From Paenibacillus durus ATCC 35681 (GTDB lineage Bacteria > Bacillota > Bacilli > Paenibacillales > Paenibacillaceae), in the NCBI RefSeq assembly GCF_000993825.1, contig NZ_CP011114.1, positions 806,001 to 870,000 of the forward strand: a stretch of DNA of 64,000 bases, given 5' to 3'. The number at the start of each line of letters is the position of its first letter. Within the stretch, counting starts at the first letter, position 1. Below the pieces are notes generated by a model, which searched no databases, was not told the origin of the DNA, and worked only from the letters and a program-made list of their open reading frames with translations. Of this stretch, positions 1-64,000 are shown piece by piece. Position numbers and translations under genes: made by a program.

Positions 1-1
1 A

Positions 2-916
2 CAGTTATTAATCGCCGCCATTACCGCGGGCACGCCGCTGCTCCTGGCGACGCTCGGAGGCATATTGAACGAACGCGCCGGCATTATTCAGTTGGGAGCC
101 GAGGGCCTGATGCTGATGGGTGCGGTCACAACGTGCATTGTGTTTATTCGTACCGAAAATCTCGGGGCGGCGCTGCTCGCGTCAGTTGGAGTAACGGCGG
201 CGCTTGGCTTGGTTCACGCCTTCCTAAGTATCACGCTCCGCGCCAACCAGACGATGTCGGGTCTTGCGATGACGCTGTTTGGGAGCGGCTTTAGCGCTTA
301 TCTCGGCAAGTCGATCAGCGGCAACCCGCTGCCCGGCATGTTGCCGAGACTGCATCTTGACTTTCTGAAGCCGGTTCCGGTGATCGGCGATATTTTTGGA
401 AATCTGGATGTTCTGACCTGGTTCAGCTTTGTGCTTGTCATTGTGCTGCATCTGCTCATTCACCGCACTTCATGGGGTCTGCATCTGCGGGCCGTGGGAG
501 ACAGTCCGGCCACAGCAGATGTTATGGGCGTTCATGTCCGGCTGATCCGTTACGGCTACGTTACCGTCGGCGCCATGCTGATCGGGCTTGCAGGAGCGGA
601 TATGGTTCTGACCGTTGCTCCGACCTGGAACGAAGGGCTGACGGCGGGCAGAGGCTGGATCGCGGTTGGTCTCGTTATTTTTGCCAGATGGAATCCGGTA
701 AGGGCGCTGCTGTGCGCCTACTTCTTCGGAGCACTGGATTCGCTGGGCTTCCGGATGCAGCTGCTTGGCAGCGCCATTCCGCCGTACTTCTTGAAAATGA
801 TTCCTTATGTTGTAACCATCCTTGTCCTCATGTATTTGGGGTACCGCAACCGCAACAAGCCTTCCGGCACGCCGGAATCGCTAGGTGTTCCGTACATCCG
901 GGAGCAGCGGTTCTAG
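2..916 (+). CDS. Nucleoside ABC transporter permease, BPD_transp_2 family (5' truncated by window edge)
   Basis: The reading frame is open from base 2, so the true start lies upstream of the window; about 304 residues are visible and the gene ends at TAG 914-916. The protein is a string of hydrophobic segments typical of the branched-chain/simple-sugar permease fold, with an early conserved stretch reading ERAGIIQLGAEGLMLMGAV. Established knowledge: this signature is shared by the second permease (NupQ/YufQ type) of BmpA-like nucleoside importers. Its position directly upstream of purine-degradation genes fits import of nucleosides or purine bases. The partner permease, ATPase and BmpA lipoprotein would be expected just upstream, outside the window. 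The substrate is inferred from context only. Confidence 0.85.
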   Translation, partial: QLLIAAITAGTPLLLATLGGILNERAGIIQLGAEGLMLMGAVTTCIVFIRTENLGAALLASVGVTAALGLVHAFLSITLRANQTMSGLAMTLFGSGFSAYLGKSISGNPLPGMLPRLHLDFLKPVPVIGDIFGNLDVLTWFSFVLVIVLHLLIHRTSWGLHLRAVGDSPATADVMGVHVRLIRYGYVTVGAMLIGLAGADMVLTVAPTWNEGLTAGRGWIAVGLVIFARWNPVRALLCAYFFGALDSLGFRMQLLGSAIPPYFLKMIPYVVTILVLMYLGYRNRNKPSGTPESLGVPYIREQRF

Positions 917-981
917 GACGGTAAGATGGCTTTTAGACTGCGGACAACTGCAATGGGGTGAGCAAATGAAACCTTTTCACG

Positions 982-1215
982 ATGAACCACTGGGTACGCC
1001 GGCCGCAGCAGCTGAGTATGGCCGAAGCGGTTCAGGAAGGCGCCTGTATCGGCAAGGAGATGCTTGCTCCATTGTACAAGGCGGTTGTCACGCAGTTTGA
1101 AGCCTATGGAGATCCTTTTGCAACCGTAGAATACAAGAAGAGGGCAGCGGGCGATCTTGCCGCTACCGAACTGTGGAAGGCATTGGAAGGAAACGCTGGA
1201 AAAAGCGGACATTAA
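982..1215 (+). pseudogene. Remnant of xanthine dehydrogenase FAD-subunit C-terminus
   Basis: A 77-residue frame whose last part (AYGDPFATVEYKKRAAG, then a short helix) resembles the C-terminal end of CoxM/XdhB FAD subunits, where a DP-A-S-x-EYR/K motif precedes the final helix. The N-terminal FAD-binding domain is absent: the sequence between the permease stop at 916 and this point codes for nothing recognisable. It sits beside a matching 2Fe-2S remnant, so the simplest reading is decay of an older xanthine dehydrogenase operon inside the purine cluster. The similarity is short and judged by eye; an unrelated small ORF cannot be excluded. Confidence 0.5.
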
Positions 1216-1356
1216 TGTAATGGGGAATGGGGGAGTTTTCCGAACCCAGCGCCCGAAGAGGTGGAAGAAGCGCTGTCTGGCAATTTATGCCGGTGCATAG
1301 GCTATGGTGGCATTATGCGGGCCGTAAACAAGGTGATTGAAAAAGGAGTGGGATAA
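1216..1356 (+). pseudogene. Remnant of xanthine dehydrogenase 2Fe-2S subunit C-terminus
   Basis: A stretch without its own start that encodes PAPEEVEEALSGNLCRCIGY followed by GGIMRAVNKVIEKGVG and TAA 1354-1356. The SGNLCRC-GY block is the hallmark second-cluster motif of molybdenum-hydroxylase 2Fe-2S subunits; the intact copy at 25826-26335 has the same SGNLCRCTGY block near residue 141. Everything upstream of it (the plant-type ferredoxin domain and the CGFCTPG motif) is missing, so this is a gene fragment. The following uraD gene uses a ribosome binding site (AAGGAGTGG) that lies inside the last codons of this remnant, which may explain why the tail has been kept. Confidence 0.75.
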
Positions 1357-1359
1357 ACC

Positions 1360-1875
1360 ATGGCAACCCCAGCTTCACCTATAACACTGTCTGAGATAAA
1401 CGAAATGAGCAAGGAAGAGTTTGTGGCGACGCTTGGCGGTATTTTTGAGCATTCGCCATGGGTTGCCGAATCAGCCTACGCCTCCCGTCCCTTCGGATCG
1501 GTTGGAGAACTGCACGAAGCGATGACGGAGGCAGTCCGAAGCGCAGACCGGGAGAAGATTTTGTCGCTGCTGCGGGCCCATCCCGATCTGGCGACGAGGC
1601 TCCAGGTTACACCGCTGTCGGCGGCGGAGCAGAAAGGGGCAGGGCTTGACCGGCTGACCCCGGAGGAATTCGAATGGTTAAACGACCTGAACAAGAAATA
1701 TACGGACAAATTCCAGTTTCCGTTCATTCTGGCAGTCCGGGGTAAAAACAAAGACGACATCATCGAATCCGTCAGTGAGCGGGTAAATCTATCGCCTGAG
1801 GAAGAATGGAACCGGGCCCTATTTGAAATTGGCAAAATTACGAAGTTTCGCTTGGAAGATCTCCTGTCGGAGTAA
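1360..1875 (+). CDS. uraD: OHCU decarboxylase (urate pathway)
   Basis: 171 residues. Converts 2-oxo-4-hydroxy-4-carboxy-5-ureidoimidazoline to S-allantoin, the third step from urate. Visible family features: EHSPW at 30-34, the HPDLA motif at 74-78 with the catalytic histidine, the SAAEQ segment at 87-91 and the FPFILAVRG block at 120-128. In B. subtilis this domain is the N-terminal half of PucL, fused to uricase; here it stands alone, and the uricase half is not present downstream. The ATG at 1360 is preceded by AAGGAGTGG at good spacing. It is followed by about 195 bases without a gene, then uraH, so co-transcription is likely but not tight. Confidence 0.93.
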   Translation: MATPASPITLSEINEMSKEEFVATLGGIFEHSPWVAESAYASRPFGSVGELHEAMTEAVRSADREKILSLLRAHPDLATRLQVTPLSAAEQKGAGLDRLTPEEFEWLNDLNKKYTDKFQFPFILAVRGKNKDDIIESVSERVNLSPEEEWNRALFEIGKITKFRLEDLLSE

Positions 1876-2069
1876 AAACATCCTTCAATTCAATCATTCT
1901 TGTTAACGGGGGTGCCAGCCATAATCATACTGAAGACTTCCAAAGGCCGATTATCGATTCGGAAGACAGAAATAGCCAGCATAATTATGAATATTCTCTA
2001 CAAAAATTACGGGACACGCAATGATATATCGCACGTTCCGACCCACAATTTGTCCAGGGAGGTGGCTGC

Positions 2070-2447
2070 ATGAGCGGACGTTTGACTACCCATGTGCTCG
2101 ATCTGGTACGGGGGATTCCCGCTTCGGGAGTTTTCTTGCAGCTGAGGCGGCTGGAGAACGGGGAGAGTCTGCTGCTCCGCGAGGCGGCTACGAATGCGGA
2201 CGGGAGGCTGGATGCTCCACTGCTGGAAGACGCGGAAATGAAGCCCGGCGAGTATGAGCTGCTGTTCCACGCGGGAGATTATTTTCGAAAAATGGATGCG
2301 GAAAGCTCGGAGACATCTTCGGCCCCTGAACCAATTGGATTTCTCGATCTGATTCCGATCCGTTTCCATATCGGCAGTGAGGGCGGTCATTATCATGTTC
2401 CGCTTCTGCTCGCTCCTGGAGGATACAGCACTTATCGCGGAAGCTGA
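2070..2447 (+). CDS. uraH: 5-hydroxyisourate hydrolase (transthyretin-like)
   Basis: 125 residues, the normal length for the family (PucM in B. subtilis). Hydrolyses 5-hydroxyisourate, the unstable product of urate oxidation, to OHCU. The N-terminal LTTHVLDLVRG block carries the conserved histidine at residue 8, and the C-terminus ends in the diagnostic YRGS tetrapeptide (122-125) that distinguishes HIU hydrolases from true transthyretins; HYHVPLLL provides another conserved histidine pair. The GGGAGGTGG-like ribosome site just upstream supports the ATG at 2070. Together with uraD it commits the cluster to urate-derived allantoin, although no uricase gene is seen. Confidence 0.95.
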   Translation: MSGRLTTHVLDLVRGIPASGVFLQLRRLENGESLLLREAATNADGRLDAPLLEDAEMKPGEYELLFHAGDYFRKMDAESSETSSAPEPIGFLDLIPIRFHIGSEGGHYHVPLLLAPGGYSTYRGS

Positions 2448-2502
2448 CAACCGGGTATAACTTATTGTAGAAGAAAACTAACGACGTCGGGAGGGAACCT
2501 AT

Positions 2503-3897
2503 GTGAGCGATTCTTATGAACTGGTAATTAAAAATGGTCTGGCGGTACTCCCCGGGGAAGTCGTAAAGCTTGATATCGGCATTGCCGACGGCAAAATCGC
2601 CGCGCTGGAAGCCGGGATAGAAGCCGGTTCGGATACAACCGTCATTGATGCCGAAGGACAGTATGTGCTGCCTGGCATGATCGACATGCACGTCCATTTT
2701 AACGAGCCGTCGTTTGGGCACTGGGAAGGCTTTCCAACCGGGTCGGCGTCGCTGGCGGCGGGAGGCTGCACCACCTATGCCGATATGCCGCTGAACGGCA
2801 ATCCGCCGACGGTGAATTTACCCGCTCTCGGTCTGAAAGCCGAAATGGCCGCCGGTCATTCTGCTGTCGATTATGTGCTGTGGGGCGGCCTTGTTCCGGG
2901 CAATCTGGATAATTTGGAGGAGCTCTGGTCGGCGGGCGTCACGGGCTTCAAAGCCTTTATATCGAATCCGGGCGGCGAAGGCGAAGGACGCTTTCGCGAG
3001 GTAGACGATGAGACCCTGTACCAAGGGATGAAAAAGATCGCTTCGTTCGGCGGCATTCTCGCACTGCATGCGGAGAGCAACGAGATGACGGCGATGCTCG
3101 GGGCGGAAGCGGTGCAAAGCGGACGGACAGGAGCTCGCGATTTTGCGGCTTCCCGGCCGGCGCAGGCAGAGCTGGAGGCCGTCGCCCGGGCGCTGCTGTA
3201 CGGGGAGCGGACGGGATGCCGGCTGCATTTTGTCCATATCAGCACGGCCACTGCAATTGACATGATTCATGCAGCCAAATTGCGGGGCCAGGACGTATCG
3301 GCGGAAACCTGCCCGCACTATTTGATATTGACGGAAGACGATATGGAGAAAATGGGCCCGGTTGCCAAATGCGCGCCGCCGCTGCGGAGTGCCGAGGAGC
3401 AGGAAAAGCTGTGGAAGGCGCTGGCTGATGGGAAAATCGATCTCATTGCCTCCGACCATTCGCCCTGTCCTCCCGAGTTGAAGCTTGCCTCCGGACTGAG
3501 TTTCTTTGATGCCTGGGGCGGCATCTCCGGGGCTCAGAGCAGCATGGAACTGATGTTCCATGAAGGAGTGAACAAGCGGAAGCTTCCGGTAACGCTGGTT
3601 TCACAGCTGCTGTCGGGGCTTCCAGCGGAGCGTTTCGGGTTATCCGGCCGCAAAGGTTCAATTGCACTTGGCATGGACGCCGATCTGGCGGTGCTGCATC
3701 CGGATATGCCCTATACCCTTGCCGCTTCGGATTTGCTCTACCGCCACAAGCATAGCCCATATGCCGGAATGAATCTCTCCTGCAGGGTGACTTCCACCAT
3801 CTGCCGCGGCAATCTGGTCTATACCCGTGAACAGGGCGTGATCTCTCCGGAAGGCGGGCAGTGGGTAAAAATCGGTGAAGGGCAGCTGGTATTATGA
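2503..3897 (+). CDS. allB: Allantoinase
   Basis: 464 residues, cyclic amidohydrolase superfamily (dihydroorotase/allantoinase type), cytoplasmic binuclear metal enzyme opening the hydantoin ring of allantoin to allantoate. Metal ligands are all visible: HxH at 63-65 (DMHVHFNEP), the carboxylated lysine at 150 (GFKAF), histidines at 189 (LHAES) and 245 (FVHIS), and aspartate 318 (ASDHSPC). The start is GTG at 2503, six to nine bases after GGGAGG; no better start exists. The last codon overlaps the ATG of allC by four bases (ATGA), indicating translational coupling. Equivalent to PucH of B. subtilis. Confidence 0.96.
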   Translation: MSDSYELVIKNGLAVLPGEVVKLDIGIADGKIAALEAGIEAGSDTTVIDAEGQYVLPGMIDMHVHFNEPSFGHWEGFPTGSASLAAGGCTTYADMPLNGNPPTVNLPALGLKAEMAAGHSAVDYVLWGGLVPGNLDNLEELWSAGVTGFKAFISNPGGEGEGRFREVDDETLYQGMKKIASFGGILALHAESNEMTAMLGAEAVQSGRTGARDFAASRPAQAELEAVARALLYGERTGCRLHFVHISTATAIDMIHAAKLRGQDVSAETCPHYLILTEDDMEKMGPVAKCAPPLRSAEEQEKLWKALADGKIDLIASDHSPCPPELKLASGLSFFDAWGGISGAQSSMELMFHEGVNKRKLPVTLVSQLLSGLPAERFGLSGRKGSIALGMDADLAVLHPDMPYTLAASDLLYRHKHSPYAGMNLSCRVTSTICRGNLVYTREQGVISPEGGQWVKIGEGQLVL

Positions 3898-5183
3898 GTG
3901 CGTCTTATATTCAAGCTCCCGCCGCTGAAATGATGGAGCTGCTTGAAGAGTTGTCCGCGTTCAGCGCGCCGGGAGACGGAGTTACCCGGCTTCTGTATAC
4001 GCCGGAATGGAAGAAGGCGCAGCAGCATTTGCTGAACCGGGCCGGGGAGAGCGGCCTGACGGCTTATGCAGACAGCGTCGGCAATGTCTATGGCAGATTG
4101 ACCGGCACGCGCCTTGACGGCAAAGTCGTATTGACCGGTTCGCATATCGATACCGTTGTAAACGGCGGAAAATACGACGGGGCTTACGGTGTAGCAGCAG
4201 CCTTTACAGCGCTGCGCTACCTAAGCAGCGTGTACGGCCCGCCGCTTCGGACACTGGAAGCCGTCTCGTTCGCCGAAGAGGAAGGCAGCCGGTTTCCGCT
4301 GACCTTCTGGGGGTCGGGCAACGTGACCGGAGTGTATGACGGGAGCGAAGCAAAAGACTACCGCGACGGTGAAGGTGTGACGCTGCAAGAAGCGATGGAA
4401 GGCTGCCGCCTGGGCGATCAGAAGGCGGATACGCCCAGAAGCGACATCTCCGCTTATGTAGAGCTTCATATCGAGCAGGGGATCGTGCTTGAGCGGACGG
4501 GGATGCAGATCGGCGTTGTGTCGGCGATTGTCGGACAGCGGCGCTTCGCCGTGACCGTCAAAGGTACGGCCAATCATGCCGGAACGACACCGATGGGCCT
4601 GCGCAGCGACGCTCTTGCTGCGGCGGCCGAGATGATGCTGCAGATGGAGCGCCTTGCGGTGGAAGCGGGAGATCCGCTGGTAGCCACCACGGGGCGGCTG
4701 GTTGTAACCCCAAATACGCCAAATGTGATTCCCGGCGAAGTGGCGTTCACGCTGGACATCCGCCATAGCCGGGAAGATGAGCTGGAAGCGTTCTGCGCAT
4801 CGGTTGTGTCCGCGTTTGAGGAAATAGCAGGGCGCCGAAACGTTGCCCTCGACATGGCGCTCCGTCTCAGCGCCTCGCCCGCGCCGATGGACGGGGGGCT
4901 GAGCGCCGAGCTTGAGGCTATATGTCTTCAGCAAGGCAGGACATACAGGTCGATGGTCAGCGGGGCGGGTCACGACGCCCAGCTCCTTGCGCCCCGCTGC
5001 AGGACGGCGATGATTTTTGTGCCTAGCCAAGGCGGCATCAGCCACTCCCCGGAGGAATATACTCCGCCGGAAGAGCTGGCTGCCGGTCTTGAGGTGCTGA
5101 TCGCGCTATTATATAAGCTAGGATATGAAGAATCGGATGAAGACGGCCTTGTGCCGCAAAACACGAAGGAGAGATGGACATGA
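3894..5183 (+). CDS. allC: Allantoate amidohydrolase
   Basis: 429 residues, M20/ArgE-type metallopeptidase fold with a central dimerisation domain. Hydrolyses allantoate to S-ureidoglycine, CO2 and ammonia. Metal-binding residues are visible as H84 in TGSHIDTV, D95 in GGKYDGAYG, the EEEGSRF glutamates at 128-130 and H192 in ELHIEQG; a late GAGHDAQ motif completes the family pattern. It starts four bases inside allB and its end overlaps pucG by ten bases, so allB-allC-pucG are translated from one message. Equivalent to PucF. M20 hydantoinase/carbamoylase paralogues are alternatives on sequence alone, but the context decides for allantoate. Confidence 0.94.
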   Translation: MSASYIQAPAAEMMELLEELSAFSAPGDGVTRLLYTPEWKKAQQHLLNRAGESGLTAYADSVGNVYGRLTGTRLDGKVVLTGSHIDTVVNGGKYDGAYGVAAAFTALRYLSSVYGPPLRTLEAVSFAEEEGSRFPLTFWGSGNVTGVYDGSEAKDYRDGEGVTLQEAMEGCRLGDQKADTPRSDISAYVELHIEQGIVLERTGMQIGVVSAIVGQRRFAVTVKGTANHAGTTPMGLRSDALAAAAEMMLQMERLAVEAGDPLVATTGRLVVTPNTPNVIPGEVAFTLDIRHSREDELEAFCASVVSAFEEIAGRRNVALDMALRLSASPAPMDGGLSAELEAICLQQGRTYRSMVSGAGHDAQLLAPRCRTAMIFVPSQGGISHSPEEYTPPEELAAGLEVLIALLYKLGYEESDEDGLVPQNTKERWT

Positions 5184-6406
5184 AGCGGTTCGAAGACTTG
5201 TCACCGTCACTGCGGTGCATTATGACTCCGGGACCGGTGGAGGTTGACCCGCGTGTGCTGCGGGCGATGTCTTATCCGGTGCTGGGCCAGTTCGACCCCG
5301 AGTTTACGGATATTATGAATGAAACGATGGGCATGCTGCGGGAGCTGTTCGCTACAAGCAATCAGTGGGCCTTTCCCGTGGACGGCACCTCCCGTTCGGG
5401 GATTGAGGCGGCCATGGTCAGCCTGATTTCTCCAGGGGACCGTGTGCTGATTCCGATTTACGGCCGTTTTGGGCATTTGCTGCATGAAATCGCCGACCGC
5501 TGCGGCGCGGAGGTGCATACGATTGAGAAGGAGTGGGGAAAGGTCTTCGCTCAGGAGGAGATCATTGCCGAGATGCGCAGGGTAAAGCCCGATGTGGTCG
5601 CAATGGTTCACGGCGAGACATCCACCGGCCGCCTGCAGCCGCTCGAAGGGATTGGGCAGGCTTGCCGGGAAATGGATGCCCTGCTGATTGTCGATGCGGT
5701 GGCAACGATCGGCGGCGTGCCGGTCGAGACGGACGCCTGGCAGCTTGATGCTGTCATCGGCGGCACGCAGAAATGCCTGTCTGTTCCATCGGGCATGGCC
5801 CCGATCACGTACAACAAACGCGCCGAAGACAAGATCATGTCGCGCAAACGGGTGGAGCGCGGACTACGCACAGCCGATGCCGGAGACGAGGATATCGCAG
5901 TCGTTCGCAGCAATTATTTTGATCTGGGGATGCTTCAAGACTACTGGAGTCCATTGCGGCTGAACCATCATACGGAAATGACCTCCATGCTGTACGCGCT
6001 GCGTGAAGGTCTGCGGCTCGTATTGGAAGAGGGGCTTGAGGAGCGATTTGCAAGGCACCGCCTGCATGAGCGTGCGCTTGTCACCGGGCTCGAGGCGATG
6101 GGACTTCAGCTTTACGGCGACCCCGGCTGCAAAATGCCGATGGTAACCTGCGTGGTGATTCCGGAAGGAATCAACGGGGAATCGGTACGCTCCATGCTGC
6201 TGGACAGCTTTGGCATCGAAATTGCCAGCTCTTTCGGACCGCTTAAAGGGAAAATCTGGCGGATTGGAACGATGGGCTTCAGCTGCCGCGGGAACAATGT
6301 GCTGCGGGTGCTGGGCGCGCTGGAGGCGGCGCTGCTCCGTCAAGGCCATCCGCTGCCTGCAGGACTTGGCGTTCAGGCGGCGCTTGATATCTACGACCAG
6401 GTATAG
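5174..6406 (+). CDS. pucG: (S)-ureidoglycine-glyoxylate aminotransferase
   Basis: 410 residues, class-V fold-type-I PLP aminotransferase. Transfers the amino group of ureidoglycine to glyoxylate (or another keto acid), giving oxalurate and glycine. The PLP lysine is K200 in GGTQKCLSVPSG; D174 in LLIVDAVATIGG contacts the pyridine ring; the N-terminal MTPGPVEVDPRVLRAM motif is typical of the AGXT/PucG group. The ATG at 5174 overlaps allC; an alternative in-frame ATG is six bases later and slightly better spaced from GGAGAG. Serine-pyruvate aminotransferases share the fold, so the specific substrate is taken from operon context. A terminator follows at 6475. Confidence 0.93.
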   Translation: MDMKRFEDLSPSLRCIMTPGPVEVDPRVLRAMSYPVLGQFDPEFTDIMNETMGMLRELFATSNQWAFPVDGTSRSGIEAAMVSLISPGDRVLIPIYGRFGHLLHEIADRCGAEVHTIEKEWGKVFAQEEIIAEMRRVKPDVVAMVHGETSTGRLQPLEGIGQACREMDALLIVDAVATIGGVPVETDAWQLDAVIGGTQKCLSVPSGMAPITYNKRAEDKIMSRKRVERGLRTADAGDEDIAVVRSNYFDLGMLQDYWSPLRLNHHTEMTSMLYALREGLRLVLEEGLEERFARHRLHERALVTGLEAMGLQLYGDPGCKMPMVTCVVIPEGINGESVRSMLLDSFGIEIASSFGPLKGKIWRIGTMGFSCRGNNVLRVLGALEAALLRQGHPLPAGLGVQAALDIYDQV

Positions 6407-6474
6407 GATAATTTCGAGAAACGAACTAAGCAAGGCGTTCGGGAGGCACACCTGCCGGATGGAACCTCGGGAAA

Positions 6475-6514
6475 AACGGCTACCGGACCTGCGGGGAAGG
6501 CAGAGCCGTTTTTT
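6475..6514 (+). terminator. Intrinsic terminator between pucG and ade
   Basis: The arms AACGGCT (6475-6481) and AGCCGTT (6504-6510) enclose a second small CTGC/GCAG helix, followed by a T-rich tail. It separates the allB-allC-pucG unit from adenine deaminase. A further possible GGCA/TGCC hairpin at about 6444-6456 lies upstream, so this could also be a regulated leader of ade; I recognise no known riboswitch core here. Confidence 0.75.
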
Positions 6515-6577
6515 CTTAAACTGCCGCTTGGCGAAGCTGCTGCGGTTAACTATTTTGTGCGAAGGGAGCGGGAAAAT

Positions 6578-8407
6578 ATGGTCTTTGCAAGAAAACCTCT
6601 CGCCGACTGCGTTCCGGCGCTTGTAGCTACGGCGCGCGGCGATATGCCGGCAACGCTGGTCATTACCGGCGGCAAACTGGTCAATGTGTGCTCCGGTGAA
6701 ATACTGGAAGGCATATCCGTCGGCATTCAGGAAGGACGCATCGCCTATGTAGGCAAGGACGTATCGCATATGATCGGGGAGAATACCAAGGTCATTGATG
6801 CGGCGGGAAAATATATCGCTCCCGGCCTGCTCGACGGCCACTGCCATATCGAGAGCACGCAGCTGACTGTCACCGAATTCGCGCGCGCCGTTCTTCCACT
6901 CGGAACGACCGGCGGCTTCTTCGACGCTCATGAAATCGCCAATGTGTTCGGACTAAAAGGAATCAAGCTGATGCTGGACGAAATGCGGACGACGCCGCTT
7001 GCCGCCTATATGCAGGTCGCTTCCTGCGTTCCGTCGGCGGGTCCTGAATTCGAAACGACCGGGGCGGCCATCGGGCCGGAGGAAGTGGCGGAGGCGTTCA
7101 CCTGGGGAGACGATGTCATCGCGCTCGGTGAAGTGATGAATTTTCCCGGCGTCGTCTACGGCGACGATAAAATGCTCGGAGAGATTCAGGCGACCCTTCG
7201 CGCCGGCGGTTATGTCGACGGGCATTTCACCTGGCCCGCGAGCGACTGGAGGCTGCCTGTATACGCGGCCGCCGGTGTAACCGGCGATCATGAGTGCGTG
7301 ACCGCCGAGGATGTGATCGAGCGCGTACGGCTGGGCATGTACGCGAAGATGCGCCGCGGCTCCGCCTGGCATGATGTCGCCAAGACGATAACGGCGCATA
7401 CCGAGCATGGCCTCGACCCGAGGCGGATGATGCTCGTCACCGACGACCGCAGCTCGGAATCGCTGCGGGACGAAGGCCATATGGACTTCGTAGTCCGGCA
7501 TGCCATTGCCCAGGGGGTGAAACCGGTGACCGCCTTCCAGATGGCTACGATCAACACCGCCGAACGCTTTGGCGTTGCCCGCGATATCGGTTCCATTACT
7601 CCCGGCTCGATCGCCGACATCATTCTGCTGGATGGCAATCTCGCGGACGTCAACGTCGTGATGACGATTGCCGCCGGGACCGTAGTGGCCGAGAATGGAG
7701 CTATGACGGTATCCCTGCCTTCATTTGCCTATCCTCAGGAAGTGCTGGCTTCCGTTCATCTGCCTAAGCGTCCGACGGCTGGGGATTTTGTCATCAAGGC
7801 GCCGGTGGAGTCCGGTAATGTGAGCACCCGGGTGATCAAGGTGCTGGAAAACCATGTGGAGACAATGGAACGCATTCTGTCCCTCCCCGTATCGGAAGGG
7901 AACCTTCAGGTAGGGGACGGCTTATGCAAAATCGCCGTTCTGGAGCGCCACAAAGGAACGGGCAATATGGCGGTAGGCGTGGTGGAGGGAGTCGGGTTCC
8001 ATGAACCCGCGGCCATTGCCATGACTGTGGCGCATGACAGCCATAATGTGCTTGTGATCGGCAGCGACGACGAGCTTATGGCGGGGGCGGTAAATGCCGT
8101 TGCCGACGCGCAGGGCGGAGTTGCGGTTATCACAGGGTCCGGCACGACTTTGTTCCCGCTCGCCATTGCCGGACTGATGTCCGCCGAGCCGTTTGAAGTC
8201 GCCGCCGCCCAGTCTGCTGCAATCAGCAAGGCGCTTTACGATGCAGGCTGCACCCTTAATTATGCCTTTATGACGCTATCGCTGCTCGCGCTTGCGGTTA
8301 TTCCGACCCTTCGCCTTTCCGACAAAGGTCTGGTACGGATTACGCCGGAGGATGGCATTCAGCTGGTGCCGTTGTTCATCGAGGAGAGCGTTAACGCGCC
8401 TGTATAA
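6578..8407 (+). CDS. ade: Adenine deaminase
   Basis: 609 residues from the ATG at 6578, which sits nine bases after AAGGGAG; a GTG at 6557 in frame has no ribosome site. Converts adenine to hypoxanthine and ammonia, feeding purine degradation. The amidohydrolase metal motif is HCHIEST (H88, H90), followed by FFDAHEIANV, where related enzymes have DPHEIANV, and a late VTDDRSSE motif with the conserved acidic residues. The C-terminal adenine-deaminase domain starts around residue 410 and ends with a beta-rich stretch as in AdeC of B. subtilis. It stands behind a terminator, so it may have its own promoter within the 6410-6560 gap. Confidence 0.92.
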   Translation: MVFARKPLADCVPALVATARGDMPATLVITGGKLVNVCSGEILEGISVGIQEGRIAYVGKDVSHMIGENTKVIDAAGKYIAPGLLDGHCHIESTQLTVTEFARAVLPLGTTGGFFDAHEIANVFGLKGIKLMLDEMRTTPLAAYMQVASCVPSAGPEFETTGAAIGPEEVAEAFTWGDDVIALGEVMNFPGVVYGDDKMLGEIQATLRAGGYVDGHFTWPASDWRLPVYAAAGVTGDHECVTAEDVIERVRLGMYAKMRRGSAWHDVAKTITAHTEHGLDPRRMMLVTDDRSSESLRDEGHMDFVVRHAIAQGVKPVTAFQMATINTAERFGVARDIGSITPGSIADIILLDGNLADVNVVMTIAAGTVVAENGAMTVSLPSFAYPQEVLASVHLPKRPTAGDFVIKAPVESGNVSTRVIKVLENHVETMERILSLPVSEGNLQVGDGLCKIAVLERHKGTGNMAVGVVEGVGFHEPAAIAMTVAHDSHNVLVIGSDDELMAGAVNAVADAQGGVAVITGSGTTLFPLAIAGLMSAEPFEVAAAQSAAISKALYDAGCTLNYAFMTLSLLALAVIPTLRLSDKGLVRITPEDGIQLVPLFIEESVNAPV

Positions 8408-8536
8408 AGCCTGGCTGGCCGGGCGGCTTGTCCCGGCACGCCACGGGCAGGCAATCTGACGGGCAGGCCGCTTGATACCATGCGCATAATGAGATTCTTT
8501 CGTGCATCGGCCAGACGCACTCACCATTTACAATGT

Positions 8537-8571
8537 AAATCCGCTGTCCAGAATGGAACAGCGGATTTTTG
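8537..8571 (+). terminator. Intrinsic terminator after ade
   Basis: Arms ATCCGCTGT and ACAGCGGAT with an 11-base loop, followed by TTTTTG. It closes the purine block on the + strand. Confidence 0.88.
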
Positions 8572-8871
8572 CTGCCGATTATAGTAAAGCGCCTTCTTTT
8601 AAATGGATTATCATTATAAAATTAATAATATTTTACATTTTTTATTTTGAAAATTTGAATTTTAAATGAAATTTTAGCGTTTAGGGGCTAAAAGCATTAA
8701 CCAAATGGAATGGTGATGAAACATTTTTTCAGAAAAGATGCTAATATAATATTAATTAAGGGCAATCCATAGACGATATAACAATAAATGAATCATTCCT
8801 GATGTGATAGATCTACTGTTCTAAGCTTAACGCAAAGCCCAAAATAAATTTTTAGGATGGGGGAACAAGAG
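8572..8871. other. AT-rich intergenic promoter region, no gene seen
   Basis: About 300 bases, strongly AT-rich compared with both sides, without a plausible reading frame. It holds several TAATAT-like hexamers between 8735 and 8760 that could serve as the -10 box for the next gene. No RNA structure was recognised. The TAGG directly before the ATG at 8857 is too close to be its ribosome site, which is why the downstream ATG was chosen for the next gene. Confidence 0.6.
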
Positions 8872-9324
8872 ATGATTAGATTGGAAACGAATGAGATCGT
8901 GAGTATCGCCAAGAAGCAAATCGCCAGTATCTTTAAGATGGAGCCGCTTGAGCTGAAATTTGTCAATGATTTTCAAGGTGAGAAGAGTCTTTTAAATGAT
9001 GACAAGCTGCATCTGACCAACCGTCACTATTGGGCAAAAGTAATGGACTGCGTTTTTAAAGATCAGGTTAGGCCGATTCTGATGTGTGAAGTGCTGTATT
9101 TTCTCCGCAATGAGTATCTGGAAAGCGACATCGACCTGGAGTTCTCGTTTGATTTTTCTGAAGGATCAATAGTTGAAGCCTGTGCCGTGGCAGAGGTTAA
9201 CTTTAACGATAAGACGGACCTTGGAAAGAATGAAATCGCCGAGCTGATCGATTTTGCGCTGGCGCTGCAGGACAGACAATGGTTCGAAGAGCTTACCGAG
9301 AAGTATAAAGAGCTGAGCGCCTAA
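8872..9324 (+). CDS. IDEAL-domain protein (YpiB-like)
   Basis: 150 residues from the ATG at 8872, preceded by GGGGGA; an ATG at 8857 also lies in frame but lacks spacing to a ribosome site. The C-terminal end carries the short IDEAL motif (ELIDFALALQDRQWFEEL, about residues 120-137), known from YpiB and ComK-related proteins of Bacillota, where it is a protein-protein interaction segment. The N-terminal part resembles the YpiB family, which has no established enzymatic function. The gene is monocistronic: it is bounded by an AT-rich promoter region and a very strong terminator at 9371. Confidence 0.75.
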   Translation: MIRLETNEIVSIAKKQIASIFKMEPLELKFVNDFQGEKSLLNDDKLHLTNRHYWAKVMDCVFKDQVRPILMCEVLYFLRNEYLESDIDLEFSFDFSEGSIVEACAVAEVNFNDKTDLGKNEIAELIDFALALQDRQWFEELTEKYKELSA

Positions 9325-9370
9325 GCGCCGTGCACCGTATAGACCCTTGCCGATTATTACCGTCTGAAGC

Positions 9371-9427
9371 AGACCGCCTCTATCAATCCATAACGCCGAT
9401 TGTGGATTGATAGAGGCGGTCTTTTTG
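9371..9427 (+). terminator. Strong terminator with perfect 20-bp stem
   Basis: Arms 9371-9390 and 9403-9422 are perfectly complementary over 20 base pairs with a 12-base loop, followed by a T run. It ends the IDEAL-domain gene. The stem is unusually long for an intrinsic terminator. Confidence 0.92.
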
Positions 9428-9537
9428 CGTAATTTTTCATGAGGGGATACGGTTTTATTCCGTGGTTTGAAGGGATTGAAGCGGCCAGTGTCAAAGTTAT
9501 TGTGGGAAGAAGGTTTAAGATAAGTAGGAGGCTCATC

Positions 9538-10494
9538 ATGAAGCAAATCAACCAACTGGCACCGCAGGATGAATTCATCGGCTTTTATCTGATTAGGGAA
9601 TTGACGGTCAAGCAAACGAATGGTAATCCGCCGAAGGATTATTTCGATATCGTGCTCAGTGATTCCAGCGGCCAACTGACCGCGAAGTATTGGGATGTGT
9701 CGACTGCGGACAAAGAGACTTTTTTTCCGATGGGTCTTGTCAAAGTTCAAGGTAACGCCCATTTATACCGGGAGAAGCTGCAAATCAAGATTAGCAAAAT
9801 GCGTTTGGCTACGGAAAAGGATGGTGTGTCTTTAACGGATTTTATCCGCTCCGCGCCGATCCGTCCGGTCGATTTAATCTATACGATCAAGCAGGCGATG
9901 GGCTCCATAAGCGACCCGGAGATCCGGACCATTGTTGCGTATTGTGTGGGCAAGGTGGAGGAGAAGCTGATGCATTATCCGGCGGCCAAGACCCATCATC
10001 ATGCCTATTTCGCCGGGCTTGCCTATCATATGGCGCGGATGCTGGAGATTGGCGACTTTTTGTGCAAGCAGCGGCCGTTCCTGAATCCCGATCTGCTGAA
10101 AGCGGGCATTATCCTGCACGATATCGCCAAACCGGAGGAGATGATCGCCGAGCTTGGCATTGTATCGGATTACAGTGTCCAGGGCAAGCTGCTCGGACAT
10201 ATCGCGATGGCTTCAAGCTGGATTACGGAAGCGGCCATACGCTCCAATATTGATCTTTCGTCCCCGAAGGTACTCGGGCTTCAGCATCTGGTGCTGTCGC
10301 ATCACAACCTTGGCGAATGGGGGAGTCCGGTTCAGCCTCAGACGGCGGAAGCGGTGGCGCTCCATCATATCGATGCCATGGACGCCAAGCTTCAAATGGT
10401 TGAGGACGCGCTGGATACGACGCCGGAGAGTGAGGAGTGGACGCCGTTTATTCGCGGGCTAGAGAATAAAGCGGTTTATCGGATGAAGCTGTAA
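9538..10494 (+). CDS. 3'-5' exoribonuclease, YhaM-like (OB fold + HD domain)
   Basis: 318 residues from the ATG at 9538, which follows TAGGAGG; upstream in-frame sequence to 9439 has no ribosome site and is not family-like. The N-terminal third is an OB fold (DYFDIVLSDSSGQLTAKYWDV), and the C-terminal two thirds an HD phosphohydrolase domain with HHHAYFAGLAYHM around residue 160 and LHDIAKPEE around 198. This architecture and length match YhaM, a metal-dependent 3'-to-5' exoribonuclease of Bacillota. It is flanked by terminators on both sides and likely monocistronic. Confidence 0.88.
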   Translation: MKQINQLAPQDEFIGFYLIRELTVKQTNGNPPKDYFDIVLSDSSGQLTAKYWDVSTADKETFFPMGLVKVQGNAHLYREKLQIKISKMRLATEKDGVSLTDFIRSAPIRPVDLIYTIKQAMGSISDPEIRTIVAYCVGKVEEKLMHYPAAKTHHHAYFAGLAYHMARMLEIGDFLCKQRPFLNPDLLKAGIILHDIAKPEEMIAELGIVSDYSVQGKLLGHIAMASSWITEAAIRSNIDLSSPKVLGLQHLVLSHHNLGEWGSPVQPQTAEAVALHHIDAMDAKLQMVEDALDTTPESEEWTPFIRGLENKAVYRMKL

Positions 10495-10553
10495 ATCCAG
10501 GGCGGCAAAGAAAGCCGGGCGAACGCCATGATCTTGCGAACACCGGCCATAGA

Positions 10554-10593
10554 AGGGGAGGTATATCCTTAATAGGGGTATGCCTCCCCTTTA
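10554..10593. terminator. Bidirectional terminator
   Basis: Arms AGGGGAGGTATA (10554-10565) and TATGCCTCCCCT (10579-10590) lie between two convergent genes. On the + strand the stem is followed by TTATTT, on the - strand by the end of the exonuclease gene. Confidence 0.8.
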
Positions 10594-11310
10594 TTTCTGG
10601 TCCGTTCTCTCTCGGGCGGCTGCCGTTTCAGTCGAGTTCGGAAGAAGAGCTTCGGCCAATTCCGCCGAGACGGCAGCGGACTTGTTTCCGGCTGCTTGTT
10701 GTACCTTGCTGCGGGATGGCTTGCGCGCGGGAATCGAGAAGGGAGTGTAGCCGCCAGTATGCAGCGTGCCAATCCGGCAGCCCAGATCTTCCGCCAGCGC
10801 CAGCAGGCCGGAATGCCCGGCTCGTTCCGCGAGCTTTACCAGGATGAGCGCCGCGGTGCGGGCGTCCTCGAGCGCGTCGTGATGCCGCAGGGGGATGCCG
10901 AAATATTCGGCCAGTATATTCAGCCGGTAGGAGCCGAGATCGGCCAGCATTTTTTTGGACAGCAAGTAGGTGCACCAATATTGAAACGACGGATAGGGCA
11001 GGGAGCACTGATCGAGTCCGTAACGGAGTACGCTCATGTCGAAGGAAGCGTTGTGCGCCACGATATTTTTTCCGTGAATAAGCGGTTCAATGATGGGCCA
11101 CAGCTCGCGGAAGGGCGGCTGCCCGGCGACCATTTCGGGTGTTATCCCGTGGATGGCGATATTTCTGCGGTCGAAGCGCTGCTCCGGATTAATCAGCCAT
11201 GCCTGCTCGGACACGATGATCCCGCCCTTCACTTCAACCAGTCCCAGCGCGCAGGCGCTGGCCCGTCCGGCATTCGCCGTCTCAAAATCGATTGCCACAA
11301 AATCCATCAT
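10591..11310 (-). CDS. DEDDh 3'-5' exonuclease (PolC/DnaQ-like)
   Basis: 239 residues. The N-terminus FVAIDFETANAG holds the ExoI motif (D and E at about residues 8 and 10); HNASFDMSVL is ExoII; HDALEDARTAALI contains the ExoIII H-x4-D pair. This is the RNase T/epsilon-subunit fold. The C-terminal 60 residues after the nuclease domain are polar and low in complexity, and the role of the tail is unknown. The start is an ATG at 11310 six bases after CAGGAG on the - strand; an ATG one codon later is equally possible. Family members trim 3' ends of DNA or RNA; a specific substrate cannot be given. Confidence 0.88.
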   Translation of the reverse strand: MMDFVAIDFETANAGRASACALGLVEVKGGIIVSEQAWLINPEQRFDRRNIAIHGITPEMVAGQPPFRELWPIIEPLIHGKNIVAHNASFDMSVLRYGLDQCSLPYPSFQYWCTYLLSKKMLADLGSYRLNILAEYFGIPLRHHDALEDARTAALILVKLAERAGHSGLLALAEDLGCRIGTLHTGGYTPFSIPARKPSRSKVQQAAGNKSAAVSAELAEALLPNSTETAAARERTDQK

Positions 11311-11396
11311 ACGAGCTCCTGTCTTTCCTTGGCGGTAGATTCATAGTATTCCTATCTATTAGTATAGCAAAGGTCACGCTTGAAAAAAGAGCGGAT

Positions 11397-12299
11397 TTAC
11401 TTCAACTCTTCCGGAATATCGACGATTTCCTCGTTCATAGTGACCTCCTTGGTGCCTAGCTCCGTCACCGTTCCGTCCGGGCCGATAAAGCCATAAGAGG
11501 CTGCGCCGATATGGGGCATGACATGAAAGTAGACGAGCCGGCTATTCAGTACGGGCCGGACGCCGCTCTCCTCGGACGCCATCGTTTCCTTGAAGAACAG
11601 GACGCTGTCCGTCTTTGCGCTGTCAGCCAGTTTTGCCGTCCACATCAGGTGGCTTCGTTCATTCACCACTTCATAATAAGAGACGACGTCGCCGCCTTCG
11701 ATTAAGAACCTCTTATATTCGCCTTCCGGAAAATAGTAGGTGAAGTTCTGGCCCTCTAGAGAGGATGGAGCCGGTTTAAGATTCCGGATCATGCTTACGC
11801 GTGGCAGCTGCAGAGCCGCTCTGCGCGCCTCGGTCAGATTGCCGGACGCCAGGCGTTCCTTCAGTCTGTTGTCGGCCTTGGCCACATACACCGTGCGGGA
11901 TTGGGAATTCCAGGTTACATAAGCGCCCGAGACTTCGGCGATAAAACGCAGAGGGACCAGGATGCGCCCTTTTTGCAGGGTAGCCGGCATGGAGAGCGTA
12001 ATTTTACCGGAATCGGCGAAGGCCGTCTTCTGACCGGCAACCAAACTAATCACTTCACTGCCGCTCATAACCGTTACTGTCTTGGTCTGGTTATCCCAGC
12101 TTACCGATATTCCCGGAATCTGCCGCACAACGTTCAAAGGTACCATAGTCGTTCCATTCGCCAGATAGGCGGATGTTTCCTGCCCGACTGTACTGTTGTT
12201 CACGATCACTTCAATTTCTCCAGCCGCGAAGGATGTCCCGCCCGAAACTATGGATAAAGCAAGGATTGATGCGCAGCCCAGACTTGCCAGCTTCTTCAT
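11397..12299 (-). CDS. Secreted copper-amine-oxidase-N (stalk) domain protein
   Basis: 300 residues from the second of two in-frame ATGs (12299), which is ten bases from GGGAGG; the ATG at 12308 lies directly on the ribosome site. An N-terminal signal peptide (KKL plus a hydrophobic core ending TSFAAG) is followed by two beta-strand-rich repeats: GTTMVPLNVVRQIPG...VSWDNQTKTVTV and GRILVPLRFIAEVSG...VTWNSQSRTVYV. These are the paired halves of the Cu_amine_oxidN1 stalk domain, very common in Paenibacillus surface proteins. The C-terminal 160 residues are not assigned. It is probably exported and cell-wall associated; no catalytic residues for an oxidase are present. Confidence 0.85.
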   Translation of the reverse strand: MKKLASLGCASILALSIVSGGTSFAAGEIEVIVNNSTVGQETSAYLANGTTMVPLNVVRQIPGISVSWDNQTKTVTVMSGSEVISLVAGQKTAFADSGKITLSMPATLQKGRILVPLRFIAEVSGAYVTWNSQSRTVYVAKADNRLKERLASGNLTEARRAALQLPRVSMIRNLKPAPSSLEGQNFTYYFPEGEYKRFLIEGGDVVSYYEVVNERSHLMWTAKLADSAKTDSVLFFKETMASEESGVRPVLNSRLVYFHVMPHIGAASYGFIGPDGTVTELGTKEVTMNEEIVDIPEELK

Positions 12300-12379
12300 T
12301 AGATACATTCCTCCCTGAAAAAGAATTCTCTCAATCTTAGACGCAAAAGCGTCTAGTAAGTTACAGAATCTTACAATAA

Positions 12380-12424
12380 AAATGGGTACTCTCCCTGCTC
12401 AGCAAGGAAAGTACCCATTTTGTT
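12380..12424. terminator. Terminator after pspA (mainly - strand)
   Basis: Arms AAATGGGTACT and AGTACCCATTT with the short TCC/GGA extension inside. A and T runs flank both ends, so it can work in both orientations; on the - strand it closes the pspC-pspA pair. Confidence 0.82.
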
Positions 12425-12443
12425 CAGTAAATTCGATATAATC

Positions 12444-13133
12444 TTACTGCTCGCTGCCCTTCGTCCGCTCACGCAGGCGTTCCAGCTCGGCTGCGGCCTG
12501 TTCCTTCACGCGGGCGTCTACGCTGCCTTCTGTGTCAGCAGCAGGAGAGACATACCGGCCCGGCAGAGTCTGTCTCGCTTCCCATTCCTGGATTTTTTCT
12601 TCCATTCGCTCGAATCCCCGGGCGGCGGAATGTGTATTCAGGCCGGAGAAGGCGGCGCGGGAAGGGGCTGGGGTGACGCTATCTGGAACCTTGCGGAGAC
12701 GCTCGGCCCGTTCAGCGAGCTCGGTCCTTTTGGCTTTCAGCCGGACCCGCTCTTCCTTGGCCGCTGCGATCTCGTACCCGAGTCCGGCCAGCACCTGCCG
12801 GGTCTCCTCCAGACCGGTGGCGCATTCCTTCTCGCTCTCCGTATAGGTGAGCTTGGCCATAACGGCCTGCTGTGCTTTAGCTTCGTCGCCGCTTTCCAGC
12901 GCCTTTAAGGCATCGCCTTCGCTAAGCTCCGCCAGCATGTGGTATTCCTTCTGCCGGCGTTCCAGCAGTCTGGCCGCCGCCTGCAAATCACGGCTACGCT
13001 GCTCCGCCTCGGCGATCTTGTCTTCAAGGTCGCGCAAATATTGTCCGGTCATCATGACCGGGTCCTCCAGCCGGTTCAGGCCCTCATGCAAGGCCGCCTT
13101 CGTTAATGTCGCAATTCTCTGCAATATGCTCAT
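12444..13133 (-). CDS. pspA: PspA/IM30 family membrane-stress protein
   Basis: 229 residues, almost entirely helical and highly charged, as expected for the ESCRT-III-like PspA/Vipp1 fold. It begins with MSILQRIATLTKAALHEGLN, the amphipathic helix that binds membrane, continues through the PVMMTGQYLRDLEDKI segment and then long coiled-coil helices to about residue 150. The C-terminal third is polar and linker-like. It lies downstream of, and is probably co-transcribed with, the small PspC gene 21 bases away. Family role: peripheral membrane protein that stabilises the cytoplasmic membrane under stress. Confidence 0.9.
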   Translation of the reverse strand: MSILQRIATLTKAALHEGLNRLEDPVMMTGQYLRDLEDKIAEAEQRSRDLQAAARLLERRQKEYHMLAELSEGDALKALESGDEAKAQQAVMAKLTYTESEKECATGLEETRQVLAGLGYEIAAAKEERVRLKAKRTELAERAERLRKVPDSVTPAPSRAAFSGLNTHSAARGFERMEEKIQEWEARQTLPGRYVSPAADTEGSVDARVKEQAAAELERLRERTKGSEQ

Positions 13134-13154
13134 TGATCTCTCTCCCTTTTCTTT

Positions 13155-13373
13155 TTAGTAATAATGATGTCCATTCATGAAGCTCCCGGTCCGGTCGCTT
13201 GGAACGATGAGGCTGGCGATCAGATAAAAAAGAATGAACGTGCCGACGCTGCCTAAAGCGACGATTACGGCGACCAGCCGGATAAGGGTGGAGTTGATGC
13301 CCAGCCACTCAGCCAACCCTCCGCACAGGCCGCTGATTTTCTTGTCTCTTTCGGAACGGTAAAGTTTTTTCAT
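13155..13373 (-). CDS. PspC-domain small membrane protein
   Basis: 72 residues from the ATG at 13373, ten bases after AAAGGGAG; an upstream in-frame ATG at 13397 lacks a ribosome site. [24 protein letters not shown] is the typical PspC start, followed by one hydrophobic segment ([20 protein letters not shown]) and a second short one. Known PspC proteins are inner-membrane partners of PspA. Gene order pspC then pspA on the - strand indicates a two-gene stress operon. Likely single-pass or hairpin topology. Confidence 0.88.
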
Positions 13374-13648
13374 AGTGTCATTTCTCCCTTTCGTCATATC
13401 CGTGATCTATGGCTTTATTCTATTATTTTCACGTACACCGCAAAACGGGCTGGGGACGGTTTTGCAATCTCGACCTAAGGCGGGGAAGGCTTCAGCAATT
13501 GGACGGGGGGATGGAGGAGAGTGTTCAAGTATTCAGTATATTTATTTAGCCATAAGCAATTGGTATTTTAAAAGTTATGCATAATGCTGTATAGTATAGA
13601 ATCACAATATGATATTTATCATTGTATATGCAGATTCGGGAGGAGCTT

Positions 13649-14662
13649 ATGATCAATGACCTGCTTCAACGCCCGCTTACAGATTTGAGAATTTCCGTCA
13701 CGGATCGTTGTAATTTTCGCTGCGTATATTGTATGCCAAAGGAAATTTTCGGCCCGGATTATCCCTTTCTTCCCAAAGCGGAATTGCTCAATTTTGAAGA
13801 AATAACGAGGCTTGCGCAAATATTTGCGGCTCTAGGAGTGACCAAGATACGTCTCACTGGCGGCGAACCGCTGCTCAGAACCGATCTTCCGCTGTTATTA
13901 GACAAGCTTGCTTCCATAGAGGGTATTAAGGACATCGCTCTGACAACAAACGGCGTGTTGCTCCCTAAATATGCCGCGAGCTTGCAGGCTGCGGGACTGA
14001 GGCGCGTATCGGTAAGCCTTGACTCATTATCGGACGAGCGATTCGGTCATATTAACGGCAGAGGGGTCGGAGTCGAGCCGGTGCTTAAGGGAATTGAAGC
14101 GGCTTCACGGGCCGGGTTGAAAGTGAAGATCAACATGGTTGTTCAGAAAGGCGCCAATGATCAGGATATTGTTCCAATGGCGAAGTATTTCAAAGACGCT
14201 GGACATACGATCCGCTTCATTGAATATATGGACGTGGGAAACACCAACGGATGGAATCTTAACAAAGTCGTAACCAAACAGGAGATCATTGACAGGATTG
14301 ACCGTCATGTGATGCCGCTTGAGGCTATTCCCGGCCAATACTACGGAGAAGTGGCTTCCCGTTACCGGTATAAAGGAACGGAGCAGGAAGTCGGTATTAT
14401 TTCGGCGGTTTCGGATGCCTTTTGCGGAACATGCACAAGAGCAAGGATTTCAGCGAACGGCTCCTTGTATACGTGTCTCTTTGCCACGGAAGGAACCGAC
14501 CTCCGGGAACTTTTGCGGTCCGATCTGTCGGATGAAGAACTGACGGCCAGGATAGCGTCCGTCTGGATTAACAGGGACAATCAGTACAGCGCGAAGCGAG
14601 GGCGGGATACGCATGAAGCAAGCGGCAAACAGAAGATTGAAATGTCCTATATCGGAGGATAG
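13649..14662 (+). CDS. moaA: GTP 3',8-cyclase, molybdopterin biosynthesis
   Basis: 337 residues from the ATG at 13649 following CGGGAGGAG; earlier in-frame starts lack a ribosome site. Radical SAM cluster cysteines are C21, C25 and C28 in [14 protein letters not shown]; the C-terminal cluster is in [21 protein letters not shown], and the protein ends in the conserved GG pair needed for activity. Catalyses the first step of molybdenum cofactor synthesis with MoaC. It is the only Moco gene here, yet it sits immediately before a block with two molybdenum-hydroxylase large subunits, and an orphan modA lies at 36.4 kb, so a supporting role is likely. An imperfect palindrome at about 13604-13622 precedes it. 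Confidence 0.94.
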
Positions 14663-14818
14663 ATGCTCATAAATCCCGGGCTTTTACGAGAAAACCAGAA
14701 TCTGCTATCATAAAGGCAGGATGCTTCAATTATCGTCTTATACTCGCGCAGAAGCCGAACCCGCTCTTATGAATAAGGGCGGGTGAAGCTGTTCTTATCA
14801 CCTGGAGGGAAGACTCTG

Positions 14819-15523
14819 ATGGACTTAGCTAATAAGCTTATTAAAGAAACGACGACCATGGCTGTATACAGACGGTTGTATGATCTGGTGCTGAGCGGGA
14901 GATTTCCGCCGGGTGAATGGATCAGGGAACGCGAACTGAAGGAGATGCTCGGCGTAAGCAGTACACCGATTCGTGAAGCGATGCGCATGCTGGTGCAGGA
15001 GCGCATTCTGGAATCTGTTCCCCATCACGGTGTTCGAGTCAAGGAGCTGTCGCTGAAAGAGTTGAAGGATTTGTATGAGCTTCGCGCCGAACTGGAGGGA
15101 ATGGCGGCCAGGCTTGCCGCCGAGCGGGGGAACAGCTCGCATTTCAAGCAGATGGAGAATCTCTTAAATCTGGAGCAGGCTCATCGCGAGAGTACCGGCC
15201 ACGCCGTAGATGCCATTGAATTAAATAACCGGTTTCATGATCTTGTTGTGGAGGCCGGCGGAAATCTGGCGCTGAAGAACACCCTGCACCATTTGCGCGC
15301 AGGAATTAACTGGATACAGGTGATGGCGTGGAACCGGAATAAAGAACGCCATGCGCTTACCGACTACCAGCACCGGGGGATTTGGGAAGCGCTTGTTAAT
15401 AGGGACCCCCAGCTAGCCCATGCCAGAATGCACGAGCATGTATGGGATACGATCAGCTTGATGCTAAATTCCCGGCAAGAAGAAGCAAGCGAGCAAGCGG
15501 AAGAATCGGATCAAGCCGATTGA
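14819..15523 (+). CDS. GntR-family regulator, FadR/FCD type (paralogue 1)
   Basis: 234 residues from the ATG at 14819, nine bases after GGAGGG. The N-terminal winged helix includes the recognition part MLGVSSTPIREAMRMLVQE (about 40-60), and an FCD all-helical ligand-binding domain follows, with the ELNNRFHDLVVEAGGN motif typical of metal-binding FCD folds. It is a close paralogue of the gene at 20220-20912: long identical stretches such as LKEMLGVSSTPIREA and GINWIQVMAW. Two paralogues flanking one ABC importer suggest that both sense substrates or intermediates of the neighbouring catabolic cluster. A hairpin (CCCGC...GCGGG, about 14761-14784) lies just upstream. Confidence 0.88.
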   Translation: MDLANKLIKETTTMAVYRRLYDLVLSGRFPPGEWIRERELKEMLGVSSTPIREAMRMLVQERILESVPHHGVRVKELSLKELKDLYELRAELEGMAARLAAERGNSSHFKQMENLLNLEQAHRESTGHAVDAIELNNRFHDLVVEAGGNLALKNTLHHLRAGINWIQVMAWNRNKERHALTDYQHRGIWEALVNRDPQLAHARMHEHVWDTISLMLNSRQEEASEQAEESDQAD

Positions 15524-15547
15524 ACGAGTTAGACATGTCTTCAATAC

Positions 15548-15590
15548 AAAAGGCCATGTTTCTACTTTGTAGAGGCATGGCCTTTTATAA
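15548..15590. terminator. Bidirectional terminator between GntR and LysR genes
   Basis: Arms AAAAGGCCATG and CATGGCCTTTT with a second TTCTAC/GTAGAG helix inside; A and T runs on both sides. Shared by the convergent regulators. Confidence 0.88.
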
Positions 15591-15618
15591 TACCTATTGT
15601 TACGTATATCTTGATCAG

Positions 15619-16491
15619 CTAGACAACCTCTTCGAAGGTCCAGTTCTCCTGATTCAAACGAATCCCTTTTTTCAATAAATTCTCTTTATTGCAGGTTAAA
15701 TAATAGTTGATTTTATTCAGTTGAATATTCTCCGATAACGGAATGCTGACCATTTCGTTATTTTTGATTTCCTTCTCAAGAATCATGGGGGGAAGAATGC
15801 TGATTCCGTGCTGTTCATGGATCAGGCTTTTGATTACTTCGAACTGGTTCGAGTAAAGCTTCTTTTTAAAATTCAGCTCCGACAAATCCTTGATGCTGTT
15901 CTTGTAGGGTTCATAGAAGATGATATTCTCTTCTTTCATGCATGTGAAGTTCTCCAGCAAGGGCTGATTCGATAACGGGTGCTCGGCGGGGAGGATCAGG
16001 TTGAACTCCTCAGAGCCAAGCGGATAAGTCTGATAGCAGGTGCTCATCATCAAATCGGTTGTAAAAGCGACGTCTATTACATTATCAACCAATGCCTTCA
16101 AAATGTTGGAGGATTCCAGGGAGATCAAATGGATATTCAAATGCTCGTTCAGATTGGAAAGATCCTGAATGACATTATAGATGAGAGGGTGGCTGAGGGG
16201 AACCGAGCTTCCAATCGACAACGAGGTGGTGTGAGTAATCTCCTGCTTGGCCATCTTAAGCGTTTCAACAACGGATTGGGCATGAGGCAGAAACCTTTCT
16301 CCAGCACGCGTAAGCTGAACATTTCGCTTTCCTGACTTTCCTCTGGCAAAAAGCTCTTGACCGAGCTCATCCTCCAACTGATTGATGCGGTTGGTTACGG
16401 TTGGTTGAGGAACATAAAGATGCTTGGCCGCCTCTGTAAAATTACCGTAAGTACACACGATGATGAAAGTCTCCAGATGCACGATGTTCAT
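15619..16491 (-). CDS. LysR-family transcriptional regulator
   Basis: 290 residues from the ATG at 16491, after CAGGGGGGA on the - strand; the frame extends 24 codons upstream but without a ribosome site. The winged-helix start is HLETFIIVCTYGNFTEAAKHLYVPQPTVTNRINQLEDELG, the standard LysR DNA-binding domain, and a periplasmic-binding-like effector domain follows from about residue 90. It is divergent from the ABC importer operon at 16838, the classical arrangement for a LysR regulator and its target. The 350-base divergent region holds two AT-rich palindromes. The effector is unknown. Confidence 0.9.
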   Translation of the reverse strand: MNIVHLETFIIVCTYGNFTEAAKHLYVPQPTVTNRINQLEDELGQELFARGKSGKRNVQLTRAGERFLPHAQSVVETLKMAKQEITHTTSLSIGSSVPLSHPLIYNVIQDLSNLNEHLNIHLISLESSNILKALVDNVIDVAFTTDLMMSTCYQTYPLGSEEFNLILPAEHPLSNQPLLENFTCMKEENIIFYEPYKNSIKDLSELNFKKKLYSNQFEVIKSLIHEQHGISILPPMILEKEIKNNEMVSIPLSENIQLNKINYYLTCNKENLLKKGIRLNQENWTFEEVV

Positions 16492-16588
16492 GGTCAAGAT
16501 TCCCCCCTGATAATACAAAATGGAAATTTTATCAACAAAATCCACACACTTCAAATCCTCCACGACTGCCTCGAAACCTTCTTCTATG

Positions 16589-16765
16589 TAACAATATATA
16601 TCATATATAATATTTAGTCCACGATTTATTCATATTTTTAGCGGATAAAATGCTTATTGCGTCATAATAAGTGACATTTATCATAGTTTTATGTCAGGAA
16701 ACCGTACCTAACATGCTTAATATTTATATGGAAATAAGAGATTTATATTTAACATTATATATAAT
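16589..16765. promoter_or_regulatory. Divergent control region with repeated AT-rich palindrome
   Basis: The 25-base block at 16589-16613 (TAACAATATATAT, then CATATATAATAT) differs by one base from the block at 20143-20167 in front of the second GntR gene. A second ATTATATATAAT dodecamer, a perfect palindrome, lies at 16754-16765. A CAGGAAACCGTACC element at 16695-16708 recurs with one change at 20182-20195. I infer operator sites for one of the local regulators (GntR or LysR); chance similarity of AT-rich DNA is the alternative, but the extended 24/25 match argues against it. Confidence 0.6.
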
Positions 16766-16837
16766 GCATTTTATAATCCCCTTAACAAAGAATATTAAAA
16801 TTTAAATCTATTTTACACAGACAGGAGGAGATTGAAC

Positions 16838-17794
16838 ATGGAAAATGACCGGGCTTCAATAAATATGCATCCTGTTCTCGAAAGATCTTCCAAGCTGGAA
16901 AGGGGATCAAGTGTGAAGAGATGGATAACCTCGCAATGGATGCAGCAAGCCTTTTTTATTGGTCCGGCAATATTATTCTACTCCATCGTCATTGCAATCC
17001 CGTTCTTTTTCGGCATTTATTATTCGATGACAAGCTGGGATGGTGTATCCGGCAATGCGGTTTGGGTCGGATTAAACAATTTTTCAACGATTTTTTTAAA
17101 GGATCCGGAATTTGGCCAGTCGTTCTGGTTCACCACCCGGTTTACCTTAACCGCAGTAATTCTGAACAATGTAATCGGATTTGCTCTGGCTTATCTGCTG
17201 TCGTTGCCGCTGAAAAGCCGGAGTGCGATCCGAACGATCTTTTTTCTGCCAAATGTGTTAGGTGGACTTGTTCTTGGATTTATCTGGCAGTTCATACTGG
17301 TACAAGGCTTTCCCGGCATTGGAAAACTCACGAACTTGTCTTTCTTTACTCTCCCCTGGCTGGGAACCGAAGCTACGGCATACTGGGCCCTTATCATCGT
17401 AAGCGTGTGGCAGGGAGCGGGTTACCTGATGGTTATCTATATTGCGGGCCTGGCGAACGTGCCAAAGGATCTGATTGAAGCTTCTGTAATTGACGGGGCG
17501 GGCAAGTGGCAAATTCTGAAGAATATTATCATTCCGCTGATTATGCCGACTGTGACGGTATGTTTGTTTATCTCCATTTCGTGGACATTCAAAATGTTTG
17601 ACTTGAACTACTCTCTGACCAGCGGAGGGCCTTACGGTTCCACCGAATCCGTTGCAATGAACATTTATAATGAAGCATTCGGGAATAACCGTTATGGCTT
17701 AGGTACGGCAAAGGCGCTGATCTTCTTCGTGGCCGTCACCTTTATCACTTTGATTCAGGTCAAGCTTACGAAAAGCCGGGAGGTGGAAATGTAA
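16838..17794 (+). CDS. Sugar-type ABC transporter permease (MalF/UgpA-like)
   Basis: 318 residues from the ATG at 16838, eight bases after GGAGGAG. Six membrane segments are visible, the first at about residues 35-60; the cytoplasmic EAA loop reads LIEASVIDGAGKWQILKNIIIPLIMPT. Family: carbohydrate uptake transporter-1 inner-membrane subunit. It overlaps the next permease by one base (TAATG), and the solute-binding protein follows, completing a binding-protein and two-permease importer; the ATPase is missing locally, as is usual in Bacillota where MsmX-like ATPases serve many importers. Its position beside a GH3 glucosidase cluster suggests a glycoside substrate. Confidence 0.9.
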   Translation: MENDRASINMHPVLERSSKLERGSSVKRWITSQWMQQAFFIGPAILFYSIVIAIPFFFGIYYSMTSWDGVSGNAVWVGLNNFSTIFLKDPEFGQSFWFTTRFTLTAVILNNVIGFALAYLLSLPLKSRSAIRTIFFLPNVLGGLVLGFIWQFILVQGFPGIGKLTNLSFFTLPWLGTEATAYWALIIVSVWQGAGYLMVIYIAGLANVPKDLIEASVIDGAGKWQILKNIIIPLIMPTVTVCLFISISWTFKMFDLNYSLTSGGPYGSTESVAMNIYNEAFGNNRYGLGTAKALIFFVAVTFITLIQVKLTKSREVEM

Positions 17795-18627
17795 TGATCG
17801 GAAGATCGTATTCATTCAAATGGTTTGGCATCGAGCTGCTGGCATTCCTGCTGGCGCTGGTGTTTCTCTCTCCGTTCTATTTTGTCATCGTTAACTCGTT
17901 TAAAAGCTTCGCGGAGCTGCTCACGGACACAGCGGGTCTTCCGGGGGTCCTGCATGTTGAAAACTATCTGAATGCCTGGAAAGCATTGAACTACCCTCAG
18001 GCTTTTAAAAATACGCTAATTATTACCATTTTCAGTAATTTGGGCTTGATTATTATTTCTTCTATGGCTGCGTACCGCCTGGTCCGCAATAAGAGCCGGA
18101 TGAATCGCATCTTGTTCTCCATGTTCATGCTGGCGATGGTCATTCCTTTTCAGTCGATTATGATTCCGATGGTGAAGATGTTTGGCTGGGTTAACCTGAT
18201 GAACACTTTTACCGGAGTGGTGATTGCTTACATGGGGATGGGGGTTTCCTTTACGCTGTTTCTGTTCAGCAGCTTCATTATAGCGATACCCAAAGAAATT
18301 GAAGAATCGGCGGTTGTTGACGGCTGTACGCCTTACGGCACCTTCTTTCGAATCATCGTTCCGCTGCTGAAGCCGATGACCGTTACCGTTCTCGTGCTTA
18401 ACAGCTTGTGGATTTGGAATGATTTCCTGCTGCCGATGCTTGTGCTGCAAAAACCTGGTCTTCAAACGATACAGACAGCCACCAGTTCCTTGTTCGGACA
18501 ATACATGACCCAATGGGATTTAGCGCTTGCGGTACTGGTTATGGGGATGGTCCCTGTCATGATCCTGTTCTTTATGGCGCAGCGTCATGTCATCCAGGGC
18601 ATTGCCGATGGAGCGGTAAAAGGATAA
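17794..18627 (+). CDS. Sugar-type ABC transporter permease (MalG/UgpE-like)
   Basis: 277 residues with six hydrophobic segments. The EAA motif, KEIEESAVVDGCTPYGTFFRIIVPLLKP, lies at about residues 167-195, where it docks the ATPase. The start codon ATG shares a base with the stop codon of the preceding permease. The C-terminal RHVIQGIADGAVKG is the standard ending of this family. It forms the transmembrane channel with the preceding permease; substrate as discussed for the binding protein. Confidence 0.9.
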   Translation: MIGRSYSFKWFGIELLAFLLALVFLSPFYFVIVNSFKSFAELLTDTAGLPGVLHVENYLNAWKALNYPQAFKNTLIITIFSNLGLIIISSMAAYRLVRNKSRMNRILFSMFMLAMVIPFQSIMIPMVKMFGWVNLMNTFTGVVIAYMGMGVSFTLFLFSSFIIAIPKEIEESAVVDGCTPYGTFFRIIVPLLKPMTVTVLVLNSLWIWNDFLLPMLVLQKPGLQTIQTATSSLFGQYMTQWDLALAVLVMGMVPVMILFFMAQRHVIQGIADGAVKG

Positions 18628-18712
18628 CCGCTTGTAAAATGTGAGTGTCATCCGACACCTTCATATATGCATCGTAACGAGAAAAAACAATTACAGGAGG
18701 GTTTAACAGATT

Positions 18713-20014
18713 ATGAAGCGTTCGTTCATCATTTCATGCGTCCTAGTGTTGATGTGTTGCTTGTTGGCCGCTTGCGGGGCCAATTCAAACAGCGGGGCCA
18801 ATACCGGCGCCGATGCTGCCGGTAACGGGGAATCGAACGCGCAGAAGGAAGTTACGATTAAGCTGTTCCAGCAGAAGGTGGAAATAGCCGAACAGCTTAA
18901 AGTATTGAAGGCCGAGTACGAGAAGACCCATCCGGGTGTCAAGATTGAGATTGAGTCTGTTCTGTCCAGCCAATATGGCACAAAACTGAAGGCTAAACTG
19001 GCGGCGAATGAAATGCCGGATATTTTCAATAACGGTGGATACAGCGATATGGATGTGTGGGCCGATCATCTTGAGGATCTGACGGATCAGCCTTGGGTGA
19101 GTGATGCTGTCGATTCCGCCAAGGCGCCGATGATGAAAGACGGCAAGCTGTACGGCTTCCCGTTGTCGCTGGAAGGGTCCGGACTTGTCTACAATAAAGA
19201 AATGTTCGCCAAAGCCGGAATTACCGAGCTGCCGAAGACGCTGTCCGAACTGGAAGAAGCGAGCACCAAGCTTAAAGCGCAAGGCTTTACGCCGTTTGTA
19301 AATGACTACGCCAGCGTATGGGATCTCGGGATTACAATATTTGATTCCTTTATGGCCAAGGTGCCGGATACGGATAAATTTATCGCGGACCTCAATAGCG
19401 GGGCGGCAACGTTTGCAGGCAACGATGTGTTCAAGGGGCTGCCGAAATATCTCGATATTGCAATGAAGTATGGCAATGCCAATCCGTTGACCACGGACTA
19501 CAACACGTCGATGACCTTGTTCGCCACCGGCCAGGGAGCCATGATTCCGGCGGGCAACTGGATTCAGCCGCTTATTGATAAAATCAATCCGAATATCCAG
19601 GCCGGACTAATGCCGATGCCGGTCAGCGATGATGCGGATTTTAACAAAAATGCGGTATTTACTTCGCCTACCATTTGGGTAGTGAATAAAAATTCACCGG
19701 TTAAGGAGCAGGCGAAGGAATTTTTGAACTGGCTCGTTACGTCCGATATTGGAAAACAATATGTAGCCAAGGAATTCAAGCTGGTTCCCGCTTTCAAGAG
19801 TATTAAGGCCGACCCGGCTGATGTGGGAAGTATCGGCGATGATCTGACGAAGTTTTCGGAGGAAGGAAATTCACTTCCGATGCAAGCGTCGAAAATGCCT
19901 GAAGGTCTATACACGGAAATTGCGCAGTCGATGCAGAAATACGTGGCCGGAAAATCGACTCCCGATCAAATGCTGGCCGAATTCCAGGCCTCCTGGAACA
20001 AGCTGAAAAAATAG
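18713..20014 (+). CDS. Extracellular solute-binding lipoprotein of sugar ABC importer
   Basis: 433 residues. The signal peptide ends in the lipobox LLAAC with lipidated cysteine 21, followed by a Gly/Ala/Asn-rich linker. The mature part has the two-lobed bacterial family-1 solute-binding fold (KLKAQGFTPFVNDYASVWD, GQGAMIPAGNWIQPLI). Family members bind oligosaccharides or glycosides outside the cell. It is the third gene of the importer and is followed by a hairpin at 20031. No sugar specificity can be read from the sequence. Confidence 0.92.
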   Translation: MKRSFIISCVLVLMCCLLAACGANSNSGANTGADAAGNGESNAQKEVTIKLFQQKVEIAEQLKVLKAEYEKTHPGVKIEIESVLSSQYGTKLKAKLAANEMPDIFNNGGYSDMDVWADHLEDLTDQPWVSDAVDSAKAPMMKDGKLYGFPLSLEGSGLVYNKEMFAKAGITELPKTLSELEEASTKLKAQGFTPFVNDYASVWDLGITIFDSFMAKVPDTDKFIADLNSGAATFAGNDVFKGLPKYLDIAMKYGNANPLTTDYNTSMTLFATGQGAMIPAGNWIQPLIDKINPNIQAGLMPMPVSDDADFNKNAVFTSPTIWVVNKNSPVKEQAKEFLNWLVTSDIGKQYVAKEFKLVPAFKSIKADPADVGSIGDDLTKFSEEGNSLPMQASKMPEGLYTEIAQSMQKYVAGKSTPDQMLAEFQASWNKLKK

Positions 20015-20030
20015 TTTTATAAAACATAAG

Positions 20031-20066
20031 GCTGGAGCATCCAAGATTGTAAGGGATGCTCCAGCT
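20031..20066 (+). terminator. Terminator-like hairpin after ABC importer
   Basis: Perfect arms GCTGGAGCATCC (20031-20042) and GGATGCTCCAGC (20054-20065). The following tail is only weakly T-rich, so it may stabilise the message rather than fully terminate. Confidence 0.7.
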
Positions 20067-20142
20067 CTATACCAGAAGATGAAAAAATGCCGGATTATAT
20101 CTAACATTCATCAACTTTATCGGAACATAAGCAATTGATATT

Positions 20143-20195
20143 TAACAATATATATTATATATAATATAGTTTTTTTAGGGACAGGAAACCGAACC
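20143..20195. promoter_or_regulatory. Shared palindrome and CAGGAAACC element before second GntR gene
   Basis: 20143-20167 repeats the 16589 block with one base change and contains the ATTATATATAAT palindrome (20154-20165). CAGGAAACCGAACC (20182-20195) repeats the 16695 element. Probably a shared operator and promoter-proximal element linking the GntR gene and the importer. Confidence 0.6.
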
Positions 20196-20219
20196 CGGAC
20201 AGGCAAGGAGTGAATACAA

Positions 20220-20912
20220 ATGACGCAGCAGCCCGACAAGCTAGTTAAAGAAACAACAACCATGGCCGTTTATAAAAGATTGTTTGACTACGTAATGAGC
20301 GGCCAGTTTGAACCGGGCATATGGATCAGGGAGCGCCAGCTCAAGGAGATGCTTGGTGTCAGCAGCACACCGATCAGGGAAGCGCTGAGAATGCTTGTAC
20401 AGGAGCAGGTGCTTGAATTGGTTCCCCATCACGGCGTCCGTATCAAAGAATACTCTACGAAAGAAATTCAGGATTATTACGAGCTTCGAGCCGAGCTCGA
20501 AGGCCTGGCTGCGGAGCTCGCGGCCGAGCGGGGAAGCAAGCTTATGTTCGGCAAGATGGAGGAGATTCTCTACCTGCACCGGACCTTTGAGACGGAACGC
20601 TCGGATGAAGCGATTGTGCTAAATAACCAGTTCCATGATCTCATTGTGGAGGCCAGCGGAAATCTCTCATTAAAAAATACGCTCCAGCATTTAAGAGTGG
20701 GGATTAACTGGATTCAAGTCATGGCATGGAGCCGCAATAAGGACCGGCATTTCAGCACCTTCCATCAGCACCAGGGCATTCTGGATGCGTTGACGGCCCG
20801 GAACCCGAAGCTGGCCCGTTACCGGATGCAGGAGCATGTATGGGATTCCATTAAACTCATTATAGAGCCGCCAGGCACGCTGCAAATGGCAGGAGAACTT
20901 CGAAAAAGTTAA
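20220..20912 (+). CDS. GntR-family regulator, FadR/FCD type (paralogue 2)
   Basis: 230 residues; ATG after CAAGGAG. Winged helix at the N-terminus (LKEMLGVSSTPIREALRMLVQ) and FCD domain with the LNNQFHDLIVEASGN metal-site motif. Strongly similar along its whole length to the regulator at 14819-15523. It starts the transcriptional run that contains the FAD monooxygenase, amidohydrolase and molybdenum-hydroxylase genes, so it is the best candidate for their local regulator. Its own promoter carries the palindrome shared with the ABC importer. Whether the two paralogues bind the same effector is unknown. Confidence 0.88.
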   Translation: MTQQPDKLVKETTTMAVYKRLFDYVMSGQFEPGIWIRERQLKEMLGVSSTPIREALRMLVQEQVLELVPHHGVRIKEYSTKEIQDYYELRAELEGLAAELAAERGSKLMFGKMEEILYLHRTFETERSDEAIVLNNQFHDLIVEASGNLSLKNTLQHLRVGINWIQVMAWSRNKDRHFSTFHQHQGILDALTARNPKLARYRMQEHVWDSIKLIIEPPGTLQMAGELRKS

Positions 20913-20946
20913 ACGGATGGTACGGAAGGGAGAGGTGATTGCATCT

Positions 20947-22212
20947 ATGGAGACGCCTAAGAACGAAGTGAAGACAGACGTATGCATTGTTGGAGCCGGT
21001 CCTGCCGGAATGCTGCTCGGCTTGCTGCTCGCCAAACAGGGAATTAACGTGATCGTACTGGAGAAGAATGCGGACTTTCACAGGGAATATCGCGGGGAAA
21101 TTACCCAGCCGCGTTTTGTCCAGATGATGAAGCAGCTTAACCTGCTTGACTATATTGAGAGCCACGACCATGTGAAGATCAATGAAGTGGTTGTATTCCA
21201 CGATCATAAGGAAATCATGCAGCTTTCCTTTGATACCTTAATTGACGAGGAGAGCTACTGTGCCAGACTGACCCAGCCGACAATGCTTGCAGCCCTCTTG
21301 GAGAAGGCCCGGCACTACCCGAACTTTAAGCTGCTGTTTAATACGAAAGTGAAAGACCTGATTAAAGACGGCGATAAAATCATCGGCGTTCATGCGGTGA
21401 GAACAGCAGGGGATTCTACAAACGCGGAGGAGCTGGCAGAGGAAGGGGATTTCGATATTCGCGCGGCGGTAACGGTTGCCGTGGACGGCCGGAATTCAAC
21501 GATGGAAAAGCTCGCCGGCTTCGAACTGGACCTCGACTATTATGTGAATGACCTGCTGTGGTTCTCGTTTGAGAAGCCGGAGTCATGGGACTATAACATT
21601 TACCACTTCTACTTCCAAAAAAACTACAATTATCTCTTCCTTCCCAAGCTGGGCGGACTCATCCAATGCGGAATTTCGCTCACAAGGGGCGAGTTTCAGA
21701 AGATCAAGGAAGAAGGCATTGAAGCCTTCAAAAGCCGGATTCTCGAAGACCTGCCCATTCTTAAACCTTATGTGGAGCCGATGGAAGACTTCAAGTCCTT
21801 TGTTCTGTTGTTATGCAAAATGCGGTATGTCAAGGACTGGGCCAAGGACGGCTGCCTGCTGATCGGCGATGCCGCCCACTGCGTCACTCCCTGGGGAGCG
21901 GTTGGCAGCACACTGGCGATGGGGACCGCAATTATTGCGGCGGATGTGATTTATAAAGGGTTCCGTACCGGCGATCTGTCGCTCGAAACGCTGAAGCAGG
22001 TTCAAGCAAGACGAAAGGATGAAGTGAAGATGATCCAGAATCTTCAGGTAACCCTGGAAAGATTCCTGACCCGGGAACCTGTCAAGAAGGATCTGGCCCC
22101 TCATATTTTCAGCATTTGCACCAAGCTCCCGGACATCACGGATACGTACAAGCGCCTCTATACGCGGGAGAAGCCGCTGGATATTGATCCTTCGTTCGTT
22201 TTTACCGACTAA
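20947..22212 (+). CDS. FAD-dependent aromatic-ring monooxygenase (PHBH/UbiH fold)
   Basis: 421 residues from the ATG at 20947, after GGGAGAGGTG; the frame is open to an ATG at 20917 that lacks a ribosome site. The FAD-binding Rossmann motif VGAGPAG lies at 15-21 with E39 ending strand 2; the class-A flavoprotein monooxygenase DG motif appears as VAVDGRNS, and the second FAD motif as LIGDAAH. Family: NAD(P)H-dependent hydroxylases of phenols, hydroxypyridines or urate. Neighbouring Mo hydroxylase and amidase genes fit hydroxylation of an already hydroxylated N-heteroaromatic ring. A urate hydroxylase (HpxO-like) role is a weaker alternative given the missing uricase. Confidence 0.85.
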   Translation: METPKNEVKTDVCIVGAGPAGMLLGLLLAKQGINVIVLEKNADFHREYRGEITQPRFVQMMKQLNLLDYIESHDHVKINEVVVFHDHKEIMQLSFDTLIDEESYCARLTQPTMLAALLEKARHYPNFKLLFNTKVKDLIKDGDKIIGVHAVRTAGDSTNAEELAEEGDFDIRAAVTVAVDGRNSTMEKLAGFELDLDYYVNDLLWFSFEKPESWDYNIYHFYFQKNYNYLFLPKLGGLIQCGISLTRGEFQKIKEEGIEAFKSRILEDLPILKPYVEPMEDFKSFVLLLCKMRYVKDWAKDGCLLIGDAAHCVTPWGAVGSTLAMGTAIIAADVIYKGFRTGDLSLETLKQVQARRKDEVKMIQNLQVTLERFLTREPVKKDLAPHIFSICTKLPDITDTYKRLYTREKPLDIDPSFVFTD

Positions 22213-22234
22213 TCGCCGAGAGGGAGAGGCATTT

Positions 22235-23050
22235 ATGTTCATTACAAAATATGACGGGCATCTGCACATTGTCAATCAATACGATCACTCCGTTCAGGCT
22301 GGACAGGTTGCGCGCCGCTGGGGAAATGGGCAGTTCCGGCGTCCGGATCATTTTGAGTCGATGTGTCTCGCCGTTGAGAAGCACGACATCGGCTGGGTCG
22401 AGTCGGACACGAAGGTACTGTTCAACCCGGAAACCGGACAACCCGTTCCGTTCTTAAGCGTCAATCTGCTCCAGCATGTCGAGTTCTACGGCAAGGGATT
22501 TGAGCAGGTCAGGGATGAAGACCCGTATGCCGGACTGCTCGTGGGCATGCACTGGATCGGACTGTACACCAACCGGTTCGGGTATGATCCGTCGTTTACA
22601 TTCAAAATTCCAGGTGAACTGGCTTCGCTTATTGACGAGAATACGATCAGACAGCAGAAGGAATGGGTCGATCTGAAGATGGCCCTGTGGAACCGCGCGG
22701 AGCGAAGAAGCCTGTTCGAAGATAACCTGTGGATGAACTATGAATTGGTACAGATGATGGACCGCTTGTCCCAGTACGTATCTATGCTGACTCAGGATAC
22801 GAAGGAGAAGTGGGTTCTTGGTCCGGTTCGCCAGACGCTTGGTTCCGAGGGTGAAATGATTACGGTTCAGGGGCAGGGGAACGGCGTTGTTGCCGTCGAT
22901 CCGTTCCCGTTCGATTCGGTTGTGGAAACGACCGTGCTGCGGCGCAAAATTCCCGATACCCGCTACGCTTCGCATGAGGAGCTTTACGAAGTGATGGAGA
23001 AGGCCGAGACCGAGGAGGTTGTCTGGAAGCTGGTTCCGGCTGAGACTTGA
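22235..23050 (+). CDS. DUF3891 family protein, function unknown
   Basis: 271 residues from the ATG at 22235, after GAGGGAGAGG. The sequence matches my recollection of the DUF3891 family. It is rich in conserved histidines and acidic residues in its first half: YDHSVQAGQVA near residue 20, EKHDIGWVES near 50 and LVGMHWIGLYTNRFGYD near 104-120. The H-x-x and HD-like pairs resemble a metal-dependent phosphohydrolase or hydrolase site, but I know of no assigned function. It follows the monooxygenase by 22 bases and precedes a hairpin repeat, so it is probably part of the same pathway. Confidence 0.7.
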   Translation: MFITKYDGHLHIVNQYDHSVQAGQVARRWGNGQFRRPDHFESMCLAVEKHDIGWVESDTKVLFNPETGQPVPFLSVNLLQHVEFYGKGFEQVRDEDPYAGLLVGMHWIGLYTNRFGYDPSFTFKIPGELASLIDENTIRQQKEWVDLKMALWNRAERRSLFEDNLWMNYELVQMMDRLSQYVSMLTQDTKEKWVLGPVRQTLGSEGEMITVQGQGNGVVAVDPFPFDSVVETTVLRRKIPDTRYASHEELYEVMEKAETEEVVWKLVPAET

Positions 23051-23101
23051 TCATGGATTCCATACCGGATTACGCATATCGGCATTTTGTAAAATGCCCA
23101 T

Positions 23102-23312
23102 CTATATAAGATGAACTTGAAAATGACATCAGGGTAAGGAGTTGCGAAGGGGAAGTTTGGAACTGTAGGAGCGACAGCGACCGCCTTTGTCTCCGGATTT
23201 CATCCGCGAAGAGCGGTTTAAATCAAGAAATCTGGAGACAACAGCGGCCGGAAGTCCAAACATTCCTCGTAGTTACGACTGATATGTGATGGAAAATCTT
23301 AAGTTCATCTTA
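23102..23312. repeat. MITE-like hairpin repeat, copy 1
   Basis: Bounded by TAAGATGAACTT (23107-23118) and its exact inverse AAGTTCATCTTA (23301-23312). The interior is itself palindromic: GTTTGGA pairs with TCCAAAC, GTCTCCGGATTT with AAATCTGGAGAC, and a CCGC/GCGG helix forms the tip, so the element can fold into one long arm. A second copy with the same ends lies at 63725-63980. It encodes no protein and separates DUF3891 from the DsrE-like gene. Probable non-autonomous mobile element or structured intergenic repeat. Confidence 0.85.
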
Positions 23313-23336
23313 AATAACTAACGGGAGGGAAATGAC

Positions 23337-23708
23337 ATGGCCAAAATTTTAATTCATCTTACGCATGGACCTGAAGCGCCGACTCAGGCCGATCGGGCGT
23401 TTCTTATCGCCAAGACCGCCATTCAGGAAGGACATTTCGTCTCCATGTTTCTTGCAGGGAGCGCCGTTCAGCTTCTGCGTGACGATATCCTGGACAGTGT
23501 GATCGGAGTGGGAGACGGCGTGACGACCGTACGTGAATCCTATGATGCAATTATTGGAGGCGGAGGGGCCATTTATCTCTCCCGGATATCCTGCGGCGCG
23601 CGGGGGATGACGGAGAAGGAGCTGAGTGGCAAGCAGGTCCAGCTTGCAGAACCGAATGTGCTGGTGCGTCTGACCGTCGATCATGACCGGGTTATTACCT
23701 ACGGATAA
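23337..23708 (+). CDS. DsrE-family protein
   Basis: 123 residues with a small alpha/beta fold: AKILIHLTHGPEAPTQADRAFLIAKTAIQEGHFVSMFLAG is the usual DsrE/DsrF-like start. Family members bind or carry sulfur, or act as small subunits of unknown role. The cysteine usually used by sulfur carriers is not in the canonical place; the only cysteine visible is in RISCGARGM near residue 84. ATG after GGAGGG. Twelve bases separate it from the amidohydrolase gene, so they are co-translated. A link to the aromatic pathway is inferred only from position. Confidence 0.75.
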   Translation: MAKILIHLTHGPEAPTQADRAFLIAKTAIQEGHFVSMFLAGSAVQLLRDDILDSVIGVGDGVTTVRESYDAIIGGGGAIYLSRISCGARGMTEKELSGKQVQLAEPNVLVRLTVDHDRVITYG

Positions 23709-23720
23709 GGAGGATTGCTC

Positions 23721-24416
23721 GTGGCGCGAATCTGGGACAACTATCTGGATGAACGGGACAAGAGGGTATATGCAAAGGCCGGTCTAGGCCATGCAATGGG
23801 CATCGGCAGCCGTCCGGCCCTGATTATTGTGGATGTGCAGTACGGATTCACCGGCGATTCACCGGAGAGTATCGAGGAATCCATTCAGAAATACCCGACG
23901 AGCTGCGGGGAAAGCAGCTGGGAAGCGATTACGCATATCAAGGAACTGCTGACGGCCGCAAGACAGGCCGGAATTCCGGTGTTCTTCACGATTATTGAGG
24001 GCAGCAGGTCCGCTCCGAATGACCGGATCGCCATTAAAGGCAACATTTTCGATCACCCCGAGCTGCTTGAAGGCGCAAAGGGAGCGCAGGTGGTCAGCGA
24101 GCTTGAGCCGCAATATGGCGAAATCGTCATCTCCAAAAAGAAGCCGAGCGCGTTCTTCGGAACGCCGCTGATATCATACCTGACGGCCCGCCATGTCGAT
24201 TCGGTCATCGTGACGGGCTGTACGACAAGCGGCTGTGTGCGCGCTTCTGTCATTGATGCTTTTTCCAATAATTTTAAAGTCATTGTCCCGGAGGAATGCG
24301 CGTTTGACCGCGGCATTGCCTCTCATGCAATCAATCTCTTCGATATGCAGCAGAAATATGCGGATGTCGTGCCGGTAGCCGAAGTAATCGCGGAACTGAA
24401 ACCATTGAGCGTTTAA
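23721..24416 (+). CDS. Isochorismatase-fold amidohydrolase (N-carbamoylsarcosine/maleamate amidase type)
   Basis: 231 residues from the GTG at 23721, seven bases after AAGGAGG; a TTG at 23715 is too close to that site. The cysteine-hydrolase triad is visible: D38 in IIVDVQYGF, a lysine in SKKKPSAFFG (about 140) and nucleophile C172 in TGCTTSGCVRAS. The N-terminal IWDNYLDERDKRVY segment is characteristic of the N-carbamoylsarcosine amidohydrolase/NicF (maleamate amidase) branch rather than of nicotinamidases. In nicotinate degradation this branch releases ammonia from maleamate; creatinine degradation is the alternative. The Mo hydroxylase neighbours favour an N-heteroaromatic route. Confidence 0.87.
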   Translation: MARIWDNYLDERDKRVYAKAGLGHAMGIGSRPALIIVDVQYGFTGDSPESIEESIQKYPTSCGESSWEAITHIKELLTAARQAGIPVFFTIIEGSRSAPNDRIAIKGNIFDHPELLEGAKGAQVVSELEPQYGEIVISKKKPSAFFGTPLISYLTARHVDSVIVTGCTTSGCVRASVIDAFSNNFKVIVPEECAFDRGIASHAINLFDMQQKYADVVPVAEVIAELKPLSV

Positions 24417-24470
24417 TAGGACAAGCAGCCGTTTAACCAAAAACTTGGGCAGCAGAAATGGAGGATACTT

Positions 24471-24905
24471 ATGGAGGTTCAAGGTGAAGTAAAGGTGAAA
24501 GCGGGAAAAGAAGCGGTGTGGAAGGCGCTTAACGATCCTGACGTACTGAAAAAGGCCACGCCGGGCTGCAATTCGATTACGGAGACGGAGCCGGATACGT
24601 ACAAGGCCGATATTACGATCGGCATTGCAGCGGTGCGCGGCAGCTATGAGGCGGAGATTAAAATTCTCGACAAGGATGAGCCGGAGAATTACCGCCTTGT
24701 TATGAAGGCGAACAGTCCGGCCGGATTCATCGAAGGCGACGCCCGCGTTGAGCTTCAGTCCGAGAGCGATTCGGTGACGATTATCAAATATGACGGAACG
24801 GCCCAGGTGGGCGGCCTGATTGCCGGAGTGGGCCAGCGCATTCTGTCCGGGATCGGCAAGATGATTGTAAAAGACTTCTTCAAGAAGCTGGCGAAGGAAG
24901 TGTAA
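24471..24905 (+). CDS. CoxG/SRPBCC-family protein (Mo-hydroxylase accessory)
   Basis: 144 residues of SRPBCC (START-like) fold: EVQGEVKVKAGKEAVWKALNDPDVLKKATPGC is the standard beginning of carbon monoxide dehydrogenase subunit G proteins, and the C-terminal helix (GQRILSGIGKMIVKDFFKKL) closes the hydrophobic pocket. CoxG-like genes commonly accompany molybdenum hydroxylases, where they may recruit the enzyme to the membrane or bind hydrophobic ligand. It stands directly before the FAD, 2Fe-2S and Mo subunit genes, 21 bases away. The C-terminal membrane helix of classical CoxG is absent. Confidence 0.88.
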   Translation: MEVQGEVKVKAGKEAVWKALNDPDVLKKATPGCNSITETEPDTYKADITIGIAAVRGSYEAEIKILDKDEPENYRLVMKANSPAGFIEGDARVELQSESDSVTIIKYDGTAQVGGLIAGVGQRILSGIGKMIVKDFFKKLAKEV

Positions 24906-24926
24906 GGAAGGGAGGAGCCGCACACA

Positions 24927-25799
24927 ATGAAACCCGCAGCGTTCGATTATTATAGACCGGAAACATTGGATGAAGTCTTATCTCTACTGGATGAGTTCGG
25001 ATATGACGCCAAAATTTTGGCGGGAGGGCAAAGCCTGATTCCGATGATGAATATGCGGCTGGCCAGACCGCCGGTGCTGATTGATATTAACGGCGTTCCG
25101 GGCATGACCGGAATTGAAGTCGGCGACAGCGAGATTGTCATCGGGGGGCTGACCCGTCATTACATGGTGGAGCACTCCGCAGAGATTCGGGATAGCTGCC
25201 CGATGCTCGCGGAAGGCATCAAGCTGATCGGGCACTCGCAGATTCGCTCCCGTGGAACGATTGGCGGCAGCATCGTACACGCGGACCCTACGGCGGAGCT
25301 TCCGGTTATGCTGACGGCACTCGGCGGGAAAGTGACCGTTGTGTCGAGCGAAGATGAGCGGGAATTGACTCCGGAGGAACTGTTCCTGACCTATATGACG
25401 ACAACGATTGAACCTAATGAAATTGTCAAATCCGTGCATTTTCCCGTCATTGCGGAACGGACAGGCCATGCGATTGAAGAGTTTACCCTGCGCAGCGGCG
25501 ACTTCGCTATCATAATCGCCGCAGCCTCCGTTACGCTGGATGAGGAAGGTCTGATAGAGAGCGCTACGCTCTGCATCGGCGGAGTGGACGGCGTTCCGGT
25601 CAAGCTGGACGATGTCACTGACGAGCTGATCGGCCAAGCTCCGAGCGATGAATTGTTCGCGGAGAGCTGCGCCCCAATCGTGGATATGGTCGAGCCGGAG
25701 AAGGATATACACGCCAGCGTCGAGTACCGCAAGGATTTATGCGTGGCGTTAAGCCGCCGAGTGCTGAAAAAAGCCGCAGACGAAGCAAAACTGGTCTGA
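24927..25799 (+). CDS. Molybdenum hydroxylase FAD subunit (CoxM-like)
   Basis: 290 residues. KPAAFDYYRPETLDEVLSLL begins the FAD-binding PCMH domain; AGGQSLIPMMNMRLARP is the pyrophosphate-binding motif at about 33-49, and GTIGGSIVHADPTAELP at about 110 is the second FAD motif. The C-terminal CO_deh_flav domain ends with DIHASVEYRKDLCVALSRRVL, the same region preserved in the remnant at 982. Transfers electrons from the 2Fe-2S subunit to the final acceptor. It is the only intact FAD subunit in the window, so both large subunits (26337 and 30933) probably share it. Confidence 0.93.
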   Translation: MKPAAFDYYRPETLDEVLSLLDEFGYDAKILAGGQSLIPMMNMRLARPPVLIDINGVPGMTGIEVGDSEIVIGGLTRHYMVEHSAEIRDSCPMLAEGIKLIGHSQIRSRGTIGGSIVHADPTAELPVMLTALGGKVTVVSSEDERELTPEELFLTYMTTTIEPNEIVKSVHFPVIAERTGHAIEEFTLRSGDFAIIIAAASVTLDEEGLIESATLCIGGVDGVPVKLDDVTDELIGQAPSDELFAESCAPIVDMVEPEKDIHASVEYRKDLCVALSRRVLKKAADEAKLV

Positions 25800-25825
25800 C
25801 AGGAAGAAAGGGAGGATGAGCGTCC

Positions 25826-26335
25826 ATGACGGAAAAAACCGCAGAATCGAGCCGGTTGAAGACGATAACGTTGAAGGTCAACCAGAAGGAATATACGGTT
25901 GATGTGGAGCCTCGCATGCTGCTGTCCGATGTCCTGCGCGACGAACTGAGGCTTACGGGAACGCATGTAGGCTGTGAGCACGGCGTATGCGGAGCCTGTA
26001 CGATTATGATGGACGGTCGGCCCGTCCGGTCCTGTCTCGTGTTCGGCGTTCAAGCGGATCAGGCGGACATCGTGACCGTTGAAGGACTGGAAAGCCAGGA
26101 CGGGGAGCTTCATCCGCTGCAAAATGGCTTCTGGGAAAAGCACGGACTGCAATGCGGATTTTGCACGCCGGGCATGCTGATGACGGCTTGTCACCTGCTG
26201 GAGCATAATCCGGACCCGAGCCGTGAGGAAATCCGCGAAGCGATCTCCGGCAACTTGTGCCGCTGTACAGGATATCAGGGGATTGTCGATGCGGTGGAAT
26301 ACGCGGCTAAAGAAATGAGGGAAAGGGCGGAGTGA
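25826..26335 (+). CDS. Molybdenum hydroxylase 2Fe-2S subunit (CoxS-like)
   Basis: 169 residues. All eight cluster cysteines are present: C50, C55, C58 and C70 for the plant-ferredoxin-type cluster, and C110, C113, C145 and C147 for the second cluster (CGFCTPGM and NLCRCTGY). The N-terminus is about ten residues longer than in the shortest homologues. The stop precedes the large-subunit ATG by one base, so coupling is tight. Carries electrons from the molybdenum site to FAD. The same SGNLCRC-GY block survives in the remnant at 1216-1356. Confidence 0.95.
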   Translation: MTEKTAESSRLKTITLKVNQKEYTVDVEPRMLLSDVLRDELRLTGTHVGCEHGVCGACTIMMDGRPVRSCLVFGVQADQADIVTVEGLESQDGELHPLQNGFWEKHGLQCGFCTPGMLMTACHLLEHNPDPSREEIREAISGNLCRCTGYQGIVDAVEYAAKEMRERAE

Positions 26336-26336
26336 C

Positions 26337-28631
26337 ATGTCGATTGGGGCAAGTCTGAAACGGCTGGAGGATTATAATCTCGTAACGGGCAGAGGGCAAT
26401 ATGTCGGCGATCTGCAATTTCCGGATCAATGCGAAGCCGTGATCATCCGGTCCCCGCATGCGCATGCGATCATTCGTTCCATCGACGCGGAAGAGGCCCG
26501 TGGTCTTGACGGGGTGCTCCTGATTCTGACGGCGTCCGACCTGCCGGACGACCTGCGTCCGATCCCGATGCGGCTCTCTCCGGACCCGATCCTTGAAAAG
26601 GCTCTGCAATATCCGCTGGCAAAAGACCGCGTCCGTTACGTGGGCGACCCAGTGGCCGTTATTGTGGCGAAGAACCGCTATGTAGCCGAGGACGCTGCGG
26701 ATTTCATCCATATCGAATATGAAGTGCTGCCTCCGGTTACGGATGCGGTTCAATCGCTGGAGCCGGGGGCGCCGATCCTTCATCCCGATGCGGGTACGAA
26801 TGAAATGTACCTGATTCACGGCAGGAAGGGAGAGGCGGCGGAGCGGCTGAAGACGTGCGAGCATGTGCTGGAGGAGGAGCTTTACGTACAGCGGCACTCC
26901 GGCATTCCGATGGAAACGAGAGGGCTGCTTGCGCTATGCGATGAGGACGAGCGGCTGACGGTATACGGAGCCGCGAAGGTTGTCCATTTCAATCATCAGC
27001 TGATGGCCCGGCTGCTGAACAAGAATATAGACGAAATCCGGCTGGTTGAAACGGATTGCGGCGGCGGCTTCGGGCCGCGCGGCGAATTTTACCCGGAAGA
27101 CTATTTAATTCCGTTCGCCGCCATACAGCTGAAGCGTCCGGTCAGGTGGATCGAGGACCGTCTGGAACATTTCAAAGCGACCAACCACTCCAGAGAACAG
27201 AAGCACCGGGTAACGGTCGGCTTTGACGGCGACGGACGGATTTATGCGCTGCGGGATGAAATCTTCTTCGACCAGGGCGGGTATATCCGCACGCATGGCA
27301 CGACCGTGCCGTCTTTAACCCAGGCCATGTTCCCAGGGCCATACGATTTCAGCGACATTGAAATCGTAACGCATTTGGTATTGACCAACAAGACGCCGGT
27401 TGGAACGTACCGGGGGCCGGGACGTTTCGAGGGGACGTTTGTCCGCGAGCGGGTCATCGACATGGTCGCTGCGCATTTGAAGCTGGACCCCACCATAGTC
27501 AGGGAACGAAATTACATTCGTCCCGAACAGATGCCCTACAGCAACGGGCTGTCCGCACTCGGTCAAGTCATTGAATATGACAGCGGCGACTATGCCGAGA
27601 CACTTGACCGCGCCCGGAAGTTCATGGGCTGGGAGCAGTTTGCCGGGAAGCAGTCCAGGGCCAGGCAGGAAGGTCGCTTTATCGGCCTCGGCTTTGCCTC
27701 CTTTGTGGAAAAGTCGGGCTTTGGCCCGTGGGAGTTTGCCGAGGTGGAGATGCGGCCGGACGGCCGGGTGATTTGCAAGACCGGTCTGACGGAGGTCGGT
27801 CAGGGGATTACAACGACACTGGCGCAAATTTGCAGCGATCAGCTTGGTATTCCTTACAGCGATGTCAGCGTCGTTCACGGCGATACCGCGCTTGTGGAGA
27901 AGGGCAACGGCTCATTCGCCACGCGCGGAGCGGTTGTTGGCGGATCGGCCGCCTGGCACGCGGCCGGATTGCTGAAAGAGAAGCTGCTGAAGGTTGCGGC
28001 CGAGCAGCTTAAGGTTCCGGTGGACATGCTCGCCCTCAAGGACGGGGGCGTGGTGTATGCCGAAGCGGGGCAGGCCGCTATGCCGCTGGAAGAATTACTG
28101 ACGATTTGCTCGGACCTTGGCATTTCGCTGTGTGAGAAATACACGTTCCATATCGAGCATATGACTTATCCTTACGGCTGCCACGCTGCCGAAGTGGAGC
28201 TTGATCCCGACACAGGGGCGCTGCAAATTTTGAAATATTATATTGCCTATGATCTTGGCAAGGCGATCAACCCGATGCTTGTGGAGGGCCAGCTCATTGG
28301 CGGAATGGCCCAGGGACTCGGAGGCGCCATGTACGAGAATCTGAAATATGATGAAATCGGACAGCTTGTGTCCGGCAGCTTCATGGATTATCTGATTCCA
28401 ACCTCAATGGAAGTGCCGGAGGTCACCACCGAGATTCTGGAGAACTATCCTTCGCCGCTGAACCCGCTAGGGGTAAAGGGCGCGGGAGAAGGCGGAACGG
28501 TAGCCGTAGCCCCCGCGATTGCCAATGCGATCGTAAACGCGCTGCAGGAATACGCTATTCCGTTTACGTCTCTGCCCCTTCGGCCCGAACGCATTCGCGA
28601 GGCACTCAAACAAATGAAGCCGGAGAGGTGA
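26337..28631 (+). CDS. Molybdenum hydroxylase large subunit 1 (CoxL/XdhA-like)
   Basis: 764 residues. The N-terminal Ald_Xan_dh_C domain (GRGQYVGDLQFPDQCEA...AHAIIRS) is followed by two molybdopterin-binding regions. GGGFGPRGEFYPEDY near residue 242, TYRGPGRFEGTF near 360, and VKGAGEGGTVAVAPAIANA near 713 mark the cofactor contacts; the glutamate of GAGE is the catalytic base of the family. Hydroxylates an aromatic or aldehyde carbon using water. The window has a second large subunit at 30933 but one M/S pair, implying two substrates served by common electron-transfer subunits. Xanthine as substrate is possible but not indicated by any residue I can read. Confidence 0.92.
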   Translation: MSIGASLKRLEDYNLVTGRGQYVGDLQFPDQCEAVIIRSPHAHAIIRSIDAEEARGLDGVLLILTASDLPDDLRPIPMRLSPDPILEKALQYPLAKDRVRYVGDPVAVIVAKNRYVAEDAADFIHIEYEVLPPVTDAVQSLEPGAPILHPDAGTNEMYLIHGRKGEAAERLKTCEHVLEEELYVQRHSGIPMETRGLLALCDEDERLTVYGAAKVVHFNHQLMARLLNKNIDEIRLVETDCGGGFGPRGEFYPEDYLIPFAAIQLKRPVRWIEDRLEHFKATNHSREQKHRVTVGFDGDGRIYALRDEIFFDQGGYIRTHGTTVPSLTQAMFPGPYDFSDIEIVTHLVLTNKTPVGTYRGPGRFEGTFVRERVIDMVAAHLKLDPTIVRERNYIRPEQMPYSNGLSALGQVIEYDSGDYAETLDRARKFMGWEQFAGKQSRARQEGRFIGLGFASFVEKSGFGPWEFAEVEMRPDGRVICKTGLTEVGQGITTTLAQICSDQLGIPYSDVSVVHGDTALVEKGNGSFATRGAVVGGSAAWHAAGLLKEKLLKVAAEQLKVPVDMLALKDGGVVYAEAGQAAMPLEELLTICSDLGISLCEKYTFHIEHMTYPYGCHAAEVELDPDTGALQILKYYIAYDLGKAINPMLVEGQLIGGMAQGLGGAMYENLKYDEIGQLVSGSFMDYLIPTSMEVPEVTTEILENYPSPLNPLGVKGAGEGGTVAVAPAIANAIVNALQEYAIPFTSLPLRPERIREALKQMKPER

Positions 28632-28641
28632 TCCAAGCGAG

Positions 28642-30915
28642 ATGAATTCACTGGCGGAAAAGTGGCTTGGGCAATTAACGTTGGATGAGAAAATCAGCTT
28701 GGTCGCGGGAAAAGATCTTTGGGGCACAAGCGCCGTTGAACGGCTCGGGATTCCATCGCTCTGCATGACTGATGGTCCTCATGGAGTGAGGAAGGAGCAG
28801 GATGGCACGCTGCTTGGCCTCAGCAAGCCGGCCACCTGTTTCCCGACTTCGTCCGGACTGGCCTCTTCCTGGAATGTGGAGCTGATGGAACAGATCGGCG
28901 TAAGCCTGGGAAAAGAATGCCGGCAACTGGGCGTTCAAATCTTGCTGGGACCCGGCATTAACATGAAGCGCTCGCCTCTGTGCGGCAGGAATTTCGAATA
29001 TTATTCGGAAGATCCCTTCTTGGCGGGAGAAATGGCTGCGGCGTTCATCAGAGGGGTTCAGAGCCGGAACATCGGCACGTCATTGAAGCATTTTGCCTGC
29101 TACAATACCGAATTCGAGCGGATGACGATCAGTTCGGAAGTGGATGAACGAACGATGAGGGAGATCTATTTGGCTGCCTTTGAGCGTGTGGTCAAGAAAG
29201 CCGCGCCTTGGTCGATTATGAGCTCCTACAATAAAGTAAATGGAACCTATGCTTCGGAAAACCGGTTGCTGCTGACAGATATTCTTCGCGGGGAATGGAA
29301 TTTTAGCGGGTTCGTGATGTCCGACTGGCTGGCGGTTAATGACCGGGTAAAAGCTCTTCAGGCCGGACTCGATTTGGAGATGCCAGGCCCTGCCCTGTCA
29401 AACGCCAAGCAGCTCAAAGAAGCCTTGCACTCGGGCGAGCTTACCGAGGAGACACTGGATGGGGCGGTTCTGAATGTACTGTCGGCCGTGGAGAAAAGCC
29501 TTCGGGGCACAGGGCCCGCTCCTGACAATCTTGACTGGAGCCTGGAGCAAGCCCACCGGCTTGCCCGGACAGCGGCCGAAGAGAGCATGGTGCTGCTCAA
29601 GAATGACAATCGTCTTCTGCCGCTTGAGCCATCCGGGCTGCCTTCAATCGCAATTATCGGAAGAAATGCGAAGTTCCCGTTAATTCAGGGGGGTGGAAGC
29701 TCCAGTATCAATCCGTCATTCTTGGAAATTCCTTTCGATGAGATTGTAAAAATACTGGACCCCGGGACGCAGATTATCTATGCGGATGGCTATGATGAGG
29801 ATGGCGCGGACAACCAAGGGCTGATTTCTGAAGCGGTTCGTGCAGCTCTTCAGGCGGAGGTCGTCCTTCTGTTTGCGGGCAGCACGGAGCTTGAGGGAAA
29901 CGACAGGGAGAACATGGATTTACCTGCCGGACATTCAGCGCTGCTGCAAGCTGTGGCATCTGTTCATAAATCCTGTGTTGTTGTGCTGAATAACGGGTCT
30001 GCCGTAGATATGCGCGGGTGGATCTCGGATGCGTCCGCCGTGCTTGAGGTATGGCTTCCCGGGCAGGCAGGCGGCAGTGCCTTGGCTCGTCTATTGTTCG
30101 GGGAGGCGAATCCTTCCGGTAAACTGGCGGAGACTTTTCCGGTGAAACTGTCAGACAATCCGTCTTATCTGAATTTTCCAGGCGACAACGGCAAGACGGT
30201 GTATGGCGAAGGATTATTTATCGGATACCGTTATTATGACCGCAAAGAGATTGAGCCGTTGTTTCCATTCGGGTATGGCTTGTCCTACACAAGCTTTGAT
30301 TATACGGATCTTGAGGTTGTCCGGAAACCGGAAGAAGGCTGCTTCGCCGTGTCGGTCAAGGTAACGAATACCGGGAGCAGATGCGGGAAAGAAATTGTCC
30401 AGTTGTACGTATCCGACCCGGATTGCGAGCTGGTTCGCCCGGACCGGGAATTGAAGGGATTCGCTAAGGTTGAGCTCTCACCGGGTGAAACACAGACCGT
30501 TACACTGCAATTAGAAAAACGCGACTTCTCCTATTACCATCCGGCTGCCGGAGGCTGGACGGCCGACAGTGGAGACTTTGTTCTGTCCATTGGAGCTTCT
30601 TCGCGCGACATTCGCCTGTCCACGCGCGTTCATATTGAATTCATTCATATTGAATTCACTGGTAAGACCGAAATAACGCTTGACGCAAACAGCCTTCTGA
30701 AGCAGTGGCTTAAGACTGAGCGAGGCTTGCAGGCTGTCCGCTACTTGGCTGAGCATGTTGCGGAAGATGAGAACCTGAAAGAGACGATTCTGGCCGGGAA
30801 GCTGAGAGGCTTTTTCCTGGAGATGCCTTTGTGGAGATTTATCAAGCTTCTGTCCAAAGATGGAACGGCGGAGCGCTGGTCCGACCGGATGATGGAAGAG
30901 TTGTTCGGTCTATAG
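28642..30915 (+). CDS. GH3 beta-glucosidase-type glycoside hydrolase
   Basis: 757 residues, no signal peptide, so cytoplasmic. The N-terminal (alpha/beta)8 domain has the nucleophile aspartate in GFVMSDWLAV (about residue 231) and substrate-binding GRNFEYYSEDPFLAG and SLKHFACYN motifs; the C-terminal alpha/beta sandwich contains QGGGSSSINPS; a fibronectin-III-like domain follows (LELSPGETQTVTLQLE-like strands), and then a 90-residue helical tail. Retaining beta-glycosidases of this layout cleave beta-glucosides or xylosides. It lies between two molybdenum-hydroxylase large subunits, ten bases after the first, which is unusual and suggests release of an aglycone that the hydroxylases attack. 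A 15-base tandem repeat lies near its end. Confidence 0.9.
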   Translation: MNSLAEKWLGQLTLDEKISLVAGKDLWGTSAVERLGIPSLCMTDGPHGVRKEQDGTLLGLSKPATCFPTSSGLASSWNVELMEQIGVSLGKECRQLGVQILLGPGINMKRSPLCGRNFEYYSEDPFLAGEMAAAFIRGVQSRNIGTSLKHFACYNTEFERMTISSEVDERTMREIYLAAFERVVKKAAPWSIMSSYNKVNGTYASENRLLLTDILRGEWNFSGFVMSDWLAVNDRVKALQAGLDLEMPGPALSNAKQLKEALHSGELTEETLDGAVLNVLSAVEKSLRGTGPAPDNLDWSLEQAHRLARTAAEESMVLLKNDNRLLPLEPSGLPSIAIIGRNAKFPLIQGGGSSSINPSFLEIPFDEIVKILDPGTQIIYADGYDEDGADNQGLISEAVRAALQAEVVLLFAGSTELEGNDRENMDLPAGHSALLQAVASVHKSCVVVLNNGSAVDMRGWISDASAVLEVWLPGQAGGSALARLLFGEANPSGKLAETFPVKLSDNPSYLNFPGDNGKTVYGEGLFIGYRYYDRKEIEPLFPFGYGLSYTSFDYTDLEVVRKPEEGCFAVSVKVTNTGSRCGKEIVQLYVSDPDCELVRPDRELKGFAKVELSPGETQTVTLQLEKRDFSYYHPAAGGWTADSGDFVLSIGASSRDIRLSTRVHIEFIHIEFTGKTEITLDANSLLKQWLKTERGLQAVRYLAEHVAEDENLKETILAGKLRGFFLEMPLWRFIKLLSKDGTAERWSDRMMEELFGL
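30631..30660 (+). repeat. 15-base tandem duplication inside GH3 gene
   Basis: CATATTGAATTCATT at 30631-30645 is followed by CATATTGAATTCACT at 30646-30660, producing the peptide repeat HIEFI/HIEFT between the FnIII-like domain and the helical tail. In-frame, so it does not break the gene. Confidence 0.9.
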
Positions 30916-30932
30916 ACTGTGGAGGTGAAGGA

Positions 30933-33275
30933 ATGAAGTATATAGGTCAGTCCATGAAACGGAAAATTGATCCGCGATTGACCAGGGGACAGGGGCGATA
31001 TATTGCCGATATTCATATGGACGGAGCGCTCAGCGCCGCTTTTCTGCGCAGCACGCATGCACATGCCCATATTACGGAAATCGACCTGGAGCAGGCGAGA
31101 AATCTGCCAGGGGTCGTAGCGGTATTCGGCCCGGATGAAGCGGCGGATCTCCCCTGCCTGCCTGTTGTATTTCCCAATCCCAATCTGATATCCGTTACCC
31201 AGCGGCCGCTTGACAGAACCGTTCACCATGTCGGCGAGCCGGTTGCCATGGTCATCGCGGCCTCCAGATATATAGCCGAAGACGCAGTAGGTCTGATCAA
31301 AATCAAATATGAGAAGCTCCCTGCCGTTTCCTTTCTGGAAGACGCCGCGCGTCCCGGAGCGCCACTCGCCCACCAGCATATGGAATCCAATCTGGCGATG
31401 CACATCAATCAGTCGATCGGCAATGCTCATGAAAAGATGAAGGAGGCCGATGTTATTGTCAGCCACCGGTTTGAAATCGGCCGGGTGAGCTGTCTGCCGA
31501 TTGAGACGCGCGGGCTCCTCGCGAAGTGGAGCCATCACCAGCCGGAACCTATGCTGGAAGTGTACGCCGCGACGCAGAGCCAGCATGAAATGCGTAAAAT
31601 TCTGTCGGAAACGTTCCGGATCTCGGAACACCAGGTCCGGGTCATTGCCCCGGATGTCGGAGGCGCTTTTGGCGCGAAGGCTCCGTTCTATGTGGAGGAC
31701 ATGCTCGTTCCGTGGGCCTCGCTTCAGGTGGGCGCTCCGGTGAGCTGGATCGAGGACCGGATGGAGCATATGATGAGCTGCATCCATGAGCGCGAACAGA
31801 TTCACGAGGCGACGCTCGGCGTAACCCGGGAGGGTAAGATTGTAGCGGTAATCGATAAAGGTCTGGCGAGTACGGGCGCATACGTACCTTGGGGCGTGAT
31901 TGTTCCCATCATTACCTCTTCGCTGATCCCCGGCCCGTACCGCGTGACCGACTATGCCTGCGAAATCGACGTCTTCTATACAAATACGGTTCCGCTCGCG
32001 CCGTACCGGGGAGCGGGAAGACCGCAGGCGGCCATGATTCTGAACCGCTTGCTGGATGAAGCGGCCCATGAGTTGAATATGGACCCGCTTGAAATTAAAC
32101 GCCGCAATCTGATTCAGGCGGATGAATTTCCGTACCGCACCGGTCTACTGTCAAGAGACGGGAAGCCCCAGATTTACGATAGCGGCAATTTTCCCAAGCT
32201 TGTAGAAACCGTACAATTGGAAGGGGAGTACGCGCGGTGGCGCATGCTTCAGGAGGAGTACAGGAAGCAAGGCAGAAATGTCGGAATCGGAACGGTCGTC
32301 TGTATCGAGAACACCGGCTTCGGCAATTATGAAGGGGCGACCGTCCGCGTGGAGGATACGGGCGAAGTGACGGTGTTTACAGGCGCCGCCACCCAGGGGC
32401 AGGGGCATGAAACGTCTCTGGCCCAGGTTGCGGCGGAAGTGCTGGATGTCCCGCTTGAGAAGGTGATCGTCCGGGAAGGCGACACGAGCCTCTTTCCGTA
32501 CGGCACCGGCACATTCGCCAGCAGGATTGCGACCATTGCGGGCAACGCAGTGTACAAGGCTGCCCAGAAGGTGAAGCAGCATGCGCTCCGGCTCGCTGCG
32601 CATGAGCTGAATGTACCGGAAAGCGCACTTGAATTGGCGGGCGGGTATATCCGCAAAAAAGACGAGCCCGGTATACACATTACACTGGGAGCCCTGTCCC
32701 ATGCGGCGAAGGGGGGCGCTCCGGGGAAAACCTATGATCTTCCAACCGACCCGATGCTGGAGGCAACCGATTATTTTGCTCCCGAGGGTGCGGCCATTAC
32801 GTCGATGTCCGATATGGCTGTCGTCGAGGTGGAACCCGAGACGCTGCAAATCAAGGTTTTGCATTATTTATCGGTTCACGACAGCGGCAAGCTGCTTAAT
32901 CCGCTGATTGTGACCGGGCAGTATCAGGGCGGCATATCGAATGGAATCGGCAACGCCTTATATGAAGAAATTGTCTACGACCGGGAAGGGCAGCTTCTTA
33001 CGAGCAGCCTGATGGATTATCTCGTCCCTTCTTCCACAGAAATTCCGGAAATGACGATTCATCATATTGAAACGCCGTCTCCGCTGAATCCGCTAGGAGT
33101 CAAAGGAGCAGGGGAAAGCGGGTCGATACCGGTTCTCGCCGTCATTCAGTCGGCCGTTCAGGATGCGCTGCGGCACACGGGCGTCAAAATTCATAAAATA
33201 CCGGTTAAACCTTTGTATCTGAAGGAGCAATTGAGCAAAGCGGCGTTGGAACAAGGTGAAGTTGCCATTCAATAA
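30933..33275 (+). CDS. Molybdenum hydroxylase large subunit 2 (CoxL-like)
   Basis: 780 residues from the ATG at 30933, after GTGGAGGTGAAGGA; the frame extends upstream into the GH3 gene but has no start there. MKYIGQSMKRKIDPRLTRGQGRYIADI is the usual large-subunit N-terminus. Cofactor contacts: GGAFGAKAPFYVEDM (about 245), APYRGAGRPQAAM (about 355), TQGQGHETSLAQVAAEVL, and VKGAGESGSIPV near the end, with the catalytic glutamate present. Clearly different in sequence from large subunit 1 (for example GAFGAK against GGFGPR), so a second substrate or a second hydroxylation position is likely. It has no FAD or 2Fe-2S genes of its own. A strong terminator follows at 33336. Confidence 0.92.
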   Translation: MKYIGQSMKRKIDPRLTRGQGRYIADIHMDGALSAAFLRSTHAHAHITEIDLEQARNLPGVVAVFGPDEAADLPCLPVVFPNPNLISVTQRPLDRTVHHVGEPVAMVIAASRYIAEDAVGLIKIKYEKLPAVSFLEDAARPGAPLAHQHMESNLAMHINQSIGNAHEKMKEADVIVSHRFEIGRVSCLPIETRGLLAKWSHHQPEPMLEVYAATQSQHEMRKILSETFRISEHQVRVIAPDVGGAFGAKAPFYVEDMLVPWASLQVGAPVSWIEDRMEHMMSCIHEREQIHEATLGVTREGKIVAVIDKGLASTGAYVPWGVIVPIITSSLIPGPYRVTDYACEIDVFYTNTVPLAPYRGAGRPQAAMILNRLLDEAAHELNMDPLEIKRRNLIQADEFPYRTGLLSRDGKPQIYDSGNFPKLVETVQLEGEYARWRMLQEEYRKQGRNVGIGTVVCIENTGFGNYEGATVRVEDTGEVTVFTGAATQGQGHETSLAQVAAEVLDVPLEKVIVREGDTSLFPYGTGTFASRIATIAGNAVYKAAQKVKQHALRLAAHELNVPESALELAGGYIRKKDEPGIHITLGALSHAAKGGAPGKTYDLPTDPMLEATDYFAPEGAAITSMSDMAVVEVEPETLQIKVLHYLSVHDSGKLLNPLIVTGQYQGGISNGIGNALYEEIVYDREGQLLTSSLMDYLVPSSTEIPEMTIHHIETPSPLNPLGVKGAGESGSIPVLAVIQSAVQDALRHTGVKIHKIPVKPLYLKEQLSKAALEQGEVAIQ

Positions 33276-33335
33276 TGGGTCAAGTTTCCGTAAGCGCGAA
33301 ACCGGCCGAAGGCAACTGAAATACCGGAATTTATA

Positions 33336-33375
33336 AAAACAGCAAGCTTCCGTGCCGCCGGAAGCTTGCTGTTTT
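33336..33375. terminator. Bidirectional terminator at end of Mo-hydroxylase cluster
   Basis: A perfect 17-bp stem (33336-33352 with 33359-33375, arms ending AAAACAGC/GCTGTTTT) and a six-base loop. It serves the + strand cluster and the convergent LacI gene. Confidence 0.93.
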
Positions 33376-33406
33376 GCCGGGAGCGGTCCATGCACTCCGC
33401 CTGTCT

Positions 33407-34402
33407 TTAGTTCGTGCTTTCGCGAATCGCCAGATAATGCGTGACATTGGAATGCTGCGGGATATCCGAAGCGCCCTTAATCATTTTGATCAGGTTGCGG
33501 GTAGCCGTCATGCCGATTTCCGCTGCGGAATACTCCACCGTAGAGAGCTTCGGACGGAAGATGGACGACAGATAGCTGCCGTCAAACCCGAATACAGCTA
33601 TGTCCTCCGGAATTCGCATGCCTTGATCCAAGACATAATTCATCGCCCCGATCGCCATCCAGTCCGTTGAGCAGAATACCGCGCTTGGCATTTGGCCGGT
33701 TTCCGCCAGCTTGCGCATGGCGTTCATCCCGTCATCCACGGACAGCTTGCTCTTCACAACCCAGTCCTCGCGGAGCGGAAGTCCTGCATCGCTCATCGCC
33801 TGGCGAAATCCCTGGTAGCGGTCGTTTCCAATGCCCTCGTCGCCTATTCCACGGATCATCGCGATGCGGCGGTGCCCCTTTTGAATGAGATAGGTGACGG
33901 CTTCGTAGGAGGCGGTGATGTTATCCACATGAACGGAAGGGATGGATGGAATATTTGAGATTTGTCCGATTACAATGCAGGGAATTCCCGCCGCTTCAAT
34001 CGTTTGGATATGCCTTCGTTCCAGCATAGAGCCGACAAAAATAATACCCAGCGACTCGATGTTCCCGAACCTTTTCAAATGATCCAGCTCGCTTTCAAGC
34101 GTTCCATCGGTCAGCCCGATGAGCAGCTCGTAGCCGTACAGCCGGGAAACCGACTCAATGCCCGCCACCATATCGTTAAGTACCGTCTGGCTGAACTGGG
34201 GGGCAATAACTCCGATCAGCGCGGAATCGGCCTTGGCGCCATCGCCTACGGGAGCGCCGGAGCGGTATTGGGTCTGCTTGATGGCTTCCATCACTCTTAT
34301 CCGGACTTCCTCGTTTACCGGTTTGCTGTTATTAATGACTCTGGAGACGGTTGAGATGGAAACTCCAGCCATTTTTGCAATATCATGAATCGTTACCTTC
34401 AT
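33407..34402 (-). CDS. LacI-family regulator of the adjacent alpha-glucosidase
   Basis: 331 residues from the ATG at 34402 (MKVTIHDIAKMAGVSISTVSRVINN); the frame continues 55 codons upstream, but those are not protein-like. Helix-turn-helix at 5-25, hinge helix, then a periplasmic-binding-protein-like effector domain (LIGVIAPQFSQTVLNDMVAGIE, DIAVFGFDGSYLSSIFRP). A weak GGAG lies 13 bases from the start. It is divergent from the GH13 gene at 34732; both promoters carry a 14-bp palindrome GGAAAA-WW-TTTTCC, the probable operator. It likely represses the glucosidase until an alpha-glucoside is present. Confidence 0.9.
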   Translation of the reverse strand: MKVTIHDIAKMAGVSISTVSRVINNSKPVNEEVRIRVMEAIKQTQYRSGAPVGDGAKADSALIGVIAPQFSQTVLNDMVAGIESVSRLYGYELLIGLTDGTLESELDHLKRFGNIESLGIIFVGSMLERRHIQTIEAAGIPCIVIGQISNIPSIPSVHVDNITASYEAVTYLIQKGHRRIAMIRGIGDEGIGNDRYQGFRQAMSDAGLPLREDWVVKSKLSVDDGMNAMRKLAETGQMPSAVFCSTDWMAIGAMNYVLDQGMRIPEDIAVFGFDGSYLSSIFRPKLSTVEYSAAEIGMTATRNLIKMIKGASDIPQHSNVTHYLAIRESTN

Positions 34403-34442
34403 CTTAACACCACAACTCCGAACAATAAGATGTCCCATAGCG

Positions 34443-34456
34443 GGAAAATATTTTCC
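34443..34456. promoter_or_regulatory. Probable LacI operator O1
   Basis: Perfect palindrome GGAAAATATTTTCC about 40 bases upstream of the LacI start. The centre is 246 bp from that of the second copy at 34689, which would allow DNA looping. Flanking palindromes at 34545-34557 (CTATCG-G-CGATAG) and 34590-34605 (TATAAGC-TG-GCTTATA) are also present in this gap. Confidence 0.65.
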
Positions 34457-34651
34457 TAAATAAGCTATGTGATTCGATAAATGCAATCTTTTTCCTGAAT
34501 GGATGACGGGATCAGCACAGAAAAGCGCAAAAAAATTTATAAGCCTATCGGCGATAGAATAGCTCAAGTGCGGTATTATCGCAGTGTTTTATAAGCTGGC
34601 TTATATATATATATGTATCATAACACGGCAGCATCCTATTTCCAATTGGAC

Positions 34652-34681
34652 TTGACCAGGAAAAAACATTCGTTCTATACT
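34652..34681 (+). promoter_or_regulatory. SigmaA-type promoter of the alpha-glucosidase gene
   Basis: TTGACC at 34652-34657 and TATACT at 34676-34681 with an 18-base spacer. The operator at 34689-34702 covers the expected transcription start, which fits repression by the divergent LacI protein. Confidence 0.72.
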
Positions 34682-34688
34682 GCAAATA

Positions 34689-34702
34689 GGAAAAATTTTT
34701 CC
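34689..34702. promoter_or_regulatory. Probable LacI operator O2
   Basis: Perfect palindrome GGAAAAATTTTTCC, matching O1 except at the centre, placed just downstream of the -10 box of the glucosidase promoter. Confidence 0.68.
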
Positions 34703-34731
34703 CTTAAAGCAGGTTGGAGGAGCTGACAGCA

Positions 34732-36408
34732 GTGGAACGAATTTGGTGGAAAGAAGCGGTGGCATATCAAATCTATCCCCGCAGTTTTATGGACGGCAAC
34801 GGTGACGGAATCGGCGATTTGCGGGGAATTCTCGGCAAGCTGGATTATCTGAAAAACTTAGGGATCGACGTGATCTGGATCTGCCCGATCTACAAGTCGC
34901 CCAATGACGATAACGGGTACGATATTTCGGATTATCATGACATTATGGCCGAATTCGGTACGATGGAGGATTTCGACGAACTGCTGGAGCAGGTTCACCG
35001 CAGAGAGATGAAGCTCATCATGGATCTGGTCATTAACCACACCTCGGATGAGCATCCCTGGTTCATCGAATCGCGGTCAAGCAAGGACAACCCGAAACGG
35101 GACTACTATATTTGGGCCGATCCGAAAGACGGCGCGGAGCCGAACAACTGGGACAGCATCTTCGGCGGGTCCATCTGGGAATATGACATGGTTACGGACC
35201 AGTATTTTATGCACGTGTTCTCCAAGAGACAGCCGGACCTCAACTGGGAGAACCCCGATGTCCGCCAGGATTTATACGAAATGGTCAACTGGTGGCTTGA
35301 TAAAGGCATTGACGGTTTCCGGATCGACGCCATCTCGCATATTAAGAAGCTGGCCGGTTTCCCCGACCTTCCGAACCCGGAAGGGTTGCGCTATGTGAGC
35401 GCTTTTGAAGGGCATATGAACCGGGAAGGCATCCATGATTTGCTCGAAGAACTGAAGCGGGAAACGTTCGATAAGTACGACATCATGACCGTCGGCGAAG
35501 CGAGCGGGGTTACGGCGGATGACGCGGATCAGTGGGTCAGCAAGGAAACAGGCAAGTTCAACATGGTGTTCCAATTCAATCATATGCATCTGTGGGACAA
35601 GAGCCTGGAGAGCGGCTTCGACCTGATCACCTTCAAGAAGGTACTGACCGAATGGCAAAAAGCGCTTGAAGGCACCGGCTGGAACGCTCTTTTTATGGAG
35701 AATCACGATAAGCCCCGCTCGGTGTCCACGTATGGCGATGACGGACCGCTGCGGGTACAGTCGGCTAAGGCGCTGGCTACGATGTATTTTCTGATGCAGG
35801 GCACTCCCTTCATTTATCAGGGGCAGGAGATCGGCATGACGAACGTGCGGTTCCCGTCTATCGACGATTATGACGATGTGCATATGAAGACCGTGTACCG
35901 TCTTGAAAGGGAAGAGGGCAAGACTCATGAAGAATTGATGGAGGTCATTTGGAAGAACGGGCGGGACAATTCCCGAACGCCTATGCAGTGGACTGCCGGG
36001 GAGCAGGCGGGATTTACAGCAGGAACGCCATGGATGAAGGTGAACCCGAATTACAAGGAAATCAATGTGGAAAGCGAGCTTGAGAATCCCGATTCGATCT
36101 ACCATTATTACCGAAAAATGATCCATCTGCGCAAGAGCAATCCGGTCGCCGTGTATGGCGCATATGACCTGATCTTACCGGAGAACGAGCAAATTTATGC
36201 CTATACCCGGACGCTGGAGGATGACCAGCTGCTGATCATCACCAACCTGTTCGCGGAAGAGGCGCTGTTCCACCTGCCTAAAGCTGTGCGTTACAGCACC
36301 GCCGAGCTGCTGCTCTCCAATTATGAGGCTCCTGCGGGCGGCAGCATCCGGACGATCAACCTGAAGCCTTATGAGGCAAGGGTGTATCGTCTGGCTCAAA
36401 AACAGTAA
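34732..36408 (+). CDS. GH13 subfamily-31 alpha-glucosidase
   Basis: 558 residues from the GTG at 34732, after TTGGAGGAG; no signal peptide. Catalytic residues: nucleophile D199 in GFRIDAI, acid/base E256 in TVGEASG and D326 in ENHDKPR. The N-terminal WWKEAVAYQIYPRSFMDGNGDGIGDL is shared by oligo-1,6-glucosidases and trehalose-6-phosphate hydrolases. The residue after the nucleophile is Ala200; published work on GH13_31 associates Val here with alpha-1,6 preference and Ala with alpha-1,4, so a maltose-type preference is inferred. Controlled by the divergent LacI gene. Confidence 0.9.
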   Translation: MERIWWKEAVAYQIYPRSFMDGNGDGIGDLRGILGKLDYLKNLGIDVIWICPIYKSPNDDNGYDISDYHDIMAEFGTMEDFDELLEQVHRREMKLIMDLVINHTSDEHPWFIESRSSKDNPKRDYYIWADPKDGAEPNNWDSIFGGSIWEYDMVTDQYFMHVFSKRQPDLNWENPDVRQDLYEMVNWWLDKGIDGFRIDAISHIKKLAGFPDLPNPEGLRYVSAFEGHMNREGIHDLLEELKRETFDKYDIMTVGEASGVTADDADQWVSKETGKFNMVFQFNHMHLWDKSLESGFDLITFKKVLTEWQKALEGTGWNALFMENHDKPRSVSTYGDDGPLRVQSAKALATMYFLMQGTPFIYQGQEIGMTNVRFPSIDDYDDVHMKTVYRLEREEGKTHEELMEVIWKNGRDNSRTPMQWTAGEQAGFTAGTPWMKVNPNYKEINVESELENPDSIYHYYRKMIHLRKSNPVAVYGAYDLILPENEQIYAYTRTLEDDQLLIITNLFAEEALFHLPKAVRYSTAELLLSNYEAPAGGSIRTINLKPYEARVYRLAQKQ

Positions 36409-36443
36409 TTTGGTTAAAATAAGGCTGGAAAGGAGAGGATTCC

Positions 36444-37301
36444 ATGACTTCCAGACAAAAGAACCTTAGGTTCGCCCGCATACTATGGCTATCGCTGTTC
36501 CTGCTGATTATCTCCGGCTGTGCCTCAATTAATACGCCTCCTGGCAATGAAGCTTCAGTATCGAGCCCGGCGCCTGCCGCATCGCCAGGGGCCGCGGCTG
36601 GGCAAACGGAGCTGCTCGTATCGGCGGCCGCCAGCCTTAAGGGTGCATTGAATGAGCTTGTTCCGAAATTTGAGGCGGCGCATCCCGATATTGCCGTGAA
36701 TCTGAACCTTGCGGCTTCGGGCGCGCTTCAAAAGCAGATTGAGCAGGGCGCGCCTGCGGATTTATTTATCTCGGCAGGCAAGAAACAAATGAACGCCTTA
36801 GCGGACAAGAAGCTTACGAATCCCGAACTGACCCAAACCCTGCTCACGAATGATCTGGTGCTGATTGTGCCTGCCGATTCGGCGGCGGCGAACGTCTCAG
36901 CCCAGGATTTGACCGGCTCCGGATTCTCCAAGATTGCGGTCGGACAGCCGGAATCGGTGCCTGCCGGCATGTACACGCAGCAGTTCCTGCAGCATGCGGG
37001 CCTGTGGGATACGCTGATGCCTAAAATCGTATTTGCCAAGGATGTCAGACAGGTTCTGACCTACGTGGCGTCCGGCAATGTGCAGGCGGGCTTTGTGTAT
37101 GGCAGCGACGCAACCGGCGAGCCGAAAGTGAAAGTCGCCATGCAGGTAGACCCTTCCGCTCACGACCCGATTGATTATCCGGCGGCTGTTCTGGCGGAAA
37201 GCGCGCATCCGGAACAAGCGGAAGTCTTCTACGATTACCTGTTTACGCAGGAAGCCGGAGAGGTGTTTGTCAAATACGGCTTTAAGCTGGCTGGAAAATA
37301 A
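36444..37301 (+). CDS. modA: Molybdate-binding lipoprotein, ModA-like
   Basis: 285 residues. Lipoprotein signal peptide with lipobox ISGC (C26), a short Ala/Pro/Ser linker, then LLVSAAASLKGALNELVPKFEAAHPDI, the typical ModA start; SAAAS and later serine residues contact the oxyanion. The middle region GAPADLFISAGKKQMNAL is also standard. No modB or modC follows: the next genes are a MarR regulator and a quinone reductase. An orphan modA within 4 kb of a Mo-hydroxylase cluster suggests that the permease and ATPase were lost here or are located elsewhere. Tungstate or another oxyanion remains possible. Confidence 0.92.
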   Translation: MTSRQKNLRFARILWLSLFLLIISGCASINTPPGNEASVSSPAPAASPGAAAGQTELLVSAAASLKGALNELVPKFEAAHPDIAVNLNLAASGALQKQIEQGAPADLFISAGKKQMNALADKKLTNPELTQTLLTNDLVLIVPADSAAANVSAQDLTGSGFSKIAVGQPESVPAGMYTQQFLQHAGLWDTLMPKIVFAKDVRQVLTYVASGNVQAGFVYGSDATGEPKVKVAMQVDPSAHDPIDYPAAVLAESAHPEQAEVFYDYLFTQEAGEVFVKYGFKLAGK

Positions 37302-37335
37302 AGCTTTATTTTTCGTATGACCCGTTCCTGTTGTA

Positions 37336-37378
37336 AAGCGGTCTGTTTCCGGTGTATCCGGGCAGATCGATTTTTTTC
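37336..37378 (+). terminator. Terminator after modA (copy A of a duplicated terminator)
   Basis: Imperfect stem around GGTCTG/CAGATC with an inner CCGG/CCGG pair, then a run of seven T. About 45 bases closely match the terminator at 40232-40277 (shared TTCCGGTGTA and CCGGGCAG), with milder similarity continuing some 20 bases upstream. Confidence 0.82.
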
Positions 37379-37385
37379 TTGATAT

Positions 37386-37430
37386 TAGATGATCCGTCAT
37401 CTATAATGAAATCAAATGATATATCATCTA
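37386..37430. promoter_or_regulatory. Two MarR operators upstream of marR
   Basis: TAGATGA-TCCG-TCATCTA (37386-37403) is a perfect 7-bp inverted repeat with a four-base spacer; AAATGA-TATA-TCATCTA (37414-37430) is the second copy. The same pattern recurs at 37961 before the quinone reductase gene. Consistent with autorepression by the MarR protein. Confidence 0.78.
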
Positions 37431-37464
37431 TTTTTACAAATAATGAATCAAAGGTGATTTTTAT

Positions 37465-37935
37465 ATGGAGAGGGGTAAGTATTCCAAAGCTGAGGCTGTC
37501 CGCTACGAAATACTAGCTGTACAGCGGCAGGGAAATAGGCTGCTCAATAACTTTCTGAAGGAAATCGGGCTAACAGCCTCGCAAGCAGAAGTGCTGCGTA
37601 TATTGGATGAGTGGAAGACACTTTCTCTGAAAGATCTTGGGCATTTGTTGATATGTGAATCCGGCAGTCCTTCACGGCTTCTGGACCGAATGACTGCAGA
37701 CGGCCTTGTTGAAAAAGTAGTTGATCCGAAAGATTCGCGGTATGTAATCCTTCAACTCACAGCTCAGGGATTGGAGAAAGCCAAACTAGTCGAAGGCATC
37801 GAGCAGCGGCTATACGAACAACTCATGCAGCTCTATTCCGAAGAGGAGCTTGAGACTATTAATTCTTTGTTGTTTCGGTTTTTAAAGGGGCAAGCTTTGG
37901 CGGACACTCTCAAAAGACGCGGATACGAACCATAA
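37465..37935 (+). CDS. MarR-family regulator
   Basis: 156 residues, winged-helix MarR fold: a dimerisation helix at the N-terminus, then LTASQAEVLRILDEWKTLSLKDLGHLL and ESGSPSRLLDRMTADGLVEKVVDPKDSRYVILQLT with the conserved D-x-R of the wing. ATG after AAAGGTGA. Its promoter holds two copies of an inverted repeat, and the downstream NAD(P)H oxidoreductase promoter holds a third, so it probably represses both itself and that gene. Family members often sense phenolics, quinones or oxidants; no sensing cysteine stands out except one in HLLICESG near residue 65. Confidence 0.9.
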   Translation: MERGKYSKAEAVRYEILAVQRQGNRLLNNFLKEIGLTASQAEVLRILDEWKTLSLKDLGHLLICESGSPSRLLDRMTADGLVEKVVDPKDSRYVILQLTAQGLEKAKLVEGIEQRLYEQLMQLYSEEELETINSLLFRFLKGQALADTLKRRGYEP

Positions 37936-37960
37936 TCAGTCGTTATATTTTTTTTCACAT

Positions 37961-37978
37961 TAAATGATGTGTCATTTA
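37961..37978. promoter_or_regulatory. MarR operator upstream of the NAD(P)H oxidoreductase gene
   Basis: TAAATGA-TGTG-TCATTTA, a perfect 7-bp inverted repeat with four-base spacer, same consensus as the two sites before marR, 27 bases from the ATG at 38005. Confidence 0.78.
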
Positions 37979-38004
37979 TTCACTGATGAGAAGGAGAATT
38001 TTAT

Positions 38005-38580
38005 ATGAACGTACTGATCATTTATGCGCACCCCAATCCAAAAAGCTTTAACTATGCCATCTTGGAAAAAGTACAGCAAGGACTGAAAGAGAAAGGCCAT
38101 ACATTCACTACTATTGATTTGTACCAAGAACAATTTAATCCCGTTCTGAAGTTCGACGAGAACTCCAAGAGAAGAGATTTAAAGAACGATCCGGAAATGG
38201 AACGTTATCGTACTCTTGTGGAGCAGGCAGATCATTTTATCTTTGTATACCCGGTCTGGTGGTATGGTACGCCTGCGATCTTAAAAGGTTTTTTTGACCG
38301 AGTGTTCGCAACCGGCTTTGCATACATCTATGAAGGATTGATGCCAAAGGGATTACTGACAGGAAAATCCGCATGGGTCATATACACGATCGACTCTCCT
38401 TCCTTGTTTGTAAGGCTTATAAAAGGAAGCGTCGAATGGAAAGTCATCAAGACATCCATTCTGAAGTTTTGCGGCATTCGTCCTGTGAAGAGAATGATGT
38501 TTGCGGGAATGAAGGGCAGCAGTATCCAGCGAAGAGAGAAGTGGTTGCAGCATGTCTACCATCAAGCGCGTCAACTTTAA
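38005..38580 (+). CDS. Flavodoxin-like NAD(P)H dehydrogenase (quinone)
   Basis: 191 residues, flavodoxin-like fold of the KefF/NQO1/MdaB group: MNVLIIYAHPNPKSFNYAILEKV begins the FMN/FAD phosphate loop, and FIFVYPVWWYGTPAILKGFFDRVF is the characteristic central motif. Two-electron reduction of quinones protects from redox cycling. ATG after AAGGAGAA. A MarR-type operator overlaps its promoter, so it forms a small quinone/phenolic-response pair with the upstream gene. The next gene, a VOC protein, starts 43 bases downstream and is interrupted by an insertion element. Confidence 0.9.
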   Translation: MNVLIIYAHPNPKSFNYAILEKVQQGLKEKGHTFTTIDLYQEQFNPVLKFDENSKRRDLKNDPEMERYRTLVEQADHFIFVYPVWWYGTPAILKGFFDRVFATGFAYIYEGLMPKGLLTGKSAWVIYTIDSPSLFVRLIKGSVEWKVIKTSILKFCGIRPVKRMMFAGMKGSSIQRREKWLQHVYHQARQL

Positions 38581-38642
38581 GATTAGTAAATACGAAAATA
38601 ATAAAAGAAAGTGGTGTTGTTCATGAAGGTGCTAGTACTTCA

Positions 38643-39269
38643 TCAGTCTTTAAATTGTGGATATAAGCGTTTCAGTTTGATTCGGGCGTCTTCCGTGGTG
38701 AATTGCCAGTCTACTCCCTTTTGAGACGCATTGCGTCCCGCTTCCCATGCGGTAAGTTCATGGGCCAAATCTTCTAAAGAAGGAATCCGGCGTCCCAGAC
38801 ACTGGCGGGTCATGACACTGAGTTCGATTTCGGCCACATTAAGCCAACTACCGTGTTTTGGTGTGTAATGGATTTCCAGGCGTTTCGCCAGACGCAAAGC
38901 CACTTCCGGTTCGAATGCCTGGTACAGGGAGGCGATAGAATGCGTGTTCAGGTTATCCATCACGAGGCGCACTTTCGGAGCCTCCGGGTAATGAACATCC
39001 AACAGATCGCGGACTTGTTCCGCCCATTCCACCCGCGTGCGCTGTGGACGAACACTCACATGTCGCCAGCCCGCAAGTGGTTCCGTAAAAATGAAAATGC
39101 TGCACGTTCCATTGCGCACGTACTCCGCATCTTCTCGCAGCGGTTTAGCGGGTTTCATCGGAATGGGCACCCGGGTTTCATCCAGAAGCTGGTACGGTTT
39201 TTCGTCCATGCAGATGACGGGACAAGCCGGATCGTAAGGCAGTCGATACACTTCCAATACATCTTCCAT
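38643..39269 (-). CDS. IS630-type transposase, catalytic part (DDE)
   Basis: 208 residues from an internal ATG (39269); family-like sequence continues upstream in the same frame to about 39335 ([16 protein letters not shown]), so translation normally enters by frameshift. DDE residues: D in [11 protein letters not shown] in [12 protein letters not shown] and E in NVAEIELS. The stop overlaps the terminal inverted repeat. Together with the reading frame 39316-39783 it makes one transposase of usual IS630 length. Confidence 0.88.
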
Positions 39270-39315
39270 GGTGGCAACGAACGCGGCATTTTGCTTTGGC
39301 GGAATGCACCAGCAT

Positions 39316-39783
39316 TTACGAAGATGAGGCTTGAGCTCGTTTTTTTAAAATTTTATCTACCGTGTCATAGGAAAGACTTTCGATGTAGTTCAGTTCAACG
39401 GCTTTGTCGGCCAGCATCCGCAAGGACCAGCGGCTCTTTCCTTCGGGCGGTGGACTGCAACTGAGTGCAATGATTTGGGCTTCCAGTTCGCCTGTAACTT
39501 TGGGAGGATTCGGTGGGGTTAACCGCTTTTTTCGCTCAAGCGTGGCCTGAAGGCCTTGCTCGGCAAACCGTTTTCGAACGAGATGGACCGTGTTGGTATG
39601 CACGTTTGAGCGTTCGGCGATTTCCACATCCGAAAGTTTACCGCCTGGCCGATTTTCATCGGCCCACAGCAGAATTTGGGCTCGCCGCAACGCGCGCGCC
39701 GTCGACTTTCCTTGGCTACACATACGTTTCAGTTCCTCTTGTTGTTCAGCGTTTAGACTTACGATATAGTCTCGTTTTTTCAT
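39316..39783 (-). CDS. IS630-type transposase, N-terminal DNA-binding part
   Basis: 155 residues. Helix-turn-helix region [28 protein letters not shown] at about 50-77, then the linker into the catalytic domain, ending [12 protein letters not shown] where the frame runs out. A run of seven A on the - strand, next to the junction at about 39341-39347, shifts the frame: with six A the coding sequence would continue as NELKPH... into the catalytic part. Either a slippage site or a disabling indel. Confidence 0.88.
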
Positions 39784-40231
39784 CGGCTCGACCTCTTTTA
39801 CTTTGACTATATCATAGATTCCATGATTTAACTGCTTTTAGACTGATGAAGTACTAGATACATTAATTCGAGTATTTGTTGAAAGAGATGCTCTGGATGA
39901 AACCATTCGCTTCTATGAAGATTTGTATCAAGAAAAGTGTAGAGCTCGCGTTTTTTATGAGGAATTGAATTTAGAATTGGCGATGATTGCCCGGACGGTC
40001 ATCATTGCAGGAGATGCGGAGTCTAGACGGCTATATGAGTCTGCAAGTGCAACGATTTTAGTTGATTCTATTCAAGAAGCGGCCGTTTATTTGCAGCAGC
40101 ATGGAGCAGTCTGTTTGACGGAAGCCAAGCGGACCCCCAGAAGCTGGATTATGCTTGCCAAACACCCGGACGGCTTGATTGCGGAATATGTGCAAGTCGT
40201 TCCGGAGTAACCAAGGGCTTACCCGCTCCCT

Positions 40232-40277
40232 TTATAAGGCGATCTGTTCCGGTGTACCCGGGCAGGTCGTTTTTTTA
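40232..40277 (+). terminator. Terminator after VOC gene (copy B of a duplicated terminator)
   Basis: Stem around CGATCTG/CAGGTCG with inner CCGG/CCGG, followed by seven T. Nearly identical to the terminator at 37336-37378; the two bracket the MarR-reductase-VOC island. Confidence 0.85.
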
Positions 40278-40290
40278 TTGAATTGAATCA

Positions 40291-40330
40291 CTTAAAAACG
40301 CTTAACATTTTGCTTAATAATGCTTATAAT
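40291..40330 (+). promoter_or_regulatory. SigmaA promoter overlapped by phased CTTAA repeats (DeoR operator candidate)
   Basis: TTAACA at 40302-40307 and TATAAT at 40325-40330 with a 17-base spacer form a near-consensus promoter. Four copies of a (G)CTTAA/T element start at about 40291, 40301, 40313 and 40323, about one helical turn apart and covering the -35 to -10 region, as expected for a DeoR-family protein repressing its own operon. Confidence 0.7.
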
Positions 40331-40334
40331 GAAG

Positions 40335-41123
40335 ATGAGAAGGGGGGAGTTTCCAATTTACCAGGAGGAACGCCTGCTGAAAATTTTGGATGAACTGAAG
40401 ACCCGCACCCAACTGTCCAATGCGGATATTTGCGACCTGCTGGACATCTCCAGAGATACGGCGAGAAGGGATATTATCAAGCTGGTGGAGGAAGGCGCCG
40501 CCATAAGGACGCATGGAGGGATTGCTTTACCTTTTTTCAAAGAGGAAATCAAGGCCTACAAGGATCGCGCGACAGCCGCTTCCGAGCAGAAGCTTCACAT
40601 CGCCAGGACGGCCTCCGCCTATATTGCAAACGGGGATGTCTGCTTTATGGATGTCTCGACCACGGTCCGGGAGCTGTGCGGGCTGGTTGGGGAGCACTTG
40701 ACGGTATATACCCATTCGCTTGATAACGTCGAGGTCTTGGCGGGAAAGAGCGGCATTGACGTTCACCTGCTTGGCGGGAAATTTCATCATGACAACCGGT
40801 TTTTTTATGACCAGGCTGGGGCTTTGCAGCTGAACGAGGTTTATTTCGACAAGGCTTTTCTGGGGGCTGCGGCCATTATGGAAGACGGGATATACTTTGC
40901 CAACCGGGAGGATGCGCTGATCAAGAAGCTGGTTGCAGGGCGGGCCGGAAAAGTCTACGTGCTGGCGGATGCGAAGAAATTCAGTCTTACCGCTTCATTC
41001 AAGGGCATTGAATTCTCAGGCATAGATGTCTTGATTACCGACGGCGATCCGCCGGAGCATCTGCAATCTGTCATGAAGGAGAACGGGATCGAGATTATCC
41101 AAACGGCCGGGGAAGGAAAGTAG
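40335..41123 (+). CDS. DeoR-family sugar-metabolism regulator
   Basis: About 255-262 residues. N-terminal DeoR helix-turn-helix: YQEERLLKILDELKTR...LSNADICDLLDISRDTARRDIIKLVEEG; C-terminal sugar-phosphate sensor of the isomerase-like fold, with GGKFHHDNRFFYDQAG and VLADAKKFSLTASFKGIEFSGID. Start is uncertain: in-frame ATGs at 40320, 40329 and 40335 overlap the promoter -10 or the probable transcription start, whereas the only good ribosome site (GGGGGGAG, 40342-40349) points to an ATT codon at 40356. I list the ATG at 40335, which could be leaderless. The HAD phosphatase follows 27 bases downstream, suggesting a sugar-phosphate operon. Confidence 0.88.
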   Translation: MRRGEFPIYQEERLLKILDELKTRTQLSNADICDLLDISRDTARRDIIKLVEEGAAIRTHGGIALPFFKEEIKAYKDRATAASEQKLHIARTASAYIANGDVCFMDVSTTVRELCGLVGEHLTVYTHSLDNVEVLAGKSGIDVHLLGGKFHHDNRFFYDQAGALQLNEVYFDKAFLGAAAIMEDGIYFANREDALIKKLVAGRAGKVYVLADAKKFSLTASFKGIEFSGIDVLITDGDPPEHLQSVMKENGIEIIQTAGEGK

Positions 41124-41150
41124 AAAATCATTGACGAGGAGCGATGCGCC

Positions 41151-41972
41151 ATGATCAAAGCCATTTTCAGTGACATTGACGGAACTTTGCTGAATTCGCG
41201 GCATCAGATCACACCGGAGACCAAATCCGCCATACAAAAGGTGAAGGACCGGGATATTCCGTTTGTCCTCGTTTCGGCCCGGATGCCTAGCGGGATTCTG
41301 TCTTTGCAGCAAGAGCTTGAAATCAATGCGCCTGTTATTTGCTACAGCGGCGCTCTAGTCCTGGGCGGAAGCGACAGCGGGGGCCAAAGGGAAACCCTTC
41401 ACAGCGTTGGAATGGGCAAGAGCAGCGTCGATCTTCTGCTTAGCATCGTAAGCGCGGACTTTCCGGGCATCAGCTTCAGTCTGTACAGCCATGACCAGTG
41501 GATTGTCGGCGACCGCTGCGACCCGTGGGTCATTCAGGAGCAGGAAATCATTAAGGTCGATCCGATTGAGCGCGAGCTGTCCTCTTATATTGAAGAAGAT
41601 CATGAGATTCACAAAATACTATGTATGGGAAATCCGCAGGAGATTAACCGGCTGGCGCAAACGCTGAACAACGCGGTCCCCGGCATCAGCATTTATAAAT
41701 CGAAAGACACCTACCTCGAAATCATGGATGAAATGGTGTCCAAATCATACGCGATCCGCGAGCTGGAGGAGGTGCTTCATATCTCCAACCGGGAGCTGAT
41801 GGCGATCGGCGACAATTATAACGATATCGACATGATCCTGTACGCGGGACTGGGGATTGCGATGGGGAATGCGCCGGAGGAAGTGAAGCGGATTGCCGAC
41901 AAGGTCACTTTAAGCAATGACGAGGACGGCTTGAAGGACGGAATTGAGAGATTTGTTTTAATATACCCTTAA
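41151..41972 (+). CDS. HAD-superfamily IIB phosphatase (Cof/YidA-like)
   Basis: 273 residues. HAD motif I is FSDIDGTLLNSRHQIT at 6-21 with nucleophile D8; motif II is VLVSARMPSG; motifs III and IV are in MELMAIGDNYNDIDMILYAG near 220-240. A type-IIB cap lies between motifs II and III. Family members dephosphorylate sugar phosphates and cofactors such as PLP or FMN. ATG after GAGGAGCG. Directly downstream of the DeoR regulator, which typically senses a sugar phosphate, so it may limit accumulation of such a compound. Confidence 0.9.
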   Translation: MIKAIFSDIDGTLLNSRHQITPETKSAIQKVKDRDIPFVLVSARMPSGILSLQQELEINAPVICYSGALVLGGSDSGGQRETLHSVGMGKSSVDLLLSIVSADFPGISFSLYSHDQWIVGDRCDPWVIQEQEIIKVDPIERELSSYIEEDHEIHKILCMGNPQEINRLAQTLNNAVPGISIYKSKDTYLEIMDEMVSKSYAIRELEEVLHISNRELMAIGDNYNDIDMILYAGLGIAMGNAPEEVKRIADKVTLSNDEDGLKDGIERFVLIYP

Positions 41973-42029
41973 CATAAGAGATTTATAGTAGAAATAAGAC
42001 CTTATGACAAAAAAAGGGTGGCTGAATCG

Positions 42030-42659
42030 ATGGGAATTCATGCGTATTTCCGATCTTTGGGCGGGCTTGAGCGGATTATCCGCTGTCCGGGGAAATTCAA
42101 ATTCGAGGAACACAGTGTGGCGGCCCACTCGTGGAAAGTGGTGCAGTATGCCAAGACGCTGGCGGATATCGAGGAACAGCACGGCGTGAAGATTGACTGG
42201 AAGAAGCTTTACGAGATTACGAGCAGCCATGATTATGGCGAAATCTTTATTGGCGACATCAAAACGCCGGTTAAACATTCCTCCCCGCAGCTTCGGGCGC
42301 TGATCCAGCAGGTGGAAGAGGGGATGGTGCACCATTTTATCGAGGAAAATATTCCGTCCGAATTCAAAAGCATCTTCTACAACCAGCTCCGCGAGGGCAA
42401 GGACGATTCGGTGGAAGGGCGCATTCTTGAAGTCGCCGACAAGCTGGACCAGGTGTACGAGGCGTTCGCCGAGCTGCAAAAGGGCAATACGGAGAAGGAA
42501 TTTATCACGATGTACCGCAGCGCCCTCATGAAGATCAAGGACATCCCGCTGCACTGTGTCGGTTATTTTCTCGACCGCATCCTGCCGGATCTCGTTAACG
42601 AAGAAACAATGTCCCCTGTCGACATCAGGCGGATAACGGAAGAAGCATTGGCCAATTAG
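42030..42659 (+). CDS. HD-domain nucleotidase-like protein (YfbR type)
   Basis: 209 residues from the ATG at 42030, about nine bases after AGGGTGG; a GTG at 42018 lies in frame within that site. HD-superfamily signature: EEHSVAAHSWKVVQYAKTLA (H and the following pairs) and SSHDYGEIFIGDIKTPVKHSS with the HD pair near residue 71. The layout matches the E. coli YfbR 5'-deoxynucleotidase family. Metal-dependent dephosphorylation of nucleoside monophosphates is the family's known activity; substrate is unproven here. Monocistronic, followed by a terminator. Confidence 0.82.
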   Translation: MGIHAYFRSLGGLERIIRCPGKFKFEEHSVAAHSWKVVQYAKTLADIEEQHGVKIDWKKLYEITSSHDYGEIFIGDIKTPVKHSSPQLRALIQQVEEGMVHHFIEENIPSEFKSIFYNQLREGKDDSVEGRILEVADKLDQVYEAFAELQKGNTEKEFITMYRSALMKIKDIPLHCVGYFLDRILPDLVNEETMSPVDIRRITEEALAN

Positions 42660-42687
42660 CAAAATGAAATAGAGAAATTTTGAGCAG

Positions 42688-42716
42688 AGAGCCTAACGCG
42701 TGGTTGGGCTCTTTTA
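42688..42716 (+). terminator. Terminator after HD-domain gene
   Basis: Arms AGAGCCTAAC and GTTGGGCTCT (one G-T pair) with a five-base loop, then TTTT. Confidence 0.82.
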
Positions 42717-42807
42717 ATTCACACTTGACCCATTGGATTTATCGTGATATATTTTCTCCAATGAAAGTTTTAATTTCATAAACGAAGAGCCCACTGGACA
42801 AACCAAC

Positions 42808-42847
42808 GGCCTGCCGACCTCTATCAAGAGCGAAGTAGGCCTTTTTC
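42808..42847 (+). terminator. Possible second terminator/hairpin upstream of LacI gene
   Basis: GGCCT and AGGCC arms with a long internal loop that contains CTCT...AGAG, then TTTTT. Weaker than the preceding terminator; may shield the LacI promoter from read-through. Confidence 0.5.
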
Positions 42848-42920
42848 TATGTGCTGAAAGGGGTGGGATGGAATTTAACGCAATTTTAATACATGTAACT
42901 GAAGCAGCTTGATCAGAAAA

Positions 42921-42936
42921 CTGAAAAGCTTTTCAG
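42921..42936. promoter_or_regulatory. LacI operator (autoregulatory copy)
   Basis: Perfect 16-bp palindrome CTGAAAAGCTTTTCAG, 16 bases upstream of the LacI start. A second copy, CTGAAAAGCTTTTCTA, lies at 43979-43994 before the binding-protein gene. Confidence 0.8.
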
Positions 42937-42951
42937 TGAAAGGTGATTGCA

Positions 42952-43971
42952 ATGAAAGCAACGATCAAAGATGTGGCGAGCCTCGCCAGTGTATCCATCA
43001 GCACGGTATCCAGAGTATTGAATAACCCTGAAATGGTCGTTCCAAGAAAACGCCAGAGGGTGCTGGAGGCCATCCGTGAGCTGAACTATTCGCCGAATGC
43101 ATTGGCCAGAGGGCTTATACATAAGCGGACCGGTACGCTCGGAGTGTTGATCCCGGATATTTCGAATCTTTTTTATTCTGCTGTGCTTAGGGGAATGGAG
43201 GATGCCGCAAACCGCTCGAATTCCAATCTCATTATTTGCAATACGGATACAAGCGCCGCACGCAGGAATTCCATCCTGAAGGTGCTGTACGAGAAGCAGA
43301 TTGACGGCGTAATTTGGACAAGCGAGCCGCTTTCCCGTGATAGTTATGAAATGTTTGCAAAGCTCGATTTTCCGGTGGTGCTTGCGGCTACGCATAGTCT
43401 GGATTACAACATTCCTTCCGTAAAAGTGGACGATGAGCAGGCGGCTTACGATGCAACGGTGTATCTGATTGGGCGGGGGCATACCCGCATCGGCATGATC
43501 AGCGGTCCGAAGGCCGACCCCATCTCCGGTTATCCGCGAATCCAAGGCTTTCTCCGGGCATTAAGGGATCATCACCTCGAATTTGATGAATCGGTCTGCG
43601 TGGAATTCGGGAAATACCATTTTGAGGACAGCTATGAAGCGATGAAACGCCTTCACGGTAAATACCCGGAAATGACGGCTGTATTTGCTTCCAGTGATGA
43701 ACGAGCGCTTGCTGCTATTTCTTACCTGCATGAGAATCAGATCCGGGTACCGGATGACATCTCGGTCATCGGATTTGACGGCACACGGATGGCGGGCATG
43801 AGCTTTCCCCGGCTGACGACGGTAGCCCAGCCGCTGTATGACATCGGTTATTTGGCGGTGGACAAGCTTTTGAAAGTGATCAATGGGGAGCCTATCGAGG
43901 AACTGCGAACCTGTGTGCCTCATGAAATTATTGAACGCAATTCCGTAATGGATTGTCCGCAGCTAATCTGA
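42952..43971 (+). CDS. LacI-family regulator of sugar ABC/sulfatase operon
   Basis: 339 residues from the ATG at 42952, after GAAAGGTGA; a GTG at 42943 falls inside the ribosome site. MKATIKDVASLASVSISTVSRVLNN is the DNA-binding domain, GLIHKRTGTLGVLIPDISNLFYSAVLRGMED the start of the sugar-binding core, and SVIGFDGTRMAGMSFPRLTTV the end. It stands at the head of the importer genes, same strand, with the palindromic operator repeated before itself and before the binding protein. The 3' end shows an 11-base tandem repeat (AGCTAATCTGA, 43961-43971 and 43972-43982) covering the stop codon. Confidence 0.92.
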   Translation: MKATIKDVASLASVSISTVSRVLNNPEMVVPRKRQRVLEAIRELNYSPNALARGLIHKRTGTLGVLIPDISNLFYSAVLRGMEDAANRSNSNLIICNTDTSAARRNSILKVLYEKQIDGVIWTSEPLSRDSYEMFAKLDFPVVLAATHSLDYNIPSVKVDDEQAAYDATVYLIGRGHTRIGMISGPKADPISGYPRIQGFLRALRDHHLEFDESVCVEFGKYHFEDSYEAMKRLHGKYPEMTAVFASSDERALAAISYLHENQIRVPDDISVIGFDGTRMAGMSFPRLTTVAQPLYDIGYLAVDKLLKVINGEPIEELRTCVPHEIIERNSVMDCPQLI

Positions 43972-43978
43972 AGCTAAT

Positions 43979-43994
43979 CTGAAAAGCTTTTCTA
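43979..43994. promoter_or_regulatory. LacI operator before sugar ABC operon
   Basis: CTGAAAAGCTTTTCTA matches the 42921 operator in 14 of 16 bases, placed about 50 bases upstream of the solute-binding protein gene. Confidence 0.8.
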
Positions 43995-44046
43995 TTTTGT
44001 AATAATTGTAACTTATTTATTAAATCCCATAAGGAGGAGTTAAACA

Positions 44047-45396
44047 ATGAGAACAAAAGCAGGCAAATTAAGTATGGCGCTGATTCTGACCGGGGTACTG
44101 CTTGCGGGCTGCGGCAACTCCGGCAACAACGCTTCCGGCTCGGGCAGCGCAAGCACCGAACCCAGCGCGGCGCCTTCCGCCGCCGCTTCGGCGGCAGCCC
44201 CCGCGTCACCGGCAGCGGGCGAAAAAGTGAAAATCGTCTTCAGCCAGGGCGCAGACCAGACCGACGGCACTAAAAAACTGGTGGCGGCCTTTGAAGCAAA
44301 ACATCCGGACATCGACGTCGAGGTCCGCGAGTTCCCGAATGATTCCTCGCAAATGCATGACCAGCTTCTGACGATTCTGAGTGGCCAATCCTCCGAGATC
44401 GATGTGCTGAATCTGGATGTAACGTGGCCCGCCGAATTTGCCCAAGCCGGATTTCTGCTGCCGCTGGACCGTTATATCGAGCAGGATGGCATTGATACGA
44501 ATGAATACTTGAAGGGCGGTATTGAAGCGGGTTATTACAACGGCCAGCAGTGGGCGTTCCCGAGATACAACAATGCGGGTCTGCTGTACTACCGCACCGA
44601 TCTGGTGAAGAAGGTTCCGGCAACCTGGGACGAGCTTCTGAAGCAGGCGGAGCAGTTGAAGGGTCAGGGCGGAACCAAGTACGGATTTGTGACACAAGGC
44701 AAGCAGTATGAAGGGTTGGCCGTTGGTTTCACCGAATTGGTTAACGCTTATGGCGGCAAAATCATTGACGATCAGGGCAATGTGGTCGTGAACAGCCCTG
44801 AGGCTTTGAAGGGACTCAAGAAGCTGATCGAGATCCAAACCTCGAAGGCGGTTCCTTCCAACCTGAATACTTTTACGGAAAAAGAAACCTTAACCGCGTT
44901 CATCGAAGGTAACGCTGTATTCGCCCGTCATTGGCCGGCCTTGTATGCGCAGGCTAACGATCCGAAAGTCTCCAAAATTGTCGGTAAAGTAGGCATTGCG
45001 CCGCTTCCGGCCGGTGATGCCCGTTCCGCGGCGGCGCTGGGCGGCTGGCTCGGGGCCATCAGCAAATACTCCCAGCATCCGAAGGAAGCGTGGGAATTCC
45101 TGAAGTTCCTGATCAGCGAAGAAGGGGAAAAAATTGTAGCCATCAACAATACGCAAACGCCAACCTACCTGAAGCTGTTCGATGATCCGGAAGTGCAGAA
45201 GGCCAGCCCGCTGTTTGCCAATCGCGATTTCGTGAACGGCCTTGGCAGCGCGGTACCGCGGACCATTACACCGCAATACGCCAAAATCTCCGGGCTGATT
45301 CAAGTGGAGGTCTCCAAAGCCATCGCCGGTCAGCAGACCGCCGAGCAAGCCCTGACTAACTTGGAAACACAAATTAAAGCTGTTGTAGCTCAATAG
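44047..45396 (+). CDS. Sugar ABC solute-binding lipoprotein
   Basis: 449 residues. Signal peptide with lipobox LLAGC (C22), an Ala/Ser/Pro-rich linker to about residue 60, then family-1 solute-binding domains: VKIVFSQGADQTDGTKKLVAAFEAKHPDIDVEV and QQWAFPRYNNAGLLYYRTDLVKKVP, the latter typical for trehalose/maltose-like binding proteins. ATG after AAGGAGG. First gene of an importer-sulfatase operon; ligand probably a sugar or sulfated saccharide. A hairpin between this gene and the permeases probably raises its expression relative to them. Confidence 0.93.
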   Translation: MRTKAGKLSMALILTGVLLAGCGNSGNNASGSGSASTEPSAAPSAAASAAAPASPAAGEKVKIVFSQGADQTDGTKKLVAAFEAKHPDIDVEVREFPNDSSQMHDQLLTILSGQSSEIDVLNLDVTWPAEFAQAGFLLPLDRYIEQDGIDTNEYLKGGIEAGYYNGQQWAFPRYNNAGLLYYRTDLVKKVPATWDELLKQAEQLKGQGGTKYGFVTQGKQYEGLAVGFTELVNAYGGKIIDDQGNVVVNSPEALKGLKKLIEIQTSKAVPSNLNTFTEKETLTAFIEGNAVFARHWPALYAQANDPKVSKIVGKVGIAPLPAGDARSAAALGGWLGAISKYSQHPKEAWEFLKFLISEEGEKIVAINNTQTPTYLKLFDDPEVQKASPLFANRDFVNGLGSAVPRTITPQYAKISGLIQVEVSKAIAGQQTAEQALTNLETQIKAVVAQ

Positions 45397-45421
45397 ATAA
45401 GCGGTACGCCAAGACAGGCGG

Positions 45422-45457
45422 GTGAAGAGCCGTATTTACGGCTCCTCACTCGTTTTT
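45422..45457 (+). terminator. Intra-operon hairpin/attenuator after the binding-protein gene
   Basis: Arms GTGAAGAGCCGTA and TACGGCTCCTCAC (one mismatch) around a two-base loop, followed by CGTTTTT. Typical partial terminator that keeps the binding protein more abundant than the membrane subunits. Confidence 0.78.
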
Positions 45458-45493
45458 GGGCGTAGTGCAACAAGAGTGAAGGGGTGTCATATC

Positions 45494-46801
45494 ATGCCGC
45501 TTAAGAACAAAAGCAAATGGAGAGAAGGAAGAGCGGCATACGCCATGATTCTTCCCGCCGTGCTGATTATCGCCGCCGTTGCACTCTGGCCGCTGCTCCG
45601 TTCCTTCTGGATCAGCCTGTTCGATCTCCGGCTGAACGATCCGACCCGCAATGCCATTCACTACTCGTATTCGCTGAATGTCGAGCAGTATGCCGACCGG
45701 TTTCCCGGTCTGCTCCGTGCGGTGAAGCGGGAAGCCGGAAATGCCGGGGACGGAGGGGCGTCCGGATTGTCAGCCATCCAGAAGAAATTGGAGGAAGTCG
45801 GCCAAGGGCTAGAGGAGGACCCGGCATTTCGGGAAAGGCTCGCGCAGGTGAACGGGCTGCTGGATGCTTTTTCGCCGGTTCCGCAGGAGCTGCGGTTCAT
45901 CCCGGTGGACAACGCGAAGTCCGAGCAGTTGAAGGCGGAGCTTCAAGAGATTCGAAAGGAGCTGGCGGGACTTAAGGCCGGTGGTTCTCTGGAACGTCCG
46001 GATGAGGTCATCGGGCTGACTAGCGCCCTGTTGGACACGTTCCAGGCTCCCAACTTTGTCGGATTATCACATTATAAAGAATTGATGTCCGGCGGGCGGC
46101 TGTGGGAGTCACTGAGCAATACCCTCTTATTTACCGTGTTTGCCGTAGCGCTGGAAATGCTGTTTGGTCTTCTGATTGCGCTGCTGCTGAACCGCACCTT
46201 TCGGGGGCGCGGGCTTGTGCGTGCAGCGGTGCTCATCCCGTGGGCCACGCCGACCGCCGTATCGGCCATGATCTGGCATTATTTGTACGACGGCCAGAAC
46301 GGCATTGTCGCGAAGCTGCTCTACGAAGCCGGGCTGATTTCGGATATGGGGACGCTGCTGTCTTCCGGCTCCCGGGTGATGGGCTCGGTCATTATGGCGG
46401 ATGTGTGGAAGACGGCTCCTTTCGTCGCTCTGCTGCTGCTGGCCGGTCTTCAGAACATTCCATCCTCCCTGTATGAAGCTGCCTGGGTGGATGGAGGCGG
46501 AAGGTGGAAGCAGTTTGTGCATGTCACCGTGCCGCTGCTGAAGCCCGCTTTTTTCGTCGCGCTGATGTTCCGTACGCTGGATGCGTTCCGCGTGTTTGAT
46601 CTGATCTACGTCCTTACCGGCGGCGGCCCCGCCAATTCAACGGAATCGGTCTCCATTTACGCGTACAAAACGATGTTCAGCGAACTGGATTTCGGCAAAG
46701 GCTCGGCGCTTTCCGTCATCGTCTTTGTCTGTGTGCTGCTGATCAGCATGGCGTATGTCAAGTGGCTGGGCGCAGATGTTGTCGGCAGGCGCGCCGGGTA
46801 A
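45494..46801 (+). CDS. Sugar ABC permease (MalF-type) with large periplasmic insert
   Basis: 435 residues from the ATG at 45494, after GAAGGGGTG; longer than the usual 290-310. The first membrane segment (AMILPAVLIIAAVALWPLLRSFWISLF) is followed by about 130 residues, roughly 50-180, rich in Glu, Lys and Gln (LSAIQKKLEEVGQGLEEDPAF...), before the next segments. This resembles the extracytoplasmic domain of MalF of enteric bacteria in location but not clearly in sequence. The EAA loop is LYEAAWVDGGGRWKQFVHVTVPLLKP near 335-360. It pairs with the downstream permease 12 bases away. Confidence 0.9.
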   Translation: MPLKNKSKWREGRAAYAMILPAVLIIAAVALWPLLRSFWISLFDLRLNDPTRNAIHYSYSLNVEQYADRFPGLLRAVKREAGNAGDGGASGLSAIQKKLEEVGQGLEEDPAFRERLAQVNGLLDAFSPVPQELRFIPVDNAKSEQLKAELQEIRKELAGLKAGGSLERPDEVIGLTSALLDTFQAPNFVGLSHYKELMSGGRLWESLSNTLLFTVFAVALEMLFGLLIALLLNRTFRGRGLVRAAVLIPWATPTAVSAMIWHYLYDGQNGIVAKLLYEAGLISDMGTLLSSGSRVMGSVIMADVWKTAPFVALLLLAGLQNIPSSLYEAAWVDGGGRWKQFVHVTVPLLKPAFFVALMFRTLDAFRVFDLIYVLTGGGPANSTESVSIYAYKTMFSELDFGKGSALSVIVFVCVLLISMAYVKWLGADVVGRRAG

Positions 46802-46812
46802 GGAGGGAAAGC

Positions 46813-47640
46813 ATGAGACCAAAGCCAGGACTGCTGTTTTATATCGCTATTGTAGCTTTTATAGGAATTGTGATTTTTCCGTTTCTGTGGGTGCTGCTTG
46901 CTTCATTAAAAGCCCCCCTGTATCTATATGGAGAGTACGCTTTCAGCATTAAGGTCCCGGCGTATACGCTGGAGAACTACATTTCCGTCTTTACGAACCA
47001 TCCGTTCGGCAGATATCTGCTGAACAGCTTTGTCGTCGGCGTGCTGACGATGCTCCTTTCGATAAGCATTGCCGCCTTTGCGTCGTATGCGGTGGCAAGA
47101 CTGCACTTTTTTGGCAAAACCTTTTTTCTCGGCATTCTGCTGGCCGTATCGATGCTGCCGCAAATCGCCACATTGTCGCCGCTGTTCCTGTTTATGCAAT
47201 CCACGGGATTGCGCAATACGTACGCGGGGCTGGTTATCCCCTATACAACCTATGCGCTGCCGATTGCGATCTGGTATATGACTACATTTTTCAAGCAGAT
47301 TCCGATTGAACTGGAGGAGGCGGCCAAGGTGGACGGCGCTTCGTTGCTGGGTATTTTTGGCCGGGTGCTGCTGCCACTGGTGTCGCCCGGGCTGTTCACG
47401 ACGGCGATTATCGTGTTCGTGGACGCATGGCATGAGTTCCTGTTCGCGCTGACCATCAATACGAAGCAGTCGATGATGACGGTGCCAGTCGGCATTGCGA
47501 TGTTCCAGGGGGAGTTTACGTTTCCGTGGGGAGAAATATCGGCAGCGACTGTGACGGTGACGGTTCCGGTAGTGCTGCTCGTGCTGCTGTTCCAGCGCCG
47601 GATTATCGCGGGCCTGACATCGGGAGCGGTGAAGCAATAA
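46813..47640 (+). CDS. Sugar ABC permease (MalG-type)
   Basis: 275 residues from the ATG at 46813, after AGGAGGG; the frame is open upstream but overlaps the previous gene. Six membrane segments; EAA motif LEEAAKVDGASLLGIFGRVLLPLVSP near 170-195; ends in RRIIAGLTSGAVKQ. Forms the channel with the 45494 gene. The ATPase is not encoded here, suggesting a shared MsmX-type ATPase. Confidence 0.92.
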   Translation: MRPKPGLLFYIAIVAFIGIVIFPFLWVLLASLKAPLYLYGEYAFSIKVPAYTLENYISVFTNHPFGRYLLNSFVVGVLTMLLSISIAAFASYAVARLHFFGKTFFLGILLAVSMLPQIATLSPLFLFMQSTGLRNTYAGLVIPYTTYALPIAIWYMTTFFKQIPIELEEAAKVDGASLLGIFGRVLLPLVSPGLFTTAIIVFVDAWHEFLFALTINTKQSMMTVPVGIAMFQGEFTFPWGEISAATVTVTVPVVLLVLLFQRRIIAGLTSGAVKQ

Positions 47641-47664
47641 TGTTATAAAAGGAGGATTATATTA

Positions 47665-49005
47665 ATGAAGCGAAAAAATATTTTGCTGATGACCTCGCAC
47701 GACACCGGCCGGTATTTGGGCTGCTATGGACAATCGGTTGAAACGCCTGCGATTGACGCTTTGGCCGAGGAAGGGGTGCGCTTCAGCAATTATTTCTGTC
47801 CGGCGCCGCAGTGCAGCCCGAGCCGGGGGAGCATCCTTACCGGTCTGTATCCGCAAAATCACGGCATGATCGGGCTAAGCCATCTCGGCTTCTCCATTGC
47901 CCCGGAGGTTACAACGCTGCCGATGAGCCTGAACGAAGCCGGATATGAGACGGCGCTGATCGGCTTCAGCCATGAAACGATCGGCGAAGCCGGAGGCGAC
48001 CGCACTTCATCTACATACAAGCTGGGATATGAGACAGTTCTCCCGGTACCGGGCGATCGGGCCGCGGATGTCGCGGAGCGGGTCGTCTCTTTCCTGGAGG
48101 ACAAAGCGGCCGGGCTGCGGGAACGGCCGTTTTTTGCTTCGGTCGGTTTCTTTGAAACCCACCGCGATTTCGACGAATACGCGCCGGTGGCTGATCCGGC
48201 GGATGAGATTGTTCCGCCGCCGTATCTGCCAGACACGGAGCGGGTACGTGAAGATTTTGCGCTGCTGCACGGCTCGGTGAAGACGCTCGATCACGGCATC
48301 GCCCGCATCCTGTCCCGGCTGGATGCATTGGGACTTGCGGAAGAGACGCTGGTGATCTATACGACCGATCACGGCATCGCCTTCCCCCGGGCCAAGGGCA
48401 CCCTGATGGATGCGGGTCTGGAGACCGCGCTCATCATGCGTTGCCCGGGGACGCTGGGAGCAAGGCAGGTCAACGGCCATTTACTTTGCAATGTTGATCT
48501 GATGCCAACCTTGCTGGAGTTTGCCGGAGCTGCGGCGCCGCAGAACATCGATGGAGTCAGCTTTTACAGGCTGCTGGAGAATGCGGACGGGCCTTCGACA
48601 CGCGACCATTTCTTCGCCGAACTGACCTGGCATGACGAGTATCACCCGATGCGGGGCGTCCGCACGGACCGGTACAAATATATCCGCAATTTCGAGGACG
48701 GTCCTGCCGTGTATTTGCCGCTCGACATTCATCTCAGCCCCTCCGGCCAAGAGGTGCGGGAACAATATTACAAGCCGAATGTGCCGGAAGAGCTGTACGA
48801 CCTGGCGGAAGATCCGCTGGAGGAGCGGAACCTGGTCAGCGATCCGGCTTATCAAGACATACTGTTGGAGCTGCGCCGGAAGGTGGAGGCTTGGATGATC
48901 TCGGGCGCCGACCGGCTGCTGAGCGGCAAAGTCCCGGGAACCGCCGCGCCCGGCTGGCAGGAAGAATATGAGAACGGCAGCGCGTACCGCTCCAATCGGG
49001 GATAG
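47665..49005 (+). CDS. Sulfatase (formylglycine-dependent, Cys type)
   Basis: 446 residues, alkaline-phosphatase-like fold, no signal peptide, hence cytoplasmic. The modification site C50 lies in QCSPSRGSILTG, matching C-x-P-S-R, where Cys is converted to formylglycine; metal ligands include D13 in MTSHDTGRYLG and the late YTTDHGIAFPRAKG. The MTSHDTGRYLGCYGQ start is like that of N-sulfoglucosamine sulfohydrolases. As the last gene of the LacI/ABC operon it would desulfate the imported sugar inside the cell. No maturase is encoded in the window. Confidence 0.92.
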   Translation: MKRKNILLMTSHDTGRYLGCYGQSVETPAIDALAEEGVRFSNYFCPAPQCSPSRGSILTGLYPQNHGMIGLSHLGFSIAPEVTTLPMSLNEAGYETALIGFSHETIGEAGGDRTSSTYKLGYETVLPVPGDRAADVAERVVSFLEDKAAGLRERPFFASVGFFETHRDFDEYAPVADPADEIVPPPYLPDTERVREDFALLHGSVKTLDHGIARILSRLDALGLAEETLVIYTTDHGIAFPRAKGTLMDAGLETALIMRCPGTLGARQVNGHLLCNVDLMPTLLEFAGAAAPQNIDGVSFYRLLENADGPSTRDHFFAELTWHDEYHPMRGVRTDRYKYIRNFEDGPAVYLPLDIHLSPSGQEVREQYYKPNVPEELYDLAEDPLEERNLVSDPAYQDILLELRRKVEAWMISGADRLLSGKVPGTAAPGWQEEYENGSAYRSNRG

Positions 49006-49027
49006 AGGTTTGCATGAATTCGGACTG

Positions 49028-49071
49028 GAAGCAGGTCATCACGCATTGTGCGTTAACACCTGCTTCTTTTT
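49028..49071. terminator. Terminator between sulfatase and AraC genes
   Basis: Arms GAAGCAGGT (49028-49036) and ACCTGCTTC (49058-49066), then TTTTTG. Serves the convergent genes on both strands. Confidence 0.85.
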
Positions 49072-49072
49072 G

Positions 49073-49936
49073 TTAATTATCATAAACCATTTTTCTATAT
49101 TGCGACGGAGAATAGTGCTTGTACTCTCTAAATTTACGAATAAAGTAGCTGAAGTTTTCAAAACCCACCATCAAGGAAATCTCTAAAACTTTTAACTCGC
49201 TATTTTTTAGCAGTTTCGCTGCTTTTTCACACCGGTATTCATTAATATACGTAACTGGATTTTTCCCAACAGCTATTTGAAAGTATTTTGAGAAATAATT
49301 TTTATTCATTCCTACAAGCGAAGCTAAGTCCTCAAGAAAAATTTTATCATTGTAATGTTCCTCAATATATAGGATCACTTTTTTGGTTTTTTCTTGTTTG
49401 ACTTTTGTATGAAGTCGATTTTTCAAGAAGAGTTTTCTTTCATATAAAAGATCAATGACTTCAAGGAGAATTACTTTAATACGCAAGGATGAGAGCTGGT
49501 TTTCCCCCTTTTTTATGGCAATGATATTTCGTAACTTTCCTGATAACTCCTCTTTTGATTCCTTATCTAAATGTATGGCACAAGGAAATTGCAAGGCTCC
49601 CGAGGTAATCGGCTTGATAATAGCTTGCTGGCATATGTCTGGATATTCAAAATTCAATAACTGGGGATGAAAAACAATTGCATGATGAATGGATGGACCG
49701 CTTGAGGTAACTTGATGCAAGTCTCCAGAATTGATAAAAACAAAATCTCCTTTGGAAACATGTATGTTTTCGGAATTGATCGTCACCTCCATTTCTCCCT
49801 CTTCAACATAAATAAATTCTAATTCTTCATGCCAGTGATACCCTACATAATAATCGGTTTTACGTACCTTACTGTATATATGCAACGGAAAAGACGGAGT
49901 GCCATGAATAGAATTTTCTTTTAAAGATGATTTCAT
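49073..49936 (-). CDS. AraC-family regulator with cupin sensor domain
   Basis: 287 residues from the ATG at 49936, after TTAAGGAG on the - strand; upstream in-frame codons are AT-rich noise. N-terminal cupin: GYHWHEELEFIYVEEGEMEVTINSENIHVSKGDFVFINSGDLHQV; C-terminal double helix-turn-helix: FLEDLASLVGMNKNYFSKYFQIAVGKNPVTYINEYR and ISLMVGFENFSYFIRKFREYKHYSPSQYRK. Divergent from the GH13/PTS genes and likely their activator. The coding sequence is clearly AT-richer than that of genes before 49.0 kb. Confidence 0.92.
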   Translation of the reverse strand: MKSSLKENSIHGTPSFPLHIYSKVRKTDYYVGYHWHEELEFIYVEEGEMEVTINSENIHVSKGDFVFINSGDLHQVTSSGPSIHHAIVFHPQLLNFEYPDICQQAIIKPITSGALQFPCAIHLDKESKEELSGKLRNIIAIKKGENQLSSLRIKVILLEVIDLLYERKLFLKNRLHTKVKQEKTKKVILYIEEHYNDKIFLEDLASLVGMNKNYFSKYFQIAVGKNPVTYINEYRCEKAAKLLKNSELKVLEISLMVGFENFSYFIRKFREYKHYSPSQYRKMVYDN

Positions 49937-50052
49937 TCTTATTTTCTCCTTAAAAGTGAGAATTGTGTTATAAATTTTGAAAATGTGCAAGAAAGTACTG
50001 CTAACATTCATTATACTGAAGACGTTTCCAATTGACAAAAAGGAGAGCAAAA

Positions 50053-51690
50053 ATGAAAGAAATTCAAAAAAAATGGTGGCACAAAAGTGTTATTTATCAA
50101 ATATATCCCCGTAGCTTCTACGACAGTACTGGCGATGGAGTTGGCGATTTACAAGGCATCATTCAAAAGTTAGACTATGTAAAATTATTAGGTGCCGACG
50201 TCATTTGGCTAAGTCCCGTTTATGCATCTCCCAACGTAGACAATGGCTACGATATTAGTGATTATTTCTCCATCTCATCGGAATTTGGAACTATGGAAGA
50301 TATGAATAAATTGTTATTAGAAAGCAGCAAGCGCAGCATTAAAATTATTATGGATCTTGTTGTCAACCATACCTCAGACCAGCATCCGTGGTTTATAGAA
50401 GCAAAAAAATCAAAAGACAATCCGTACAGAGATTATTATATCTGGCGCGATCCGGTTAACGGCAAAGAACCCAACGAACTGAAATCGAATTTCGGTGGTT
50501 CAGCATGGGAATTTGATGAAACAACTAACCAATACTATTTGCATTTTTACAGCAAAGAACAGCCCGACTTGGACTGGGAAAACAAAAAAATGCGCAACAG
50601 CATCTGGGATATGATGAACTTTTGGATTAACAAGGGAATCGGCGGCTTCCGTATGGATGTGATTGATTTGATTGGAAAAGATCCCGATAAACAAATAAAA
50701 GAAAACGGGCCTAAACTTCATGATTATCTGCAGGAAATGAATCAAAAAACGTTTGGAACCAAAGATTTGTTAACGGTTGGAGAAGCGTGGGGCGCGACAA
50801 CTGAAGACGGGAAACTGTACTCTGACCCCAAACGCAAGGAATTGAGCATGATCTTTCAGTTTGAACATATTCAGCTAGATAAAATTCCGGGCAAACAAAG
50901 ATGGGATTTGAAAAAGCTGGAACTTGATGAACTAAAGCAAGTGTTAAGCAAGTGGCAATATGCTTTAAACGAAGAGGGTTGGAACAGCTTATTTTGGAAC
51001 AATCACGACCTGCCCCGCATTGTATCGAGATGGGGGAATGACGGTGAATATAGGGTGGAGTCTGCCAAAATGTTGGCCACTTTATTACATGGAATGAAAG
51101 GAACCCCCTATATCTACCAGGGAGAAGAAATCGGCATGACAAATGCTGCTTTTGAGTCCATAGAAGATTATATGGATATTGAAACTCAAAATATTTATAA
51201 AGAACGAAAAGCAGCCGGTTTTAGCGAAGAAAACATTATGGAATCGCTCTATATGAAAGCAAGAGACAATGCCAGAACTCCAATGCAATGGTCGAATGCA
51301 GCAAATGCAGGATTTTCTTCAGGAAAACCATGGATGAAGCTTAATCCCAATTATCCTTCTGTTAATGTAGAAAGCGCTTTATATGATTCGGATTCTGTTT
51401 TTTATCATTATCAAAAATTAATCACGATTCGTAAACAAAATAACACACTTATATATGGTACCTATCGTCTTCTTGATTCGGATCCCAATATTTATGCTTA
51501 CGAACGGATACTCGAAAACAAAAAACTGCTTATTGTATGCAATTTTTACGAGCCGGAAGCCACTTTTTCTTACTCTCCCGGAAGTCATTCAGTCGTAAAC
51601 ATTTTAATTAGCAACTACAGCCACTCGAGCAGCGATTTAAAAAACATCACATTGCGCCCGTATGAAGCCATTATATATGAAATCATCTGA
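50053..51690 (+). CDS. GH13 subfamily-31 glucosidase, alpha-1,6 type (DexB-like)
   Basis: 545 residues from the ATG at 50053, after AAAGGAG. Catalytic residues: nucleophile D202 (GGFRMDVIDLIGK), acid/base E244 (TVGEAWGAT), D319 (WNNHDLPR). Val follows the nucleophile, the pattern associated with alpha-1,6 activity, and the GGFRMDVIDLIGKDPDKQI block resembles glucan-1,6-alpha-glucosidase DexB more than TreA. It sits 16 bases before a PTS EIIBC gene, so it may hydrolyse a phosphorylated disaccharide (isomaltose-, trehalose- or sucrose-isomer-6-phosphate). AT-rich, unlike the other GH13 gene at 34732. Confidence 0.9.
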   Translation: MKEIQKKWWHKSVIYQIYPRSFYDSTGDGVGDLQGIIQKLDYVKLLGADVIWLSPVYASPNVDNGYDISDYFSISSEFGTMEDMNKLLLESSKRSIKIIMDLVVNHTSDQHPWFIEAKKSKDNPYRDYYIWRDPVNGKEPNELKSNFGGSAWEFDETTNQYYLHFYSKEQPDLDWENKKMRNSIWDMMNFWINKGIGGFRMDVIDLIGKDPDKQIKENGPKLHDYLQEMNQKTFGTKDLLTVGEAWGATTEDGKLYSDPKRKELSMIFQFEHIQLDKIPGKQRWDLKKLELDELKQVLSKWQYALNEEGWNSLFWNNHDLPRIVSRWGNDGEYRVESAKMLATLLHGMKGTPYIYQGEEIGMTNAAFESIEDYMDIETQNIYKERKAAGFSEENIMESLYMKARDNARTPMQWSNAANAGFSSGKPWMKLNPNYPSVNVESALYDSDSVFYHYQKLITIRKQNNTLIYGTYRLLDSDPNIYAYERILENKKLLIVCNFYEPEATFSYSPGSHSVVNILISNYSHSSSDLKNITLRPYEAIIYEII

Positions 51691-51706
51691 GAGAGGGATC
51701 AGAATA

Positions 51707-53155
51707 ATGACTAACCACAAATTCGAACGAGCTTCACAGCAAATTCTAGCTGCCGTTGGCGGATCTGAGAACATTATCAGTGCTGCGCATTGCGCGACCC
51801 GCCTTCGGTTGGTGTTAAAAGACGAATCCACTGTCAAGGCAGAAGAACTGTCAAATATTGATCTTGTAAAAGGCCACTTCAGCAATGGAGGACAATATCA
51901 GGTTATTATCGGTGCTGGTACGGTCAATGAAGTGTACCACGCTTTTGTTGAATTAGCAGGTATTAAAGAATCTAGTAAAGATGAGGTTAAAAAAGAAGCC
52001 GACAATAAAATGAATGTGGTCCAAAGACTGGTGAAATTGTTGTCCGACGTATTTGTCCCGATTATCCCGGCACTGGTAGCCGCCGGTTTATTGATGGGTA
52101 TCAATAACGTTTTAACATCCAGCGGATTATTTTTCAAAGACAGGTCTTTAGTTGATGTATACCCGAACATAACCGATCTTGCGAACATGATCAATGTGTT
52201 TGCTAATGCAGCGTTTGTGTTCCTGCCGATATTAATAGGATTTTCCGCAACAAAAATGTTCGGAGGAAACCCTTATTTAGGAGCTGTCATGGGAATGATC
52301 ATGGTGCACCCGGATCTTTTAAATGCATATGGATACGGGCAAGCTATTTTGAATAATAAAGTGCCGGTATGGAATGTTTTTGGACTTGAAATTGAAAAAG
52401 TGGGCTATCAAGGAACCGTGTTTCCTGTTTTAGCTGCTTCATTTATCCTGGCGCGAGTCGAGAAAAATTTACGTAAAATCGTTCCGTCTTTTCTTGATAA
52501 CTTATTAACTCCGTTATTAACGGTATTTATCACAAGCTTTCTTACGTTTACTGTAGTTGGCGTTATAATGAGATCTGCCGGGAATCTTTTGGCTGATGGA
52601 ATGGTTTGGCTGTATGATACACTTGGTTTCTTTGGTGGAGCCGTTTTTGGATTGATTTTATCTCCTTTGACATTAACGGGTATGCACCATAGTCTTCTTC
52701 CGATTGACATTCAGTTAATTGCTGCTGGCGGTTCGTTTTTACTGGCACTTGTTTCATGCAATAATGTTGCCCAGGGAGGCGCGACATTTGCGGCCATGCT
52801 GCTGACAAAAGACGAAAAAATGAAAAGCATTGCGGTTTCTTCCGGAATTTCCGCCCTGCTTGGCATTACGGAACCCGCAATGTTTGGCGTTAACCTGAAA
52901 ATGAAATATCCATTTTATGCCGCTATGATCGGCTCAGCTTTTGGATGTGCCTTTGTAGCATTCAATCACATTTTAAACGCAGCCCCCGGACCAGCTGGAC
53001 TGATCGGGTTTGTCAGTATTCAAGCTGGCAGTGTGCTGAACTTTTTAATTGCCGTCTTGATTTCTTTTGTATCGGGATTTGTAATAACGATCATTTTGTC
53101 AAAATCAAAAAAACTGAATACAGAATTAAAGCGGGTGAATAAAATCGCTTCTTAA
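51707..53155 (+). CDS. PTS EIIBC component (sucrose/trehalose/glucoside type)
   Basis: 482 residues from the ATG at 51707, after GAGAGGG; earlier in-frame starts overlap the GH13 gene. EIIB domain first: NIISAAHCATRLRLVLKDE with phosphocysteine C29; then EIIC from about 105 with FVPIIPALVAAGLLMGINNVLTSSG and GITEPAMFGVNLKMKYPFYAAMIGSAFG. There is no EIIA domain, so phosphate comes from an EIIA encoded elsewhere. Imports and phosphorylates a disaccharide for the upstream glucosidase. The last codons are part of the terminator stem at 53135. Confidence 0.93.
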   Translation: MTNHKFERASQQILAAVGGSENIISAAHCATRLRLVLKDESTVKAEELSNIDLVKGHFSNGGQYQVIIGAGTVNEVYHAFVELAGIKESSKDEVKKEADNKMNVVQRLVKLLSDVFVPIIPALVAAGLLMGINNVLTSSGLFFKDRSLVDVYPNITDLANMINVFANAAFVFLPILIGFSATKMFGGNPYLGAVMGMIMVHPDLLNAYGYGQAILNNKVPVWNVFGLEIEKVGYQGTVFPVLAASFILARVEKNLRKIVPSFLDNLLTPLLTVFITSFLTFTVVGVIMRSAGNLLADGMVWLYDTLGFFGGAVFGLILSPLTLTGMHHSLLPIDIQLIAAGGSFLLALVSCNNVAQGGATFAAMLLTKDEKMKSIAVSSGISALLGITEPAMFGVNLKMKYPFYAAMIGSAFGCAFVAFNHILNAAPGPAGLIGFVSIQAGSVLNFLIAVLISFVSGFVITIILSKSKKLNTELKRVNKIAS

Positions 53156-53174
53156 GCATCGCGATTTTATTCAC
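53135..53174. terminator. Bidirectional terminator overlapping the PTS gene end
   Basis: Perfect 14-bp arms GTGAATAAAATCGC (53135-53148) and its inverse (53161-53174). The left arm lies inside the last codons of the PTS gene, the right one precedes the end of the convergent MFS gene. Confidence 0.85.
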
Positions 53175-53194
53175 TCTACCAAACGACCATCTTG

Positions 53195-54349
53195 TTAAAC
53201 GCTGCGGATGCCATACCATTTTATTTTCGCAACCATCCCGATTACCGCAAGCGCCAGAAACATTAAACCGCCCCAGATGATCTGATGTGTGCCCATATGC
53301 AACAAGAACTGGCCTCCTGAAGCCGTACCGATCGCAATGCCCAAATTCGAGAAAGAGACGAACAGGCTGTTGGCGAATTCCGGCGCTTCCGATGCTTCGG
53401 AGGCTAACCAGTTCTGATTGATAATAAAGCCCCCGGTATGAATGAATCCCCATACAATTACGATGATCATCATTGGAATGAAGTAAGCTCCGCCCCAGAA
53501 TACGATCAGATACGTTAAGGCCAATACAGCAGGATACAGAACGGTCGTTTTGACAACATGCTTGCTAAGCAATCGCCCTGCCTGCAAATTTCCCAGCACA
53601 CCGCTTGCTCCAAACAGAATTAGCATGGTGCTTATTAATTTCCCGCTCATCTTTGTAATTTGTCCGAGATATTCGGCAAAATAGCTGAATACCGCAAACA
53701 TCGCCGAAATGGTCAAGCAGACGGTGGCAATGTTCAGCCATAGCTGGGGTTTAGCCAGTACGCCGAGCTGCTTTTTATAGGATAGTTTTGCCGTTACCGG
53801 CATGCTTGGAACCGAGATCAACAGACTGATTAGCGCGATCAGATTCAGAGCGGCGGAGAACAAGAATGAGGCTTCAAGTGAAAATTGATCCGCGATAAAA
53901 GAGGTGAACGGTACACCCAGAACCATTCCCACCGTACCTCCGGTAAATACATAGGCTGTCGCTTTACTCTTTTGTCCGCTTGGAAAAAAACTTGCTGCGG
54001 CTACGAAAGCCAGTGAGAAATAGACCGGGTGAAGAAAAGCGGGCAGGATACGGACGATCAGCAGAACCGAAAAGTTAGGAGCGACTGCGGACAGAAGATT
54101 GGCGATGGCAAAAAGGGCAAGCACGGAGGCCATGATCCGTTTTTTGTTAAACCCTGAGAACAGCAGCGTCATGAACGGGCCAAAAATCGCAATCGTGAGC
54201 GCAAACAAACTTACGAGCATACCGGTCTGCGAAGCGCTGATTTGATACTTCTCGCTAATTTGTATAAACGTGCCGATGACGCCAAATTCCGTGTTGACGA
54301 TGCTGAACAGTCCGAACGCGATAATGGCAGAATACATATAAGCTCTCAT
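53195..54349 (-). CDS. MFS transporter, AraJ/sugar-efflux type
   Basis: 384 residues with 12 hydrophobic segments. N-terminal FGLFSIVNTEFGVIGTFIQISEKYQISASQTGMLVSLFALTIAI is the DHA1-type start seen in AraJ, YdhP and purine/drug efflux proteins. The stop and start overlap with the upstream gene (ATGA at 54346-54349), indicating translational coupling with the STAS-like gene. Exports an unknown small molecule. Confidence 0.88.
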   Translation of the reverse strand: MRAYMYSAIIAFGLFSIVNTEFGVIGTFIQISEKYQISASQTGMLVSLFALTIAIFGPFMTLLFSGFNKKRIMASVLALFAIANLLSAVAPNFSVLLIVRILPAFLHPVYFSLAFVAAASFFPSGQKSKATAYVFTGGTVGMVLGVPFTSFIADQFSLEASFLFSAALNLIALISLLISVPSMPVTAKLSYKKQLGVLAKPQLWLNIATVCLTISAMFAVFSYFAEYLGQITKMSGKLISTMLILFGASGVLGNLQAGRLLSKHVVKTTVLYPAVLALTYLIVFWGGAYFIPMMIIVIVWGFIHTGGFIINQNWLASEASEAPEFANSLFVSFSNLGIAIGTASGGQFLLHMGTHQIIWGGLMFLALAVIGMVAKIKWYGIRSV

Positions 54350-54747
54350 CTGACTTTATGCCTCATTTCTGCCAGCCAGTTAACCGCAGCTTCCCTATGC
54401 TGAAAAAACTTCAACTCGTACGGGAACTCGTCGATGGTGCCGACAATCCGGTTTAGGCTTGATTTGGCGACGACTTTCTCCGGCCCAATGACGGCGCAGT
54501 ATTGGATGTCCGATGCCCGTTTCACCCAGTTTTGGGAAACCCAGGCTTGATCCTCTTGACTAATGACCGACATCTTGCGGTTGTCATACAGCACTTTGCT
54601 GCCATTCATTTTTCCGGCTAATTCCACTACCTTATCCATAGCGGTACGAAACTGCTCGCCTTGGGCAAAAGCTTTCCATGTAAGTTCAACGATTTGCTGC
54701 GCTTCATTCCAGGAAATCTCGGCTTGAGGGGACTCATAATACATCAT
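54346..54747 (-). CDS. STAS/SpoIIAA-like small protein
   Basis: 133 residues from an ATG at 54747 (a second ATG follows directly); GGAG lies ten bases before it. The alpha/beta pattern (VLYDNRKMSVISQED...YCAVIGPEKVVAKSSLNRIVG, then EFPYELKFFQHREAAVNWLAEM) resembles STAS/SEC14-like domains that end with an 'F-x-R/E-AxxWL' helix. No catalytic residues seen. Coupled to the MFS gene by a four-base overlap; function unknown. Confidence 0.6.
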   Translation of the reverse strand: MMYYESPQAEISWNEAQQIVELTWKAFAQGEQFRTAMDKVVELAGKMNGSKVLYDNRKMSVISQEDQAWVSQNWVKRASDIQYCAVIGPEKVVAKSSLNRIVGTIDEFPYELKFFQHREAAVNWLAEMRHKVR

Positions 54748-54797
54748 AGCTCTCACGCTCCATTTGATCATTTATTAAAAAATGTAACCTTCAGCAG

Positions 54798-54866
54798 TAT
54801 GGGGGCCAAGGAACGCTCTGCCTGTGAGCCGCGCCAGATAGCCTGTTGTCCCTAAGGCCCCCGTAT
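54798..54866. terminator. Long inverted repeat between reductase and STAS-like genes
   Basis: ATGGGGGCC and GGCCCCCGTA arms bracket about 50 bases with minor inner pairing (AAGG/CCTAA). No clear T run follows on either strand, so it is only a candidate terminator. Confidence 0.45.
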
Positions 54867-54876
54867 CTGATGGGAC

Positions 54877-55473
54877 TTACGGCAATTTGATCAGGTTAAG
54901 TGTAGGGAGGGGGCCACCCGGAAACTGATGCAATTTGCCGCCGTCAGCGAGACCGCCCAGATCAATGGTGGCGAATCCGATTTTGTCATTCATGCGGGTG
55001 ACTTCTGCCTTGGCGGCGGCATCGTCGCCGGATATGAAGATGACGCGGTGTCCGACAATTTGCGGGTCAGAGCCGAGCACAGCGGGAGTCAGTGTATTGA
55101 ATCCTTTGACCACCCTTGCGCCGGGAACCAATTCCGAAACCACCTCACTCGACGTTTTGCCTCCAAGATCAGCCACGATGAATTCGGGAGTAATAATCGG
55201 GTTCATCGCGTCGATCACGATACGTCCGTTCCATGCCGGCAAATCGGCAACCGCTTCTTTCAGATGCTTCCAAGGCAGGGCAATAAACACAATATCGGCG
55301 GCTGCGGCCTCCTTAACGGTAACGGCTTTGCTCTTACCTCCAAGTTTGGCTACGAGCGGCGCAAGCGATTCCGGTCCGCGGCTGTTGCTCAGGAGCACCT
55401 CATAACCTGCTTTAACGACTTGTTTGGCAAATGCTTGCCCGATTTCACCTGCGCCAATAATTCCAATAGACAT
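54877..55473 (-). CDS. NADPH-dependent F420-reductase-like oxidoreductase
   Basis: 198 residues. SIGIIGAGEIGQAFAKQVVKAGYEVLLSNSRGPESL is a Rossmann dinucleotide site with the SNSR pattern that selects NADPH; IVIDAMNPI and VVKGFNTL follow the fno/NADP oxidoreductase (F420-dependent) family. In organisms without F420, these proteins act as generic NADPH reductases. ATG after AGAGGAG on the - strand. It lies 53 bases after the SDR gene, probably in the same transcript. Confidence 0.85.
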   Translation of the reverse strand: MSIGIIGAGEIGQAFAKQVVKAGYEVLLSNSRGPESLAPLVAKLGGKSKAVTVKEAAAADIVFIALPWKHLKEAVADLPAWNGRIVIDAMNPIITPEFIVADLGGKTSSEVVSELVPGARVVKGFNTLTPAVLGSDPQIVGHRVIFISGDDAAAKAEVTRMNDKIGFATIDLGGLADGGKLHQFPGGPLPTLNLIKLP

Positions 55474-55525
55474 CGTAATTCTCCTCTCAAATTTGGGTTT
55501 TTATTTTTCAAGTTTGGACCAAGAA

Positions 55526-56275
55526 TCAGACTGTGGTTCCGCCGTCTACATTAATGGTTGCGCCAGTCACAAAAGCGGCTCCCGGAGTGGCAAGATAAGC
55601 TACCATGTCGGCGATTTCCGCGCCCGTACCGTAGCGGCCGACCGGAATCATGCCGGAGACAACCGGGGCGTAAGGACCGTCAGCCGGGTTCATATCGGTG
55701 TCGGTCGGTCCCGGCTGCACGTTGTTGACGGTAATGCCGAGTGGAGCCAGGTCGCGGGCGAGACCCCGGGTAAGTCCGGCGACAGCCGCCTTCGACATCA
55801 CATAAAGGCTGTTGCCCGGAAACGGATTGAAGTCGGCGTTGATGCTGCCGATATTGACGATGCGGCCGCCTTCGCCCATTTGAGGGGCTGCCGCCTGCAC
55901 CGCCGCGAACACGGCGCGAACGTTGACGGCAACCATGCGGTCGAATTCTTCGATAGCGAATTGATCATAGGGCTTCAAGTTTGCGAGTCCGGCATTGTTC
56001 ACGAGAATGTGAATGCCGCCGAAGGCTTTTACCGTTTCAGCAACCGCGCCTTTCACAGCGATGGCGTCTCCGCTATCTGCTTGAAGAGCTAGCGCGCGTC
56101 CGCCGGCCGCTTCAATTTCTTTTACCAATTCTTCCGCTTTTTGCTGCGCGCTTGCGTAGGTGAAAGCTACTGCCGCGCCGTCATTTGCCAGCCGTTTTAC
56201 GATGGCTGCTCCAATACCTCGGGACCCTCCAGTTACCAGTGCCACTTTTCCAGATAAAGAATTTGTTGTTGTCAT
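55526..56275 (-). CDS. SDR-family oxidoreductase (FabG-like)
   Basis: 249 residues from the ATG at 56275, after GAGGAGG; the frame runs 15 codons upstream without a ribosome site. Classical short-chain dehydrogenase: TGGSRGIGAAI cofactor loop, NNAG motif (HILVNNAGLAN), catalytic Ser in VNIGSINADFN and the YVMSK Tyr/Lys pair. ALVTGGSRGIG with downstream FTYAS suggests NADP(H). A TetR-type palindrome lies directly upstream, so the divergent-style regulator at 56495 probably controls it. Confidence 0.9.
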   Translation of the reverse strand: MTTTNSLSGKVALVTGGSRGIGAAIVKRLANDGAAVAFTYASAQQKAEELVKEIEAAGGRALALQADSGDAIAVKGAVAETVKAFGGIHILVNNAGLANLKPYDQFAIEEFDRMVAVNVRAVFAAVQAAAPQMGEGGRIVNIGSINADFNPFPGNSLYVMSKAAVAGLTRGLARDLAPLGITVNNVQPGPTDTDMNPADGPYAPVVSGMIPVGRYGTGAEIADMVAYLATPGAAFVTGATINVDGGTTV

Positions 56276-56299
56276 TATAAAAACCTCCTCAAGTTTTTT

Positions 56300-56323
56300 G
56301 TTTTGAAACGATCGGTTCAAAAC
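56300..56323. promoter_or_regulatory. TetR-type operator palindrome upstream of SDR gene
   Basis: GTTTTGAA-ACGATCGG-TTCAAAAC is a 24-bp inverted repeat with one mismatched pair, 25 bases upstream of the SDR start, in the size range of TetR/AcrR operators. A weaker GGAACGTTCGG palindrome precedes the TetR gene at about 57130. Confidence 0.72.
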
Positions 56324-56379
56324 TATGTGCTAAATATAACCTTGGGGGAAACGAGTTGTCAAGAGGGAAAATAAAAAAA

Positions 56380-56460
56380 GTGAAAAAATAAAAAAACATT
56401 CATCAAGGGAACGTGCATACCCATCAATTGTTCGATGAGGGCATGTTCCGATGATGAATG
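56380..56460 (-). terminator. Terminator after TetR gene (- strand)
   Basis: Long imperfect stem: CATTCATCA (56397-56405) with TGATGAATG (56452-56460), inner GAAC/GTTC and CCATC/GATG helices. On the - strand it is followed by a long T-rich tail (56380-56396). Confidence 0.82.
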
Positions 56461-56494
56461 CCGCGTTTTAGATATAAGCGGGGTAAGGGGCGGT

Positions 56495-57082
56495 TTACGA
56501 GGGCCAAGCTTGCATCGTAAGTTCAATCACATCCTGCAATTCATCGCGGGTTGAGCCGTCCGCAGCCCGGATGGACATTCCTTCGGTGACGGTCATGATA
56601 TAGCGGGCAAGCGCCGCCGGGTTAGAGCCTGCAGGCAGATCGCCGGCAGACTTCGCTTGTTCAAAGCGACGGCGCAAAGCCATTTCCGTCTCTACCCGGC
56701 GCGAAGTAAGCTCTTGACGAATCACTTCCGCGTCTTCTCCGCAAGCAATGGCTCCGCGAATGGTCAGACAACCCTTCGGGTAAGAAGGATTTGTTACGGA
56801 GTCGGCAGTAACATTCAAGAGCTTTTCGACAACGGCGCGGGCTGTCGGTTCGTTAAAAGCCGCGCTTGTCAGCTTCGGCGGACCTTCAAAGTAAAGATCA
56901 AGCGCCTGGTTAAATAATTGTTCCTTGCTGCCAAAAGTGGCATAAAGACTTGACCGGTTAATCTTCATCGCCTCGGTTAAATCCGAGAGGGAGGCGCCTT
57001 CATAACCTTTTTCCCAAAACACCTGAAGCGCACGCTCAAGTGCCTCGGTATTATCGAAGGTGCGCGGCCGTCCTGTTGCCAT
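56495..57082 (-). CDS. TetR-family regulator
   Basis: 195 residues from the ATG at 57082, after AAGGAGG. GRPRTFDNTEALERALQVFWEKGYEGASLSDLTEAMKINRSSLYATFGSKEQLF is the TetR DNA-binding domain; the C-terminal domain resembles the TetR_C_16/YxaF-like group, with TNPSYPKGCLTIRG around residue 95. It precedes the SDR and reductase genes on the same strand, separated by its terminator. It probably represses them through the palindrome at 56300. Effector unknown; one cysteine pair (C99, C108) could be redox-sensitive but this is speculation. Confidence 0.9.
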   Translation of the reverse strand: MATGRPRTFDNTEALERALQVFWEKGYEGASLSDLTEAMKINRSSLYATFGSKEQLFNQALDLYFEGPPKLTSAAFNEPTARAVVEKLLNVTADSVTNPSYPKGCLTIRGAIACGEDAEVIRQELTSRRVETEMALRRRFEQAKSAGDLPAGSNPAALARYIMTVTEGMSIRAADGSTRDELQDVIELTMQAWPS

Positions 57083-57406
57083 AATGATTTCCTCCTTATT
57101 GGATGCGGATGGACTCCGCTTATTATTCTGGAACGTTCGGTACATATATGAAAAATATCACGCGGCAGGATGGATGTCAACATACCCTCTCAAAACGGAT
57201 TGGGCGCTGCTTGGCATGGCGGAAACAGAAGTTTGTGGCTTTTTCTAAAGCTCCAATGCCCCATGGATATTCACAACCTGTTCGCTGATTGATACAATAG
57301 TGATAATTTAACTCTAATTGCGGCCTCCGGATACGGGAGGTCTTTTTTTCAAAGTCGTCAGTATGATTGCAATGGACAATAGAGGAGTCGTTGGAAGGTG
57401 CAAAAA
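57083..57406. other. Intergenic region between TetR and IclR genes
   Basis: About 320 bases without a credible gene. It contains the TetR promoter (with a GGAACGTTCGG palindrome at about 57130-57142), a terminator at 57324-57350 and the IclR leader. Short open frames here have no ribosome site. Confidence 0.6.
57324..57350 (+). terminator. Terminator upstream of IclR gene
   Basis: CCTCC and GGAGG arms extended by CG/CG around a four-base loop, then seven T. No gene on the + strand lies directly upstream, so it may stop antisense or read-through transcription before the IclR gene, or mark a lost gene. Confidence 0.72.
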
Positions 57407-58147
57407 ATGAACGGAACACAAACGCTCAGCCGCGCGCTGGATATCCTGTTCGCTTTGGCGGAAGCCGGCGATACGCTTACGGTCAGCGAGATTGCCGAGA
57501 AGGTCCTGGTACCGGAGAGTACCACGTATCGGCTTCTCCAGACGCTGGAGCAGAACGGCATAGTGGAGAGAAGGGGGAGAAGCCGGATCGCCCTGGGGCT
57601 GCGGATTCTGGATTTGGCAAGGAGCCTCAACCTGCAGTTTCAGCGGGACCTGCTGCCCCTGGCGCTGCCGATTATGGAGGAGCTGACGGAGAAGGTGCAG
57701 GAAACGTCGGTGCTGTTCGTGCGGACCGGCAATAATGCCGTGTGCATCCAGAATGTCAAAAGCAACAGCCTGATCCAGTTCTCCATCGAGAATGGACGCA
57801 TTCTGCCGCTGCATTTGGGCGCTTCCGGTAAATGTATCCTAGCTTTTGAGAGTGACAAGGTCGCTCAGCGGATTTTTCAGACCATTGAGAGTGCCGAGGA
57901 CAGAGCGCGTCTTGAGGCGGAGCTGGAAACGGCCCGGGCTCATCATTATATCATCACCAAGGGAGAGGTGGACCCCGATGTATTCGCCATCGCCGCCCCG
58001 ATAACGGACGGTCATGCCCATGCGGTAGCCAGCCTGTCCGTGGCCGGTCCAAGCTTCCGCTGCAGCCCGGAACGGGAAGGGGTTATTATTGAAGCGGTGA
58101 AGCAGGCTGCGGCCGAATTGTCGCGGCGGATGGGGGCTGTACATTGA
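57407..58147 (+). CDS. IclR-family regulator
   Basis: 246 residues from the ATG at 57407, six bases after GGAAGGTG; a GTG at 57398 is inside that site. Winged helix QTLSRALDILFALAEAGDTLTVSEIAEKVLVPESTTYRLLQTLEQNG, then the GAF-like effector domain LHLGASGKCILAF...DVFAIAAPITDGHAHAVASLSVAGPSFR. It heads the quaternary-amine importer and urocanase-like genes on the same strand, and is probably their regulator. IclR proteins usually sense small aromatic or carboxylate metabolites, which suits an imidazole acrylate such as urocanate. Confidence 0.9.
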   Translation: MNGTQTLSRALDILFALAEAGDTLTVSEIAEKVLVPESTTYRLLQTLEQNGIVERRGRSRIALGLRILDLARSLNLQFQRDLLPLALPIMEELTEKVQETSVLFVRTGNNAVCIQNVKSNSLIQFSIENGRILPLHLGASGKCILAFESDKVAQRIFQTIESAEDRARLEAELETARAHHYIITKGEVDPDVFAIAAPITDGHAHAVASLSVAGPSFRCSPEREGVIIEAVKQAAAELSRRMGAVH

Positions 58148-58464
58148 TTTTTGGAATTCCGATGAAAATACTAGAATTAATAGTTGACAAAATGATGTAA
58201 TGAATAATAATATTGAAATGCGGATTTCGATTATCATATGTTAATAAATACACATGCATCTCATGGTGTTGTGATTTATCTTCACCCTAATTCATATTAA
58301 ATTGATTTGAATACTACATATTTGTGAGGTGTTCCACTTCTATGAAATTCATCCTGCCTCTTCGTGTAAAAATCCCGGGAACCGGGCGATGTCGACGCTC
58401 CGACGTCAAGCGGCAAGCGGCACCTTCTGCTTTCGCCATTTTATTTTAAAGGCGGTGACCCGGA
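58148..58464. other. Promoter region of the quaternary-amine importer
   Basis: 317 bases without a gene. It carries the promoter at 58184-58213, AT-rich sequence to about 58350, and a GC-rich part near 58385-58440 with GACGTC/GCGGCAAGCGGC repeats that could form a leader hairpin. IclR operator not identified with confidence. Confidence 0.55.
58184..58213 (+). promoter_or_regulatory. SigmaA-type promoter upstream of the OpuB-type operon
   Basis: TTGACA at 58184-58189 and TAATAT at 58208-58213 with an 18-base spacer. The -35 box is consensus. It lies 36 bases downstream of the IclR stop codon and about 250 bases before the first transporter gene, so the message would have a long leader. Confidence 0.65.
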
Positions 58465-59106
58465 TTGATTGATCAGATACTCGAATATCTGTCCAAGAAT
58501 CACGACGTCTATCTTAAAGCTGTGCTGACGCACATCGGCATCAGTCTTGCGGTTGTAACCATTGGCATATTGATCGCTGTTCCTTTAGGAGTGTTATGCG
58601 CCAAGTTTTTGAAGCTGTCCCAGCCGGTCCAGGGACTGTTTAACATTCTTCGTCTGATTCCGAGCCTCGCCGTTCTCGTCGTGATGATGCCGGTACTCGG
58701 AACAGGGCTGGCTCCCGCCATATTTGCGTTGACGCTGCTGGCTTTTCCGGCGATTTTGATCAACACAAGCATTGGCTTCACTGGGATCAGTCCTTCGGTT
58801 ATCGAGGCGGCCAGAGGGATGGGGATGAGCCCGCGCAGGATTCTGTTCACGGTTGAATTTCCGCTTGCTTTTCCCATGATTATCACGGGAATAAGAACGG
58901 CTGCGGTGGAAGTGATTGCGAGCGCAGCGTTGGCCGCTTACATCGGCTCCGGCGGTCTTGGGGAGCTGATCATCATCGGACTCCGGCTGCCGAGTACAGC
59001 CATTTTACTTGTCGGAGGGGTATCGGTAGCGATCCTGTCCATAGCGGCGGACGTCATTCTAGCCATTACCCAGAAGAGACTTACGCGACATTTGTGGCTG
59101 AACTGA
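58465..59106 (+). CDS. OpuB/OpuC-type quaternary-amine ABC permease 1
   Basis: 213 residues with a TTG start at 58465, after AAAGGCGGTGA; no better start is available. Five to six membrane segments; the coupling motif is IEAARGMGMSPRRILFTVEFPLAFPMIITGIRTAAVEVIASAALAAYIG, the signature of BPD_transp_1 permeases of the glycine betaine/choline/carnitine class. First of four genes forming a complete importer: permease, binding protein, ATPase, permease. Pairs with the permease at 61186. Confidence 0.92.
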   Translation: MIDQILEYLSKNHDVYLKAVLTHIGISLAVVTIGILIAVPLGVLCAKFLKLSQPVQGLFNILRLIPSLAVLVVMMPVLGTGLAPAIFALTLLAFPAILINTSIGFTGISPSVIEAARGMGMSPRRILFTVEFPLAFPMIITGIRTAAVEVIASAALAAYIGSGGLGELIIIGLRLPSTAILLVGGVSVAILSIAADVILAITQKRLTRHLWLN

Positions 59107-59139
59107 TAAATATTTTTTAGTTGGGGAGAGAAAATCCAT

Positions 59140-60072
59140 ATGAAAAAATCCTTGAAGTCCATATTCACCACTTCGCTACTGGCTATCGTCGTCCTTTCTG
59201 CATTGCTCTCGCTCGCCGGCTGCTCCAAGGGAAACGCAAGCGGCCCGGCAATTACGGTAGGCTCCAAAGATTTCACGGAGTCACTGGTTCTTGCCGAGAT
59301 TTACGCAAAGGCGCTCGAAGACAACGGATTTTCGGTGAAGAGAGAATTTAACATCAGCGGGCAAGGGCCTCACGAGGCGCTGCTGAAAGGCAGCATCGAT
59401 TTATACCCGGAATATACCGGAACGGCGTTAACGGTTATTTTGAAGGAACCGGCATTGTTTGACGCCAAGCAAGTGTACGACAAGGTTGCCGCCGAGTACA
59501 AAGACAAGTTCAAGCTCGACGTGCTCGACCAGGCCAATATCAATGACTCGCAAGGTCTGGTTATCACCAAGAAAGCTTCGGATCAATTCGGCATCAAGAC
59601 GATCTCCGATCTGCAGAAGAATGCGGACAAAATCAGATATGCTTCCAACGGTTCTTTTGACCAACGCGAGGATGGACTGCTCGGCCTGAAAAAAGTGTAC
59701 GGCGAGTTCAACTTCAAATCCTCAAAGGTCTATGACGGCGGTATCAAGTATCAGGTGCTTAAAAATGACGAAGCCGATCTGGCCGTAGCGTACACGACAG
59801 AGGGCTCGCTGGTCGATCCGCAGTTCGTCGTGCTGGATGATGACAAACATCTGTGGCCTCCTTATTATGTGGCGCCAGTGGTCAGAGAGAGCGTAATAAA
59901 GGATTCGCCGAAGGTGGCGAACGTACTGAACGCCGTGTCGGCGAAGCTTGACAACCCTACGATTATCAAGCTCAACGCCGCCGTCGATATCGACAAGAAA
60001 GAGTATGAAGAAGTCGCAGGCGACTATTTCGAGACCATCAAAGCTGATGTGAAAGCGGCAGCGGACAAATAA
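59140..60072 (+). CDS. OpuBC-type quaternary-amine-binding lipoprotein
   Basis: 310 residues, lipoprotein with lipobox LAGC (C28). The OpuAC/ProX-like fold starts AITVGSKDFTESLVLAEIYAKALEDNGF; DLYPEYTGTAL near residue 88 and AYTTEGSL near 220 are the ligand-pocket strands used by betaine and choline binding proteins. The pocket normally forms an aromatic cage around a trimethylammonium group; several Tyr/Trp residues are present. Known paralogues bind carnitine, choline, glycine betaine and (EgtU) ergothioneine. Given the urocanase homologue two genes on, an imidazole betaine is a reasonable candidate ligand. Confidence 0.92.
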   Translation: MKKSLKSIFTTSLLAIVVLSALLSLAGCSKGNASGPAITVGSKDFTESLVLAEIYAKALEDNGFSVKREFNISGQGPHEALLKGSIDLYPEYTGTALTVILKEPALFDAKQVYDKVAAEYKDKFKLDVLDQANINDSQGLVITKKASDQFGIKTISDLQKNADKIRYASNGSFDQREDGLLGLKKVYGEFNFKSSKVYDGGIKYQVLKNDEADLAVAYTTEGSLVDPQFVVLDDDKHLWPPYYVAPVVRESVIKDSPKVANVLNAVSAKLDNPTIIKLNAAVDIDKKEYEEVAGDYFETIKADVKAAADK

Positions 60073-60091
60073 GATTACGAACCCAATAGGA

Positions 60092-60134
60092 AATGAAAAC
60101 CACGTATCGACCCGGGTAGTGGTTTTCATTTTTT
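60092..60134 (+). terminator. Intra-operon terminator/attenuator
   Basis: Perfect arms AATGAAAACCAC (60092-60103) and GTGGTTTTCATT (60119-60130), then TTTTCTT. Placed between the binding-protein gene and the ATPase gene, it probably lowers expression of the downstream subunits. Confidence 0.85.
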
Positions 60135-60170
60135 CTTGGCGGTTGTTTAGGTAGAAAGGGGTTGATCCCG

Positions 60171-61205
60171 GTGAGCAGGATAGCGCTTGAATTTAAAAAT
60201 ATAAGAAAAAGGTTCCCCCATGCGGAGGCCGACTCCGTGTCAGGTGTCAGTCTTACCGTAAATGAGGGCGATTTTGTCACGATACTTGGAACGTCCGGCT
60301 CCGGGAAAACCACGCTGCTAAAAATGGTCAACCGGATCCATGAAAGCACTTCGGGCGAAATCCGCTTCTATGGCGAAAATATCAAAAAGCTGAAAGTGGA
60401 GGACTACCGGAGAAAAATCGGCTACGTCATCCAGCAAATCGGGCTGTTCCCGCACATGACCGTGGCGGACAACATCGCGACCGTGCCCAAAATTCTTCGC
60501 TGGAGCAAGGAGAAAATCAATGCCCGCGTGGACGAACTGCTGGAACTGGTGGGACTGCCGGGCGAGAGCTACCGGAAGAGGTATCCCTCACAGCTATCCG
60601 GCGGGCAGCAGCAGCGAATCGGGCTGGCGCGGGCCATGGCTGCCGATCCTCAGGTCATGCTGATGGATGAGCCGTTCGGCGCGATCGATGCGATCACAAG
60701 ACAGAATTTGCAGGATGAACTGATCCGCATTCAGAAGAAACTGAACAAAACGATACTTTTTGTCACGCATGATATTCATGAAGCCTTTAAGCTCGGCAAC
60801 AAAGTCATCATTATGGACCAGGGGAAAGTTCAGCAGTTTGACACGCCGTACAATATTCTTTTTCATCCGGCCAATGAGTTTGTTGCGCAGTTGGTAGCTT
60901 CCGAGAATATCATCAACCGGCTGAAGATTCTGAAAGCAGAAACCGCCGCGCAGCCGTTAACAAGAGCCCCGGATGATTCGGATATCTATATCGGCAGGGA
61001 CGAGTTTCTCGACAGTGTGCTGTCCAAGTTTTTTGAAAGCGGCCGGAAATCGATCATTGTGACGGATGCGGACGGTAGGCCGGTCGGTGAAATCGTCTGG
61101 GATCAGTTAAACGGGCTGCTGCAATCCCAAGCTGACAGGGTGCAGACGGACAGCCCAAGCCGAAACGCTGAGAAGGTGAACATTCATGCTCCAATCCATC
61201 GCTGA
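60171..61205 (+). CDS. OpuBA-type ABC ATPase with C-terminal CBS region
   Basis: 344 residues from the GTG at 60171, about nine bases after AAAGGGG; a TTG at 60162 is adjacent to that site. Walker A GTSGSGKTT, Q-loop IQQIGLFPHMTV, signature LSGGQQQR, Walker B VMLMDEPFGAIDAITR, switch H in VTHDIHEA. The region after about 260 (YIGRDEFLDSVLSKFFESGRKSIIVTDADGRPVGEIVWDQL) is a partial CBS-like domain, as in OpuA/OpuC ATPases where it senses ionic strength or nucleotides. Ends 20 bases inside the next permease gene. Confidence 0.94.
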   Translation: MSRIALEFKNIRKRFPHAEADSVSGVSLTVNEGDFVTILGTSGSGKTTLLKMVNRIHESTSGEIRFYGENIKKLKVEDYRRKIGYVIQQIGLFPHMTVADNIATVPKILRWSKEKINARVDELLELVGLPGESYRKRYPSQLSGGQQQRIGLARAMAADPQVMLMDEPFGAIDAITRQNLQDELIRIQKKLNKTILFVTHDIHEAFKLGNKVIIMDQGKVQQFDTPYNILFHPANEFVAQLVASENIINRLKILKAETAAQPLTRAPDDSDIYIGRDEFLDSVLSKFFESGRKSIIVTDADGRPVGEIVWDQLNGLLQSQADRVQTDSPSRNAEKVNIHAPIHR

Positions 61206-61863
61206 TTTTCTGGCCTACTTCGCCAAATATGGTGACAAAATGCTCGAAATGACGCTTCAGCATCTGCAAATCGTTACGCTTGTACTGCTTATTTCGCTCC
61301 TGATCGCCATGCCGCTAAGTCTAGCACTCTATCGTTCGCACAAGCTGTCAACGATTGTACTGGCTGTGCTTGGAGCGCTATACGCTATTCCCAGCCTTGC
61401 CTTCTTTGCGATCCTGATCCCGCTTCTCGGGCTTGGCATACCCACAGCCGTTACCGTGCTGGTCGTCTACACCCAATTTATTTTGGTGAGAAATATTTTG
61501 GCAGGTTTTAGATCGGTCGATCCGTTCTTGCTGGAGGCGGGGCGAGGGATGGGTCTTAGCGCTTCGCAGCTATTCTTCAAAGTGCAGCTGCCGCTCGCCA
61601 TGCCTGCCTTGCTCGGCGGCCTCAGGCTGGCGGTTATTTCCTCTATCGGGATGGCGACGATCGCGGCCATGATTGGAGCGGGAGGTCTGGGTACGCTGCT
61701 GTTTGACGGTCTGCGTATGAATTTCGCATACAAGATTGTCTGGGGAACGATTCTGGCCTCGGCCCTGTCCCTGATCGCCAACCGGATTCTATTATTCTTT
61801 GAAAAACGGGCGATGAAACGGGCACGCGGTGAACAGCATTTGGGAAAAACGGAGGCGGCGTGA
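61186..61863 (+). CDS. OpuB/OpuC-type quaternary-amine ABC permease 2
   Basis: 225 residues, ATG at 61186 after AGAAGGTGA, overlapping the ATPase gene by 20 bases. Membrane segments are similar to the 58465 permease; coupling motif LLEAGRGMGLSASQLFFKVQLPLAMPALLGGLRLAVISSIGMATIAAMIGAGGLG. Completes the importer. The C-terminus is charged and short. Confidence 0.93.
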   Translation: MLQSIADFLAYFAKYGDKMLEMTLQHLQIVTLVLLISLLIAMPLSLALYRSHKLSTIVLAVLGALYAIPSLAFFAILIPLLGLGIPTAVTVLVVYTQFILVRNILAGFRSVDPFLLEAGRGMGLSASQLFFKVQLPLAMPALLGGLRLAVISSIGMATIAAMIGAGGLGTLLFDGLRMNFAYKIVWGTILASALSLIANRILLFFEKRAMKRARGEQHLGKTEAA

Positions 61864-61989
61864 AAGCCGGGGGACAGTGAACTGAATGTGAGCGCTGCGG
61901 TTGATATAGACTGTAATCTGTTCTGGGACTGGCTGACGGGCAAATTTTTAAGCGCGGAGAGAAATTGAAACAGAAAGGATGGGATAGCC

Positions 61990-63654
61990 ATGGGCAGAAT
62001 TACGGCGGCAAGAGGAGGAGAACTTCGCTGCAAGGGGTGGCGGCAGGAAGCACTGCTGCGGATGCTGGAGAATGTACTGGAGAACGGCGAGAACCAGAAG
62101 GAGCTTATCGTCTATGCTTCATTGGGCAAAGCGGCTCGGAACTGGCCGTCCTATAGAGCCATCGTGGACACGCTGAAGAATCTGGAAGAGGATGAGACGC
62201 TGGTCATTCAATCGGGCAAGCCGATCGGCATCTTCCGCACGCACCGCCAGGCCCCGCTCGTTGTAATGGCGAACTGTAATCTGGTGGGCCGATGGGCGAC
62301 CAGCGAGAACTTCTATGAATTGCAGGACAAGGGCCTGATCATCTGGGGAGGGCTGACCGCTGCCGCTTGGCAGTACATCGGTTCCCAAGGCGTTATTCAG
62401 GGAACGTATGAAATATTCCAGAGCATTGCCCGCCTGCATTTCGGCGGAAGCTTGCAGGGCCGTTTCATTCTGACCGCCGGCCTTGGCGGTATGGGCGGTT
62501 CTCAGCCGCTGGCCGGAACGATGGCGGGCGCGGCGATTTTATGCGTGGAGGTCGCGGAGGAACGGATAGACAAGCGCATTGCGGCGGGGTACTTGCAGCG
62601 CAAGACCGCAAGCCTGGACGAAGCGCTGGCCTGGATCGAAGAAGCGAAGAGCAGCGGAGCGGCGCTGTCGGTCGGCCTGCTCGGCAATGCGGCCGACGTC
62701 TATCCCGAGCTGCTGGCGCGCGGGGTGCAGCCGGATATTGTGACGGACCAGACCTCCGCGCATGATTTGCTCTACGGGTATATTCCGAGAGGCTATACCC
62801 CCGCTACTGCGGCGGCGGCCCGCAAGACGGACCCGGCCGGACTTCAGGATGCCGCTGGAGCGTCAATTGCGGCCGAGGTCGGAGCGATGCTGCAATTCAA
62901 GGAACGCGGCTCGGTCGTCTTCGACAACGGCAACAACATCCGTTCGCAGGCGGTGAAGTATGGCGTCGCCAATGCTTTTGACATCGACATTTTCACCGAA
63001 GCCTTCCTGCGGCCCTTGTTCGCCCGGGCCATCGGCCCGTTCCGCTGGATCGCCCTCAGCGGCGACCCGCAGGATATCCGGACCATTGATGAATATATTT
63101 TGCGCGAATTCAGCGACAACGAGATCGTGTCGAACTGGATCAGGCTGGCGAACGTTCACGTACCGGTCGAAGGACTGCCTGCCCGGATCGGCTGGTTCGG
63201 CCATCAGGACCGCAGCAGACTGGCGCTGGCCGTGAATGCGATGGTTCGCGAAGGTAAGCTGAGCGGTCCGGTGGCGTTCTCGCGCGACCATCTGGATGCG
63301 GCCGCCATGGCCCACCCGAACATTATGACCGAGCGGATGAAGGACGGCAGCGATGCGATTGCTGATTGGCCGCTGTTGAACGCGATGCTGAACTGCTCTT
63401 CCATGGCCGATCTGGTGGCCATTCATTCCGGCGGCGGTGGTTACGCGGGGTACATGACGAGCGCCGGCGTCACCATTGTCGCCGACGGCAAGGAGGAAAG
63501 CGACCTGCGGCTGCGGACCGCCCTTGATAACGATACCGGACTGGGCGTGCTGCGCTATGCGGATGCCGGATACGAGGAGTCGCTGGACGAGGTGGAACGC
63601 AAGGGAATCGCAAGAATCGATACCGGCAGGAACGAAGAGATTTTGGCGGACTAA
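61990..63654 (+). CDS. Urocanase-family protein lacking the signature cysteine
   Basis: 554 residues, the normal urocanate hydratase length, and colinear with it throughout (VYASLGKAARNW at 41-52, QSGKPIGIFRTH at 74-85, TAGLGGMGGSQPL at 162-174, GLLGNAADVYPEL at 229-241, VTDQTSAHD at 251-259, GPFRWIALSGDP at 349-360, DHLDAA, DGSDAIADWPLLNA). The PROSITE-type signature F-Q-G-L-P-x-R-I-C-W is changed to V-E-G-L-P-A-R-I-G-W: the active-site Cys (410 in P. putida) is Gly401. DYGNNIR is DNGNNIR, and the HHGGGVGMGFSQH loop reads HSGGGGYAGYMTS. NAD+ contacts appear retained. So either a urocanase with altered chemistry or an enzyme for a related substrate such as thiourocanate. ATG after AAAGGATGGG. 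Confidence 0.85.
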   Translation: MGRITAARGGELRCKGWRQEALLRMLENVLENGENQKELIVYASLGKAARNWPSYRAIVDTLKNLEEDETLVIQSGKPIGIFRTHRQAPLVVMANCNLVGRWATSENFYELQDKGLIIWGGLTAAAWQYIGSQGVIQGTYEIFQSIARLHFGGSLQGRFILTAGLGGMGGSQPLAGTMAGAAILCVEVAEERIDKRIAAGYLQRKTASLDEALAWIEEAKSSGAALSVGLLGNAADVYPELLARGVQPDIVTDQTSAHDLLYGYIPRGYTPATAAAARKTDPAGLQDAAGASIAAEVGAMLQFKERGSVVFDNGNNIRSQAVKYGVANAFDIDIFTEAFLRPLFARAIGPFRWIALSGDPQDIRTIDEYILREFSDNEIVSNWIRLANVHVPVEGLPARIGWFGHQDRSRLALAVNAMVREGKLSGPVAFSRDHLDAAAMAHPNIMTERMKDGSDAIADWPLLNAMLNCSSMADLVAIHSGGGGYAGYMTSAGVTIVADGKEESDLRLRTALDNDTGLGVLRYADAGYEESLDEVERKGIARIDTGRNEEILAD

Positions 63655-63724
63655 TCGTTGTATGGATGACAGTTGGCCTACGGATACATTTGCAAAAAAT
63701 AACGGCGGCGAGCCGAAAAAAGCG

Positions 63725-63980
63725 CTATATAAGATGAACTTGAAAAATGTAATCAGAGCAAGGAGTAACGAAGGGGAAGTTTGGAACTGTAGGAGCGATA
63801 GCGATCGGCCGAAAGCTTTCCGAAGGAAAGCTCGCTTCGAAAGCATAAGCTGTCTCCGGATTTCACCCGCGGATAGCGGTTTAATTAAGAAATCTGGGGA
63901 CAACAGCGGCCGGAAGTCCAAACGTTCCTCGTAGTTGCGACTGGTATCTGATGGGAAAATCTTAAGTTCAGCTTATATAG
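63725..63980. repeat. MITE-like hairpin repeat, copy 2
   Basis: Left end CTATATAAGATGAACTT (63725-63741) and right end AAGTTCAGCTTATATAG (63964-63980) are inverted over 17 bases with one mismatch. The interior matches the 23102 copy (GAAGTTTGGAACTGTAGGAG, GTCTCCGGATTTCA and ACAGCGGCCGGAAGTCCAAAC blocks) but carries about 40 extra bases near 63808-63850, themselves palindromic (AGCTTTCC-GAA-GGAAAGCT). No coding sequence. It fills the gap after the urocanase-like gene. Confidence 0.87.
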
Positions 63981-64000
63981 AATAGGCGCATGAATGCCTT

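Follow-up and report, generated by a model that had tools for sequence, protein, structure and literature searches.

A gene set of the soil bacterium Paenibacillus durus ATCC 35681 most likely serves the breakdown of nicotinate (vitamin B3). It lies in a window of 64,000 nucleotides (GCF_000993825.1, NZ_CP011114.1, positions 806,001-870,000 of the forward strand), to which all positions below refer. The sequence shows gene content, gene order, conservation and family placement, and all pathway steps are inferred; we give a probability of about 0.7 to an operon for nicotinate catabolism like that of Bacillus niacini. That the substrate would be nicotinate or a close pyridine carboxylate is slightly more probable still. 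The operon is listed here with its neighbourhood.

13622..14662, + strand: MoaA, molybdenum cofactor synthesis (neighbourhood)
16832..20014, + strand: ABC1, sugar-type ABC transporter (permeases 16832-17794 and 17794-18627, solute-binding protein 18713-20014; Pfam/NCBIfam)
20220..20912, + strand: GntR/FCD regulator, directly before the monooxygenase in 6/6 relatives examined
20917..22212, alternative start 20947, + strand: FAD monooxygenase (Pfam FAD_binding_3; PDB 8uiu, titled 'Flavin monooxygenase', matched with 740 bits; one relative, from Neobacillus niacini, at 74%)
22235..23050, + strand: DUF3891, probable HD-superfamily protein (H18, H50-D51, H81, H106, D176)
23103..23316, no strand: MITE-like repeat bounded by 16-nt terminal inverted repeats; it lies within the operon and is no component of the pathway
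23337..23708, + strand: DsrE-family protein, member of the DsrE-amidase-DUF3891 module (Pfam)
23715..24416, + strand: isochorismatase-family amidase, proposed maleamate amidohydrolase (Pfam, alignment with solved members)
24471..24905, + strand: CoxG-like protein (Pfam)
24927..25799, + strand: FAD subunit (M) of the Mo-hydroxylases (Pfam)
25826..26335, + strand: 2Fe-2S subunit (S) of the Mo-hydroxylases (Pfam)
26337..28631, + strand: large subunit L1, KdhL-like, proposed 6-hydroxynicotinate dehydrogenase (Pfam, tree)
28642..30915, + strand: GH3 glycosidase between L1 and L2, proposed nicotinate N-glycosidase (Pfam)
30933..33275, open frame from 30831, + strand: large subunit L2, proposed nicotinate dehydrogenase (Pfam, tree)
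36444..37301, + strand: ModA, molybdate-binding protein (neighbourhood; Pfam/NCBIfam)

The Pfam assignments confirmed one M, one S, two distinct full-length large subunits, the monooxygenase, CoxG, the amidase, DsrE and DUF3891 in one operon. The original prediction had placed the two large subunits after M and S. Both are present, but L1 and L2 are not adjacent because the GH3 gene, which had been overlooked, sits between them. The intergenic gaps across the operon are 1-54 bp, save for 286 bp 5' of the DsrE gene, where the gap contains the repeat element. GH3 apart, the gene order was conserved in the window and in 6/6 relatives examined. In P. beijingensis the same order including GH3 was found with protein identities of 69-86%, and since it recurs there the arrangement is not due to chance.

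In the proposed route, imported nicotinate N-glycosides would lose their sugar through GH3. Nicotinate would be hydroxylated at C6 by L2 with M and S, and 6-hydroxynicotinate at C2 by L1, which would share M and S with L2. The flavin monooxygenase would convert 2,6-dihydroxynicotinate to 2,3,6-trihydroxypyridine by hydroxylation and decarboxylation. DUF3891, possibly together with DsrE, would cut the C2-C3 bond with O2 to give N-carboxymaleamate, which would fall to maleamate and CO2, and the amidase would hydrolyse maleamate to maleate and ammonia.

In 2014 a cluster of B. niacini was announced that holds a nicF-like gene together with two molybdenum oxidoreductases (PMC4256190). Judged from that description and from the N. 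niacini relatives of the monooxygenase and the amidase, the operon resembles the cluster of Bacillus niacini DSM 2923 in its nicF-like amidase, its iron-sulfur protein and its Mo oxidoreductase pair, here two distinct large subunits accompanied by M and S. It differs in the GH3 gene between the large subunits and in the regulator, which is of the GntR/FCD type and not TetR and IclR; the nicE-like gene carried by B. niacini (PMC4256190) was not seen beside the operon. The prediction of a new N-heteroaromatic cluster following the Bacillus-type nicotinate route was partly upheld: the route is the best fit, given the monooxygenase and amidase relatives and the grouping of L1 with KdhL, but the pathway itself is not new, a B. 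niacini cluster having already been announced (PMC4256190). In the literature found, the pathway is classic, the Bacillus gene cluster was only announced and no ring-opening gene was found; the operon supplies a small conserved candidate for that step (DUF3891, with DsrE) and an assignment of L1 and L2.

The flavin monooxygenase and the amidase

The monooxygenase had 29 relatives at 72-98% identity (P0128-P0156), which include proteins of Neobacillus niacini, N. mesonae, N. kokaensis, Niallia, Peribacillus and Fictibacillus. N. niacini and its allies were the closest named relatives outside Paenibacillus for both the monooxygenase and the amidase. By eye, 13 of the 29 seemingly lie on the same contig as an amidase relative, for example on contigs of 4,616 and 8,628 bases, a shared contig being assumed from an equal longest-contig size. 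The class-wide search with the monooxygenase gave 1/398, the P. durus genome only. With the N. ginsengisoli paralogue it gave 7/388 (best 52%), and with the N. niacini amidase 3/388, P. durus among them. The Neobacillus neighbourhood was searched for within one family and was found in 0/11. A literature search for the PDB codes 8UIU, 8URC and 8URD gave no related paper, as judged by title.

The amidase has the isochorismatase fold, and its D40, a lysine at 141-143 and C174 align with solved members; we take the Asp, Lys and Cys to have the roles of the isochorismatase-family triad. The best solved match was N-carbamoylsarcosine amidohydrolase with 124.7 bits. With the RutB and biuret hydrolase models it scored far below the cut-off. 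We propose that the enzyme is a maleamate amidohydrolase. Amidase relatives at 48-50% adjoin transporter genes in G044 and G452, and no DsrE or DUF3891 relatives were seen near them in the 19 kb and 3.9 kb read, respectively. A search of the P. durus genome for maleate isomerase (PF17645) gave 0 matches, and the 14 controls were likewise silent.

The two large subunits and competing substrates

Both large subunits contain the C-terminal G-A-G-E motif with Glu718 in L1 and Glu762 in L2 (numbered from the 30831 start), which bears out the catalytic glutamate predicted for each. The single M/S pair common to both was also found as predicted at the scale of the operon, within which M and S were examined. 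In the tree, L1 grouped with KdhL of pAO1 (6-hydroxypseudooxynicotine dehydrogenase) and a Variovorax protein with support 99/98, a join that the tree tool flagged, with others, as a meeting of long branches. The best solved relative of L2 was quinoline 2-oxidoreductase. We lean slightly towards L2 for the nicotinate step and L1 for the 6-hydroxynicotinate step. The pAO1 nicotine cluster of Paenarthrobacter (NdhABC, KdhABC, DhpH) also uses Mo hydroxylations and a flavin hydroxylation to reach 2,3,6-trihydroxypyridine; there, unlike in the operon with its single M/S pair, separate sets of A and B subunits go with NdhC and with KdhC.

Aerobic CO dehydrogenase (CoxL) was rejected as an identity. 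L1 and L2 scored 672.8 and 778.5 with NF040766 (cut-off 950), and 432.8 and 455.8 with TIGR02416 (cut-off 991.15). CoxL is marked by a cysteine in its active-site loop; this loop reads TYRGPGR in L1 and PYRGAGR in L2, with no Cys.

L1 and L2 might instead be the xanthine or hypoxanthine dehydrogenase that is missing from a purine cluster immediately upstream, where XdhC- and MobA-like accessory genes occur without a structural dehydrogenase. For this speak the PucR-, XdhC- and MobA-like genes upstream of the window (L016) and the ureide-like genes at 1360-8407, all named by eye, and the fact that L1 and L2 are the sole MoCoBD_1 matches, two in all, of the whole genome. Enzymes of the Mo-hydroxylase superfamily, however, generally need XdhC-type help. 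All the xanthine dehydrogenase equivalog models listed stayed far under cut-off (NF043082: L1 415.9 and L2 410.5 versus 780). Neither subunit passed the XdhA or PucD models, and in the phylogeny, a check suggested by the original prediction, E. coli XdhA, the one xanthine dehydrogenase in the tree, fell outside the L1-KdhL group on a long branch; the clustering of both large subunits with xanthine dehydrogenases, named there as a refutation, was not seen. By model cut-offs and tree this identity was rejected, and the operon partners and their relatives indicate pyridine catabolism; we regard a purine role as very improbable. An argument from purine-binding residues was dropped, as E. coli XdhA itself lacks the residues concerned. 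A pathway for a different N-heteroaromatic compound, such as a quinoline, hydroxypyridine or pyrimidine glycoside, that feeds into this lower module is also unlikely, though less so. The quinoline enzyme as nearest solved relative of L2, the occurrence of the lower module with a Rieske dioxygenase in G027 and a GH3 that would suit a glycoside are in its favour; against it stand the relationship of the monooxygenase and amidase to N. niacini and its allies, and the combination of two Mo-dependent hydroxylations with one by a flavin enzyme, which fits nicotinate.

DUF3891 as a candidate for ring opening

By profile comparison DUF3891 is probably an HD-superfamily protein, and the operon protein has the motif H..HD..H..H..D. 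Its profile scored 30.6 against a profile of the 17 HD matches of the P. durus genome, where 60 block shuffles reached at most 20.8 and four unrelated profiles 13.8-22.6. With smaller HD sub-profiles the scores were 28.9, 21.2 and 17.5, of which the two lower fell inside the range of the unrelated controls, and the hhalign probability was only 20%, with lower values for the controls. H81 aligned three residues before the third His of the template and not on it. Of 39 DUF3891 sequences, 30 carry K or R at position 81 and 6 carry His; a DUF3891 of Azospirillum with no other operon genes nearby likewise has H81. The predicted model, made from an alignment of only three near-identical rows, had a mean pLDDT of 40, and a fold search with it returned no match at an E value of 0.001 or lower. 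A literature search for DUF3891 found no paper.

HD oxygenases with this motif cut C-C or C-P bonds, and the same paper states that sequence alone does not reveal which cofactor or substrate an HD protein uses (PMC8177086). DUF3891 shares the motif with the HD-domain diiron oxygenases MIOX, PhnZ and TmpB, whose O2-dependent cutting of C-C or C-P bonds would suit the step needed. Unlike these, it found no match in the PDB, whether searched by sequence or by profile.

Among 290 family genomes the operon-type DUF3891 subfamily was found in three, P. durus, P. beijingensis and G027, and in 3/3 it lies side by side with the genes for DsrE and the amidase. In G027 the trio adjoins a Rieske dioxygenase and a dehydrogenase, and no relatives of the Mo enzymes or the monooxygenase were seen in the 20 kb. 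Plasmid-borne DUF3891 had no other operon genes nearby at E 1e-8 in the four fetched of seven matching records (two Haladaptatus, Halocatena and Azospirillum brasilense), nor had plasmid DsrE in both of its two records (Deinococcus deserti and Microvirga).

The original prediction suggested that DUF3891 or DsrE may supply the ring opener; the linkage of the trio supports them as a module, and the probable HD membership makes DUF3891 a new and more specific candidate, which we put forward tentatively. Somewhat more doubtful is the wider proposal that the operon-type DUF3891 is a new ring-cleaving HD diiron dioxygenase for 2,3,6-trihydroxypyridine, in a DsrE-amidase-DUF3891 module common to Mo- and Rieske-based pyridine pathways and, in Paenibacillus, possibly fed by GH3. 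There is a nearly even chance that DUF3891 does something else and that ring opening falls to the flavin monooxygenase, to DsrE or to a hydrolase of the cyclase type encoded elsewhere. Some flavin monooxygenases do open pyridine rings. For pAO1, a cyclase-family protein related to HpoH of Rhodococcus PY11 has been proposed to open 2,3,6-trihydroxypyridine (PMC6214936). No cyclase-family gene is among the operon genes, however, and the G027 trio is without a monooxygenase relative in the 20 kb.

The GH3 glycosidase between the large subunits

The GH3 gene and the flanking sugar-type ABC transporters are new with respect to the original prediction. The protein has the N- and C-terminal domains and an Fn3-like domain, and no signal peptide was seen by eye. 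Its domains are like those of GH3 beta-glucosidases and the exo-alpha-L-arabinopyranosidase family; the latter gave the best NCBIfam model (NF041610), with a score of 768.9 bits where the equivalog cut-off is 1300, too low for the model to assign a substrate. Plants make nicotinate N-glucoside and N-pentosides, and UGT76C5 prefers UDP-xylose and UDP-arabinose (PMC6776627). It is conceivable, if rather speculative, that GH3 acts on nicotinate glycosides and frees nicotinate from plant N-glycosides; rhizosphere bacteria would then use plant-made nicotinate glycosides. The tobacco nicotine-glucoside glucosidase rejects nicotinate N-glucoside (PMC13184244), and for this reason such an activity is not to be presumed. 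No literature linking Paenibacillus, nicotinate and glycoside hydrolases was found by title.

That GH3 merely travelled along with the sugar genes around it, as a hitch-hiker without a part in pyridine breakdown, is a reading we take seriously at somewhat under even odds, and its role may be limited to sugars. GH13, LacI and sugar ABC transporter genes flank the operon. GH3 was intact in five of seven loci (window included), frameshifted in G666 and deleted in P. sabinae, and is accessory because it is broken or lost in these two, where the rest of the operon does without it. Among close relatives its dN/dS was 0.12-0.18 versus 0.05 for L2. Against a hitch-hiker stand the tight gaps of 10 and 17 bp to L1 and L2 and the GH3 at the same position in P. 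beijingensis (69% identity, dN/dS 0.076 with dS saturated). The P. sabinae junction, by eye, still holds codons of the GH3 C-terminus, which shows that its ancestor once had GH3 at that site. P. sabinae retains a sugar-type transporter without GH3. In P. beijingensis, permeases 71% identical to those of ABC1 lie downstream of L2, at a distance of about 12 kb.

Layout and recurrence of the operon

Within the single 5.58-Mb contig of the genome, the proposed Bacillus niacini-type nicotinate operon consists of the following genes, all on the + strand and in this order:

GntR/FCD regulator
FAD monooxygenase
22235-23050, DUF3891 protein
DsrE protein
isochorismatase-type amidase
CoxG
M, FAD subunit of the Mo-hydroxylases
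S, 2Fe-2S subunit of the Mo-hydroxylases
26337-28631, L1, Mo-hydroxylase large subunit
28642-30915, GH3 glycosidase
30933-33275, L2, Mo-hydroxylase large subunit

The original prediction had listed these genes correctly but overlooked the GH3 gene between L1 and L2. From the regulator to L2, the intergenic gaps were 4, 22, 286, 6, 54, 21, 26, 1, 10 and 17 bp. The gap between DUF3891 and DsrE contained a MITE-like element (23103-23316) that is about 215 bp long and ends in inverted repeats of 16 nt. A second copy was found in the window near 63725-63978, and across the genome the element had 36 matches, of which 25, the operon copy included, were close to full length.

The operon was compared at seven loci: the window, P. 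zanthoxyli (L001), P. forsythiae (L002), genome G666 (L065), P. sabinae (L066), genome G690 (L067) and P. beijingensis (L010/L011). The GntR regulator, monooxygenase, DUF3891, DsrE, amidase, CoxG, M, S, L1 and L2 were present in that order at all seven. G690 had the same MITE-like insertion (97.5%), whereas the DUF3891-DsrE gap was only 21-90 bp at the other five loci. P. zanthoxyli and P. forsythiae are very near to the Paenibacillus of the window (L1 identity 98% and 97%). The identities to P. beijingensis were 84% for the monooxygenase, 77% for DUF3891, 85% for DsrE, 78% for the amidase, 86% for CoxG, 82% for M, 86% for S, 83% for L1, 69% for GH3 and 83% for L2. The monooxygenase was present in 6 of the 100 genus genomes searched, own included. 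In an even sample of 295 family genomes, four, own included, had an L1 relative of any kind with an E-value of 1e-100 or lower, and an L1 orthologue was found only in the own genome and P. beijingensis. These counts and the kept gene order show that the operon is rare and patchy, yet stable.

Nicotinate as the probable substrate and the two proposed hydroxylations

The nearest named relatives outside Paenibacillus came from Neobacillus (including N. niacini), Niallia, Peribacillus, Fictibacillus and other Bacillaceae. The monooxygenase was 73-78% identical to these relatives and the amidase 74-80% identical to its nearest ones, with additional amidases of N. niacini at 64-68%. Past P0156 (73%), the listed monooxygenase relatives fell to a 61% fragment and then to 44%. 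The monooxygenase matched PDB 8uiu ('Flavin monooxygenase') with 740 bits over residues 11-431, a structure which we take to be from B. niacini. The amidase had N-carbamoylsarcosine amidohydrolase as its top solved match, and several jgi-named relatives are labelled maleamate amidohydrolase by their source. According to the 2014 genome announcement of B. niacini, 13 genes lie on a contig of 12,852 bp; among them are one nicF-like and one nicE-like gene and genes for a Mo oxidoreductase pair and an iron-sulfur protein (PMC4256190). For Bacillus, the conversion of 2,6-dihydroxynicotinate to 2,3,6-trihydroxypyridine is mentioned in PMC9304392. The gene cluster represents a known pathway in variant form, to which two testable additions are proposed. 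The sequences show gene content, gene order, recurrence, family placement and the loss of GH3 in one species, and from them we infer every reaction of the operon pathway.

A tree built from 23 large subunits placed the L1 orthologues in one group and the L2 orthologues in another (100/100 each). L1 joined KdhL of pAO1 and a Variovorax protein with a support of 99/98, a join included among the meeting long branches flagged by the tool, and L2 stood apart. A grouping of both large subunits with xanthine dehydrogenases, which the original prediction had set against its own reading, was not seen: E. coli XdhA, the only one included, was placed outside on a long branch. Among solved proteins, L1 scored highest against 6-hydroxypseudooxynicotine dehydrogenase (519 bits) and L2 against quinoline 2-oxidoreductase (466 bits). 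KDH hydroxylates C2 of a 6-hydroxypyridine bearing a C3 carbonyl. Since this is the chemistry needed on 6-hydroxynicotinate, L2 would perform the first hydroxylation and L1 the second.

L1 and L2 were the only MoCoBD_1 matches of the genome. By eye, a purine/ureide cluster was noticed just upstream of the window (L016 12520-15742) and at 1360-8407 within it; its upstream part had PucR-, XdhC- and MobA-like genes, and no xanthine dehydrogenase structural genes were seen in the cluster. A second cluster of P. beijingensis (L012 7182-17374) encodes two large subunits that share 38-39% identity with L1; it also has an M-like subunit, a permease of the purine/allantoin type and an ABC transporter of the amino-acid type.

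The GH3 glycosidase and its sugar-type neighbours

GH3 was intact at five of the seven loci. In G666 it was split by a frameshift, either a true mutation or an assembly error, and the P. sabinae locus was without it. There, the final GH3 codons remain ahead of L2 at the junction (read by eye), which indicates that P. sabinae lost the gene through deletion. GH3 appears to be constrained, though less than L2: between the window and L001, L002 and L067 its dN/dS was 0.115, 0.180 and 0.123, and 0.076 for P. beijingensis, where dS was saturated, whereas L2 gave 0.051-0.080 in the same comparison (half of L2 only for P. beijingensis). Among the best 120 GH3 relatives listed, those of at least 69% came from P. 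zanthoxyli, P. forsythiae and P. beijingensis, and the next ones had 59% and less. Of 13 contigs taken as common to the monooxygenase and amidase relatives, only the P. beijingensis one was also among these 120 (by eye). It thus seems that Paenibacillus added GH3 to a more widespread pathway.

A sugar-type transporter lies directly upstream of the operon; it is ABC1 in the window and P. zanthoxyli and a different one, ABC2, at the remaining five loci (P. forsythiae, G666, P. sabinae, G690 and P. beijingensis). The tail of an ABC1 binding protein precedes ABC2 in G690, and in P. beijingensis the ABC1 permeases recur downstream of the operon. In plants, nicotinate is described to be converted to an N-glucoside and to N-pentosides (PMC6776627; PMC13184244). 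On these grounds, we propose that GH3 may release nicotinate from such conjugates. However, P. sabinae retains ABC2 without GH3, and a tobacco nicotine-glucoside glucosidase is described to refuse nicotinate N-glucoside (PMC13184244). An alpha/beta hydrolase gene ahead of ABC2 in G666 (L065 641-1759), P. sabinae (L066 590-1720) and G690 (L067 548-1675), recognised by Pfam Abhydrolase_3 in the L065 copy and by eye in the other two, could be a candidate for nicotinate esters.

DUF3891 as a candidate for the ring-opening step

A search of 290 family genomes found the operon-type DUF3891 subfamily in three, one being the own genome, and DsrE and amidase relatives adjoin it in each of these. In one of them, G027, this trio is 49, 53 and 39% identical to that of the operon and stands in a different cluster:

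L058 7448-16497, DsrE-amidase-DUF3891 trio, then zinc-type dehydrogenase, Rieske oxygenase alpha and beta, TRAP transporter

No Mo-enzyme or monooxygenase relative was found across 20 kb around the G027 trio. Rhodococcus PY11 makes 2,3,6-trihydroxypyridine by means of an oxygenase and a dehydrogenase. This compound is described as an intermediate of the 2-hydroxypyridine route of that strain (PMC6214936). The convergence of two dissimilar upper routes on one lower module suggests that the trio begins at a trihydroxypyridine of such kind. DUF3891 would then open the ring by using O2, but no reductant, to cleave a C-C bond next to two oxygens. The required step resembles HD oxygenase chemistry, which makes DUF3891 a candidate.

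Sequence and profile searches of the PDB gave no match to DUF3891, and the term was not found in the literature searched. In an alignment of 39 sequences, Q15, H18, H50, D51, W54 and F73 were invariant, and D176 was present in 38, the remaining one being gapped there. A profile of 28 of these sequences (near-copies and one truncated sequence omitted) was compared to an HD profile that combined the 17 HD matches found in the own genome. The HD dyads were in register with a score of 30.6 (P 0.0011, probability 20%). None of 60 block-shuffled HD profiles reached this score (maximum 20.8), the reversed profile gave 10.8 and four unrelated control profiles gave 13.8 to 22.6. Three HD sub-profiles scored 28.9, 21.2 and 17.5, so the signal depends mainly on one sequence set.

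With H81 and H106, the operon DUF3891 has the motif H..HD..H..H..D in common with MIOX, PhnZ and TmpB as described in PMC8177086. Position 81 was K or R in 30 of the 39 sequences, His in six and Trp in three; H81 aligned three residues off the His of the template, and the predicted structure model was poor. Against a ring opening by DUF3891, hydrolases of the superfamily may carry very similar motifs, and a warning that the sequence of HD proteins does not reveal their chemistry is given in PMC8177086. An ordinary DUF3891 paralogue is located elsewhere in the own genome (G000:C1:3688380-3689072), and matches to the DUF3891 family were found in 64 of 118 family genomes.
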